A program made the position numbers and the translations under genes. From contig CAIIXF020000007.1 of assembly GCA_903813345.2 (NCBI GenBank), positions 21,563,564 to 21,627,563 on the forward strand: a stretch of DNA of 64,000 nt, read 5' to 3'. The notes under the pieces were generated by a model that worked only from the letters and a program-made list of their open reading frames with translations, did no database searches and had not been told where the DNA came from. Positions within the stretch are counted from its first letter, which is position 1. The number at the start of each line of letters is the position of its first letter. Of the stretch, positions 1 through 64,000 are shown piece by piece. This stretch comes from Owenia fusiformis (Eukaryota; Annelida; Polychaeta; Sabellida; Oweniidae).

Positions 1-87
1 TTCGCAATTGACGACAAATCGAACACATATAAATTGAGAGGCTCGAGCTTTGTAAAATATATTCATTTTTTTGTAAAATGTATTCAT

Positions 88-345
88 TTAGATTAGGAAT
101 TTTACCCCTGCGTATTGAGGGCGATTTAGAGGGGAACAGGTTGAAGAATTTGTGTGCTTTGTAACAGGAATCAGGTTGAATCCGAATCTCATTTTCTATT
201 TTATTGTGATGTATATAAAGATTTTCAGGAGAAATATTTTGGTCAGTTGAATTGTAATGGCTTAAAAATTAAATATTTTTTTGAAAATCAGACAAGTTAA
301 ATTGTAAAATACATTAAAGAGGCTTATGTAAGGAGAAAAATATGT
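88..345 (+). pseudogene. Degenerate 3' end of a LINE ORF2 (zinc-knuckle tail)
   Basis: The plus-strand translation gives LPLRIEGDLEGNRLKNLCAL and then, after a shift of frame near 167, CNRNQVESESHFLFYC. The Cys-x2-Cys...His-x4-Cys spacing with the HFLFYC core is the zf-RVT tail found after the reverse transcriptase of many animal non-LTR retrotransposons. A two-base loss would explain the frame change, and a stop follows in the next 100 bases. The reverse transcriptase itself is not in the window, so this is a dead, truncated fragment. Its family cannot be told from the tail alone. Confidence 0.7.
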
Positions 346-1233
346 TTTATTATGATCCATGAAGACTCAATTGGTTACTTTGTATCTATGTTTTGTAATA
401 ATTGATTAAATTAAAATTAAAAGTGATTGACAAGTCCAAAATGGGCTGGGTTTGATATATTTTTACTTTATTTTGAATAACTGTATGTACATAACGTACC
501 ACTATAAATAACAAATAAAAACAAACATTAATTGTATATAACTCGATGTTTTCATTTACAAGACCGTCGCCATTTTGTGAGCTATTTTAGGGTCGGTATA
601 ATACGTCTGATTAATTACTTTTTTACGGAAAGCTATAGGGGACATGCGCATAATTCAAAATCGAATGGAGTTTTAACATGGGAGTGATATCACACACCGC
701 GGCCCGGTCAGATAGATTTCATCGCGCACTGAATGAATTACAGGGGCCGCGTTGTGCAAAGTTAATTAAAATAAAGTGCGCAGAAATTCCGGCATTCAGT
801 GCGCGATGAAAAAATGATTATCTGTGAACAAAAAACGAATAAAAATTCGTGGCACCACGAATTTGATTTTTTTCGAAAGACTGCGGAGTGAACCAGCGAA
901 ATGACAATTTTGGATAATATTGATGGCTCTAACGAGGAGAACTTTGAGATTTCCCGATTCTAGCGCGCAGCACATCCAGGACCATGATGCGCACTTTTAT
1001 CAGATTCGATTCTAATATGGTTTCAAAGATAATGTTCATTAAAAGAGGGCGTATGCATACAGATTACACGTGGCGTTATGTTGAAGTGACCCTTGCAAAG
1101 GGTTCCATTGAAAATATATTATTTTGGGCCATTTCATATCTTTTAATTGATATTGTATAAAATATTTTCAATGTTTGAAAATTATAATCTTATAAATAAC
1201 ATTTTATGTAATAAAACTGTAACGAAATGGTAA

Positions 1234-2546
1234 ATACGGAATATGATGCAATACAATGCAGTGCAATATGATGTTATACAATGCAGTGCAATATGATGCA
1301 ATACAATGTGGTGCAATATGATGTAATACAATGCGGTGCAATATGATGCAATACAATGCAGAGCAATATGATGCAATACAATGCAGTGCAATATGATGCA
1401 ATACAATGTAGTGTAATATGATGCAATACAAAGCAGTGTTATATGATGCAAAAAATGCAGTGCAATATGATACAATACAATATAGTGCAATATAATACAA
1501 TAAAATGCAGTACAATACGATGCAATACAATACAGTACAATATAATGCAATACAATGCAGTGCAATGCAGTGCAATGCAATACAGTGCAAAACAATGCCG
1601 TGCAGTGCAATACAATGTAGTTCATTTCAATACAATGCAGTGCAGTACAATGTGGTACAGTGCAATGCAATGCAGTGCAATACAATACATCGCAGTTCAA
1701 TACAGTGCAATACAATGTAGTGCAATGCAGTGCAATGAAATACAATACAGTTACAATGTAGTTCATTTCAATACAATGCAGTGCAATACAATGTGGTACA
1801 GTGCAATACAATGCAGTGCAATACAATACATCGCAGTTCAATACAGTGCAGTGCAATACAATACAGTGCAATACAATACATTGCAGTTCAGTGCAGTGCA
1901 ATACAATACAGTGCAATACAATACATCTCAGTTCAATACAGTGCAATACAATGTAGTGCAATGCAGTGCAATAAAATACAATACAGTGCAATTCAATACA
2001 ATGCAATACAATACAGTGCAATACAAAACAATGCTGTGCAATAGAATACAGTACACTGCAGTACAATACAATGCAGTGCAATAAAATACAATGCAGTGTA
2101 ATAAAATGCAGTGTAATTCAAGACAATGCAATACAATACTGTGCAATACAATACAGTGCAATATAATACAATACAGTGTACTGCAATGCAATGCAATACA
2201 ATATGTTGCAGTGCAATATATTGCAGTGCAATTCAAAACAATGCAGTGTAATACAATGCAGTGCAACACAATGTGGTACAGTGCAATACATTATAATGCA
2301 GTGCAATACAATACAATGCAGCGCAATACAATGTAGTACACTGCAGTACAATACAATGCAGTGCAATAAAGTACAATGCAGTGCAATATAATATAATACA
2401 GTGCAATACAGTACAATATAATGCAATAGAATACAATGCAGTGCAATACAATACAATGCAGTGCAATACAATAAAATGCAGTACAATACAATACAATGAT
2501 GTGCTATACAATACAATACAATACAATGCAATGAAATGCAATTCAA
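1234..2546. repeat. Pentanucleotide satellite (CAATA/CAATG/CAGTG)
   Basis: About 1.3 kb built from five-base words CAATA, CAATG, CAGTG and TGATG. At the left end (1234-1460) the words form a regular 25-base higher-order unit, CAATATGATG-CAATACAATG-CAGTG; further right the order becomes irregular. Because the period is five, frames stay open on both strands and give low-complexity Cys/His/Leu or Gln/Asn/Tyr translations with no coding meaning. Confidence 0.92.
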
Positions 2547-3306
2547 TGCTATGAATGTACACCTTCTTCAGTCAAATAAACACAGATAAAATTGTAATAG
2601 TATGTTAGTGTATGGAGTTTGAAGTGGGTGGGGGATACAATTACCAGTCTGCTGATTGATGACTTAATAACTTAGAAAAGATCTCCTAGCTTTTAACAGG
2701 TGGCACTTATGTCTACCTTATGTTCTTGAACAATCTCGTCTAAGAATACAGACCCGTATCCTGGATTAACCTGGGGGAGTGGTTTTACCAAGGGGGAGAT
2801 TTTGCCAAGAGGGGGGAGCTTTTTGACAGTTATGGCAAAAAAATCATGCGAAAAGTGCTAAGAATGGTGAAAAACTGCATGATTTTGAACGAATACTTGG
2901 CAAGGGGGAGGGGGGTGAGGCCCCCTGGCTACGGCCATGGAATACATATAGGAACTTTCCTTCTCCCAGAAGAAAGGTATACAGGTATTACATCAATCAT
3001 TCTGGTATTTTATATACGAAGGTCTGTAGTTACTTTATTGAAAGATGGCAGTGTACACTGTGTACTACCATTTTGAGGTCAGTTTGACTTTATAATTCTG
3101 CGCACTATAATCTGTAATTCTCATAGATATCCTCTCTAGAGGCATCACTGTGATCCAAAATTACAATTTCGCAGGTCAAGTCTGCAGTCTTTCGAAAAAA
3201 GTTGAATTCGTTGTGCTACCCTTTCTTGTTGGGCATTTATTAACAGAAAACTATAATTACATCGCGCCAGCATATACAAGCTTCAGCGCGATATTTTGAG
3301 TGTGTT

Positions 3307-3482
3307 AATAAATAAAGTGCGCAGAAATCGATCTTACTGGGCCGCGGTGTGCGATATCACTCATATACAATTTTTAATTGCGCACTGAATGAATTAGAGG
3401 GGGCGCGTTGTGCAAAGTGAATTAAATAAATAAAGTGCGCAGAAATATATCTGACTGGGCCGCGGTGTGTGATATCACTCCC
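3307..3482. repeat. Partial tandem duplication, period 118
   Basis: The segment AATAAATAAAGTGCGCAG begins at 3307 and again at 3425. Each time it is followed by the same GGGCCGCGGTGT and GATATCACTC blocks. This is an internal direct duplication at the right end of the inverted-repeat element. A third copy of the AAATAAAGTGCGCAG word lies near 771-785 at the left end. Confidence 0.75.
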
Positions 3483-3609
3483 ATGTTAAAACTCCATTGA
3501 ATTTTAAATTCTGCGGTATATCCCCTTTCGCTTTCCGTACTTTTTTGATGCGTAGTAGCGGCTGTTTTGCGCGTATCATCAGCTAAGTGCGCCTTTTTAT
3601 AATTGTTAG

Positions 3610-6600
3610 CAAGCAGAAAGCGAGGGTAAGACCATAGATGTCGGGGAGGTTATGAACACGTGGGTGGAGCAGATGGGATACCCTGTCGTGACGATTACAC
3701 GAGATGGAAGCATCGCCAATGTCAAGCAGCAGCATTTCTTGATTGATCCAACGCAGGAACCAAGTCCAAAATACCCCAGTGCATTCGGGTAATCACAAAA
3801 TACTATATAAACTACATGCACCAGGTCGTTCAATAAGTTCACGGAAAAATGCTCTCATTTCAAAAGCTTTTAATATTTTTCATGAATTTTGCACATAAAA
3901 TCCAAAAGATTACCTGGTAATTGATTCTTAAAATATCATAATCTGTGATTTGATTGGTCAAAAGTAATGGTTAATATGGTAACTTGACTTTCGGGTTTAC
4001 GGTCGGGGCATTTTTATGTCACAATAGAAAAAACAACAGGATAGAATCGCCTGCATTTTCTCTTTTCTGCTTTCAAAATATGCTACTACTTCTCAAAATT
4101 ACATGACATTAATGTTTTGTCCCACGAGGTGTTCAAAGTTCTCTCCTTGTGTTATAATTAAACACACACATGTTATGGTGTTTAACAATTTGATGATACT
4201 GTGTACTGAAGCCTCTATGGAACTTGTTGGAGAGGCCATTTTGACTGCAGTTGCAAGTTCTTGTGTTGGTCCATAAAGTACATGTCTTAACTCATCCTTC
4301 ATCCTGTTTAAAAACAGCAAATTCAAGGATTGCCTCATCACAGCATCTTCACAATACACTTTCCTAAACCGATAAATACTTTTTCTTGTTTTGTCTGCCC
4401 TCAAAGGTCACAGAATCTTATGGCAGCTCGGATCGGTGAAAGCTTCTCTTCTTTTGGAATTTCAGCCATCTTGGAACCTCTCAAGTATGACTTTGTTTGA
4501 TGATGTCATGAGCAATCTATGTGATATAAAGTTATGAACTGTGATTGTGGTGTCATTTAGTTGTTTTACTTTAACCAATTGTAATTTAAACGAGAAAGAA
4601 TAAGATATAGTAGGAAAATAAGCCTTCATTTGCAAGCATTGCTGGATTTCCGTATTGGTGTATTGTGTGACGTAAAGTGCCCCGCCTACCCAAAAGTCAT
4701 GTTACCATATTAGCCATAATCTTTGTCCAATCAAATAAGAGATAACAGATATTTTATCAATAACCAGATATTAGTTGAATGTACCAGTATATATTAAAAA
4801 ATATTAACAACCTTTGAAATGAGAGCAGTTTTCCATGAACTAAGTCTTATTGAACGACCTGTTATATACATTTATGTGAAAATTAATAGTGACTATATTT
4901 CGTTTAATATTGCCCATTTGGGACATTTATATGTATCATGTAAAACCGGGTTTACCAGGGGATTTTGTATCCTACGAAGTCAAATGATTAAGCTGGACAA
5001 GTTTGTAGAGTGACACTTTCTACAAGCTTGGCTGCTATTACAAGTTATACACATGCTATCATCATCTTTTCCTTTTGTTTTTCTACAATTCCAGGTACAA
5101 ATGGCATATTCATCTAAGTTACACAACTGCATCTCAAAGAGCTTGGGAGACCCCTTCTACGAAATGGATGCCACTAGTTGAAGGTATTACCCCTATCATG
5201 ATATGGTTCCATATTACTTAAATTAAAAACATCAAAAATAATATATAGATTAAACAGTATGGATCGAAAGTGACAACCATTTAGTTAGTGAGTTAGTGAG
5301 TGGGAGGGTGGGTGGGTGGATGAGTGATTGAGTGAGTTAGTTAGTTAGTTAAAATAGTTTATCAAAGTCACACACACATATTATCCAATTTAAAGAAATA
5401 AAATAAAATACAATTCAACATATAGTCCAATTCATATTGTTGGACTGTAGACCGCCTGACACACCTGCTGATATTACAAAAGTTATTTTCAGAAATGACC
5501 CTAACGGGTCTACCAGCAGATTCAGCTGATTGGGTTCTTGGAAACGTACAACAAACTGGTTATTACAGAGTAGATTACGACAGGGCCAACTGGCAAGCGC
5601 TTACTAAGCAATTAAAGAACAACCACTTGGTAAGTCCATTTCCAATTCCATGTTACCGAGGAAATACTAAAGGACAGCAAAGATCGTTTCATGTATCCAT
5701 GTTCGAATTGGTCTAAATCAACACATTTCTTCAAGTAATTCGATCATCGTGAAATTTAAAAATTCTGGCACTTTAGAAAATTATGAGTTTGTTTATTCAG
5801 ATAATTACCCTGTTGTATCCAAAATCAAGTTATTAGACAGCTTACCCGAAAATACTTTTAACCTTTATATAAATTGCAGGCAATACATATGAACAATCGA
5901 GCCCAGTTGATAGATGACGCGTTTAACCTTGCCAGGGCAGGCATACATAATGTAGATACAGTTGATGCGATGGAGACAACCAAGTACCTAAGCAATGAAA
6001 GAGATTATATTCCATGGGAGTCAGCCATTGTAAATCTTGACTACATCCGAAAGATGCTTAGCAGTACGGCTGCATATGGTGAATTTAGGGTAATAATTAT
6101 ATCTAAAAAACATGGTTATATCCACAATGGCTTTATTGTTCTGATTGTTATATATGACATCTAAAGAGTCAATAATATATATATATATAATAATTAAACA
6201 AGTCACGATACACTAGTCAATGGACTCGTTAATTGTTTGAGAGCACTAAACCTCGACATTCGGCCTTGGTTTAAGACAGGTATCAATTCACTTGTGATAT
6301 ATTTCACAAACAAAGCATCGATTTCTGTTAACCCAAAATTAGTTTAACCTTTTGTTTTATATTAGACATACATGCTGCATCAAACGCTCCCCCTATACGA
6401 GACCCTTGGATGGAACGAATCTAATAGCAATCCACATCTTGACCAGTAAGGACTGTAATTAAATGCATGTTTGGCTTATATTTTGCCAAAAGAAAATAAA
6501 AGCGCTTAGTACAAAATCGAGTTTAGAAATGTATATGACTGTCACCTGTACATTTGATTGAATTTTGAACTTTTGAAATATTCCTCATATTAATAGTATA

Positions 6601-9600
6601 TCATTTATCAAACTACATGTAGCATTGTGCTTTATATTTGTCACTTAATTGTTTCGTTTGAGTAAGTATGAATTCACTTGCATATGTTTATACACTTCTC
6701 AGGTTGACCTTTAATAATAATATGATTTATTTTATTTTGGTGATACTTTGCAATTTTTGTGTATATCGGCAGATATCTACGTACTTTGGCAATCTCTCGG
6801 ACGTGCTACAACGGCCACCAACCATGCTTGGATAAAGCACTCCAGCTGTTCCAAGAATGGATGCGAAACCCTGACGTTAATCCGTACGTAGTTTCTAAAA
6901 TGATCATAATTCATATATTTCGCCGCAATAACCGTATGTCTTAAATATGATGACTTATCTTTTTAGAATACATCCAAATGTCAAAGCAATCGTTTACTGC
7001 AATGCCATCCGCAATGGAGGCATTGCAGAATGGGATTTCGTGTACAGCAGATTCAGAGTGGAGAATCTCGCCTCTGAGAGATCACGACTTCTGGCGTCCC
7101 TTTCCTGCTCCAATGAGCCATGGATATTAAGCAGGTAAGTTCCATTCATCGTTTCCACAGATAGATGATATATAATATAACCAGCAGTTAAGTGTAATTA
7201 CACTGACGTGTCGCAAAAAGGTCGCGCACGCATTGTTACACATTTTCGCTTTTTAACACCACAGAATGTGACATTTTTTTGAGAAAAATGTACATAAGGA
7301 AATCCTTTCGTCCTCCACATTTGCCTCTATATCTCAAAATATTTAAGGCGAATAACTCTGATATTGTATATGTATTAACAATGGGATAGGAGCATCATAA
7401 AACACGAATCAATTGATATTTTAGGTGAAATAAATATACGTGTTGCTGTGCTTGAAAATAGGCGAATGGCGTAAATTAGCCCTATTTTAATGAATTTTGA
7501 AAACCTGTCGTCCTCCACTTTTCCACATACAACAGAAAACACATACGTTTGCGAACAAAATGAACTATTTATTAACAAACTTTAAGAGCAAAATAATCAT
7601 GTATGATTTATTAAAAATTGATCTCGTATTTTTGTTTAATGTACACCTGAAAAGTTGAAGGTAACAAAAAATGAGCAAAAAAGGTCGCTGTCAACAGATT
7701 CTGTTTTTCAAACTCTATGACGTCACAATATGGGACGCTTACTAAAATTCATCCTTTGAAATAAAACTTCCATCTACCTTTATCAAGACGAAAAATAAGT
7801 ATAATAGTCATATATTGTTTGAGTTATGAGCGTTTAAAGACGAAAAATAATTCAAAATGTAACGTGTCAACAGGGGATATTTGCCAGATGTTTTGGTAAA
7901 AAACTTTTTTTTAAAAAAGAACGCGCAAGAATCGTGAACGGAGTGTAGTTGATCTAAAAACTTCATCGAAACAGCTTTAAAATGATATATAACTTTAATT
8001 AGAATATTATCTTATAATCTTATAATACCCTTAAAAATCAAATGCGCCACCTTTTTGCGACACGTCACTGCATTTGGCAGTGGTCTGTTATGCAGTTCTA
8101 TTTGATTATGGATGAAAGAACATCATACATCACTTCAGTCTTACATTGCAGTGTGATTACTTGTACCCAAATTATTAAGTACAGGTTTCGTATATTTTAG
8201 GTAATTTTGTAGAAAATATTTTGCAATGTGTGAAAAGAATTTAAGCCCAAGACTCAATGCATTGTGGAATGACCATTCCTTTCAGCGTTGCTTCCTAAAA
8301 ACAACAATCGATGCTGTGCATCTCGTCCAAATTTTGAAAAGCAGCACCTTCAAGGAATGGTCATTCCACATTGCACTGAGCCCAGTGCTTAAATCCTAAA
8401 TTAATGATAGTGATAAGTAATTAATTGTGTAAATGTTAGTCATTTTATATTTCTACATCTTAAAGGTATTTATCCTGGACTATAGATGAGAACTATATCC
8501 GTAAGCAGGACTCGGTATCCACAACAATTTACATTTCGAGGAATCCCATTGGTAGACCTCTAGCATGGGATTTCATGAGGTCTAACTGGAACTATATATT
8601 CGACAAGTGAGTACAAACCTTCACGAGGCGGACTTGAAGTTATGTGTTTAACCTATAAACGGGATATAGTATCAACTCATGGAAATGATTCTATCATATG
8701 ATACCGTGTCCCTAGTTACCGAATATCAAAACCATATCCAAAGCGAACCTCCAAGCATTTCGAAACGCAAAAATGTTATTAGTAAAATCAGAGATGTCTC
8801 TTGTGAAATGCATTTCAATACAACATTTTGGTTACAGTAACTTATGTTGTTTTAATTACAATGCTTGCGATATAAAACGTGATGACTTCTTTTTTTAGGT
8901 ACGGCACTGGTTTCTTTGCTTTTACAAGTATGCTAAAAGGCATAACAGAGTCATTCAATACAGAATTCCAACTGCAACAGGTAATAAAACAAATACTGAG
9001 ATATGGCAAATTGTCCAAACATGCCTATACGACGCACTTGAGACTCATTTTGTTTATTGTGTCAACAATGAAACATGATACAATTTACAATAGCAGTTAC
9101 ATTTGAGAACAAGCTATCAATTTTATCGAATCATTCATTGTCAATGGGGCATTTCACTCCATAGGAAATAGGATTGTATTGACGAACCAATTTTTCACAA
9201 ATAAAGAATACAATACAATACCTAAACTCAGATTCGGACATAATACAATATTATTCTTCGCTTGATGCTCTGAGTATTCATGACTTCTATTTAACTCACC
9301 GATAGAAATTCGGGAGATATATAGAGAAGCCATCCATCCATCCACCATTAAACCATTTTCTCTTCAGATGCCCCCTAAACACAGACGATTATATTATACT
9401 TTCCAATAAAATATCCCGTGAATATCCAAAAAATAGGTTCAAGTCTCTCTCTCTCTCAAGCAAACAAGGCAAATACTCTAACCTTCGGTCATCAACTTTG
9501 TTACAAAAACGATTCTTCAATAATTATTGATAAACCTCTCCTCACTTGGAGCACCACCAACAATGCCAACGGTCACCGTGGACCCGCAACTCAATGCATT

Positions 9601-10737
9601 TTTTTCAACCATAAATGTTGTAACAACGCCAATATGTATATAAATTGTAAAATTGGCTCATAATGTCTTGTTAAGACCGAGCCACAATTAGAATTAAAAA
9701 AAAATCCATCCATCCCTCCGTCCATTCGTTCGTCTGTCCGGGTCATAACTCAAACAATAATCAATATAACCGCTCAATTCAAAATGGCTGGCATATTTGC
9801 TGAAAATGTAATATTACTCAAACACCAGTCGACGGATGTGCATTCAAATGTTACATTCTGACGACTTCAGGCCATAGAACTTTTGGATACACTTTTTCTC
9901 AAGGTATCCGCTGAATTTGAAATGTCAGTCAGTTCTTCGTAAAAGTGCAAAATATTTTAAACCAAATGCTAGTACCAGTTGTTAGAGTTGTTCCAGAGTT
10001 TATGGAGTGGTGTCTCTTTGACATAACTATCTACTCAAAAATGAAAATGTAAGATGGCCACGCCACTGACTCTTTTCAGAAATTCATGGACTAGTACTTC
10101 GTGGTAAGAAACGTGGTAAGTGGTAAGGAACTCTAGTCCAAAAGTAGTTTATAATATGGCGTCACGTCACGTCATGGATGTACAAAATGGTCATGAATAC
10201 ACTACAGTAAACCCTGTCTCAACTGAGTGCCTTTGGGACTGGCCAAAAGTGTTCAGTTTGGAAGGTCTTCACATTTTGAGTTTTTTTTCAAATGGAAGTC
10301 TTCAGTAGCGAAAAGTGTTCATATTGTGGTGAGTTCAGATTAGAAAGGTGTTTGGATATACAGGTTTCACTGTACATGTAATTGGGGAAAATGATGTTGC
10401 CAAAAGCAGTCACTTCTGTATGGTTGTTTCTACCATCCATGGAATATTAGATACTGATGAGTAATTCGATAACAGTTTTAGTTCAATGGGAACAATAAGG
10501 CCTGTTTTGGCAATGTGTACAGTTGAGGCCAGGTACACTTATCTAGCTTTGCTATTTTTATTTTTGTTACAGGTGCGGGACTTTTTGGAAATTAAAAAGG
10601 CCGAAAACAAACTAGGCTCGGGACACAGGGCCTTGGAACAAGCAATTGAAAAGACAACTAGCAATATAAAGTGGATGGATAATAACTATGAAAAACTTAA
10701 GACATGGCTTGAAAACTATAATAACCAACGCCGATAG
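3610..10737 (+). CDS. M1 aminopeptidase (aminopeptidase N-like), C-terminal half
   Basis: Ten exons: 3610-3788, 5095-5183, 5493-5629, 5880-6089, 6366-6445, 6773-6883, 6967-7134, 8466-8606, 8899-8980, 10573-10737. All have GT/AG borders and matching phases, and they give 453 residues ending in a TAG stop. Recognised M1 family blocks in order: VMNTWVEQMGYPVVTITRDG, GYYRVDYD with NW, NRAQLIDDAFNLARAG, PWESAIVNLDYI, PLYETLGW, VYCNAIRNGG, WDF, WILSRYLSWT, WDFMRSNW, GSGHRALEQAIE and NIKWM. These are the beta-sandwich and ERAP1-like helical C-terminal domains of aminopeptidase N type enzymes, which trim N-terminal residues from extracellular peptides. The zinc-binding HExxH and GAMEN parts would be encoded upstream and are not seen in 1-3600, so activity cannot be judged. 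The first exon could also start at 3614 or 3617. There is no C-terminal hydrophobic anchor. Confidence 0.93.
3822..4863. mobile_element. TIR element in aminopeptidase intron
   Basis: The left end reads CAGGTCGTTCAATAAG and the right end is its reverse complement, CTTATTGAACGACCTG. The inverted similarity continues inward for roughly 170 bases (GATTGGTCAAAAG against the reverse complement near 4720). A related single end lies at about 32482-32690. A minus-strand frame of 101 codons at 4099-4404 is the only open frame, and I do not recognise a transposase in it. The element fills most of the intron between 3788 and 5095. Confidence 0.7.
7201..8070. mobile_element. TIR element in aminopeptidase intron
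   Basis: The left end CACTGACGTGTCGCAAAAAG matches the reverse complement of the right end (CTTTTTGCGACACGTCACTG) for about 28 bases. It lies within the 1.3-kb intron between the exons ending at 7134 and starting at 8466. No coding frame of note is inside, so it is probably a non-autonomous DNA transposon. Confidence 0.7.
8245..8386. repeat. Short fold-back in intron
   Basis: The sequence around TGTGGAATGACCATTCC is answered 90 bases later by GGAATGGTCATTCCACA, with flanking CAATGCA/TGCACTG also paired. The whole could form a hairpin of about 140 bases in the same aminopeptidase intron. Confidence 0.6.
8981..10572 (+). other. Long intron of the aminopeptidase gene, no feature seen
   Basis: This is the last intron, between the exons ending ...FQLQQ and starting VRDFLEIKK. 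It contains a short CTCT tract near 9446 and CCATC-rich runs near 9329 and 9701, but no recognised gene or repeat border. The open frame at 9418-9663 has no familiar motif. Confidence 0.6.
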
Positions 10738-10907
10738 CTTTAGGAAATAGTTGGAATCAAGCAGGGACTATAAGTAGTTAAAATTATCTCCAACTACTCC
10801 ATAGTCATTCACATGTAAAATCCCCTGATTTTAATTATGGTTAAAACTATATCATTAGGGAATATTTTGAAGTTTGGAGCACTATACATATTTGTCAGAA
10901 CTCATTC

Positions 10908-10913
10908 ATTAAA
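10908..10913 (+). terminator. Candidate poly(A) signal (ATTAAA)
   Basis: ATTAAA lies about 170 bases after the aminopeptidase stop codon. No AATAAA was seen closer. It is a plausible variant cleavage signal, but position is the only support. Confidence 0.3.
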
Positions 10914-11869
10914 CATTCATGATGCTTCGCCACATGACATGGACTAAGGAATGAAAATGGCATGCTAAAGATGGGAACTAGAACATGCTTGAATATTATT
11001 GTGACGTCGGGTTCGGCCGAGTAAAATCCTCCTGCTGAAGTTTGAAGTACTAAACATATTTGTCACATTCTTTATTCTATCTTTTGTAAATATAAATGTA
11101 TATCTATTTACTGATATGAAAATATATTTCAATTACAAGAAGCGGGATAACTTAAAATCAATATAATTATAATTATTATGAAATACGCCCCTTCATAAGT
11201 TTGACTATTTGAAGAAGATACCGGATGTTCGAATCCTAATTTTGTTCCTCAATTGCTAGTTATGATGAATTTGTTTAAATTGCCAAACATCATTAAAAAC
11301 GTGGTCCGAAAGGGGACTTAAAAGAGTCAAACTTTTGAAGGGACTGTGTACATGTATATTTTATATGTCTGTAGTTAAATGAGACGGAATCATAAAATCT
11401 ACCGAACAACCTTAACATAATAACTATATAACATGTCATATTAATAACCATGGTTGCAATTTGAATATCATATCCAATATGGAATAGAATGTTGCAAAAG
11501 ATGACACTCAAATAAGAGTTCAATTGTAATCATATGATATGTTCAAATAATGATTAATTTCGTCCATACAATTGTTCATTAGACTATATATGTTACCATT
11601 TCCAGCCATTAAGTGGTAAAATCTAGGAATAAATCGTCAAATTACACACAAGAGGAGGGAAACCCCAGAGCTCAGAGTAAACCTCAAAAGTATTCATTTT
11701 TAAAACTTTTGGTAGTCCGAATTTCTAGTTTCTGAATACCAGACGTCGATGTTGGATATAATTAATGTTCCTTATATCTTTCTTTATATGTTGACGTGAA
11801 ATAAAAAGCTGTAACATTTAGCCAGGAATAAACATTGTACTATTCAAGGCGTTTTACATTTCTATTGAC
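10914..11869. other. Intergenic, nothing recognised
   Basis: This is the space between the tail-to-tail 3' ends of the aminopeptidase gene (plus) and the binding-protein gene (minus). It is AT-rich, and I see no coding motif, TIR pair or tandem repeat. Confidence 0.5.
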
Positions 11870-11875
11870 TTTATT
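11870..11875 (-). terminator. Poly(A) signal of the binding-protein gene
   Basis: The minus strand reads AATAAA here, about 95 bases past the TAA stop at 11970-11972. This is a normal distance for cleavage and polyadenylation of a short 3' UTR. Confidence 0.55.
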
Positions 11876-11969
11876 GTAATCTATGATATTTGGGGGTTTC
11901 CCTCCTTTTATTACACACTGAAGAATATACATGTTGTTACGTCACTTCCGTTTCGAATTTGTGGTGCTT

Positions 11970-14890
11970 TTACATAGTGCCAATGTTGAAACAGTTGTCC
12001 ACGCCTGAAAAGGACAATCATTTTAAACAGATATTATTAGTTGGGATGCCACGTTGAATTGTACGATTTTTCAACATTTCTTAAATCATCGTTTTTTTTG
12101 CATTATCATGTTTACTCTGACAATGAAAAATCATTTTCACACTGGGGAAAACGGGGCGAAGTTGAATTGATTCTGGAGCAGAGGGATATTTCTTCAAATT
12201 GTTTCCAACATTATTGTCAAACATTTTATTGTTTGAACAAAAATTTTACCGACACAGTCAGATATAATCAATCAAAATATAAATTGATGTCGAGCATTTT
12301 TTTTATTATTCTGTACAAATAATGTATCATGCAACAGTATGCGTTTTTGATAAAACGTAAACACAATCGATAACTCCTGTAAAACATGTGGCGTTATTAC
12401 ACAGCGCAGAAACCTACCCCAGTGGTTGCACAAACTCTGGAACATGCCGGTTTTCCTATTGTTGTCTCTCAAGCATTCACCAAACCATGACATCTGAACG
12501 TCTTTCCTGTGTATGAGTCCATAGCCTACTTCTGCACATTCGAAGGCGTCGCCGATTGGGACCAATGACTCCGTTCCAGATGTCCCTTCTGGAATAACGA
12601 CAACGTCGACCTACAAATAAAATACGTATTTGATACGATGAATAGTCTGATTCAATTTTTCCTGATTTCTGGAAGTGTTTGCAAGATTACCATGGAATCA
12701 TTTTGACCGAAATCCGCCAATTTCATATAAAGATATGTATAAAACAGCATATGATGCATATAACCGATGCACATTTCCAAGTCTGCTGTCCACTAGGCAT
12801 TCTCGTCATAATTAGCTTGTCTCTATTGACCTTATGACCCAAGACATAGCCTATGAGATTATGTGTAGCCACAATATGGCTGGCCATCTGGACCAGTGTA
12901 TCGTCATACTTTTAACGCCGTAAAAATTACCTTTAACTCCGTAAAATCAAAAACAATTTTGTACGACGTCAAAAAGTGGTGTCTTCTATCATACCTTCTC
13001 TTCATTCAGTGCTTGGATAACGTCTTGCCAACCATCTTCGATTCGGATTTCCAAAACATCGGAATCTGCAACCTGGAAGCCATTTCTACGTGCGCAATAC
13101 TTGTCCATGAACCAAAACTGTCGAAATCCTGGAATCAAGAAATTAAAATTATGATTCAAAAATCAAAATGTTCGTGAATGGGATAACTGTATACACTAGT
13201 CTGTAAAAAATCAGGTGACGTAGATTGAGACCTACAGGTACATGCAGGGGTGCATTCAGAAGTACACATAGTGTTAAAGGCCAGGTGGAATATCAAAGTG
13301 AATATCACATAAACATACATTGTTGGACAGTGTTCATTAATCAATTTATTTTGCTAAGGATTACCATATTCATATATTTTGGTTTTTATTCTACTCACCG
13401 ATCGACTTTCCGGGAATATCCATAACGCTTGACACTCCCGATCCTGGACGAGTGAACATACGTGACTTGTCGACGGACAAAAACGGACTGGTGAAGTTGA
13501 GGATGTTGAGAATGTCTCGAATAGGAACCCAACCGACACAAGCGTCAAAATGGCGATCCATTAACCCTATGATCATGAGTGAAACAAGAATGATTCTATA
13601 ATATTGGACATCAAAATCTAGAAATATGTGTGGTGGGAATCATATCATCTAAATATCGCATTAAAAGTTTGACGATTAGTGTCTTTTTCTATTGTATTAA
13701 GTTATCACCAAAGAAGGTGAGCAATACCTCTTTGGTATAACCCAAACGCATATAATAATATATAATATAAATTGGTATAACGCATGTAATCGTCAGAAAT
13801 ACGGGGAATCATCCATATTCTAGGGCCATTTGTAATCTCGTTTTAACGATCTTTTCATATTCCATTTAATATTTATATGATTGGCTATTATTCACTTGAT
13901 CAAGTCCTTTTCAAGTTAATCGGTATATAGCTTACCAGACGAGGTGAGCTCCTCCTGGTTAAAACATTTGTCAAGGTGGTCATCGATGAAGACCGTGTCG
14001 CATTTCTTATCACAATGGGAGCAGACTGCAGCAATAAGGTCGTGGAAGAAACCTACTGAATCGCCGCTAGTCTCATCTCTGGAAAGATTATACATACACG
14101 TGTTTAGGACAATCTATCGCATCATTCAGTTTGCGTCCCTTTGGACGCACATCTTTTCAATTCATGTTCATTTATATTTTAATAACTTCAATAATGTTCG
14201 GTATATGATCATGAAATCAATAGTAGTTTCGATTTTTAAAACAATCAATTGATATATAGCTTCAGCTACTATTTCTAGTAAGTAATGAACGGTATTATTT
14301 GAGTTTCCGTGCTACAGGCCAGATCTACAATCCTCTTATGTAACTTACTGAAACGTGTATGGTTTCCAGTTTCCCTCAGTGGCAAATAAGTATATTCTGA
14401 AACAAAATATTTTAAATGTAATATTCAAATGATTTTTTAAAAATGTATTTGAAAATTCTTTCCTGTAACACAGCACAGCATAAAGAGATCCTTTTTATAA
14501 CATGGAAAGGGCAACAATACGTTAGAGGCAGTCAAATTGTAGATCCATTTATAAAAGGAAATTTTACGAGAATTGTACATCCATTTGACGGAAGAGGATT
14601 GTACGAGATACCTGTATGTGTATATGATGAACATTTTAGATTGTTCATTATTCATTGTTTTCTTGGTTTTCTGAAACTACGCGAGACCAAGTGAGATTTA
14701 TTTTCCAAATTGGTTAGCCACGCCCATGGTGTGTACTCAATGGATCAGTCACATTAATATACAATAGAACTAACTTGTCTTTTTTATTGTCAGTCGTAGA
14801 ATTCGTTGGTGGAACTTTCGAGGGCTCATTCGGTAGTCTAATACATGCCTGCGTCACCCCTACTAACAATAGCAGAATTGTCAACTCCAT
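11970..14890 (-). CDS. Secreted type-2 periplasmic-binding-fold protein (SBP_bac_3-like)
   Basis: Seven exons read 5' to 3': 14775-14890, 14349-14396, 13936-14078, 13399-13566, 12995-13128, 12418-12610, 11970-12004. All splice phases agree and the sum is exactly 278 codons plus TAA. Residues 1-15 (MELTILLLLVGVTQA) form a signal peptide. FATEGNWKPYTFQDE near residue 43 followed by VGFFHDLIAAVC matches the opening of bacterial solute-binding family 3 (T-x-G-x-W/Y-P-P-y-x-f-x-D, then G-F-x-x-D-L). Later come MDRHFDACVGWVPI and FTSPFL (the D-x-x-x...F-S-x-P-Y block), DIPGKSIG (D-L-x-G-K-x-I-G), GWQDVIQALNEEKVDVVVI and a closing TGMFQSLCNHWG. This is the same fold as the glutamate-receptor ligand domain, but no membrane segment is present. 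Several Cys residues suggest disulfides. The ligand is unknown; amino acids are the family's common ligands. Confidence 0.85.
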
Positions 14891-14960
14891 CTCTCAATCT
14901 GGAATCAATGCAAAACAGTATTCCAAAACACTTTTCTGGGACATACAATCAAAATGAAGT

Positions 14961-14966
14961 CTTATA
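14961..14966 (-). promoter_or_regulatory. Candidate TATA box of the binding-protein gene
   Basis: The minus strand reads TATAAG about 75 bases before the ATG at 14890, which would place transcription start near 14930. A transposon border lies only about 75 bases further upstream (15041). The call rests on position and a partial match only. Confidence 0.3.
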
Positions 14967-15040
14967 GTCTACTAGTAAAATGCCATGTTTGGGAACAACG
15001 TCTCAATGTTTATTGCCTTTTGTTTTTTCTTTTCTTGGTA

Positions 15041-16547
15041 CTCTTGAGCACGAACGTCAAGTAAGTTTCTGGCGAAAGCCGGAGCATAGATTATTTAAAG
15101 TGTGCGCCTGACCCGGCTACGTATAGCACAGAGTTTATACTGGCGGATTAGACTAGTTCATTTTTTATATGTGTGTGAAAGCTTTCTCTTATTTTCGTTT
15201 TTTCGTTTAGTACGGTTCTGTTATAATTGCCGAGGTCATATAACCGGGATAAAACAATGATTATCGTTGACTGCCCACACACAAAACATACGTTGAGTGA
15301 ACAGTGTTATTACAAACAACAGGCTTTAGAATACAAAGCGGAGTGTGATGATAAGCTGTACACTACCACTGCTGCATGTACATATTACTAATTTACTAGG
15401 GCTCCCAAAGAGTGGATAGGGAGGTTGTGTTTGTCACTTTTAAATTTTACATTTCAAAATTGTCATTTTACATGTCATAATAAATTTGTTGGTTTCATTC
15501 GTTTAGCCAATCAAAACATTGTAAAACAATAAATTGTCTGTTACGTACAATCAATTTTGTTCAGTTTTGATTAGTTGTCAGAATAAAGTTACGTTCATCT
15601 GATTCCATGTATCAAAACAAAAATCCTATTTCACTTCAAAATACTTCAGTGAGATGAAGGCTCGGAATTGTCACATGCAATAACTTATTGTCGTATTCGT
15701 TATTTTATCTTCTCGATAGTAGCATTTAGTCGCACATTTGATGCCAGGTCACCTTGTCGCGTACCTCTTGGGGAACCCCACATTTATGTGTGTACTCATG
15801 GAAGTAAATTCCCCGTTGTAGCCGAGAGCCACAAACATTTCAACAGGTTCGAAATGACCAATTTCTCTCATATATACTCTAAATATTTTATTATTGAGCA
15901 CCTACAAAGTATTGCTAATAACCATATGTAATTTCAGTAAGGAAACTTATCTGGCTACATATAAATTCAATATCAACACTAGCTGTTCTCTCAACACGTC
16001 CTGGCTTACCTTGTGGTGACAAACCCTGGATTTTCGCTATTTATAGTTTATCAACACCTGGACGCATGCGCATTTTATAGTTTATCGGGTACTTTAAGAG
16101 GACTGGAAACAAGAATGACCTACCTTTTTATTTCCCGAATCTCGCTTGAAATTAGCTCATCTTGGTGACTGTAGCCTGTATATCTGTATTAATGGAGTCT
16201 CTTTGTATCGCATCTGCCTCAATTTTAAAGTTTTATTGGTATTTTTAATATGATTTCACTGTTTTTGTGGACTGGTACGATTGGGCCAAGCAAATGGCAG
16301 CTGACCTGTTCAAAGTACTTTTAGTACTAATTATCGCAAATGACAACAATTTTGGAAACAATATTATACTAAATAGATTACTAAGCATCTAAGGTAAGTA
16401 AAACTAGATGAAGAACCGAGTCAATAGTGATAAATAGGCCAACACGAGTTGGCAGAGTTGAAATAGACTGCCATCTTGTTTCCAGTCCTCTTTATAATCT
16501 ATGCTCCAGCTTTCGCCAGAAACTTACTTGACGTACGTGCTCTCGAG
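15041..16547. mobile_element. Inverted-repeat element split by a piggyBac-like insertion
   Basis: The left arm GTCAAGTAAGTTTCTGGCG with GAGCATAGATTAT (15058-15094) continues, after an inserted piece, as GAGGACTGGAAACAAG (16098-16113). The right arm is one uninterrupted reverse complement at about 16473-16547 (CTTGTTTCCAGTCCTC ... GCCAGAAACTTACTTGAC). Removing 15099-16093 joins the left arm cleanly. Outer arms match from CTCTTGAGCACG. No coding frame was found. Confidence 0.75.
15099..16093. mobile_element. piggyBac-like non-autonomous element, copy 1
   Basis: About 995 bases flanked on both sides by TTAA (15095-15098 and 16094-16097), the target site of piggyBac transposons. The ends are AGTGTGCGCC and, reversed, AGTACCCGAT. 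A second copy, about 95% identical and also between TTAA sites, lies at 39184-40175. The shared short open frame at 15668 is not a recognised protein, so the element is non-autonomous. Confidence 0.75.
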
Positions 16548-19526
16548 GCTGACGGACATATCAAAACTAACATATCGAAGGCGCAACATAACTCCTTGAG
16601 TTTGAATGATCGAGTTCGAAATATTTGATCGTCAAATTACGGATGTAAAAAAAGTATCTTTTAAAACATATACAAATACAATAAAACTGAACAGATTAAA
16701 TAAAGAGGCAAATTATGAAAAGGTCCTCATTTGATACCCAAAGCTAAACATTTACTGTAGAGGTCAATGTATTTCAAACAAGTATGTATGTTTCAAACTT
16801 TTCACAGGTCTTGAAAAGGTCTGTTCACTGCCTTCATAACAAGTGTAAACAATGGCAATGTCATTTCAAAAAGATTTCAACCTTGAGGCCCAGATCCATG
16901 GCCATTTATATCACGATTTGTTCTCAAAGCTCGACAACTTTGTCCTTTCTTGTTATATTTGTTTGACCGTGGGCACAGCAAGGCAATCTTAATTTGTTGA
17001 TGTATCTGAGTCAAATGGACAATAGCAGTTATATATCATTAAAGCTAATGTTCACAATTTCAATTCCAAAAATGTTTGAAGTAACATTTTTCTGTAATTC
17101 CAAATTTAAGCAGGCATCTTTTCACTTCAAAATTTTAATCACGAGTTTTTGTCTTATTCCCACCCAAAAATCAATACAGCTGTGAAAAGATCAACATAAA
17201 ACTAAAAGAGACCAATGGGAATTAAACTAAACAGAACGAGGTGTGACATATCGCTACGCTCAGATTTCTACAGTCATACTTTTGAAAATGTTTTAGGTTT
17301 AAAATGCTCATGTGGGTATAAAGATCAGACGAAGGTACATTTCCTCCTTAATTATCCTCTTATATTTGAAGGAAGAATATAGACATATATACATGTATAT
17401 ATAAATAACATGTATCATTTGTTTATTGTTATTAGCCTAAACCCCGACATGCAGTATTGGTTAAGAATTACAAACAATAAAGATGTGATATATTCTCAGA
17501 CAAAGGAATGAATTTTGTGTTTGAATACTCAAATATTTATCTAAATGAATTTTAAATATTTTTTTCAAATGTTTGGACATTAAATTAAAAATACCAATAC
17601 GTGTTCTCCTGTTTTCTGTATCCTGAATTAGAACGGGCTGGATAGATCATAATTTACTTAGGATTAGGCTATGGTTGTCACGAGCTTATCCCCATGAAGC
17701 GCAAATACATGAAACGTGACCCTTTCTGTTTAAATTTGTTTCAGTAAATAACCGATTATGATTTTCGTAATACTCGATCATTGACCAGACACGTTTTATT
17801 GGTTTTTAATATCCAAAAAGTAAATTGATAAGAAATGTTTCTTTCTGGACCTCATCTCAAGTACAAAGAAGACGAAACTAGTTGCCATAACATATCTCAT
17901 TAAATCGAAATTAAAATACACATGGCTCGAATCAAACATTCCCTTGCATCCGAAATCCGAAAAAATGAACGAGTCAGACCCACAATAACGATCGGGAACT
18001 AGACGATTGGGAAGTCAGCCAACATATATTAGATACATAAATCCTTATAGCGACCCACTATAATAATTGGAAAAAATGGAAAAGTTAGACAATTTCCAAC
18101 AATTTCTTCTAGCAATTATATATGAGTCCCAAGCATGTGTGCAACATACATGAATATGTCTATGTTATGTCACTTTGCATATTGGTGAAAGAATATATTA
18201 TACTCTCGCTATATATAAGTAAGTTGAGAGCACATTTTGTAGATGATAAGTTTTACTAACATCATTACCTTTTTGGAAAATGTCCAACAGTTCTTAAATT
18301 ACTTCAATTTACGATAATTCGATTTGAAAGTTTTCTGGCCAAAAAATGGATGAAATTTCTTTGTAATCGTAATGAATTTAGGTATACCTTTATCTAAACT
18401 CATCAATGACTGCTATATTTGATCAGATTTTCTTTAAAACCAGAATAAGGATCCTGAGAAAAACATCTGCAAGATTGATTTCAGTGATTTTCCAATTCTA
18501 ATTATTTCAAGAATTAATGTAAGTTACTAAAATACCTTCCGTCACTACAGCTAACTGCGAAAACGTGAATTTTTAGTTTAAAACTTGTGAACAAGGTACT
18601 TTGACAGAACAAGATCTAGGGTTGAACGCATTGCATAATATTTCGACTACAAGTTTTTGAAATTCGCAAAAAGTAAAAGCCGCGATATACGATATAATAA
18701 TTAAAATGTAAAATAACCAATAAAAAAATACAAACGTTGTTTAGCCTTGAAAACCTTGGATTCAGCACTATTATAACCTGCTTGTTAATTTTTAGACATA
18801 TCAAAACCGAGGCTATCTAATAAATGTATAAAAATAATTAGCGTTTAAATATTTAAATCATTTTACTCCAGAGTTTTTGATTAGTTATAATCTCACAGTA
18901 CTTCAATTCATTCATGATCATGCAATTTTGAACAAAAAAATATTTAACAAAATTATAAGAATAATATTACCTTAATTTTGCTCCAACTTGTTCTTGGATA
19001 CAGGGCCTTTGATTGTTATCGAACGTTTATAATATATAGTTGATTTATAAAAAACTAAATCAAATATAAAACCACTTTAAGAATAAGTATTTTGTATCGG
19101 GTGTTTTTGCGAGTGATATAATGCATTCAATACTTGGTATTTATATTAGAATTCTTAAATAAACTGTACGAGGTAACAACGACGAATGTTCAGAATAAAA
19201 TCCTAAAATGGGCGTAGTGTTAAGAAACCTGATATCTCCACGTATCGATTATAAACATTGACTATTGGTTTCCTATAGAAATATATACTGATCTCGAGCT
19301 CTAACAAAATATTATTAAGAGATTTCAATATATTAAGTTGAATCGGTCAATCCTGACAATTGGTCATATATTGGACAGTTCAATCAACGTTTCAATAGCA
19401 CATTGAGCATAAATCCTCTTGTCAATGTTTGCAAACGGATTTCCATCAACGAAATGGCCGTGTCATTTCACGATACGTGGTACATGTTATTCAGTCCAGT
19501 TACAGGGTCGGGTCTAAATAACCCCC
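16548..19526. other. Intergenic, nothing recognised
   Basis: About 3 kb of AT-rich DNA without a recognised exon, RNA gene, TIR pair or tandem repeat. Open frames here are short and low in complexity. Confidence 0.5.
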
Positions 19527-21390
19527 CTATCACACCAAACTAGTTCTCACCCGTTCTTGCCAGTCCTACGAAAACGTCGTAAAACGGGCTCAATCTGGCT
19601 GTGGTCGGGAAATATGTCTGAAATAATCAGCTCCTTCGTTCTTAAACAGTCTTCAATACGTCCATCTCGTTCGCAGTTCGTTCAGGTCGCACCACGTCGG
19701 TGTGCAACGTCGTAGAACGCGCCCCTTGGTCTAGAAGGTCAACATGACCTGATTACAGAACGGTATGGTCGCCATCGAATTTTGAATCGATTCAAAATTC
19801 TAAAATCACATACCCGTCTGAGAACGTTCATAAAGTTCGTAAATAGACCTTAGAAAGTTGCAGCTACGTTCATTCCGTTCGCACACAGTTTCAAACCAGT
19901 TTTGAAGAACGCAGTGGCAACTTGTTTGGTGTGATAGCTATATTTTTGCTAACTCGTTCATAAGCAGTGTTAAATACAGGGGCGTAGGAAGGTGTAAATT
20001 CAACACTACGCCAAAAATCTCGTCAAAAATATGAAACAGTTGTGTCAATATTCTATATCAAAACGCCTATTTTATGCTCGTAAAACGTCATTTTATGGTA
20101 ACAGAGATTTTAAGCTTGCAATGTTTTTCACAACCTAAATGTGAACGGAAATACTTAAGCGATGCATTTGTATAGGCGATTGGTCATACGTATAGGTTGG
20201 CGTTTCAATTTTATATGCAAGCTTTAAATCCCTGATACCTTTTTAATGTGCTTTAAAATGTTCGAATGATTTTCATCATTTAAAATCACCTTGGAAAGCC
20301 TATCTTTTAAATCTCGACACAAATCATTTTCACTTTGCTAATGTCTCGAACGATTGAGACGACCAATTTCCAAATAACAATGAGAGATTTTTTAATCATT
20401 TTCGAATAACTGAATTTAGATATATAGTATTGTCTGATTCCATCGTGTACCGTGCAATACAATGCATGCGTACAGATTAAAGAAACAAGTTTGATCAATT
20501 GATATAAAGAAACGCATTCGTGATCAATGAAACAAATAAACACCCCCACCACAAAGGTCAAATCGAGGTCAACGTGACTAAGGGGGTGCCAAAATGTTAT
20601 AAAACCAAGGATCTATTATTTTTCAAATGAAAAAAATTAGGTAATCGCTTTTCTAGAACTGAAATCAATGGAACGTGTAATTGAATAATCAGCATTTCAA
20701 GTTGTTTTTGTCTTTAACATTTATATTTCAAGAAGTACTACAAATGACAATTAGCGATCATGATTTAGTAAGAAAATAGATAATTGTTGACTTAACTATA
20801 ATTTCGTGTCTATGATTTTGCCTAGCAACGGAATATAAATCGACAGACAGAACAATAATGATATGGTATCCACAAAACATTTCTTTAGGCTAGTGTGCTC
20901 GAGATTACTTTAATTTACAATTTATGAACAATGAGAAAATATGACTAAAGAACATAGGAAAATTAATAAGTATTTTTTATTCTCACTTTTCAACACTACG
21001 CACTGGCGTTTTGGCGTACATTGTTCCTACGCCACTGAAATACGTTCTTAATCAGTTTAAACCCGTTTGCAATTAGTTCTACCTTGTTCTCAACACGTCC
21101 TCAGACAGTTCAACTCGTTGTTAAAACGTCCCTAGTAGGATTGAAGTACGACGGTTACGTTCGCAGTACGTCCAGCTCGTCGTTAGTACGTTGTCACTCG
21201 TTCTAATTGTAGAACGTGACGACCACGAGAACATTTTGAGCATTGTCTAAGTTCTAGAGGACCTACCCGTTCGAGTACGTTCGATGAAGTTTGTAAATAG
21301 ATCCCAAACGGTTCTTAGTAGGTCCAGTCCGTGCGTACACAGTTGAAGCCCGTTTTCGAGAACGTAATGAGAACTAGTTTGGTGTGATAG
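19527..21390. mobile_element. Unclassified TIR family (CACACCAAACTAG), two linked copies
   Basis: The terminus CTATCACACCAAACTAGT at 19527 is reversed at 21373-21390 (ACTAGTTTGGTGTGATAG). A third, similar end (TTGTTTGGTGTGATAG) at 19922-19937 suggests two elements in a row: 19527-19937 and about 19938-21390. The interiors are rich in the words CGTTC, ACGTC and GTTCT, unlike the surrounding AT-rich DNA. The second copy is interrupted by another element at 19977-21037. A degraded relative starts near 63193. Confidence 0.65.
19977..21037. mobile_element. hAT-like non-autonomous element, nested
   Basis: The ends are CAGGGGCGTAGGAA and, reversed, CAGTGGCGTAGGAA, a 14-base terminal inverted repeat of the CAG-G-GGCGTA type common in hAT elements. 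AAATA flanks both sides, but hAT elements normally make 8-base duplications, so the class is uncertain. It interrupts the older TIR element and has no transposase frame. Confidence 0.55.
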
Positions 21391-22713
21391 TAGGGTTACA
21401 ACCGCAACTGTCTACCAGTTAAGATTGGTGGTTGTTTTACACTTGACAAACAATCGCTTGTTTGCATTGCAATATAATGAAGCATTTAAAAACGTTACGT
21501 TAACGTAGATCAATGCGATAAAAAGAGGACAGTGTAATAACAGGCCTTGTTTTCAGGGTAAATGGGAAATGCAATTACGAGTTAGATTAAACAGCTCATT
21601 GTAATATGATGTCACAATGAATGGTTATTGTTGCTATAGCAACATGAAAAATGGCGTCGCGGGTCAAACAAAATTTGAATTCATTTTTATTACTTTATCC
21701 ACAGTTTCTATAGTAACAACTGTTTTGTGATACCATAATTTACATTGCTCTATTTTACTTATCATTTATCAGACTTTCTGAGTTTCAATCGTGACTCCTT
21801 CCCACACATCAAACTGCCCATACTACTCTTAAAGAATTAAGGTTCATACAACTTGCTCACACCCACTATTCACCAGATGGAGCACCATATTATGCTTCAT
21901 TAAATTTGAGATGTTGAAGCTTCATATGAGAGGTAATTAGTTTGATTCCGATAAGGTACTCATTTCAATGACTTGAGCCAATCTTCAAGAGATAACAAAG
22001 GGAGGACTGGGAACCGTCCTTATTGACCAGGTTTGTCAACAAAGCATATACATCTAAGCTAATGGAGACTACTATAACTGATTCAAATGATCCTCTCAAC
22101 ACTGAAAAATACTTCTGGATAAGTGACTCTAAAAGGACTGTGTTGCCTCTAGTACAAATAGTTTGAATCATACGTACAAGATGGATTTGTTTTAGCAGGA
22201 ACATTTCATATTGACATGAATTTGCTGACCCATGGACGACTCTTACTTTTTTACAATAACAATTAAATAAATTGTAGATGTGATAGTTGAGGGGTCTAGC
22301 AATTGTATCTGCTGCTGGTGGCTAAGTTATGCGTCCTGACTCGTCCAAGTTATCTAGGGCGTATTAACCGTATTTTCGTATGGCCGCGGTATCTCCAACA
22401 AACAGACAACGCAAGTGCGTAGTATATAGTAAGACAAGTTTGGTTTGAATTTGATGAATGCGTTTCTTTGACGAAGAGTGATCCGTTAGCATTGACCAGC
22501 AACCTTGAAATGAAGAGGGCAACGCAAGATGATTGGCTAAAACGAATTTGATGAGTAGAATGTAATTTCCGGAGCACCAAAATCTTGGAATTAAATCGAG
22601 CACATTTTAAACATTCGTCGAAATTTCAAGGAGAAGGTATCAGGTTGGCACGAGAAGTCCCCGCTTTTTAAAGAAAATAGCAAAAGTAGAGAAAATACAA
22701 ACAGCTTAATTTA
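21391..22713. other. Intergenic, nothing recognised
   Basis: Overlapping minus-strand frames of 76-79 codons occur at 21965-22204 and 22350-22603, but they show no family motif, signal peptide or splice-supported extension. Treated as non-coding. Confidence 0.45.
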
Positions 22714-22844
22714 TTAATAATAACTTAAGTTCATTTACTTCGGAGTAAAATGTTTTATTTTTGACGTTTCGCTAATCATCCAACTAGCTTTTCTCAAAAA
22801 TAAAACATTTTACTCTGAAGTAAATGAACTTAAGTTATTATTAA
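22714..22844. repeat. Near-perfect palindrome with 51-base arms
   Basis: The arms 22714-22764 and 22794-22844 are reverse complements with very few differences (for example CTTAAGTTCATTTACTTC against its mate). The loop is about 29 bases and includes GACGTTTCGCTAATC. It lies about 570 bases downstream of the mucin stop codon. The GCGAAACGTC word in the loop recalls retroelement termini, but no element could be assigned. Confidence 0.8.
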
Positions 22845-23413
22845 TATTACCAGAGTGATGAATTAACACAGAAATGTACTAGCTTAATTTATATTTTTTA
22901 TTAAATTATATTATTGATTTATTTGTAATGATAACAATCATAATAATATTTATTGAATTTTTTGACTCATGTATTCAATTTAATCATTTAATTATTCTTA
23001 TAAAAATATAAATAGTATTATATACATAATTATGTTTACATGTATAAATACGATTGTCTTGGATATGACGTCATTATTAAAGCAATTCCATGTATAGCTG
23101 GACTAATAGTTGAACTAGATTTACTTATTAGTCAATTGTTAAGTAGCTAATTTCTTCATTCCCTGAGGAATGAAAGTTGCGATTGTTAGCAAGGAGATAA
23201 ACCTAGATGGGGTCTTTAAAACAGATAGTTTGAAAGTAATTGCTTCTTCTGTCCTTTAAAACTTCGATATACTGGCTTTGACTGCCGTCGATATCACTTT
23301 TTACTCTTTTACATAGTATATATTAACTTAGTTCTTTCCTGCCAAGTAGATAAGAGTTCACAAAATTAATTGTCAGTTTTGAGCAAAATTAGTCACCATT
23401 GGCACATTGTAAT
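22845..23413. other. 3' flank of the mucin gene
   Basis: Probable 3' UTR of the minus-strand mucin gene. No AATAAA was seen on the minus strand in the first 200 bases after the stop; the nearest lies near 22915, about 500 bases on. The polyadenylation site is therefore undetermined. Confidence 0.35.
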
Positions 23414-24379
23414 TTACATATCATATTCAGGTGAATATTCGTTATAGTTATTCTTGGGTGGATAATGACTATCGACATTTGTGTTTGTTTGGTATGGATT
23501 GCTGTTGTTATCTGAATGTCTTTTAGGCGGCACTTCTCGAGCATGGGGTTCCACCTTGGGTCTGTCAATTTTGAACTGAAAGATCACAAATAGAACGTCA
23601 TATATGTATCTATAATGTCACTGAACCATTAAAAACTAATTCTAAAATATCAAATTCAGCAAATGCGACGTACAATATTATCAAATGTTTTGTATGTCAA
23701 ATATTTTAGTTTTAAGTTCAGCTGGCATGATTAAGCCTGTATGTGCTATTTTAAATTTACTGACTATAATTGAGATACTGTACATCATGTAAAATGTGTA
23801 AAGATGTTATGTACTTACATTCATATCTGTATTCACTTTCTGATACCATGGAGTCTCACTATTCGATGCACCCACATCTGGCGGATCTGCAAGCAGAAAT
23901 TCCATTTATACATTGGGTGAGCTTGGGTTATAATTTGGCTCACAGTATTATGCAAGCCTTGCAAATGTGAATGACAAGCCAAAGTCGTATTTCAAATATG
24001 TATAGTAAGCCAAACTTACTGAAAAATTCACATATAGATACCATGATCAATCAAAATCTAGCATCTACTTTAGAATAAGTCGATGTGTACTCAAAATCAA
24101 ATTGAAACACTATGTACATTTGCAAAACAAATTTTGATTGACAAATAAAAACGAATCCACTCATATTAAAGGCTAAACTCACAGTCCACATTCTGCCTGC
24201 GCATTCTGTAAGTGTCATTGGTGTACACAGAATAGTCGCTTGTGTTTCCTACTGGTACATTCTTAAAGTCTTTGTACGGGATATCTGTTAAGCTCCGATT
24301 GTAGACACCATATCCAAATGACTTCCAATCCCTATCTGAGACGCTGTCCTCGCTCCCGCTCTTGTTGGTCTCTTTGTTC
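23414..24379 (-). CDS. Mucin cytoplasmic tail (three exons)
   Basis: Exons 24183-24379, 23819-23886 and 23414-23575 give about 142 residues. They contain many tyrosines (WKSFGYGVYNRSLTDIPYKD, DYSVYTNDTYRMRR, NNYNEYSPEYDM at the end) and many charged residues. No enzyme domain is present. The first exon reads into GTGAGT as VDCEFSL and a stop, but the GTGAGT donor and the in-phase exon at 23886 favour splicing; a retained intron would give a shorter tail. The last exon ends with TAA. Confidence 0.82.
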
Positions 24380-27300
24380 CTTAAAATTTGCATGATACAT
24401 TTTAAGCGGGGAAATTTCAGGAAGCAATCGTTTCACACATGATTAGCAAAACCATTTCAAAATGTAATATCTATAGATAGATTTTAAGCGGGGAAATTTC
24501 AGGAAGCAATCGTTTCACACATGATTAGCAATACCATTTCAAAATGTAATATCTATAGATAGATCTTAAGCGGGGAAATTTCAGGAAGCAATCGTTTCAC
24601 ACATGATTAGCAAAACCATTTCAAAATGTAATATCTATAGATAGATTTTAAGCGGGGAAATTTCAGGAAGCAATCGTTTCACACATGATTAGCAAAACCA
24701 TTTCAAAATGTAATATCTATAGATAGATTTTAAGCGGGGAAATTTCAGGAAGCAATCGTTTCACACATGATTAGCAATACCATTACAAAATGTAATATCT
24801 ATAGATATACATAATACCTTAGTCGTTTCTTGCAGAGAATAACTATTAGAATTATGATCACGAGGAAGAAAATTCCGCCAATAGTCCCCAGTACCACAGC
24901 GAGCAATGCCTGGATGTTCAAGTCCGCACAATACCTGCCTGCGTACATGAAGTTGCAACTGGAAATAACACAACACGATATGATCAAGAATATAGGATAT
25001 TATCTAGATTTTGTGCATAGGCATAGATACAGTTAATTATTTTGAAGTGATGCTTTCCTCCATAGCTACAAATTCTAAGCATTTGAAAACACACCTCAAT
25101 GATACACACAGCTCAATGACCGTCATTATGCACTAAATGATGGAATTAAATACAAAGGAAATGCACAAAACCTTTTTTACCTGCATGTTGGTGAATTATC
25201 TTCTTCTACACAGACTCCTCTATTCTGGCATGCACTTTCACTTTCATAGATGGAGCATACAGTACTGATGGCAACTGGAACGTTGAGAGAAGTAAACACT
25301 AATCATGATACATAGTCAGTTATATGCTTTATGATGCTCTGGACAGCTCGTTGCAACTAACTTTTGAACTATATTACTAGTTTTTAAGTGATCTTACACC
25401 TCGGTCGCAATTGGGCTGATGTCTGGGATTTGACGTGAGTATGGTCACATTAGATACGAATGATACGGGCTCCGTACGTCACTTGTCGGATTAAATCGTA
25501 CGGACATCTGAAAGATACTATGGGGTGCCCATGCGACTATCGTTGACGATGACTGAACCGTCATGATGACCGTACGGTAACCACACAATGTCCTGTTGGT
25601 AGATTCTCATGAGTTTGTCAGAAAAATCAAAAAGACATTGTTGACGTATATCTCCGTAATAAAAGCCCACCTTACGACGTCTCAAATTAGGCTGATGGTG
25701 GCCGATGATCTCCAACGCCCGTTCGGTTCCCCAACTTGGCGGCCGATTTTGGCCAAAAAACTCATTGGCCGGCGCCGCATCGGAAATCGGTTCTAATGTG
25801 ATTGAGGTATTAATGGAATATGTTTGAAATTACTATTATATTAAATAAGTAGAGGTATTAATAACTGTGATTTTGTTCGTTAACTAACCTTGTTTTCCAT
25901 TTTGCTCTACAGTTGGGTCTCCTTTTACAACATACGCACCCCCATCAGAATCAGTAAGACTACCCCCTCCTTGTTCAATGGAAGAGATAAGCTCTAAGGC
26001 AATGTTCGATTTACTCTCGGTATCCAGTGTAGAGTCATATGTGACATCATGCTTTACCCCTAAACTCCCGTCACTGTCAATGAAAAAATCGAATAACAAT
26101 AAAACTATTATGTAATTGCTCATATTTGAGAACTGCTTTTCCACAGCAATTTCCGTTCTTACGATAATCGTGCATTCTAATACTGATGGATATTCTCAGT
26201 GTTGAAAGGAAAGTATCCATTAATTAAACTTAGTCTAGTAATACCACTTATCTATATGTATAATAGAACCCACATATGCACTAATAAAAAATAGATGTCG
26301 GTTCAACTTACTACAATTCTATGATGAGCACAGAGGCGAGTGTGATTCCCCTCACTCGGTTGTAGATATTGAAGAACTAAAATAAAGTTAGTATCAAATT
26401 AAAAGCGATAAAGGCTCCTTTAGAATTAGCATGTACCTATATAATGTTATATAGGAATACATCTAAGATATATCTCTTAATTAACATACAATTGAATAAT
26501 ATCTATGCTTACCATATTTGTTAGAGTCTTATTTAAGGCAATTGTTTCTGTATTGTTGGGGTTGTCATAAACACCAGTTTTAAATGTCATTTCAAACAGT
26601 ATATTTACTGTGACAGTATTAGCTGAAATAATGTTCAACATGAATCATGAAATACAAGAATGACTTTATCAACTAATAATTACTAATAATATATGATTTT
26701 GACAATCCTACCTTGGTTGAATGCGTTAAAGATTACAAGAGTAATTGTGTCAAGGCATTACATGTGGAGTATTGGTTATATCCATCAAAGAATAATTCAC
26801 AATTACCTGAACTGTTTCCCACAGGTGTAGTTGTAACACCTGTAGGGTTTTGTGTGGATTCTTGAACATTAAGTGTCGATATTTCATCCGTAGTTACTGG
26901 TATTGTAGCACTTGTGTCATTTGCTTGTGAAGTTGTAACATCTGAACTTCCAAATGTTAATGTTGTAACACTTGTTGCATTTGGTGAAGATGTTGGTGTA
27001 GATTCAGATGTAACATTTGCAGTAGACATTGTATTAGTGGTTGGTTCATTGTTGGTTGTTATTGTGGTAACTTCCAGGCATGTACCATTGATCTGCACAG
27101 CAACGTATAGGATGTTTTATAAACTGTCATTGTTGTTTCTATTTTATGGTTCGTAAAAGTGTCAAAATTATGTTTGACTCAACAATTCTAGCGGAGTGAA
27201 ATTCACATTTGACAATTTATAACATCAATTACCAAATACGAGGGTTGATCATAAAGTTCTCATAATATCTCTCTAATTTCTTTGTTTTTCAATATACTCT

Positions 27301-30300
27301 AATGAAATTTTCACAGAATGTGCAGCTTAGAATGTCTTATTAATTCAGCAAAACATATTTAGTTCAACAGAAATATTTAATAAGAAATGGTTGCCATAGT
27401 AACTGGAAATCAAGGCACCCGGGGCAAATAAAAATAATTGAGAGAATGAGCTTAATTAACCATGTTTGCATACATAATAAACTCTCTCATGAATTATCAA
27501 ACACGTTAAAATGTTAACTTGGATATGTTGTAAAGTGCTTTAACAATGATATAAATCGATCGTGTAAATTGTGTGATATCATAGGGGATGATTTCATGCT
27601 TCATTAGATGTGATACCACAGTCTGAGACTCAAAGCTAATGATCAGAAATGACTGAGTAAGAGAATGCAGTGGATGCAGAGATCTTCAGAAAAATAAAAT
27701 TCATACTGATAAAATGTTATGTTAAGTTTGTAAGATCCTTTGGTCAGACTAAACATGATCTAAAACAAATATATTGCTAGATATCAACAAAATTACACGT
27801 TGTGTAAGGTCTGTATATGTTAAAATTGAACTAAAGGGGCAAAATCAATTTTCCTCGGGATACTTGACAAAACAGTCATGGGGTCCAACAGTCACTTCTA
27901 ATGAAGCATAACAATCATCCATTATGAGATAACACAATCCACATGACCATTATAATAGTTCACAACGATCAAGAGCACATATTATTTGACAATTTAATGT
28001 GTTTGATAGCTTATTTGACAACTTATTATGTATTTAAACATGGTTAATGGGGGCTAATCTAGCTAGTTTTTTTATTTGCCCCGGGTGCCTTGATTTCAAG
28101 TTACTATGGCAACCATTTCTTATTTGATGTTTCTGTTATTCTAAATCTTTTTTGCTAGAACAATAAAACATTCCATGCTGCACATTCTAAGAAAATTTCA
28201 TAGGAAAATATTGAGAAATAAAGAAATTAGAGAGATATTATGAGAACTTTATGATCAACCCTCGTATATCTCGTCATTGGACTTTCCTGTTGTTGTAATG
28301 ATTAGTCAAATAGATTATTTGTATTTGTTGTGGATATTTAATTAAATCACGTCGATTAAATATTACAAAATAGATGGATGTTCAAACTTGCAATACCTTT
28401 GTATAGCCCCCTTCACAAGAGCATATATAAGAGCCTGGGGTATCGGTACACACAGCATTTTTTCCACATGTGCCGTTGCCGCATTCATTGATATTTTCGC
28501 ACTCTGTACCATTGCCATCATATCCAGATTTGCATGTGCAGTCAAAATATCCTTGTGTGTTTGTGCAATCAGCATTTGGATCACAAGGTTGCAATGTGAC
28601 ACACTCGTTTATATCTACAGTAGTTTGAAAAATGTTTACAAATGAATGAACTGCAGACTAAAAGGTATCATGATAAGCTTCTCTTACTTTTCAAAGTCAT
28701 CAGTTTTAATGTTATATACTTTGGACAACTTTATTTGTCAAGTCTGAAAAAATAATATGGAACCTGAATGAATTATTTAAAGATCAGTGACAAGTCTATG
28801 CCAGAAAACTGGTTTGTTTTACTCACCTACACATTTAACTACATCACCATCCTGTTTATATCCTGCATCACATATACACGCATAGGATCCATTATTGTTA
28901 ACACATTCAGCATTATCACCACATATTGTAGAGTCAGCACATTCATCTATATCTTCCTCGCAGTTCTCTCCTCTCCAACCTGGTACACAGTCAGTACAAC
29001 CTATGCTGGAATTGCATTTTCTGGCTCGACTACCACACTCACAGAGGTTTGCACAGGCAATGCCCCAATGTGAGGAATCACACACTAGAATAAGAATAGT
29101 ACACATTCATCACAACAAATGCTTGCATCGTATCATCCGGCTCAGCTACTACATTAACATAAATCAGCCCAGTCAATGTCCTAATGGAGTCACACCTCGC
29201 AATGGATTCCTTACATATGAATAACATGATTTATTTAAATTACTCGTTGTTTAGTATCATACCATTGTCAACGAAGTATTTGTTAAATGAATTTATAAGA
29301 TATGACTATGAGTACATGTTCGTAATTGAAGTTACCTTGACATGACTTTTGATCATGGCCTAGCTGAAACCCTGTATCACAAGTGCACTGAAAACTACCA
29401 TCGGTATCTGTGCACCCTCCAGCACATCCATGAGAACCAAGATCACACTCATTTATATCTGCAAAAACGAACAATGTCATTTAACGATATCCAAAATATC
29501 ATTTTCCTCCCCATAATATAAAGTTTAAATTCACACGGTGGTAAACTTTGTAAATGTTATTCACCAAAAATGACTTAAATATTAACTGTTGACCTACTTG
29601 TACAATTTTCAGCATCGGTAAGATTATATCCACTCTTACAGAAGCATACTGGTGGATCTGATGTATTCCTACATCCATATTCGCAAGTTAATCCTTTGTC
29701 CAAACAAGGTCCCAGGGACTCCTTATCTACAAAAACATTTGACCATCATTATCATCAAAAGAATTTAAAATGATTTGGTTTACAATGTATGATTTGTTAC
29801 TAGTTTTTTTTTTTTTTTTTTTTTTTTATAAAATCAAACTTTATTAATAAACATATTTTACAGTGCATGCATACAATTAGATAAAATACAAAAAATACAA
29901 TTATAGAAATTTCAAGTTACATTACATCTTTCTGATCATTATCTCAGTATCAAAAATGGCTTTTACATTACAAGCTGTATTGACCCTTTTTTTAAAATCA
30001 TGTATAGATTTTTTAATTACCAATGTTTTAAGTAAATCTTCTTTTTTAACAATTGCATTTCCAATTTTTTGATCATTTGTAACATTTACCTCATTCCAAA
30101 TTGATTTAATACAGTCACAATTGATAAAGAAGTGGTCAATGACATCTTTTACATGTGCGTTACAAAAGTTACAGATGTCAGAGTTTTCTATGTTACATTT
30201 CTTCAAATAAATATTTTGAGGGTAAATACCATGTAAAATTTTCCATTGAATTACCAAAAGGGTAGTATCGGTTGTACATTCAAAAAACTGAGACCAGACT

Positions 30301-33300
30301 TTATCGTTTAGAATCTCACCATTAAATTTTACTTTTTTTGTTACTAGTTAATCTTGATGTATTTTTCTGCAATCTGGGATTTGCCACTACTATATATTGC
30401 TTAATTTGAGTTGTTTTTTCAAATTTATTTTGTACTTCAATAACCCCATTAGAAAGAGGATGGTATGTGGTTGTTAATTACTCCACAAGAATAATACGTA
30501 TAATGGCAAATAACTCTCTGCTTGAATACCTCTTTGACAGGATTTTCCATCTCCATTTAGTGAAAATCCATCCTCGCAGCTACATGTGAAATTGCCCTCA
30601 GTATTGTTACAACTCTGTTCACATCCACTCGTTCCTTCACTACACTCATCAATATCTATATAGAAGACATTCACAAGCTTTATTTCATATCGCTCTCGCA
30701 AAAAAGTTTCCTTTGGCTTATTTCAAGTTGTTTATTACATGTATTGCTTGAGCATAACCAAATTGCATTCTCGATTCATTACAATGAAGAAATGAAATAA
30801 TATCAAAAGTGGCTGCAGTTGAAACAATTTTCATCTTTTTACAAGAAAAAAGTGTTATAATTATTTTACCTTGACACTGTGAGGAATTAATGGCTGTGTA
30901 CCCTGGTACACATTCACAATAATAACCACCCTTCGTGTTGATGCATTCCTGTTGACAGTTATTTAGAGTAGCGTTGACACATTCATCAATGTCTATAATA
31001 AATATAGTGAACAAAATATCATAAAGGTAAGTGATTACTGAAGAATCGTTTATTCATTTACTTAAATTGCATGTTCACTCTTGTTCACTGTGCTATACGA
31101 AAGCAAGTGATGCAGATATCATGTGCGCAAGGTGCGGATATTAACGGTAATTTTTGAATTTGTGATATTTCATAAACTAAGGTATGTTGGGTACTCAATT
31201 ATGTTCATCCCTTTGTAGAGGATACCTAATAAAAGGGGAATCATGTCTTTCGTTGTATTCTTCATTCTTTAACGACGCACTTAGCATCCATCCTTGCTCC
31301 ATAGCAAAGAATTTGAAAATGCTTCTTTATTACATCGTTTACAGCCTTCATTCAGTATTGTTGATCGAGATTTTTTTTTTTTTTTATAAAAACTATATTT
31401 CAAGAATAAAACATATATACAATTATACATTATACATAGGCCTTATTACATTGTTTAATTTCTGTACAGTTTTTCTTTTTCAAAATAAGCAAGTATATTT
31501 CCAGTTTTGTCGATATTGAAGATTTGTATTGCCCTCCTGGCTATTAACACTTCTTTATAATTCTTATACTTATTAATTCCTATAATTTGCTCAAAAGTGA
31601 TATTATCAAAAAATTTCCATATATCCCTTATTTTTGTACACTCATAAAAATTATGTCTAACATTGTCAATAACATTACAATTCTCGCAAAATGAACTATC
31701 TCTAATTCTAAAACGATTTAAAATCTCATTACATGGATATATGTTATGTAATGTTTTCCAGTGAATAATTAGGAGTTTGGCATCTACTTTGCACTTGAAA
31801 GCTCTAAGCCAAGTTGCACATGAAATATCCTTACCATTATACTGTAAAATCAATTTTCTTTTATCTGTACATAGTTTTCTAAAATCTGATGTTTCATAAA
31901 ATGTTATCTCTTTACTATTTAAATATAATTTGAAATCATCATCTGCTTTTACATTACCATAAAGTAATATTACATTTCTATTGATACAATTTGAAAGACC
32001 AATGTATTGTATTAGTGTCAAAGGATTCCTACCAATAATCCTAGATATTTCGCCATATGTCATTACTCTATCATTGGTTACAATATCACTTACAAAATTT
32101 ATACCTTTTGCGATCCAATTTGTAAAACATATTTTATTTCCACTTATTTTGAACTTTTCATTATTATATGTTGATCGAGATGACCAATCGATATAAATTA
32201 TTTTTGCAATTTGAGTGTCATTCACTTTCTGTGTGAATTTTTAAAAAATTGAAAACATTTATTGTTTAGAGGTAGCACATTTTTGTTTAATGTTTCCCTT
32301 TTTGTATAAAATCACGCAGAAACCTTTCAACTTTCAAAATTAAAATATAATTTGTATTGATAGGTCATCTCGATCACCAATATTGAGCTGTTTACACTGC
32401 GAAACAGCTGCAATTTCAAATTATTAGCTTCGGAGAGAGCATCATTGCTTAATGCGTCGCTATTGGATGAATTACACACCTACCAGATCGTTCAATAAGT
32501 TCATGCAAAAACATTCTCATTTTTTATTTTTCAATGTTTTTCCTTGAAACTTTTACAAATCAAAGAAAAAACCTAATCATTGAAAAACAAAAAATAAATT
32601 ACTTTGTTATGATTGGTCAAAAGTTATGGATGCTATGGTAACCCGTGTTTTGGTCACGCTGGACAATATTTTCTCTTTGCGAATCCCACCATTACCTTTT
32701 TATAAGGGAACCTGTACACATCATCATGACTGTATGAATATAATTGAGTACCCAATATGCATAAGTTGGTGAAATATCACGAAATTAAATTAAAAAATGA
32801 CCATTAATATCCGCACATTGCGCACATGATATCCACACCGCTTGTTTTCGTATAACACGGTCTGCATGAAGTGTTTTAGTTAAACATTATGAAACCAAAC
32901 GATTCAGGCCCGGATGGAACATGGGTTTGTGATTTCTCTGGAGCTGCATTCTGTACCTACCAATGCATTTGTAGTCAACAGGAATAGTGCCATCGGGACA
33001 CTGTGAACAGTTGAATGAGCTGCCAGTTATCTGTTGCTCTGATGGCGTAACATCTGTGCAGTTAGAACCCTCACCACAGGGTTCACCTTCGCAACCATCA
33101 ATGTCAACCTCACAATTTTCTCCTGTAAGAAGAATTCTTAAGTATATCATAGTTAGGCATAGAAATAAATTGTTTAATCTTGGGCCATTAATCCATGGCG
33201 TCTGTCCTTCAACTTAACAATGAAGTCGTTATGAACACTCTCAAAAGAGACCATATCCACTTACCTTCCCAGCCTGTATTACAATCACACATCGCTTCAT

Positions 33301-36300
33301 AGAAGTACCCGGACGTATCAGTCTGTTCCTCCGTCTCTGTTTCGAAATTGCAAAGTCCGTTTCCATTGGTACAATTAGAGCATACCCATATCACCAGTCT
33401 CGTTTCTGGAGATCTGGCTCCCAAATCATCTTCAGCCACAAAACTAGAATTAAGAACAATAAGGTGCATGGTATTTCACACTAAATTAAAGCAGCAAATT
33501 AAGCGATAACAGTCCATGGCATATATCTTGCAAGTCCCAACGGTGACGAAAACATCAATAAGGAAACAAATAAACTATTATAGGTTTAGAAGATAAACTG
33601 TCCTAATATACAGATCAATAAATAAAAATGTGTATTCTCAACGACATCATACTAACGATATGTTGAATGGTACAATACTTGATGGCGTAAAGTTGAATAC
33701 ACCACTTTTGTTGTCAAATTGCGCTCCAGTGGGTAACGAGGATGTGAGCAGAATAAAGACAGTATCACTGTCATTATCAAATGCTGTGACCACAAACGTG
33801 GTTTCAAAACCTACAGTAAAGTTCTGAACGGCTGCAACACTCAGCCTCGGAGCAAAATTCTCTGAAAGACAAAGAAAAAAATAAAACAAAGTGTTTGTTT
33901 ATAAAATAATTCTATTTCACGATATCTTTGTTTATTCATAAATATCAAATCCGTTGAACTTTTGGATTTTCTAACTGTGTTATATATTTTTTCTTTTTTT
34001 CTCTTTTTGCAAGTGCGCTTACAAATCCTTTTAACTGATACAATGATATATTAATATACCAGACTCCTTTGCGTCAGCTGTATTTGCCAGGTCTGTCGAT
34101 AACGTAGCATTCGCTACACTCTCGTCCCCTGTAGCAAGGTAATCAAATACACAAGCTATTTCATCTTTGCATTTAGTTTTTGCTTCATTCTGCTCTTCTT
34201 CAGTGAAGTTTGATAAAAAGAGTGGCTCAAATGAAGCATCCGAGAAATTTCCGGTTGTCACATCATTCGGGTACCAAAATATTGATTCGCTGTAGGTTAT
34301 CCTCCCTGTAAGTAATATTAACAAGGTAAAATGTAACCACCTGCAATACGCTATGGATACTGATCACAAAATGTGAAACACCAACCGCCGAACAACGTCC
34401 ACAAAATATTGAAGACTATAACAAAACTTGGTGGTTGCATTTATTATTTTCATTTTATCCGCACCAAGTTTGTTACTTTGTGACCAGTTGTGATTTGTGG
34501 AGTATCGTTTACTGATTATGTTACTGAGTTTAGTAATAAAAGATGTCCCTACATAGCTCCCCGAAGTCATGATAGATTGCCCAATCAGTGCTGTTGTCTG
34601 GAAGAATTTCACCGTTAGGTTTTGTGAAATCATCCAACGTATTTCCATTCAGCGTCCCCATGAGACCCGTTGTTGTGATTGAAGAATTCGTCAATATCGG
34701 CGCTGTTATTGTGATGCTTAAGCTCCTCACAGAAACGGAAACGTTTAATGAGAATCCTACAACAAAATGGATTCGGAACGGTTGGCAAGGTCATCAATAG
34801 TCTAGGTCCTTTATACAAACATATTTTTACAGATTTTGACGTTGGATTTGATAAGTAACAAACTAATATCTAATGCCGTAACCTGGAGTTTTTTTTTACT
34901 TTTTTTACTAACCAGTAGCAAATGCTGCCGTCACAACTCCATCTGAGTCCACGCCCACACTGAGGCTTGTTTCGTCCAGTGTTGTTGGAGGTTCCTCATT
35001 TGCTAACTGCTCAACGGCATCCGTTACATCTTTCCCATTTACTCGAATAATCATATCTTTACAAAATATATCAAACCATCATTAATCGTAGCGTATGCAA
35101 TCTTTTTAATGCCGACAATGCTGAAAGGCGTCGATTCAATCGAAAATTGTGTCTTTTGTCTGGAGATGAGATTAGCATACATGTATCTAAGTTGATAACA
35201 AATAATCACTAACATCTTAAATGCTGATTATTTTATAATTACTCATCCTAGCTTACCAGCCATGTTATCTGCTAGCTCTACATAAAATTCATCTGAAGAT
35301 TCTTTTGCTGCAAATGCTGTGAAGACAGTTGCTCTCGTTGCAGTTCCATTAGATGTCAGGGCTCTGGATGTTCTCCCTTGGAGTGTAAAATAGTCATCAG
35401 TGGTCTTGATCAACCAATATTCTCCCAACCCGTTAAATGTGTATGTCTTGCCATCAAGTGTTCGAACGTGAGGATCACCCCAGAACCAAGCTAAACAAAG
35501 AGTCAAAATACCTCATCATACATTTCATTGATCTATAAAAGTTGCGAATTTACGTAGCAAATATCTAATGGCGTTGGGTATATTATTTTTTGATTATAGA
35601 AGATCGACACATAATCTAAGCACGTAAGTGTATAAACTTACCCCAGCGGGGTGGAACATATGCCTGGCATGTGTCAACTGGTCTCAACTCAGTAAATAAC
35701 TGGCAGTTATCTGACGCCTCACAACAATAGTAACGGGGAAGGGTGTCTTCATCCTTGTGTAGTCTGCTATAAAACCTGTAGTGGTACCGCTCAAAATGTC
35801 CAGCCCCGTATCTGACATCCGTCAACAACGTCCCCCAAGACCACCAGTTAGTCCACCAATCATTGTTATAGCAACACGACTAGAGGATGACAAAGGAGCA
35901 TCAATTTCAGAAGGTTATATCTTGGATTATGACCCCATTTTGAAGATGTTGACCCCATTTTCACCAAAAATGCAATCATTTTTTACAATGTTTAATGCAT
36001 TACTATTATTTATTTTAATGTATCAAATAGTTCTTGAAAGAAAACTTAATTGCATTAAGATAAGTGTTCCCCATGTTATTTCTCCATTGAAAAGTCTCAT
36101 GCTATTCATTGGTTTCAGTTCATTTTGGTCATCCAAATAACGCAGATGCGAGTAGGTAGTTACCAGTTTCGCCACCAGGTGGCTCGTTCGGGTCAGATAA
36201 CATGGCGGGTATAGTAGAAAGTTCCCTTTAACTTAAATTACATCTGTTTTAGTGGTTCAATTTTTATATAACCCTTATGTATCTAATAGTTATGCAAATG

Positions 36301-39300
36301 AAAATATGTCCACTAAAAGAAAATGTTATCTGTCCAATACAAGAAAAGATATTCCACTTTTTTGTGATTTTGTAACATGGAGTCTATGGGGAATCAACCC
36401 GCGCTAGAAGTCACATTTTCAAAAAAAAAAATTTAATGACGTAAATCTAGATTATTTCTATTCGCATCTAGTCTATTGAATATCTTTAAAGTCCCTGGAA
36501 CAATCAAATTTTCCTTTTAGGAAATCGAACATGTCTCAAAGCACATTCTAATTATGCATTCAACAATATAATAATAGGCTGCATTTTTGGTGAAAATTAG
36601 GTCAACATTTTTGAAAAAGTATGTTGATTGGTCCATTGCCCCTTTAATATCACTTTGGTCTGATTAACTAAATTATCATTATATATACTTTTCTTGAAGA
36701 TAATGAATGGATCTAAAAGATACACCCATGTTCATGATCAAAAAATATTCATAATTCAAGTTAGAATCGTTTGAAATTGTTTGCGATAACCTACGTGCTC
36801 CTTTACTTTTATTGCAATCTAACATGATATTATTCATTTTGGGCCGACACCTACATGAATATTTGCCCCACAAATGTCGCATTTGCATCGATTGAACAAA
36901 ATACTCAATCGGCCGGGCGCATCTTGTACGATGTGTATGTATTGAAGTGTTCGACTTACTGATTGAACATTCATTCATTGGACATAAGAAAAGTATTACT
37001 CGTGAATTTAATAAAATAGTATCATTTAAAATCCCCGAAAGAAAAAAGGTGCGAAATTTCCCATTTCCACCCTTATATATATACCGTCCGACTTACTTGT
37101 CCATGTCCGTGTCGACTTGGGAACCTCTGGTGGGCACAGAATGACCACCAGTCCATTCTAAACCGTCTGTCCCGCCATGCATGCCATACCACACACGGGC
37201 ATGGTAGAACCTCCCAACTTCGCCACTGAAGAGCTAAGCCTGAGCCAAAGGACTGACGTTCTTTCACAGCCCATGTCACGCACTTCTGCTCAAAGTTTTG
37301 GAGATTATCGCCATTTAGATCAAGCCGGAATATCCATTTTCCATTCAATCCTAATATTACAATAATTCTATTTGTGTCCGGAAAAGTAAATTTATGACAT
37401 CGCAATTCTTTAAAAATGCTGTAAAATCTAATGTATTCATAACAATGAACCTAAATGTTATTTTAATTTAATCCATCACATGGAGTTAGATGTAATAATG
37501 TGTTTTTAAGTATTAAGTATCATCGCATTTAATGATCCAAAATGGCGATAAATTCAAAAGTTTGAAAAATTGAAACACTGAGTTAACTTTTGATTCGAAA
37601 GTAAACTTTTTCAATTTTTCAGTCATGATAAATACTATTTTGGACGGTTAAACAATATTTTCAAATTTTACATAGGGCCTTTAAATGATGAATTGGTTAC
37701 CAGTATTTCCTTTCATGCTGTCAATGCCTAGAAGTGCATCATCGCCATACAAGTAATGGTTGAATAAATTTTTGGTATCCCCAGCATCATAGCCGATGTT
37801 AACATTTTTCCATCTGCGCCAGGCCATCTTTCCATAGTTGAACAAAGTGTATGTCCGAATACCATCCGTTACCAACACTATCTGGTGGTTCACAGTCTAA
37901 GGTAAAACACAAATTATTAGTTATATAAAGATTATATTGAAAGGCTTTTGATTATAGAAACTTTTTGACATTACTTCTCTATTGACTAGATCGACCGACA
38001 CACCACTGCTCATATACGAGGGATGTCCCAGAAGTAATGCACTATTTGCTCTATAACTTTCTTTAATACTCTTCAATCGGCTGAAATCTTGTGTATATAG
38101 ATATTGAAGTGCTACCTGTTATATTCCGAAGTTTCAACATCATACGTTCATGTTAAGTCTTAAAATGGTTAGCTACAACAGGGGTAGGGATGGGCGGGAG
38201 AGGTACTAATTTTTCTAATCATGAACGCTCTAAAGTGTTATTCAATTTTTATTTCTTTCCTTTAAATGATCAAAATATCTGGGAAATGGTTAAATTTATT
38301 CAGCATGATGTTGACCAAGCACAAATAATGACATTAAGCATTGTTATGTCATTATGCCAAAGTTCAATAGTCACAAATTCAAGTTTAGTCACAGTCAAGA
38401 AATTGCAAAAATGGCAGCAAAGCTCAAATCAAAAGAAGGCCTTGCGTTCGATGGCCTAATTTCATACTTCGCTTGGACTCACAGCCACACACACTCTTAA
38501 GCTACCAGGGAGAAAGTATATACGAAGTGAACTAGGGATAGAACTACAATTAAAAGGTGTCAGAACAGATTTAAAAATGATGTCAGGACCCTGTATGACA
38601 ACTCAAAACCTAGTCTGACGCACCAGGATTTCAGATGAGTGTACCAAGACTGGGAGAATGTGCATCAAAAGTGCATTATTTGGAAAGGTTAATATTTTGA
38701 GATAATGTGAAATGGTGCAATATCGGTGCAATATACATCAATTAAATCTAGGATGTGCTCCAAGTAGTTCAGAACCTTGAAATGTATTTTTTAGCATAAT
38801 TATTATGGCTGCACAAAATGGTATTTGTTGATTAATTATTTCCTATTTTCAATTTTTTATTCGTTTCGACGTGACAAGAAGAGCTGCCCCACCCTTTATT
38901 ATAACATCAACATAGTATTATCAATTCAAATAAAACTTTGTAGAATGATCAAAATATCTTCAAAGATCAATCACTGAAAATTTCATGAAAAGTATCAAGA
39001 ATTCAGTACGTTAGCGTAAATAGTGCATTACTTCTGGGACAACCCTCGTATATAGTTGGAATAATTTTTGGGGCACGTCTGCTACGTTATGCTTAAAACT
39101 AATTATAACAGTTGAAATTATTCTTCAACACTGCAAGAATGCAACAATTCCATCCATCATCATTTGTGGTCATTCGCACTTAAAGTGTGCGCCTGAACCG
39201 GCTACGTATAGCACAGAGTTTATACTGGCGGATTAGACTAGTTCATTTTTTATATGTGTGTGAAAGCTTTCTCTTACTTGCGTTTTTTCGTTTAGTACGG

Positions 39301-42300
39301 TTTTGTTATAATTGCCGAGGTCATATAACCGGGATAAAACAATGATTATCGTTGACTGCCCACACACAAAACATACGTGGAGTGAACAGTGTTATTACAA
39401 ACAACAGGCTTTAGAATACAAAGCGTAGTGTGATAATAAGCTGTACACTACCACTGCTGCATGTCCATATTACTAATTTACTAGGGCTCCCAAAGAGTGG
39501 ATAGAGAGGTTGTGTTTGTCACTTTTAAATTTTACATTTCAAAATTGTCATTTTACATGTCATAATTTGTTGGTTTCATTCGTTTAGCCAATCAAAACAT
39601 TGTAAAACAATAAATTGTCTGTTACGTACAATCAATTTTGTTCAGTTTTGATTAGTTGTCAGAATAAAGTTACGTTCATTTGAATCCATGCATCAAAACA
39701 AAAATCCTATTTTCACTTCAAAATACTTCAGTGAGATGAAGGCTCGGAATTGTCACATGCAATAATTTATTGTCGTATTCGTTATTTTATCTTTTCGATA
39801 GTAGCATTTAGTCGCACATTTGATGCCAGGTCACCTTGTCGCGTACCTCTTGGGGAACCCCACATTTATGTGTGTACTCATGGAAGTAAATTCCCCGGTG
39901 TAGCCGAGAGCCACAAACTTTTCAACAGGTTCGAAATGACCAATTTCTCTCATATATACTCTAAATATTTTATTATTTAGCACCTACAAAGTATTGCTAA
40001 TAACCATATGTAATTTCAATAAGGAAACTTATCTGGCTACATATAAATTCAATATCAACACTAGCTGTTCTCTCAACACGTCCTGGCTTACCCTGTGGTG
40101 ACAAACCCTGGATTTTCGCTATTTATAGTTTATCAACACCTGGACGCATGCGCATTTTATAGTTTATCGGGCACTTTAAAATATTTTTCATCTCAGTTGT
40201 ACAGTTAACCAGAGGTGTTGCACTTATAATCATGGCTTAAGCAAGAAAATCGTTTTCAATTGAACATAATTGTTGAAGTTTGAAGTAAAAATATTCAACA
40301 CATGATTCCAAAAAGGATTAGACACAACGATGTTAAATCAAGGCTCTGATTCGTTTGAGTTGAATCAAGTTAAATGCTAAAAAGCAAAATGTATGAACAA
40401 CGGTGTGTATGTATATTAATTTGCCATTTTCTATTTTCAATTTTTCTTGTAGTATGGATCTACTATCTGAAGGATATAGGAGAGTTGTATAGGTTAAGAA
40501 ACTAACCTACCTGAGGTTCGGTATTGTTAGCGTTGTTACCATTTAAGTAGCCGCACCATGAATGGTATTCAGCTTTTGGATTGTAGCAGTAATATGGATA
40601 TGGGAAAACATCCTTCCACGTTACTTTCATCATCCAGGTTGCTTCAAAGTCTGCAACATTTGTATACCTCATCACTTCTTTACTCGCTGCTTCGAGTAAA
40701 AGTTGCCCTTTCTCATTCAAGGTATCCTCTCTGGTGTAGCTCTGGTAATAAACACCAGATGGAGACAAACTTTCACGTGTATCATGATCGCCCCAGAACG
40801 AGGCTAAAATAGCTAGATTACGTCTTCCAAGTGGAAACTTCCTGGCCCAATAATTTAAGTATGGTCTTCCAAAACTTATTAATCCGTTTGAAGAAACCTA
40901 TTAGTGCAAAACATTAAATATATATTATTATTTTTTACTGTTAAGATTGCAATTGTTTGATTGGTCAAGACAAGGCCAGATGTCTAAATGATCGCAGTAG
41001 GTTCTTAAAGAAAGTCCATGGCTCTATTCATTTATAGTACGGTCGTAAATTATGGAATAAAGATTATGGGATTACCCGGAGGCCAATTTAATATATATTA
41101 TATATATGCCCAAAGGCCAATGAAATAAAAATATATTTAAGATTGGTCAAATTAGCATCGTGCTTATACATTTATTTAACTCTACCACAGTCCATGTTGC
41201 AATTTTTAAGACGTGAAGTGTCATTTTATTAATAGTTTTACACAGAAACACGATACTCACGTATATGTGTCTGTATTTTCTATGACCAAAGTAGACTCCC
41301 CTTGGGGCGGTAACGGCACTTGATGTTGTATCTAATGCATTCTGAAGCCGCACGTCACCCTCTTCCTCACCACTGGGATACATTTGGAACGTTGTTTCTA
41401 CATTGCAGACAAAATGATAATAATGATACAATACTATTCTCTGACCATTGTCAATTCTACTTTAAAATAAAGTTTCCAAAAACCGAAAGGCCAGATTAAC
41501 TAAAACAGATTTTTTCTTTCGATTTCGCAATAGTGGGTTTATATTTTAAAATCAAATACGTCCTATGAAAACTAATTGAAGAATATGCAAAAATTTAACA
41601 TATATAAATGTACACTCCCCTACATAAGTTTGGCAACCTTTGCTCCCCCATTGAACTACGTGTTAAAGCCTCTTTACGTTTGAATTTTCATTTACTTATG
41701 ACGAAATTACTTATAATATTAATGGAAACGTAACTTGACTTTTTTTCCAATCCTTCCAAATTTTCCCAATTTTTTCCTCAAGTACAATAGGTCGAAAACT
41801 GATGATAAATTTGATGAATTGTTGAAAATCGTCAATCCCATGTAAACCAATGGGAAATGGTGGGTTTTGGGCAAATCAGAAATCAGGATATCTGTTCAGT
41901 AAAAGATTCAGCAAAAAATATTTTTATATAGAAAATTGAATTGTCTAACTTTTTTTGTACACTACGTATTTAGTTTACTTGATGAATACTAAAGTTACAG
42001 AGCTTCAAAGTCATTTTTGAAAATCATTTTTCGCCTCTTGTGTTATATATTGCAATGGGAGGGGTTTTTTGAAAAACAATTTTGACTTTAAAGACCTATA
42101 TCTTTGTAGAACCTGTAGAAACGTATCAATTTTTTGTTAAATAAAGTTAGCCAATTCAATTTCCTACCTAACTTGTATTTTTTGCAAGGACTCGGATGGA
42201 TGGATATTCTGTCAATTGACTTGCGGCAAACCTACCATTTCCCATTGGGTAACATGGGATTGTCAATTTTCAAAAATTCATCTTTATCATCAATTTTCGA

Positions 42301-45300
42301 CCTTGTAATTGAGTAAAAATTGAGGTATTGGAAATAAAGTCAAGTTACGTTTCCATCAATATTATAAGTATCTTCATTGCAGGTTAAGTTAATAAAAGTT
42401 CAAAGGTAAAGAGGCTTTAACACGTAGTTCAATGGGGGAACTAAGCTTGCGAAACTTATGAAGGGGAGTGTATCTATTCGACAACAAGATCAATTGGTGT
42501 AAAATCATCTGAACAAGTATGAACCACTGTTGTAGTACCGTCAGTGGTAGGAGTATCTGCCATTGTTGTAGTAATATCAGTGGTTGGGCCATCAGTCACT
42601 ATTGTAGTGGCTTCAATTGTAGTAGTAAGGTCAATCACTGTTATAGTAGCATCAGTGGTGGTAGCATCAATCACTGTAGTAGTAGCATCAGTGGTGGTAG
42701 CATCAATCACTGTAGTAGTAGCATCAGTGGTGGTAGCATCGGTCACTGTTGTAGAAGTATTAGTAGAAGCACCAGTTGCTGTTGTAGTAGCGTCGGTGGA
42801 AGTACCATCAGTCACTGTTGTGTCAGCTACTGTTGTTGTAAAATCAGCCGTTGTTGCATCAGTAACTGTTGTTGTAGCATCAGCTGTAGTTGTGTCAGCC
42901 ACTGTAGTTGTAGCATCAGCTGCTGTAGTATCTGCCGTAGTTGCGTCAGCCACTGTAGTTGTGTCAGCAACTGTTGTTGTAACATTAGCCGTTGTTGCAT
43001 CAGCAACTGTTGTTGTAGCATCAGCTGTAGTTGTGTCAGCAACTGTAGTTGTAGCATCAGCTTCTGTAGTATCTGCCGTAGTTGCATCAGCCACTGTAGT
43101 TGTAACATTAGCTGCTGTAGTATCTGCCGTAGTTGCGTCAGCCACTGTAGTTGTGTCAGCCACTGTAGTTGTGTCAGCTACTGTTGTTGTAGCATCAGCC
43201 GTTGTTACATCAGCAACTGTTGTTGTAGCATCAGCTGTAGTTGCGTCAGCCACTGTAGTTGTAACATCAGCTGCTGTAGTGTCTGCCGTAGTTGCGTCAG
43301 CCACTGTAGTTGTGTCAACTACTGTAGTTGTAGCATCAGCTTCTGTAGTATCTGCCGTAGTTGCATCAGCCACTGTAGTTGTAACATTAGCTGCTGTAGT
43401 ATCTGCCGTAGTTGCGTCAGCCACTGTAGTTGTGTCAGCCACTGTAGTTGTGTCAGCTACTGTTGTTGTAGCATCAGCCGTTGTTACATCAGCAACTGTT
43501 GTTGTAGCATCAGCTGTAGTTGCGTCAGCCACTGTAGTTGTAACGTCAGCTGCTGTAGTGTCTGCCGTAGTTGCGTCAGCCACTGTAGTTGTGTCAACTA
43601 CTGTTGTTGTAACATCAGCCGTTGTTGCATCAGCAACTGTTGTTGTAGCATCAGCTGTAGTTGTGTCAGCCACTGTAGATGTAGCATCAGCTGCTGTAGT
43701 ATCTTCCGTAGTTGCGCCAGCCACTGTAGTTGTGTCAGCTACTGTTGTTGTAACATCAGCCGTTGTTGCCTCAGCAACTGTTGTTGTAGCATCAGCTGTA
43801 GTTGTGTCAGCCACTGTAGATGTAGCATCAGCTGCTGTAGTATCTGCCGTAGTTGCGTCAGCCACTGAAGTTGTGTCAGGTACTGTTGTTGTAGCATCAG
43901 CCGTTGTTGCATCAGCAACTGTTGTTGTAGAATCAGCTGTAGTTGTGTGTGCCATTGTAGTTGTAGAATCAGCTGCTGTAGTATCTGCCGTAGTTGTGTC
44001 AGCCACTGTAGTTGTGTCAGCAACTGTTGTTGTAACATCAGCCGTTGTTGCATCAGTAACTATTGTAGCATCAGCTGTAGTTGTGTCAGCCACTGAAGTT
44101 GTAGCATCAGCTGCTGTAGTATCTGCCGTAGTTGCGTCGGCCACTGTAGTTGTGTCAGCAACTGTTGTTGTAACATCATCCGTTGTTGCATCAGCAACTG
44201 TTGTTGTAGCATCAGCTGTAGTTGTGTCTGCCACTGTAGTTGTAACATCAGCTGCTGTAGTATCTGCCGTAGTTGCGTCAGCCACTGTAGTTGTGTCAGC
44301 AACTGTTGTTGTAGCATCAGCCGTTGTTGCATCAGCAACTGTTGTTGTAGCATCAGCTGTAGTTGTGTCTGCCACTGAAGTTGTAACAGCAGCTGCTGTA
44401 GTATCTGCCGTAGTTGCGTCAGCCACTGTAGTTGTGTCAGCTACTGTTGTTGTTACGTCAGCCGTTGTTGCATCAGCAGTAGTCATGTCAGCCACTGTAG
44501 ATGTAGCATCAGCTGCTGTAGTATCTGCCGTAGTTGCGTAAGCCACTGTAGTTGTGTCAGCTACTGATGTTGTTACGTCAGCCGTTGTTGCATCAGCAAC
44601 TGTTGTTGTAGCATCAGCTGTAGTTGTGTCTGCCACTGTAGTTGTAGCATCAGCTGCTGTAGTATCTGCCATAGTTGCGTCAGCCACTGTAGTTGTGTCA
44701 GCTACTGTTGTTGTAACATCAGCCGTTGTTGCATCAGCAGCCGTTGTTGCATCAGCAATTGTTGTTGTAGCATCAGCTGTAGTTGTGTCAGCCACTGTAG
44801 ATGTAGCATCAGCTGCTGTAGTATCTGCCGTAGTTGCGTCAGCCACTGTAGTTGTGTCAGCTTCTGTTGTTGTAACATCAGCCGTCGTTGCATCAGCAAC
44901 TGTTGTTGTAGCATCAGTTGTAGTTGTGTCAGCCACTGTAGATGTAGCATCAGCTGCTGTAGTATCTTTGGTAGTTGCATCAGCCACTGTAGTTGTGTCA
45001 GCTACTGTTGTTGTAACATCAGCCGTTGTTGCATCAGCAACTGTTGTTGTAGCATCAGCTGTAGTTGTATCAGCCACTGTAGATGTAGCATCATCTGCTG
45101 TAGTATCTGCCGTAGTTGCGTCAGCCACTGTAGTTGTGTCAGCAACTGTTGTTGTAACATCAGCCGTTGTTGCACCAGCAACTATTGTAGAATCAGCTGT
45201 AGTTGTGTCAGCCACTGAAGTTGTAGCATCAGCTGCTGTAGTATCTGCCGTAGTTGCGTCAGCCACTGTAGTTGTGTCAACAACTGTTGTTGTAACATCA

Positions 45301-48300
45301 GCCGTTGTTGCATAAGCAACTGTTGTAGCATCAGCTGTAGTTGTTTCAGCCACTGTAGTTGTAGTATCAGCAGCTGTAGTATCTGCCGTAGTTGCGTCAG
45401 CCACTGTAGTTGTAGCATCAGCAGCTGTAGTATCTGCCGTAGTTGCGTCAGCCACTGTAGTTGTGTCAGCAACTGTTGTTGTTACATCAGCCGTTGTTGC
45501 ATCAGCAACTGTTGTAGCATCAGCTGTAGTTGTGTCAGCCACTGTAGTTGTAGCAACAGCAGCTGTAGTATCTGCCGTAGTTGCGTCAGCCACTGTAGTT
45601 GGCTCAGCTACTGTTGTTGTAGCATCAGCCGTTGTTACATCAGCAACTGTTGTTGTAGCATCAGCTGAAGTTGTGTCAGCCACTGTAGTTGTAGCATCAG
45701 CTGCTGTAGTATCTGCCGTAGTTGCATCAACCACTGTAGTTGTGTCAGCAACTGCTTTTGTAGCATCAGCCGTTGTTGCATCAGCAACTGTTGTTGTAGC
45801 ATCAGCTGTAGTTGTGTCTGCCACTGTAGTTGTAACATCAGCTGCTGTAGTATCTGCAGTAGTTGCGTCAGCCACTGTAGTTGTGTCAGCTACTGTTGTT
45901 GTAACATCAGCCGTTGTTGCATCAGCAACTGTTGTTGTAGCATCAGCTGTAGTTGTGTCAGCCACTGTAGATGTAGCATCAGCTGCTGAAGTATCTGCCG
46001 GAGTTGCGTCAGCCACTGTAGTTGTGTCAGCTTCTGTTGTTGTAACATCAGCCGTTGTTGCATCAGCAACTGTTGTTGTAGCATCAGCTGTAGTTGTATC
46101 AGCCACTGTAGATGTAGCATCTTCTGCTGTAGTATCTGCCGTAGTTGCATCAGCCACTGTAGTTGTGTCAGCCACTGTAGTTGTGTCAGCAACTGTTGTA
46201 GCATCAGCTGTAGTTGTTTCAGCCACTGTAGTTGTGTCAGCAACTGTTGTTGTAGCATCAGCCGTTGTTGCATCAGCAACTGTTGTAGCATCAGCTGTAG
46301 TTGTTTCAGCCACTGTAATTGTAGCATCAGCTGTAGTTGCGTCAGCCAGTGTAGTTGTAGCATCAGCTGCTGTAATATCTGCCGTAGTTGCGTCAGCCAC
46401 TGTAGTTGTGTCAGCTACTGTTGTTGTAACATCAGCCGTTGTTGCATCAGCCAATGTTGTTGTAGCATCAGCTGTAGTTGTGTCTGCCACTGTAGTTGTA
46501 GCATCAGCTGGTGTAGTATCTGCCGTAGTTGCGTCAGCCACTGTAGTTGTTGCATCACCTACTATAGTTGTTTCAGCCACTGTAGTTGTAGCATCAGCTG
46601 CTGTAGTATCTGCCGTAGTTGCGTCAGCCACTGTAGTTGGCTCAGCTACTGTTGTTGTAGCATCAGCCGTTGTTACATCAGCAACTGTTGTTGTAGCATC
46701 AGCTGAAGTTGTGTCAGCCACTGTAGTTGTAGCATCAGCTGCTGTAGTATCTGCCGTAGTTGCATCAACCACTGTAGTTGTGTCAGCAACTGCTTTTGTA
46801 GCATCAGCCGTTGTTGCATCAGCAACTGTTGTTGTAGCATCAGCTGTAGTTGTGTCTGCCACTGTAGTTGTAACATCAGCTGCTGTAGTATCTGCCGTAG
46901 TTGCGTAAGCCACTGTAGTTGTGTCAGCTACTGATGTTGTTACGTCAGCCGTTGTTGCATCAGCAACTGTTGTTGTAGCATCAGCTGTAGTTGTGTCTGC
47001 CACTGTAGTTGTAGCATCAGCTGCTGTAGTATCTGCCATAGTTGCGTCAGCCACTGTAGTTGTGTCAGCTACTGTTGTTGTAACATCAGCCGTTGTTGCA
47101 TCAGCAGCCGTTGTTGCATCAGCAACTGTTGTTGTAGCATCAGCTGTAGTTGTGTCAGCCACTGTAGATGTAGCATCAGCTGCTGTAGTATCTGCCGTAG
47201 TTGCGTCAGCCACTGTAGTTGTGTCAGCTTCTGTTGTTGTAACATCAGCCGTCGTTGCATCAGCAACTGTTGTTGTAGCATCAGTTGTAGTTGTGTCAGC
47301 CACTGTAGATGTAGCATCAGCTGCTGTAGTATCTTTGGTAGTTGCGTCAGCCACTGTAGTTGTGTCAGCTACTGTTGTTGTAACATCAGCCGTTGTTGCA
47401 TCAGCAACTGTTGTTGTAGCATCAACTGTAGTTGTATCAGCCACTGTAGATGTAGCATCATCTGCTGTAGTATCTGCCGTAGTTGCGTCAGCCACTGTAG
47501 TTGTGTCAGCAACTGTTGTTGTAACATCAGCCGTTGTTGCATCAGCAACTATTGTAGAATCAGCTGTAGTTGTGTCAGCCACTGAAGTTGTAGCATCAGC
47601 TGCTGTAGTATCTGCCGTAGTTGCGTCAGCCACTGTAGTTGTGTCAACAACTGTTGTTGTAACATCAGCCGTTGTTGCATAAGCAACTGTTGTAGCATCA
47701 GCTGTAGTTGTTTCAGCCACTGTAGTTGTAGTATCAGCAGCTGTAGTATCTGCCGTAGTTGCGTCAGCCACTGTAGTTGTAGCATCAGCAGCTGTAGTAT
47801 CTGCCGTAGTTGCGTCAGCCACTGTAGTTGTGTCAGCAACTGTTGTTGTTACATCAGCCGTTGTTGCATCAGCAACTGTTGTAGCATCAGCTGTAGTTGT
47901 GTCAGCCACTGTAGTTGTAGCAACAGCAGCTGTAGTATCTGCCGTAGTTGCGTCAGCCACTGTAGTTGGCTCAGCTACTGTTGTTGTAGCATCAGCCGTT
48001 GTTACATCAGCAACTGTTGTTGTAGCATCAGCTGAAGTTGTGTCAGCCACTGTAGTTGTAGCATCAGCTGCTGTAGTATCTGCCGTAGTTGCATCAACCA
48101 CTGTAGTTGTGTCAGCAACTGCTTTTGTAGCATCAGCCGTTGTTGCATCAGCAACTGTTGTTGTAGCATCAGCTGTAGTTGTGTCTGCCACTGTAGTTGT
48201 AACATCAGCTGCTGTAGTATCTGCAGTAGTTGCGTCAGCCACTGTAGTTGTGTCAGCTACTGTTGTTGTAACATCAGCCGTTGTTGCATCAGCAACTGTT

Positions 48301-51300
48301 GTTGTAGCATCAGCTGTAGTTGTGTCAGCCACTGTAGATGTAGCATCAGCTGCTGAAGTATCTGCCGGAGTTGCGTCAGCCACTGTAGTTGTGTCAGCTT
48401 CTGTTGTTGTAACATCAGCCGTTGTTGCATCAGCAACTGTTGTTGTAGCATCAGCTGTAGTTGTATCAGCCACTGTAGATGTAGCATCTTCTGCTGTAGT
48501 ATCTGCCGTAGTTGCATCAGCCACTGTAGTTGTGTCAGCCACTGTAGTTGTGTCAGCAACTGTTGTAGCATCAGCTGTAGTTGTTTCAGCCACTGTAGTT
48601 GTGTCAGCAACTGTTGTTGTAGCATCAGCCGTTGTTGCATCAGCAACTGTTGTAGCATCAGCTGTAGTTGTTTCAGCCACTGTAATTGTAGCATCAGCTG
48701 TAGTTGCGTCAGCCAGTGTAGTTGTAGCATCAGCTGCTGTAATATCTGCCGTAGTTGCGTCAGCCACTGTAGTTGTGTCAGCTACTGTTGTTGTAACATC
48801 AGCCGTTGTTGCATCAGCCAATGTTGTTGTAGCATCAGCTGTAGTTGTGTCTGCCACTGTAGTTGTAGCATCAGCTGGTGTAGTATCTGCCGTAGTTGCG
48901 TCAGCCACTGTAGTTGTTGCATCACCTACTATAGTTGTTTCAGCCACTGTATTTGTAGCATCAGCTGCTGTAGTATCTGCCGTAGTTGCGTCAGCCACTG
49001 TAGTTGTAACATCACCTACTATAGTTGTTTCAGCCACTGTAGTTGTAGCATCAGCTGCTGTAGTATCTGCCGTAGTTGCGTCAGCCACTGTAGTTGTAGC
49101 ATCACCTACTGTTGTTGTTACATCAGCCGTTGTTGCATCAGCAACTGTTGTAGCATCAGCTGTAGTTGCGTCAGCCACTGTAGTTGTAGCATCAGCAGCT
49201 GTAATATCTGCCGTAGTTGTATCAGCCACTGTAGTTGTCTCAGCTACTGTTGTTGTAGCATCAGCCGTTGTTGCATCAGCAACTGTTGTTGTAGCATCAG
49301 TTGTAGTAATGTCAGCTACTGTTGTTGTAACATCAGCCGTTGTTGCATCAGCAACTGTTGTAGCATCAGCTGTAGTTGTTTCAGCCACTGTAGTTGTGGC
49401 ATCAGCTGCTGTAGTATCTGCCGTAGTTGTGTCAGCCACTGTAGTTGTAGCATCACCTACTGTAGTTGTTACATTAGCCGTTGTTGCATCAGCAACTGTC
49501 GTAGCATCAGCTATAGTTGTGTCAGCCACTGTAGTTGTAGCAGCAGCTGTAGTATCTGCCGTAGTTGCGTCAGCCACTGTAGTTGTGTCAGCCACTGTAG
49601 TTGTGTCAGCAACTGTTGTTGTAACATCAGCCGTTGTTGCATCAGCAACTATTGTAGCATCAGCTGTAGTTGTGTCAGCCACTGAAGTTGTAGCATCAGC
49701 TGCTGTAGTATCTGCCGTAGTTGCGTCAGCCACTGTCGTTGTGTCAGCAACTGTTGTTGTAGCATCAGCCGTTGTTGCATCAGCAAATGTTGTAGCATCA
49801 GCTGTAGTTGTTTCAGCCAATGTAGTTGTAGCATCAGCTGCTGTAGTATCTGCCGTAGTTGCGTCAGCCACTGTAGTTGTAGCATCACCTACTGTTGTTG
49901 TTACATCAGCCGTTGTTGCATCAGCAACTGGTGTTGTAGCATCAGCTGTAGTTGCGTCAGCCACTGTAATTGTAGCATCAGCGGCTGTAGTATGTGCCGT
50001 AGTTGTATCAGCCACTGTAGTTGTGTCAGCTACTGATGTTGTTACGTCAGCCGTTGTTGCATCAGCTGTAGTTGTGTCAGCCACTGTAGTTGTAGCATCA
50101 GCTGCTGTAATATCTGCCGTAGTTGCGTCAGCCACTGTAGTTGTGTCAGCTACTGTTGTTGTAACATCAGCCGTTGTTGCATCAGCCACTGTTGTTGTAG
50201 CATCAGCTGTAGTTGTGTCTGTCACTGTAGTTGTAGCATCAGCTGCTGTAGTATCTGCCGTAGTTGTGTCAGCCACTGTAGTTGTAGCATCACCTACTGT
50301 TGTTGTAACATCAGCCGTTGTTGCATCAGCAACTATTGTAGCATCAGCTGTAGTTTTGTCAGCCACTGAAGTTGTAGCATCAGCTGCTGTAGTATCTGCC
50401 GTAGTTGCGTCAGCCACTGTAGTTGTGTCAGCAACTGTTGTTGTAACATCAGCCGTTGTTGCATCAGCAACTATTGTAGCATCAGCTGTAGTTGTTTCAG
50501 TCACTGTATTTGTAGCATCAGCTGCCGTAGTATCTGCCGTAGTCGTGTCAGCCACTGTAGTTGTAGCATCACCTACTGTTGTTGTTACATCAGCCGTTGT
50601 TGCATCAGCAACTGTTGTAGCATCAGCTGTAGTTGCGTCAGCCATTGTAGTTGTAGCATCAGCAGCTGTAGTATCTGCCGTAGTTGCATCAGCCACTGTA
50701 GTTGTCTCAGCTACTGTTGTTGTAGCATCAGTCGTTGTTGCATCAGCAACTGTTGTTGTAGCATCAGCTATAGTTGTGTCAGCTACTGTTGTTGTAACAT
50801 CAGCCGTTGTTGCATCAGCAACTGTTGTAGCATCGGCTGTAGTTGTTTCAGCCACTGTAGTTGTAGCATCAGCTACTGTAGTATCTGCCGTAGTTGCGTC
50901 AGCCACTGTAGTTGTAGCATCAGCTGTAGTTGCGTCAGCCACTGTAATTGTAGCATCAGCGGCTGTAGTATGTGCCGTAGTTGTATCAGCCACTGTAGTT
51001 GTGTCAGCTACTGATGTTGTTACGTCAGCCGTTGTTGCATCAGCTGTAGTTGTGTCAGCCACTGTAGTTGTAGCATCAGCTGCTGTAATATCTGCCGTAG
51101 TTGCGTCAGCCACTGTAGTTGTGTCAGCTACTGTTGTTGTAATATCAGCCGTTGTTGCATCAGCCACTGTTGTTGTAGCATCAGCTGTAGTTGTGTCTGT
51201 CACTGTAGTTGTAGCATCAGCTGCTGTAGTATCTGCCGTAGTTGTGTCAGCCACTGTAGTTGTAGCATCACCTACTGTTGTTGTAACATCAGCCGTTGTT

Positions 51301-54300
51301 GCATCAGCAATTGCTGTTGTAGCATCAGCTGTAGTTGTATCAGCCACTGTATATGTAGCATCATCTGCTGTAGTATCTGCCGTAGTTACGTCAGCCACTG
51401 TAGTTGTGTCAGCCACTGTAGTTGTGTAAGCAACTGTTGTTGTAACATCAGCCGTTGTTGCATCAGCAACTATTGTAGCATCAGCTGTAGTTGTGTCAGC
51501 CACTGAAGTTGTAGCATCAGCTGCTGTAGTATCTGCCGTAGTTGCGTCAGCCACTGTAGTTGTGTCAGCAACTATTTTTGTAACATCAGCCGTTGTTGCA
51601 TCAGCAACTGTTGTAGCATCAGCTGTAGTTGTTTCAGTCACTGTATTTGTAGCATCAGCTGCTGTAGTATCTGCCGTAGTCGTGTCAGCCACTGTAGTTG
51701 TAGCATCACCTACTGTTGTTGTTACATCAGCCGTTGTTGCATCAGCAACTGTTGTAGCATCAGCTGTAGTTGCGTCAGCCATTGTAGTTGTAGCATCAGC
51801 AGCTGTAGTATCCGCCGTAGTTGCATCAGCCACTGTAGTTGTCTCAGCTACTGTTGTTGTAGCATCAGTCGTTGTTGCATCAGCAACTGTTGTTGTAGCA
51901 TCAGCTATAGTTGTGTCAGCTACTGTTGTTGTAACATCAGCCGTTGTTGCATTAGCAACTGTTGTAGCATCAGCTGTAGTTGTTTCAGCCACTGTAGTTG
52001 TAGCATCAGCTGCTGTAGTATCTGCCGTAGTTGTGTCAGCCACTTTAGTTGTAGCATCACCTACTGTTGTTGTTACATCAGCCGTTGTTGCATCAGCAAC
52101 TGTCGAAGCATCAGCTGTAGTTGTGTCAGCCACTGTAGTTGTAGCAGCAGCAGCTGTAGTATCTGCCGTAGTTGCGTCAGCCACTGTAGTTGTGTCAGCT
52201 ACTGTTGTTGTAACATCAGCCGTTGTTGCATCAGCAACTGTTGTTGTAGCATCAGCTGTAGTTGTGTCAGCCACTGTAGATGTAGCATCAGCTGCTGTAG
52301 TATCTGCCGGAGTTGCGTCAGCAACTGTAGTTGTGTCAGCTTCTGTTGTTGTAACATCAGTCGTTGTTGCATCAGCAACAGTTGTTGTAGCATCAGCTGT
52401 AGTTGTGTCAGCCACTGTGGATGTAGCATCAGCTGCTGTAGTATCTTCCGTAGTTGCGTCGGCCACTGTAGTTGTGTAAGCTTCTGTTGTTGTTACATCA
52501 GCCGTTGTTGCTTCAGCAACTGTGGTTGTAGCATCAGCTGTAGTTGTATCAGCCACTGTAGATGTAGCATCATCTGCTGTAGTATCTGCCGTAGTTGCGT
52601 CAGCCACTGTAGTTGTGTCAGCCACTGTAGTTGTGTCAGCAACTGTTGTTGTAACATCAGCCGTTGTTGCATCAGCAACTATTGTAGCATCAGCTGTAGC
52701 TGTGTCAGCCACTGAAGTTGTAGCATCAGCTGCTGTAGTATCTGCCGTAGTTGCGTCAGCCACTGTCGTTGTGTCAGCAACTGTTGTTGTAACATCAGCC
52801 GTTGTTGCATCAGCAACTGTTGTAGCATCAGCTGTAGTTGTTTCAGCTGCTGTAGTTGTAGCATCAGCTGCTGTAGTATCTGCCGTAGTTGCGTCAGCCA
52901 CTGTAGTTGTAGCATCACCTACTGTTGTTGTTACATCAGCCGTTGTTGCATCAGCAACTGTTGTAGCATCAGCTGTAGTTGTGTCAGCCACTGTTGTTGT
53001 AGCATCAGCAGCTGTAGTATCTGCCGTAGTTGCGTCAGCCACTGTAGTTGTCTCAGCTACTGTTGTTGTAGCATCAACCGTTGTTGCATCAGCAACTGTA
53101 GATGTAGCATCATCTGCTGTAGTATCTGCCGTAGTTGCGTCAGCCACTGTAGTTGTGTCAACAACTGTTGTTGTAACATCAGCCGTTGTTGCATCAGCAA
53201 CTGTTGTAGCATCAGCTGTAGTTGTTTCAGCCACTGTAGTTGTAGCATCAGCAGCTGTAGTATCTGCCGTAGTTGCGTCAGCCACTGTAGTTGTAGCAGC
53301 ACCTACTGTTGTTGTTACACCAGCCGTTGTTGCATCAGCAACTGTTGTAGCATCAGCTGTAGTTGTGTCAGCCACTGTAGATGTAGCATCAGCTGCTGTA
53401 GTATCTACCGTAGTTGCGTCAGCAACTGTAGTTGTGTCAGCTTCTGTTGTTGTAACATCAGCCGCTGTTGCATCAGCAACTGTTGTTGTAGCATCAGCTG
53501 TAGTTGTGTCAGCCACTGTAGATGTAGCATCAGCTGCTGTAGTATCTTCCGTAGTTGCGTCAGCCACTGTAGTTGTGTCAGCTACTGTTGTTGTAACATC
53601 AGCCGTTGTTGCATCAGCAACTGTTGTTGTAGCATCAGCTGTAGTTGTATCAGCCACTGTAGATGTAGCATCATCTGCTGTAGTATCTGCCGTAGTTGCG
53701 TAAGCCACTGTAGTTGTGTCAGCCACTGTAGTTGTGTCAGCAACAGTTGTTGTAACATCAGCCGTTGTTGCATCAGCAACTATTGTAGCATCAACTGTAG
53801 TTGTGTCTGCCACTGAAGTTGTAGCATCATCTGCTGTAGTATCTGCCGTAGTTGCGTCAGCCACCGTAGTTGTGTCAGCCACTGTAGTTGTGTCAGCAAC
53901 TGTTGTTGTAACATCAGTCGTTGTTGCATCAGCAACTATTGTAGCATCAGCTGTAGTTGTGTCTGCCACTGAAGTTGTAGCATCAGCTGCTGTAGTATCT
54001 GCCGTAGTTGCGTCAGCCACTGTAGTTGTAGCATCACCTACTGTTGTTGTTACATCAGCCGTTGTTGCATCAGCAACTGTTGTGGCATCAGCTGTAGTTG
54101 TGTCAGCCACTGTAGTTGTAGCATCAGCAGCTGTAGTATCTGCCGTAGTTGCGTCAGCCACTGTAGTTGTCTCAGCTACTGTTGTTGTAGCATCAGCCGT
54201 TGTTGCATCAGCAACTGTTGTTGTGGCATCAGCTGAAGTTGTGTCAGCCACTGTAGTTGTAGCATCAGCTGCTGTAGTATCTGCCGTAGTTGCGTCAACC

Positions 54301-57300
54301 ACTGTAGTTGTGTCAGCAACTGTTGTTGTAGCATCAGCCGTTGTTGCCTCAGCAACTGTTGTTGTAGCATCAGCTGTAGTTGTATCAGCCACTGTAGATG
54401 TAGCATCATCTGCTGTAGTATCTGCTGTAGTTGCGTCAGCCACTGTAGTTGTGTCAGCAACTGTTGTTGTAACATCAGCCGTTGTTGCATCAGCAACTGT
54501 TGTAGCATCAGCTGTAGATGTTTCAGCCACTGTAGCTGTAGCATCAGCAGCTGTAGTATCTGCCGTAGTTGCGTCAGCCACTGTAGTTGTAGCATCACCT
54601 ACTGTTGTTGTTACATCAGCCGTTGTTGCATCAGCAACTGTTGTAGCATCAGCTGTAGTTGTGTCAGCCACTGAAGTTGTAGCATCAGCAGCTGTAGTAT
54701 CTGCCGTAGTTGCGTCAGCTACTGTAGTTGTCTCAGCTACTGTTGTTGTAGCATCAGCCGTTGTTGCATCAGCAACTGTTGTTGTAGCATCAGCTGAAGT
54801 TGTGTCAGCCACTGTACTTGTAGCATCAGCTGCTGTAGTATCTGCCGTAGTTGCGTCAGCCACTGTAGTTGTAGCATCACCTACTATAGTTGTTTCAGCC
54901 ACTGTAGTTGTAGCATCAGCTGCTGTAGTATCTGCCGTAGTTGCGTCAGCCACTGAAGTTGTGTCAGCTTCTGTTGTTGTAACATCAGCCGTTGTTGCAT
55001 CAGCAACTGTTGTTGTAGCATCAGCTGTAGTTGTATCAGCGACTGTAGATGTAGCATCATCTGCTGTAGTATCTGCCGTAGTTGCGTCAGCCACTGTACT
55101 TGTGTCAGGTACTGTTGTTGTAGCATCAGCCGTTCCTGCATCAGCAACTGTTGTTGTAGAATCAGCTGTAGTTGTGTGTGCCACTGTAGTTGTAGAATCA
55201 GCTGCTGTAGTATCTGCCGTAGTTGTGTCAGCCACTGTAGTTGTGTCAGCAACTGTTGTTGTAACATCAGCCGTTGTTGCATCAGCAACTATTGTAGCAT
55301 CAGCTGTAGTTGTGCCAGCCACTGAAGTTGTATCATCAGCTGCTGTAGTATCTGCCGTAGTTGCGTCAGCTACTGTAGTTGTGTCAGCAACTGTTGTTGT
55401 AACATCAACCGTTGTTGCATCAGCAACTGTTGTAGCATCAGCTGTAGTTGTTTCAGCCACTGTAGATGTAGCATCAGCTGCTGTAGTATCTGCCGTAGTT
55501 GTGTCAGCCACTGTAGTTGTAGCATCACCTACTGTTGTTGTTACATCAGCCGTTGTTGCATCAGCAACTGTCGTAGCATCAGCTGTAGTTGTGTCAGCCA
55601 CTGTAGTTGTAGCAGCAGCAGCTGTAGTATCTGCCTTAGTTGCGTCAGCCACTGTAGCTGTCTCAGCTACTGTTGTTGTAGCATCAGCCGTTGTTGCATC
55701 AGCAACTGTTGTTGTAGCATCAGCTGTAGTTGTGTCAGCCACTGTAGATGTAGCATCAGCTGCTGTAGTATCTGCCGTAGTTGCGTCAGCCACTGTAGTT
55801 GTGTCAGCTACTGTTGTTGTAACATCAGCCGTTGTTGCATCAGCAACTGTTGTTGTAGCATCAGCTGTAGTTGTGTGTGCCACTGTAGTTGTAGAATCAG
55901 CTGCGGTAGTGTCTGCCGTAGTTGCATCAGCCACTGAGGTTGTGTCAGGTACTGTTGTGTCGGGTACTGTTGTTGTAGCATCAGCCGTTGTTGCATCAGC
56001 AACTGTTGTTGTAGAATCAGCTGTAGTTGTGTGTGCCACTGTAGTTGTAGAATCAGCTGCTGTAGTATCTGCCGTAGTTGTGTCAGCCACTGTAGTTGTG
56101 TCAGCAACTGTTGTTGTAACATCAGCCGTTGTTGCATGAGCAACCTTTGTAGCATCTGCCGTAGTTGTGTCAGCCACTGTAGTTGTGTCAGCAACTGTTG
56201 TTGTAACATCAGCCGTTGTTGCATCAGTAACTGTTGTAGCATCAGCTGTAGTTGTTTCAGCCACTGTAGTTGTAGCATCAGCTACTGTTGTAGCATCAGC
56301 TGTAGTTGTGTCAGCCACTGAAGTTGTAGCATCAGCTGCTGTTGTATCTGCCGTAGTTGCGTCAACCACTGTAGTTGTGTCAGCAACTGTTGTTGTAACA
56401 TCAGCTGTTGTTGCATCAGCAACTGTTGTTGTAGCATCAGCTGTACTTGTGTCAGCTACTGTTGTTGTTACATCAGCAACTGTTGTTGCATCAGCAACTG
56501 TTGTAGCATCAGCTGTAGTTGTGTCAGCCACTGTAGTTGTAGCATCAGCTGCTGTAGTATCTGCCGTAGTTGCGTCAGCCACTGTAGTTGTCTCAGCTAC
56601 TGTTGTTGTAGCATCAGCCGTTGTTGCATCAGCAACTGGTGTTGTAGCATCAGCTGTAGTTGTGTCAGCCACTGTAGTTGTAGCATCTGCTGCTGTAGTA
56701 TCTGCCGTAGTTGCGTAAGCCACTGTAGTTGTCTCAGCTACTGTTGTTGTAGCATCAGCCGTTGTTGTAGCGTCGGTGTTACCAACATTTCTACGAAATC
56801 GTCTTTTGAATCCTTCAATTGAGGCATTTCTTTCTGAAAGTAGTGAAGACAATGATTGTAGCAGTGAAGACACATTATTACTAAGGTACAGAAAATACAC
56901 CAGACTAACTTACAAATTGTAGCTCAAGTGGGCCAAATTTTATAAGCTTTACAATATAGGTTCTATTCCTTTGCAGGCAAACTTGAATTCTACGGGCAAA
57001 GTTGTTGATTACCCTATCACATTCCTTTTGAGATATGCCCTGATCATGTGTATGACCATGTGAATGAAAGAAATCCCCACACCAAAGAGAGAAATTACAA
57101 GGAAGATCAGAGCCATGTCTCAGATATTGATTACACGAAACAAAGGATGTTGGAAATGATATGTAATGTGCTAAATGATTATTTATCAAAAAGACCAATA
57201 ATGATCACTTTGAAGCATCAGAAACAAGTTACTATCAATATCTTATGAATTTCATTTTTGAAAGGTTGAAAAATAACGAAGGCACTAAAACTAGAATTTG

Positions 57301-58880
57301 AAAATTTCGGGAGTGAGGGATTTTCTTAAAAATTCGAAAAAGAAAAAAGCTAATAAAATCCCAAAAATGTGTAGCTCCCTATACAGACCAAATATTAATT
57401 AGAACTATTCTTCACAAAATGTTTATAAACCCCGACGTTCTTATCATACTATTGTATAGACTATTTTGTGAACGGATTCCAATTGCAAGATGAATGGTTC
57501 CAGCTAAAAGCTAACTTGGCTCCTTCGTGTCATGAAAAATACATTGCCTGCATTTGTTTAAACCGATTTTAGCAACGGCATATGCGAACGAGAACAATGG
57601 CTACGACACCGGCAAAACAAGGCATTAACATGTCAAAATGTCACTACCTAGTTGCTCACAATATCATTAGTTCACATGTTAAGTCTGAGAACTCTGTTTA
57701 TGATTTTGAAAAAAATAGTCAATTCGAAGCAAGTTTTTTTACCCTGAAAAGGTCATTAAAGGTAAAATCTCAAATCTGAAGTCAGATTTAACTTCTGAGA
57801 ACTTGCAGACGATTTTGAAAAAAGAATTGGTCAGTTTGAAGCAAGTTGAAAGAAAGACCTGACTGACCTTGAGAAGGTCATTGAAGGTCAAATCTTTTCT
57901 GACCTTGGTAATGCCATTAAAGCTCAAATCTATGGTCAGATTTTAACTTTTGAGAACTTGTAGATGATTTTGAATAAAAGTGGTCAATTTGAAGCAAGTT
58001 TAAAAAAGACCCTTTGTCCTTTATTTGACATTGAGAAGGTAATTGAAGGTCAAATCAATGGTCAGATTTGAACTTTTGAGAACTTGTAGATGATTTTGTA
58101 AAAAATGTTCAATTTGAAGCAAGTTGAAAAAAGACCTGTTTGACCTTTTTTTAACCTTTTTTGACCTTGAAAAGATCGAAGGTCAAATCTTAAATGTAAA
58201 GTCAGATTTAAACTACTAAAAACCTGTAGATGATTTGGAAAAAAATTGAAGTCAGTCTCAAAAGTATTTCTTAAGTTATTAGAAGTTTTAAGAATTTGTT
58301 ACAGACGCCAACCGCGCCCGCCGCCCGCCACCCACCGATCGCCAACCACCAACCGCCGCCATAAAAAACGGAGACCCTAACAATATGTCACCGCTTCTTG
58401 GTGATGACATACCAAAACCTTACCATGCGAGTTTCTGAAGCCATGTGTCGCTGATTGATGAAACTCATTTTCCATATTCCGCCTGGATTTAAATTTCCAA
58501 AATTTACCAGTAGTTTCCTGGACATTTTGACTCTGTAAAAATGTTCTTACTAATGACGATGCCCGGGGTTGCTTTCGGACCTGATAGGATTTCCTTTTCT
58601 GGTGTTTCCATTCTTTCCATTGTTTATATTTCTTAGTTATAGATTGTTGGAATTCATAATTGAATGATTTGTATGAAAGGCCTATGTCTTTTCTATCCGC
58701 TTGATCAATCCACTTTTTGATATCCACTAAATTTAGAATCTTTTTTTGGTTTTCTGTTTTTGGCAATTCTGGTTGTTTAACTTGGTTTGAAACAACAATT
58801 AACCAAGATATTACAATGTATAACTGGAAATAAAATACAAAGTTTTCACGTGTGTATCCTTTTTTCTTTGCGCAATCCAT
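23414..58880 (-). CDS. Giant transmembrane mucin (NIDO-AMOP-VWD-EGF-SEA), whole gene
   Basis: A gene of about 30 exons over 35 kb, coding roughly 6,600 residues. Order: signal peptide and unrecognised N-terminus (58424-58880, 56914-57170), Thr-rich repeat exon (about 42539-56833), NIDO, AMOP, VWD, Ig-like pair, EGF domains, Ser/Thr linker, SEA, EGF, transmembrane helix and cytoplasmic tail, ending with TAA at 23414-23416. From 41397 down to the stop every one of the 27 exons has GT/AG borders and consistent phase. The NIDO-AMOP-VWD core with EGF and a transmembrane helix is the architecture of vertebrate MUC4 and of the mucin-like proteins of corals and other invertebrates; MUC4 itself lacks a SEA domain. 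Likely role: a long glycosylated rod at an epithelial surface. The two joints beside the repeat exon are not settled. Confidence 0.85.
24401..24810. repeat. Five tandem copies of an 82-base unit
   Basis: The unit starts TTTAAGCGGGGAAATTT at 24401, 24483, 24565, 24647 and 24729. Copies differ by one or two bases. The array occupies 410 of the 438 bases of the intron between the transmembrane exon (24818) and the first tail exon (24379), so the intron consists almost wholly of the repeat. Confidence 0.95.
24818..25274 (-). CDS. Mucin juxtamembrane EGF and transmembrane helix (two exons)
   Basis: Exons 25181-25274 and 24818-24958. An EGF-like domain (VCSIYESESACQNRGVCVEE, then SPTCSCNFMYAGRYC) is split by the intron. 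It is followed by a single membrane span, LLAVVLGTIGGIFFLVIIIL and IVIL, and the stop-transfer CKKRLR. This fixes a type I orientation: the repeat region outside, the tail inside. Confidence 0.9.
25380..25800. other. GC-richer insert in a mucin intron
   Basis: In the intron between the last SEA exon and the membrane-side EGF exon, about 420 bases have clearly higher GC than their surroundings, with words such as CCGTACG and GGCCGGCGCCG. The borders are only weakly inverted (ACCTCGGTCGCAATTG against ACCTCAATCACATTAG). It is probably an old transposon. Confidence 0.3.
25889..26622 (-). CDS. Mucin SEA domain (three exons)
   Basis: Exons 26513-26622, 26312-26376 and 25889-26073. They read NTVTVNILFEMTFKTGVYDN, then LNKTLTNM, FFNIYNRVRGITLASVLIIE, then DGSLGVKHDVTYDS. 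The order (beta strand, N-x-T-L-T, GSLGV at the turn, acidic-hydrophobic strand) matches SEA domains next to the membrane in mucins. GSLGV lies where many SEA domains self-cleave at G-SVVV, so autoproteolysis is possible but not certain. Confidence 0.75.
26807..27092 (-). CDS. Mucin Ser/Thr-rich linker exon
   Basis: A single exon starts INGTCLEVTTITTNNEPTT and continues with Thr/Ser-rich text including TSESTPTSSPNATSVTTLTF and PTGVTTTPVGNSSG. Unlike the giant exon it contains Pro, Ser and several N-x-S/T sites. It separates the EGF array from the SEA domain and is a second, conventional mucin-like stalk. Start phase 0, end phase 1. Confidence 0.85.
27239..28264. mobile_element. mariner-type MITE in mucin intron
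   Basis: The two ends, CGAGGGTTGATCATAAAG and its reverse complement, extend as an inverted repeat of about 200 bases, flanked by TA on both sides (27237-27238, 28265-28266). TA duplication and a CGAGGG start suit the mariner group. No transposase frame is left. Confidence 0.8.
28397..33122 (-). CDS. Mucin EGF-domain array (seven exons)
   Basis: Exons 32961-33122, 30870-30992, 30530-30655, 29598-29726, 29336-29458, 28827-29084 and 28397-28614. Calcium-binding EGF signatures are DIDECVNATLNNC, DIDECSEGTSGCEQSC, NINECDLGSHGC, DIDECADSTICGDNAEC, DINECVTLQPC and NINECGNGTCGKNAVC. Exon 28827-29084 also carries a laminin-like Cys-rich start (CANLCECGSRARKC). Single-domain exons are symmetric in phase 1, the classic arrangement for EGF shuffling. 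The last exon ends in phase 0. LINE tails and an inverted-repeat element sit in the introns. Confidence 0.9.
29806..30336 (-). pseudogene. 5'-truncated LINE insertion 1, ORF2 tail
   Basis: It is flanked by the 13-base direct repeat TTTGTTACTAGTT (29793-29805 and 30337-30349). On the minus strand it ends in an A-tract of about 20 bases preceded by AATAAA. The frame reads QWKILHGIYPQNIYLKKCN, then CNFCNAHVKDVIDHFFINCD, a zf-RVT tail, and stops with IMIRKM. The clean target duplication shows a retrotransposition event that was truncated at its 5' end. It sits in an EGF intron. Confidence 0.85.
31088..32860. mobile_element. Inverted-repeat element with nested insertions
   Basis: The left arm (31088-31371) and right arm (about 32355-32860) are reverse complements: TATCATGTGCGCAAGGTGCG and TTGGGTACTCAATTAT on the left are mirrored near 32820 and 32745. 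The left arm is cut by a LINE (31372-32168), and the right arm by about 210 bases beginning CAGATCGTTCAATAAG (32482), an end of the element family at 3822. It fills the intron between two EGF exons. Confidence 0.7.
31372..32168 (-). pseudogene. 5'-truncated LINE insertion 2, ORF2 tail
   Basis: The target duplication TGTTGATCGAGAT lies at 31359-31371 and 32169-32181, with an A-tract at the minus-strand 3' end. The minus frame includes CATWLRAFKCKVDAKLLIIHW, then LHNIYPCNEILNRF and CENCNVIDNVRHNFYECTK, a zf-RVT tail related to the one at 29806. The reverse transcriptase core is missing, and the open frame runs past the duplication only by chance. Confidence 0.85.
33265..33861 (-). CDS. Mucin Ig/cadherin-like module (two exons)
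   Basis: Exons 33657-33861 and 33265-33443, joined in phase 2. The first holds FAPRLSVAAVQNFTVGFE, TAFDNDSDTVFILL, LPTGAQFDNKSGVFNFTPS, the pattern of putative Ig domains with a cadherin-like fold. The second continues EDDLGARSPETRLVIWVCSN, then CDCNTGWEG, an EGF-like end. This pair follows VWD in invertebrate mucin-like proteins. Confidence 0.8.
34060..35490 (-). CDS. Mucin von Willebrand factor D domain (four exons)
   Basis: Exons 35257-35490, 34913-35056, 34553-34756 and 34060-34305. The first has AWFWGDPHVRTLDGKTYTF and NGLGEYWLIKTTDDYFTLQG. The third carries GLMGTLNGNTLDDF and IYHDFGE, the fourth WRITYSESIFWYP, CKDEIACVFDYLATGD. This WGDPH...TLDG...YTFNG opening and the GLLGxxNGxxxDDF core define the VWD domain. 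It has few cysteines, as in MUC4, and so may not multimerise as gel mucins do. All phases are 1-1. Confidence 0.93.
35642..37350 (-). CDS. Mucin AMOP domain (two exons)
   Basis: Exons 37097-37350 and 35642-35879. The first reads LNGKWIFRLDLNGDNLQNFE, then CVTWAVKERQS, SWEVLPCPC and DRRF. The second starts SCCYNNDWWTNWW and continues LLTD, ERYHYRFYS, YYCCEASDNC and VDTCQAYVPPRW. The C-x-x-W ... LPCPC ... CCY pattern identifies the AMOP domain, an extracellular Cys-rich module that lies between NIDO and VWD in MUC4-type proteins and is linked to adhesion. Confidence 0.88.
35895..36655. mobile_element. Possible weak inverted-repeat element
   Basis: TTGACCCCATTTTCACCAAAAATGC near 35950 is mirrored by GCATTTTTGGTGAAAATTAGGTCAA near 36580. 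The outer borders are unclear. It lies in the intron that splits the AMOP domain. Confidence 0.35.
37701..41397 (-). CDS. Mucin NIDO domain (three exons)
   Basis: Exons 41261-41397, 40511-40897 and 37701-37896. The first has FQMYPSGEEEGDVRLQNALD and GVYFGHRKYRHIY, the second VSSNGLISFGRP, then WARKFPLGRRNLAILASFWG and GVYYQSYTRE, the third HQIVLVTDGIRTYTLFNYG, then YDAGD. These are the typical blocks of the extracellular NIDO domain found in nidogen, alpha-tectorin and MUC4. The phases are 1-0, 0-0 and 0-1 and fit neighbours on both sides. The introns here carry a TIR element (41613-42470), a mariner-type MITE and the second piggyBac-like copy. Confidence 0.9.
38017..39048. mobile_element. 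mariner-type TIR element in NIDO intron
   Basis: The ends CGAGGGATGTCCCAGAAG and, reversed, CGAGGGTTGTCCCAGAAG lie between TA dinucleotides (38015-38016, 39049-39050). The length is about 1,032 bases. An open frame of 89 codons at 38190 resembles no transposase that I can name. The CGAGGG start is shared with the element at 27239. Confidence 0.75.
39184..40175. mobile_element. piggyBac-like non-autonomous element, copy 2
   Basis: About 992 bases between TTAA (39180-39183) and TTAA (40176-40179), about 95% identical to 15099-16093 and in the same orientation. The ends are AGTGTGCGCC and, reversed, AGTGCCCGAT. It sits in the intron between NIDO exons two and three. Confidence 0.78.
41613..42470. 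mobile_element. TIR element abutting the giant exon
   Basis: CACTCCCCTACATAAGTTT at the left and CACTCCCCTTCATAAGTTT reversed at the right extend as an inverted repeat of about 130 bases, with TA on both sides (41611-41612 and 42471-42472). It is non-autonomous. Its right edge is one base from the stop codon (42474-42476) that ends the open repeat frame. Confidence 0.8.
42539..56833 (-). CDS. Mucin giant exon: Thr/Ala/Val/Asp tandem repeats
   Basis: One uninterrupted minus-strand frame of about 14.3 kb (open from 56900 to a stop at 42474) codes some 4,760 residues. It starts after a good acceptor (CTACTTTCAG) with ERNASIEGFKRRFRRNVG, which holds an RFRR furin-type site. It then repeats short units of the kind xTTAD and xTTTVAD. 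Thr is near half of the residues; Pro, Ser and Cys are nearly absent, which is unusual for a mucin. Runs of Thr are expected O-glycosylation sites, and Asp gives a strong negative charge. At the 3' end the repeats decay (TTTDATTTVID). The donor is uncertain: GAC-G|GTACTA at 42539 has the phase-1 end needed by the next exon; otherwise the frame runs on to HTCSDDFTPIDLVVE and stops. The plus strand is open as a shadow only. Confidence 0.85.
44515..48987. repeat. Two 2.1-kb near-identical blocks, offset 2,367 bases
   Basis: Inside the giant exon the sequence 44515 to about 46620 reappears at 46882 to about 48987 with only scattered single-base changes (for example GCACCAGCA at about 45174 against GCATCAGCA). 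The offset is 2,367 bases, a multiple of three, so the frame is kept. A smaller duplication with offset 978 pairs about 49960-50325 with 50938-51303. These are recent unequal-crossover products, or possible assembly artefacts. Confidence 0.8.
56914..57170 (-). CDS. Mucin exon 2: Cys/His-rich N-terminal domain
   Basis: The acceptor CATTTAG at 57171 has the right phase for exon 1. The exon reads HYISFPTSF, then VSCNQYLRHGSDLPCNFSLW and CGDFFHSHGHTHDQ, then ECDRVINNFARRIQVCLQRN. Five cysteines and a SHGHTH cluster mark a folded extracellular domain that could bind metal, but I do not recognise its family. It ends CAATTT before GTAAGT, a strong donor in phase 0. The acceptors visible at the start of the repeat exon need phase 1 or 2, so either a weaker phase-1 donor inside the exon is used (for example T|GTAATT) or the sequence has an error. 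Confidence 0.55.
57685..58240. repeat. Degenerate tandem repeats in mucin intron 1
   Basis: The phrase GAGAACTTGTAGATGATTTTG recurs at about 57685, 57794, 57948, 58074 and 58212, each followed by text like CAATTTGAAGCAAG and AAGGTCATTGAAGGTCAAATC. Spacing varies from about 110 to 155 bases, so this is an old, diverged array. Confidence 0.7.
58424..58880 (-). CDS. Mucin exon 1: signal peptide and basic N-terminal region
   Basis: The start ATG at 58880 is followed by DCAKKKGYTREN and a hydrophobic stretch FVFYFQLYIVISWLIVV, a good signal peptide with probable cleavage after VSN. In-frame upstream codons exist, but no better ATG. The rest is rich in Lys, Gln and Ser with no domain I recognise. 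The exon ends CAT-G before GTAAGG; the following exon supplies the missing two bases of the codon, so the splice is phase 1. An acidic-basic mix (KKWIDQADRKD, KKYKQWKEWKHQKRK) suggests helical or disordered structure. Assignment to the mucin rests on strand, position, signal peptide and phase; a separate small gene is possible. Confidence 0.6.
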
Positions 58881-59140
58881 TTTATCTAACACTATTTCCA
58901 AAATGTACCATAATTTCCTTTTGACTCGTTATAAGTTAATGCTTCACCGGGGATTATTTATTGAATAAATAAGTAAATGAATTCATCGCGTAAAAAGCAC
59001 GTACATTGAATGAGTGTTTGTATTGTTAAGGTTAAGGCTCCTGAAATACAATACGTGTGGGGCCCAATACTCGCAATATGGGTCGCGTTTCCTGAAATTC
59101 TTAAACACCAAATGCCATTTAGTTTTCCATATATAGCCAC

Positions 59141-59148
59141 TATTTATA
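59141..59148 (-). promoter_or_regulatory. Candidate TATA box of the mucin gene
   Basis: The minus strand reads TATAAATA about 260 bases upstream of the ATG at 58880. An inverted CCAAT box lies at 59158-59162. Together they make a plausible core promoter with transcription start near 59115 and a 5' UTR of about 235 bases. An upstream non-coding exon cannot be excluded. Confidence 0.35.
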
Positions 59149-59162
59149 ATTATTGAGCCAAT

Positions 59163-60327
59163 GAGAAAACATCACTCCCCTTTTTTCCCCTTAACGGTTG
59201 CACCACTGAGTAATATTTCTAATATTCTTTTAAAAAATAAAATAGAATCGAAAAATAATGAAAATAATGAAGTTTCGTTTTTAAAAAATATTTCATAAAA
59301 CGTTTTCGCCGACGACTTATAACTGCCCAACATAAGCCAAGCAAATTATAACATGAAATAAGGGCACTAAAATACAATATGGAAAATATATGAAAGATCA
59401 ATTTTAAAAACACAGGTTCTAAATCTTGAGGTTACACCCAAAAATGTGTATGTATTGTGCGTGATACGATCGTAAAGTATTTTTCTATTTGTTTAGCAAA
59501 ACGATTGTATAGCATTATTAAATTTTGAAAAGACACAAGGCAAGATGACATGAAATTGAAGAGAATGCATACAAACAACGTTCTTTCAAACTTTAGAATG
59601 CTTCAATCACGAAGTGTTTTACTTCATCGTAATTTGATAAAAGAATTTCTCGTTTGACATTAGAGAGATTTTGCTCATACATAAAAGCAGAACTTATGTA
59701 TGCGTATACGTTATAAGTATTGACTCCGTGAATTGACCATTTCCCATATACGTAAATGGAAAAATAGATGGCATCGAGGGTGTTGATAGGGCTAGAATAC
59801 ATTGAAATGTATTGCAAGAGTTACTTGATTTCTTGATCTAACATAAACCATTTGGATCAACTTAAAACATGATTAAAACATGATTTGAATGTAATTATAC
59901 GAACCTGTAAGTAAATGAACTTTTAAAGGTTTTTAAACATTATTTCAATGGGGATTTAGCCCGACCTTTTTCAGAAAACTTGAAAATCTTTAGAATTTGA
60001 ATCAAGATAAACAACTGTGCATATCAAAGCTGTTTTAATTGAAATTACACAATTGTATTTAAGTAAAACATTAATTTTCAAACATCGAAAACTTTTGATA
60101 TGCTATCGACAGCTAACGGAAACTTCTGGTCGCAAAAATTTCTGAAGGAAAGTGTACATTTTTTATACATTCTTTCAGAGAACTTGGCGTTTACATCTAG
60201 CTATTATGTTTTGTTATTTTATTTACCACTTTAAAGATGAGTACATACAGTATACATAAATATGATACAAAAAAAATTAAAAGTTTGCGAAAAATACTAC
60301 AAGTTACAGGTATGTTAGATGACATGC
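59163..60327. other. Upstream flank of the mucin gene, nothing recognised
   Basis: AT-rich sequence without repeat borders or recognised exons. The minus-strand frame at 59593-59817 (74 codons) has no recognised motif and no splice connection I could support. Confidence 0.4.
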
Positions 60328-60621
60328 TCATATGTCAGAGCATGCTATTTTACAAGGATTTAAGAAGGTAATCCCTTCTTTTGTGCATGTCATAATGATA
60401 GTGTCCTGCAATTGAAGCATTATTTCAGGATCATATTCAGTCCCTCCACCGAAAATGAAACATATGAATTCACAAATGTTGTTGACTCCTAGTTTATATA
60501 ATTGGCTAAATAAATTGTATCTTATATCTATATACGCTGGGCACAATAGTAAGACATGTTGAACGTCTTCAGTAGCATGATAAACATAGTCGTTCAGACA
60601 TTGGTTGTCCGTAATAATCAC
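60328..60621 (-). pseudogene. LINE ORF2 tail remnant
   Basis: The minus frame contains CLNDYVYHATEDVQHVLLLC, then PAYIDIRYNLFSQLYKLG, the His...Cys-P-x-Y half of a zf-RVT-like ORF2 tail, and stops soon after. No target duplication or poly(A) was seen. It differs from the other three LINE tails, so it is probably another family. Confidence 0.55.
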
Positions 60622-60655
60622 CTATCCTGTATGTTCCTGATATCACTTTCATTCA

Positions 60656-61002
60656 CGCCCGGTGATCATACAAAAATGATGGAGGGGGATTAGGCGATTT
60701 CTGAAAGAAAACTCAACAAATGGAAGATTTATTTTTTCAAGAGAAAATACAACTGAATTGCCAAATGAATAAGCGCAGTGCATGACAAAATATGTTAGGT
60801 CATCTAGTATTTTTAGGAATTGATACCCTTCTAAGATAAGAGATCTATTAAAAAAGGCGCATCATCACCAAAGTGCAAAAGTCAATGTTTTTGCTATAAA
60901 TTTTCTCTTGACAAGATAAATCTTCCAAATTTGTTGAGTTTTCTTGCAGAAATCGCCTGATTCCCCCCCCCCCCTCAATCATTTTTGTACGATCACCGGG
61001 CG
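60656..61002. mobile_element. Small MITE (CGCCCGGTGATC ends)
   Basis: CGCCCGGTGATCATACAAAA at the left pairs with the reverse complement of the right end. The inverted repeat runs for about 100 bases on each side, including GGCGATTTCTG and AAAACTCAACAAAT. Total length is about 347 bases, with a C-tract of 12 in the right arm and no coding frame. Confidence 0.8.
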
Positions 61003-62007
61003 TGTCATTATAACGTTACATTGTGGTAAGCGTCTTGGAAAGCGCCTGGCAACTTCCCAACAATGGTTTTAAAACAGTGAAACATCTCAATATTGGCCTC
61101 AGTGTTGGATATAAAGAGCTAAGAACGAAAACACACTTGAGAGTATTGTTAACAGGGCCTTAACATCTAAGATCTTTTGGAAAAAATGAACTTCCTTGTT
61201 CAAAACCCTTGTTCAAAACCTGTCTTAGCGAACACCTTTCTCTTGTGCACACCTGACTCGAATGAACACCTTTTCTCACCACATACTCAACTGACTTAAA
61301 TGATCATCTCTGTAATGTACATCTACCTACAGTGAACACATTTTTGTGACTTTATAGGTGTCCAATGTACACATATTTCACTTACCCACTGCAAAGAAAA
61401 TGGTGCATGATCTCATATTTTTCAATTCATCAACATTTTTTATTACGTTTTTTAATTTATCAAATTATAGATGAAATTCAAATAATGTAAATATACCTGG
61501 TATGTTCACCTAGTCCCTGGAGTATACATAGAGGGAGTGCCGGAATTCATCTCAGTACGTTATAATTTTCATGTGATTTTTTCAGAAAATATTTGATTTT
61601 GGATTATAATCATGGCATACTTCAGATTTCTCGTGATATCATTTTATCGCCTCGGGAATATAATACAGTGCGTATAAAACAGCATCCTTTTCATTCAATG
61701 AACCACAAAGCCACATTTTTCATCTTTGCAATGGTATGTCATTCATTCTCAGGGATTTATGTTTGGCCAAATAATCATTGATCTCACAAAGTGGTGCAAA
61801 ATCAGTTCAGAACCAAGTTTAAAACATTGCAAAAATCAGTGCAAGGGGCATAATGGCTATTGGAAAAAGGTGTGACAGGTGTGGCATAGACAGTGAAGTG
61901 TTCATACTAATACTTTTACAAGAATACATCCTATACCCCTCCGAAATGCAAACACTTCTTAGCAAACAAAGATGCGCAGATCTCTCATTGTCATTCATCG
62001 CTCATGA
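61003..62007. other. Intergenic, nothing recognised
   Basis: AT-rich sequence with no TIR pair or coding motif that I can support. Confidence 0.45.
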
Positions 62008-62235
62008 TCAGCTTTGAGTCACCTGTGGTTTAAGGCGTAGAAAAGCATCCCATTTGGCAATTCTTTTTCGAAATTTTGCAATACCTGGGTGAGGAATGGC
62101 AAACACTTTGCTCCTGAGATAGCTCCAAAAGAAAAAGTCACAACAATTCAGGTCAGGAGAACTTCCATTAGCACTTAGCCCTAGCACTGACTTTTGCAAT
62201 ATCTGAAACTTGGTCCAGAGCCGACTTTGGCCAAT
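62008..62235 (-). pseudogene. mariner-like transposase fragment
   Basis: The minus frame reads GSSPDLNCCDFFFWSYLRSK, then VFAIPHPGIAKFRKRI and a stop. The SPDLN-x-x-DFF-x-W-x-x-L-x-x-K-V-F/Y block surrounds the third catalytic Asp of mariner transposases. Only this C-terminal part is present, so it is a dead fragment beside the TIR element at 62292. Confidence 0.7.
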
Positions 62236-62291
62236 TGTGCAAAAGGAATGATTTTTCGCCCAACAATGGCCACATGTGAATGACTGATATA

Positions 62292-62883
62292 CAGGGTGTC
62301 CCGAAAGTATGCCCCCCCCTAGGCAGACATATACCAGTGTCGTCATAGTATGTGTCATATATCATTTTAAAGCTTATCCAAAGTTACATTGATTCACCAA
62401 GTATCATGGTTCAACTCTCAAATGTGAAAAAATACAGACATTTCAAAATTTAGTGTTAGGTCAAAATTAAGTTCAATTTTACACCAAATCACTAGTCAAT
62501 GTGTCCTTACGGGCCATCTTAACAGCAGCAATTTTTTCGGGTCGGATGGATATTGAGTTGGAGAAAGAGAAGGGCGAGGGTAGAAATTCTAAGGAAACCC
62601 TTCTAAAGTGCCTTAACAGGTTTTAAGAGGGTTATACAATTCTACACCCCTATTTGAAGGGCTTTTAAGGTCATATCTGAAAATAATTGCTGCTGTTAAC
62701 ATGGCCAAGGGGGGACTCTAACATTTAAAATGACTGTAACTTTTTCCCATTTGGGAGTTAAACCATGATACTTGGCAAATCAATGTAACTTTGGATAAAC
62801 TTTAAAATGATATATGACACATACTATGAGGACACTGGAATATGTCTGCCTAGGGGGGGGGGGCATACTTTCGGGACACCCTG
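62292..62883. mobile_element. TIR element with CAGGGTGTCCCGAAAGTATG ends
   Basis: The two ends are inverted repeats of about 140 bases flanked by TA (62290-62291, 62884-62885). The length is about 592 bases with no transposase frame. The terminus CAGGGTGTCCC is of the kind seen in mariner-like elements. Confidence 0.8.
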
Positions 62884-63192
62884 TACCATTTCAAAGAGGA
62901 GGGACGTGACTTTATGGTCCATTGAATGAAATTGATGTAGTCATCACTGGTTTTGTGGTTTTACGAGATAACTGTTTGATGCGTTTTCTTGATACGCCCT
63001 GTATATCAACTGGCACTCATTAGCTTTGTTAACTCATTTTGATATTTGATATGGAACTCGTCGATAAAAATGATATTACATATTAGAATGGTCTAATATT
63101 TTTAAATCAATCCACTGTAGCATCTTCGCATACTGTGCTATAGCAAAAAATATTCTTTTCAAAGTAGCAATTTTATTCAAGTGTCCCTAGTT

Positions 63193-63850
63193 ACACCAAA
63201 CTATTTCTCAACATGTCTGTCGCGTCCTTAGAAATAGTAAAACGTGATCATGATGTGGTCCTGTAAACTATCTTAAAATACGACAAGCGATACGACAATG
63301 TAAGTCTTCAATGCACGAAGCTAATAAAACGAAACTAAAAACAAGAAAATCTAAATGATAGCCTTCTTTAAAACGTCTAAAAAATGTTGTCAAATCCTTC
63401 AGAGCTATTTGTTTCTGTTTTCAACATATTTATAAGGAATAAAGACTTACTGACAGACTACTTGAGGCGAGGAGTGTGGTATGTGAGGAGGATTGGTGAG
63501 CCAAAGCGAATTATGAACTGACTTGAAGTTCTAAAGCATCTTCTCGGTCGAGGAAGTCCAAGGACTTCTTAGAAAATTTAAAACCCGTCAAAATGAACAA
63601 CGCAACTACCCATTCGTTTAAACCCATGTGGCATTTTTAAGAACGATTGAAGAATTAGTTTGTGCTATTTCGTTTAACATGTGGGAACAACTTTTCAACG
63701 CAGTTCGAGTTTGCATAGTCAGAAGCCCTTCTTGATTAGTTCTAGCTCGTTCCTGTCCGTATAACGCGTCCATAGTAAAGGATTGAAATATGGTTCCGCT
63801 CTGCAAGTACATTCCATTTCGTTTGAAATGTACTAAAACCGTTGTCCGAA
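63193..63850. mobile_element. Degraded relative of the CACACCAAACTAG family
   Basis: ACACCAAACTATTTCTCAAC at 63195 resembles the terminus at 19531, and the following 600 bases contain the same CGTTC/GCGTCC/GTTCTAGCTCG word style. A matching right end is not seen before the window stops. Confidence 0.4.
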
Positions 63851-64000
63851 TCTCTTATTACCTTGTACTTAGTAAAAAATAATAACTCTTACTTGTAAAC
63901 ATGGCCAATAACATTGGTGTAGATACTGCGAGATAACCAGAAAATTCGAGAGAGTATACTAAATTCATTTCGTGGGTTGGTAAAAAAAGAAATAATTTTA

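Follow-up and report, generated by a model that had tools for sequence, protein, structure and literature searches.

In the window (the whole stretch of 64,000 nucleotides that was analysed), a gene of seven exons occupies positions 14890-11970 of the minus strand. Its coding sequence, rebuilt from the DNA, has 837 bases, ends with a TAA stop codon and encodes 278 residues, matching exactly the span, the length and the six introns given by an earlier sequence-only reading. Exon 1 (14775..14890, on the minus strand like all features of the gene) starts with the ATG at 14890 and covers codons 1-38 plus a portion of codon 39, which encode a hydrophobic N-terminal stretch, likely a signal peptide, followed by a linker rich in Pro, Thr, Asn and Lys; its donor site reads gttagt. 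The domain starts in exon 2 (14349..14396) with the TEGNWKPYTF motif, including E46 and W49, and continues in exon 3 (13936..14078), which encodes GFFHDLIAAVCSHCDKKC and includes C74 and C81, the cysteine pair seen in the LAO/Arg/His clade. Exon 4 (13399..13566) carries R119, the FTSPF block, the uninterrupted join between the two lobes and the DIPGKSIG motif. The second lobe is encoded by exon 5 (12995..13128), where W164 and F165 are found in ligand-contact columns, and exon 6 (12418..12610), which has VDVVVIPEG, with P210 in the column of the ligand-binding Asp, and the closing NHWG. Exon 7 (11970..12004) adds the final 11 residues, GVDNCFNIGTM, the first codon of which is split by the intron, and the TAA. 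An AATAAA polyadenylation-like signal lies 57 bases past the stop codon (11907..11912), a six-base match that is weak by itself.

The six introns (378, 270, 369, 270, 384 and 413 bases, from 5' to 3') all begin with GT and end with AG, and the G+C content is 0.38-0.49 in the exons as opposed to 0.30-0.36 in the introns. The gene was thus correctly described as an intron-bearing animal gene with introns of the spliceosomal type, and this structure supports the view that it is not a bacterial contaminant. The predicted splicing rests on the intact GT-AG sites and on how well the joined protein fits its family. No credible second copy of the gene was seen within the 64-kb window; a match at 37133-37035 (E 0.035) was judged to be due to chance once its three reading frames had been read.

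Among the Pfam families, SBP_bac_3 was the only one listed at E≤10, matching residues 43-143 with E=3.5e-5. The sequence-only reading had named SBP_bac_3 and Lig_chan-Glu_bd as the profiles for comparison; the first was matched, though its 24.0 bits are under the curated cut-off of 26.4, and the second was not. NCBIfam gave three weak matches to LAO/ArtI models (E 0.0011-0.0093). When the protein alone was compared with the PDB by phmmer, 12 sequences were listed at E≤10, eight of them type-2 binders and four unrelated, and the top five (E 0.0056-0.059) were amino-acid or opine binders, namely AncQR and nopaline- and arginine-binding proteins. A tblastn search at E≤1 found 40 records of a plasmid collection, the best with E 5e-4 and most of them far weaker, with a query coverage of at least 80% in 12 of the 40; among the 30 matches listed, the identity was 19.6-27.4% and the annotated records were substrate-binding proteins.

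Profile-profile alignment with hhalign against ten bacterial binders (profile A2) covered residues 36-267 with a probability of 98% and E=1.7e-13, and both lobes are present in order without an insertion between them, as the alignments also show. Because the ten binders were picked from the tblastn records for their similarity to the query, profile A2 is biased towards it; a second profile was made of 30 loci chosen by Pfam-family score, not by similarity to the query, within four tblastn records. The sequence from residue 37 scored 54.3 bits with A2 and 27.8 bits with the second profile, as against -2.0 and -1.8 bits for the reversed sequence and maxima of 6.6 and 4.7 bits for 500 shuffled sequences, of which HMMER reported 263 and 235, respectively. 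Thus, a free-standing type-2 solute-binding domain, as had been proposed, stands above chance by profiles, shuffles and the reversed control. Single exons reached E 9e-5 (exon 4) and E 0.011 (exon 3) against A2, and were not significant against the second profile (E 1.5 and E 0.33), where an unrelated plus-strand frame at 4376-4534 scored slightly better than either (E 0.23). The family signal is carried by the joined protein, and the exon-by-exon evidence is thin.

The protein shares with bacterial solute-binding proteins of the LAO/ArtJ/HisJ/opine type the full-length domain order, the TEG..PY.F.D and GF..DL motifs, the C-x6-C pair, the FTxPF block, GK-x-x-G and a closing NKW-like motif, at an identity of 17-21% when aligned together with eight bacterial members and up to 28% in pairwise comparison. 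It differs from the LAO-type proteins by the replacement of S/T120 by W164 and of D161 by P210, by three residues missing before R119, by a 7-residue insertion before GLMDRHFD and a shortened second lobe, and by eight further cysteines, introns and no importer partner in view. The claim that nearly all landmarks of the bacterial family are kept goes too far: every one of the quoted motifs is present, but the ligand-contact positions have for the most part been replaced.

The absence of membrane helices beyond the N-terminal stretch is supported by hydropathy. The most hydrophobic 19-residue window is at residues 1-19 (mean hydropathy 1.74), and after this N-terminal stretch no window of 19 residues exceeds 0.98. 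The join between the lobes, FTSPFLSVDKSRMFTRPGSGVSS, which is the pore site in receptors of the glutamate class, is of bacterial length and lies inside exon 4, so that a pore could not be introduced at this place by a splicing choice between exons. Open frames of hydrophobic character within the introns were taken as chance products of AT-rich DNA and not as coding. The signal-peptide-like N terminus, which is putative and was judged by hydropathy alone, together with the richness in cysteine (ten in the 242 residues after residue 36) and two N-glycosylation sequons (N30 and N126), suggests that the protein is probably secreted.

The cysteines C74 and C81 share columns with a bacterial C-x6-C pair located after the GF..DL helix. 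Of 52 bacterial rows, 17 carry this pair, each row having both cysteines or neither, and none of four receptors does; PDB chains of nopaline- and arginine-binding proteins have it as well. When the two columns were removed before building a tree, from which 11 divergent rows were excluded, the 17 pair-bearing rows group as one (92/96), by which the pair appears to mark one clade of bacterial binders, of the lysine/arginine/histidine and opine type. The presence of the pair at the same columns in the animal protein favours an ancestor of the bacterial type. By our own arithmetic, ten cysteines in 242 residues would match two given positions by chance with a probability of about 0.15%, and the high number of cysteines raises the odds of such an accident.

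Local-alignment z-scores, for a set drawn partly from records found by similarity to the animal protein, had a median of 10.6 and a best value of 18.8 for the 17 LAO-like rows, as against a median of 1.6 for the 35 other bacterial rows, the best of which (L050, 18.0) nearly equals the top; rows without the Cys pair make up six of the 15 best scores. The receptors scored 7.0 (Nostoc), 6.5 (GluA2), 1.7 (GluN1) and 0.8 (GluR0). The row scoring 18.0 is a binder from Alisedimentitalea scapharcae (record L007, 302-1078, E 5e-4), one of the better bacterial matches; the sample source of this bacterium was the ark clam Anadara broughtonii, which is perhaps a coincidence.

For the phylogenetic trees, 30 loci were taken from 50 matches, and the partial loci L057 and L061 were omitted from 24 more. 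The animal protein joined GluA2 and NocT in the first tree (85/90) and NocT in the second, from which eight divergent rows were excluded (91/85); in the third tree, made from the set of 52 bacterial and four receptor domains minus 11 divergent rows, it fell into a weak group (15/82). Its terminal branch has about 2.8 changes per site, and NocT (L003/L052), to which the path was shortest in all three trees, lacks the Cys pair. AU tests did not reject a grouping of the animal protein with GluA2 and GluN1, either with the second set (p 0.265) or with the larger set (p 0.533, with a likelihood 1.14 above that of the free tree). A grouping with the 17 Cys-pair rows gave p 0.403 with the larger set. 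The trees do not discriminate between bacterial ancestry and the loss of receptor helices.

A rival reading is that an ionotropic receptor of an animal ancestor, either a glutamate receptor or a divergent ionotropic receptor (IR), lost its helices, and that its ligand-binding core became the secreted protein. Besides the AU tests, the alignment of C77 with a Cys of GluA2 speaks for this origin, as does C272, which is one column off the final Cys in GluN1 and two off that of GluA2, a cysteine that forms half of a receptor disulfide. However, C228, the candidate partner of C272, is 17 alignment columns off the partner Cys of GluA2, and the join between the lobes is of bacterial length within a single exon, as described above. 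Lig_chan-Glu_bd and Lig_chan were unlisted at E≤10, a threshold to be read with the HMMER filters in mind, which drop most matches above about 0.1, whereas all ten bacterial binders of profile A2 matched Lig_chan-Glu_bd at E≤10. The z-scores of GluA2 and GluN1, the only animal receptors compared, are below the median for the LAO-like binders, and the grouping of the animal protein with all four receptors had p 0.03 with the second set, but p 0.244 with the larger set. Unlike the ionotropic glutamate receptors (Lig_chan-Glu_bd plus Lig_chan), with which it shares the overall type of ligand-binding core, the animal protein has neither membrane helices nor the amino-terminal domain, no match to their profiles and low pairwise similarity. 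We consider the loss of receptor helices unlikely; ancestry of the bacterial type appears likelier than a receptor origin in view of the Cys pair and the pairwise similarity.

If the ancestor was bacterial, the transfer would be old, because the bacterial loci are 22-28% identical to the protein. This range holds for the best 80 of at least 121 confirmed loci, mostly of Pseudomonas and Enterobacteriaceae, from a scan of genome contigs with a three-sequence alignment, which gave at least 596 stretches, with only bacterial loci among the matches listed. The same alignment found no locus in viral contigs (78 stretches). Scans with the protein alone revealed no relative in the genome contigs (12 pattern-matching stretches) or the viral contigs (one stretch), and a phage search gave a single match (E 0.9). 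No close bacterial donor was seen among the matches listed in these pattern-based scans. The transfer of SBP_bac_3 genes into eukaryotes has a precedent in the gut fungi Neocallimastix and Anaeromyces, for which bacterial or archaeal donors are reported (PMC11291939). The two cases share the acquisition of the same Pfam domain by eukaryotes, but they differ in that the fungal genes have named donors whereas no close donor was seen for the animal one (PMC11291939).

We describe the binding pocket in the numbering of LAO (positions R77, 120 and 161, as well as 11 and 14), in which we take R77 to be the Arg that grips the carboxylate of the ligand and D161 the Asp that grips its amino group. Position 11, a D/E site, is E46 in the animal protein, and the aromatic site 14 is W49. 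In the column of Ser/Thr 120, where 43 of 52 bacterial rows and all 17 LAO-like rows have Ser or Thr, it has W164. P210 takes the place of Asp 161, which is conserved in 33 of 52 bacterial rows and 14 of the 17 LAO-like rows, Pro being present in three of the 52. F165 and W115 occupy further contact columns. The column of the carboxylate-binding Arg contains Arg in all 28 bacterial rows of the smaller alignment, where the animal protein has a gap, and in all 52 bacterial rows and all four receptors of the larger alignment, where the animal protein contributes R119; with three residues lost before it, the assignment of R119 depends on the alignment. The R119-to-F127 spacing of 8 is shared with GluR0 (PDB 1ii5), the other four rows compared being two shorter; GluR0 nevertheless differs in having no pairwise similarity to the animal protein, which is not a channel.

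Given these replacements, the grip on the carboxylate may be retained, but the canonical amino-acid site is not. The proposal of a soluble amino-acid-binding protein is accordingly doubtful, with two of the three signature ligand residues changed and the third dependent on the alignment. Aromatic residues stand at the contact columns (W49, W164, F165 and perhaps W115), and in three of these columns a small or polar residue is usual among amino-acid binders; together with the change from Asp to P210, this makes a plain alpha-amino acid an improbable ligand. Our guess is a small molecule that bears a carboxylate, or is aromatic or quaternary. Molluscs make opines and betaines in quantity, and these would be natural candidates, again as a guess, were the host a mollusc.

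Replacement of the signature ligand residues would also fit a secreted protein with a structural or matrix role, one that lost binding and retained the fold as a scaffold stiffened by disulfides. The shortened second lobe and the ten cysteines after residue 36 are consistent with such a role, but E46 and the aromatic residue at the Y14 position are retained and R119 is possibly the conserved Arg, which makes a non-binding scaffold quite unlikely in our estimation. A decaying or never-expressed gene copy is improbable: although the gene is present in a single copy within the window, an open frame of 278 codons extends over seven exons with all splice sites intact, and the profile agreement spans residues 36-267. 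An enzyme like the bacterial cyclohexadienyl dehydratase, which arose from the same binder stock, is very unlikely. That dehydratase (5jos) and reconstructed ancestors (5t0w, 5tuj) were among the best 60 PDB profile matches of a query combining the animal protein with eight bacterial binders, but these matches were driven by the bacterial rows, and no dehydratase appeared at E≤10 in the phmmer search that used only the animal protein.

The best explanation is a soluble, probably secreted single-domain binder, encoded by the animal's own gene and descended most likely from an ancient bacterial protein of the LAO/ArtJ/opine clade, a reading to which we give about an even chance. The ancestor would have belonged, long ago, to the clade of bacterial binders for lysine, arginine and histidine, and introns, the eukaryotic-type N-terminal stretch and many cysteines would have been gained since then. 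The two-lobed clam-shell domain would close on a small extracellular ligand. Animals have, to our knowledge, no ABC importer of the type served by bacterial solute-binding proteins; since the protein has no membrane part either, it would most likely act alone outside the cell, where it might carry, store, scavenge or sequester, or present its ligand. More tentatively, and with a probability that we put well short of even, an animal lineage took up a bacterial binder of cationic amino acids or opines, secreted it and rebuilt its pocket with aromatic residues for a new extracellular ligand.

If this reading is true, the protein would be what a bacterial nutrient receptor has become in an animal, in soluble form and outside the line of the glutamate receptors. 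The best-known animal role of the domain family is to form the core of synaptic receptors; a relative that is free and secreted, its pocket rebuilt, would be a second animal use of a bacterial binder, offering an object for ligand screening and for studying the evolution of the receptor module without the channel. We found no report of an animal family-3 binder in the open-access literature, where the papers found to name this protein family all deal with bacteria according to their titles. Some invertebrate proteins carry automated database names of the form "Solute-binding protein family 3/N-terminal domain-containing protein", so that relatives probably exist. Transferrin is a further animal case of the type-2 periplasmic binding fold. 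The claim that animals have this fold only within glutamate receptors was too narrow, as a paper on a marine snail assigns mollusc porphobilinogen deaminases to it (PMC5723588). What is known, then, is the fold, the family and the reported transfer of the domain to fungi (PMC11291939); what is new is the free, probably secreted animal form with an altered site.

The remainder of the window also has the character of an animal genome, with a NIDO exon, a repeat frame and reverse-transcriptase remnants. The nidogen-like (NIDO) exon is at 40502-40897 on the minus strand (E 1e-15). Upstream of it on the same strand, an uninterrupted frame of 4811 codons (42474-56909) encodes repeats of Thr, Ala, Val and Asp with periods of 141 and 282 bases, and the two are possibly parts of one giant mucin-like NIDO protein. 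Two zf-RVT frames (reverse-transcriptase tail) at 29922-30347 and 31455-32240, also on the minus strand, are remnants of the LINE type. A tandem repeat of 82 bases at 24394-24807 has five near-identical copies with 97% matches, and a degenerate array of 15-50-base repeats (TGCAATACAATGCAG) at 1240-2549 leaves several frames open on both strands.
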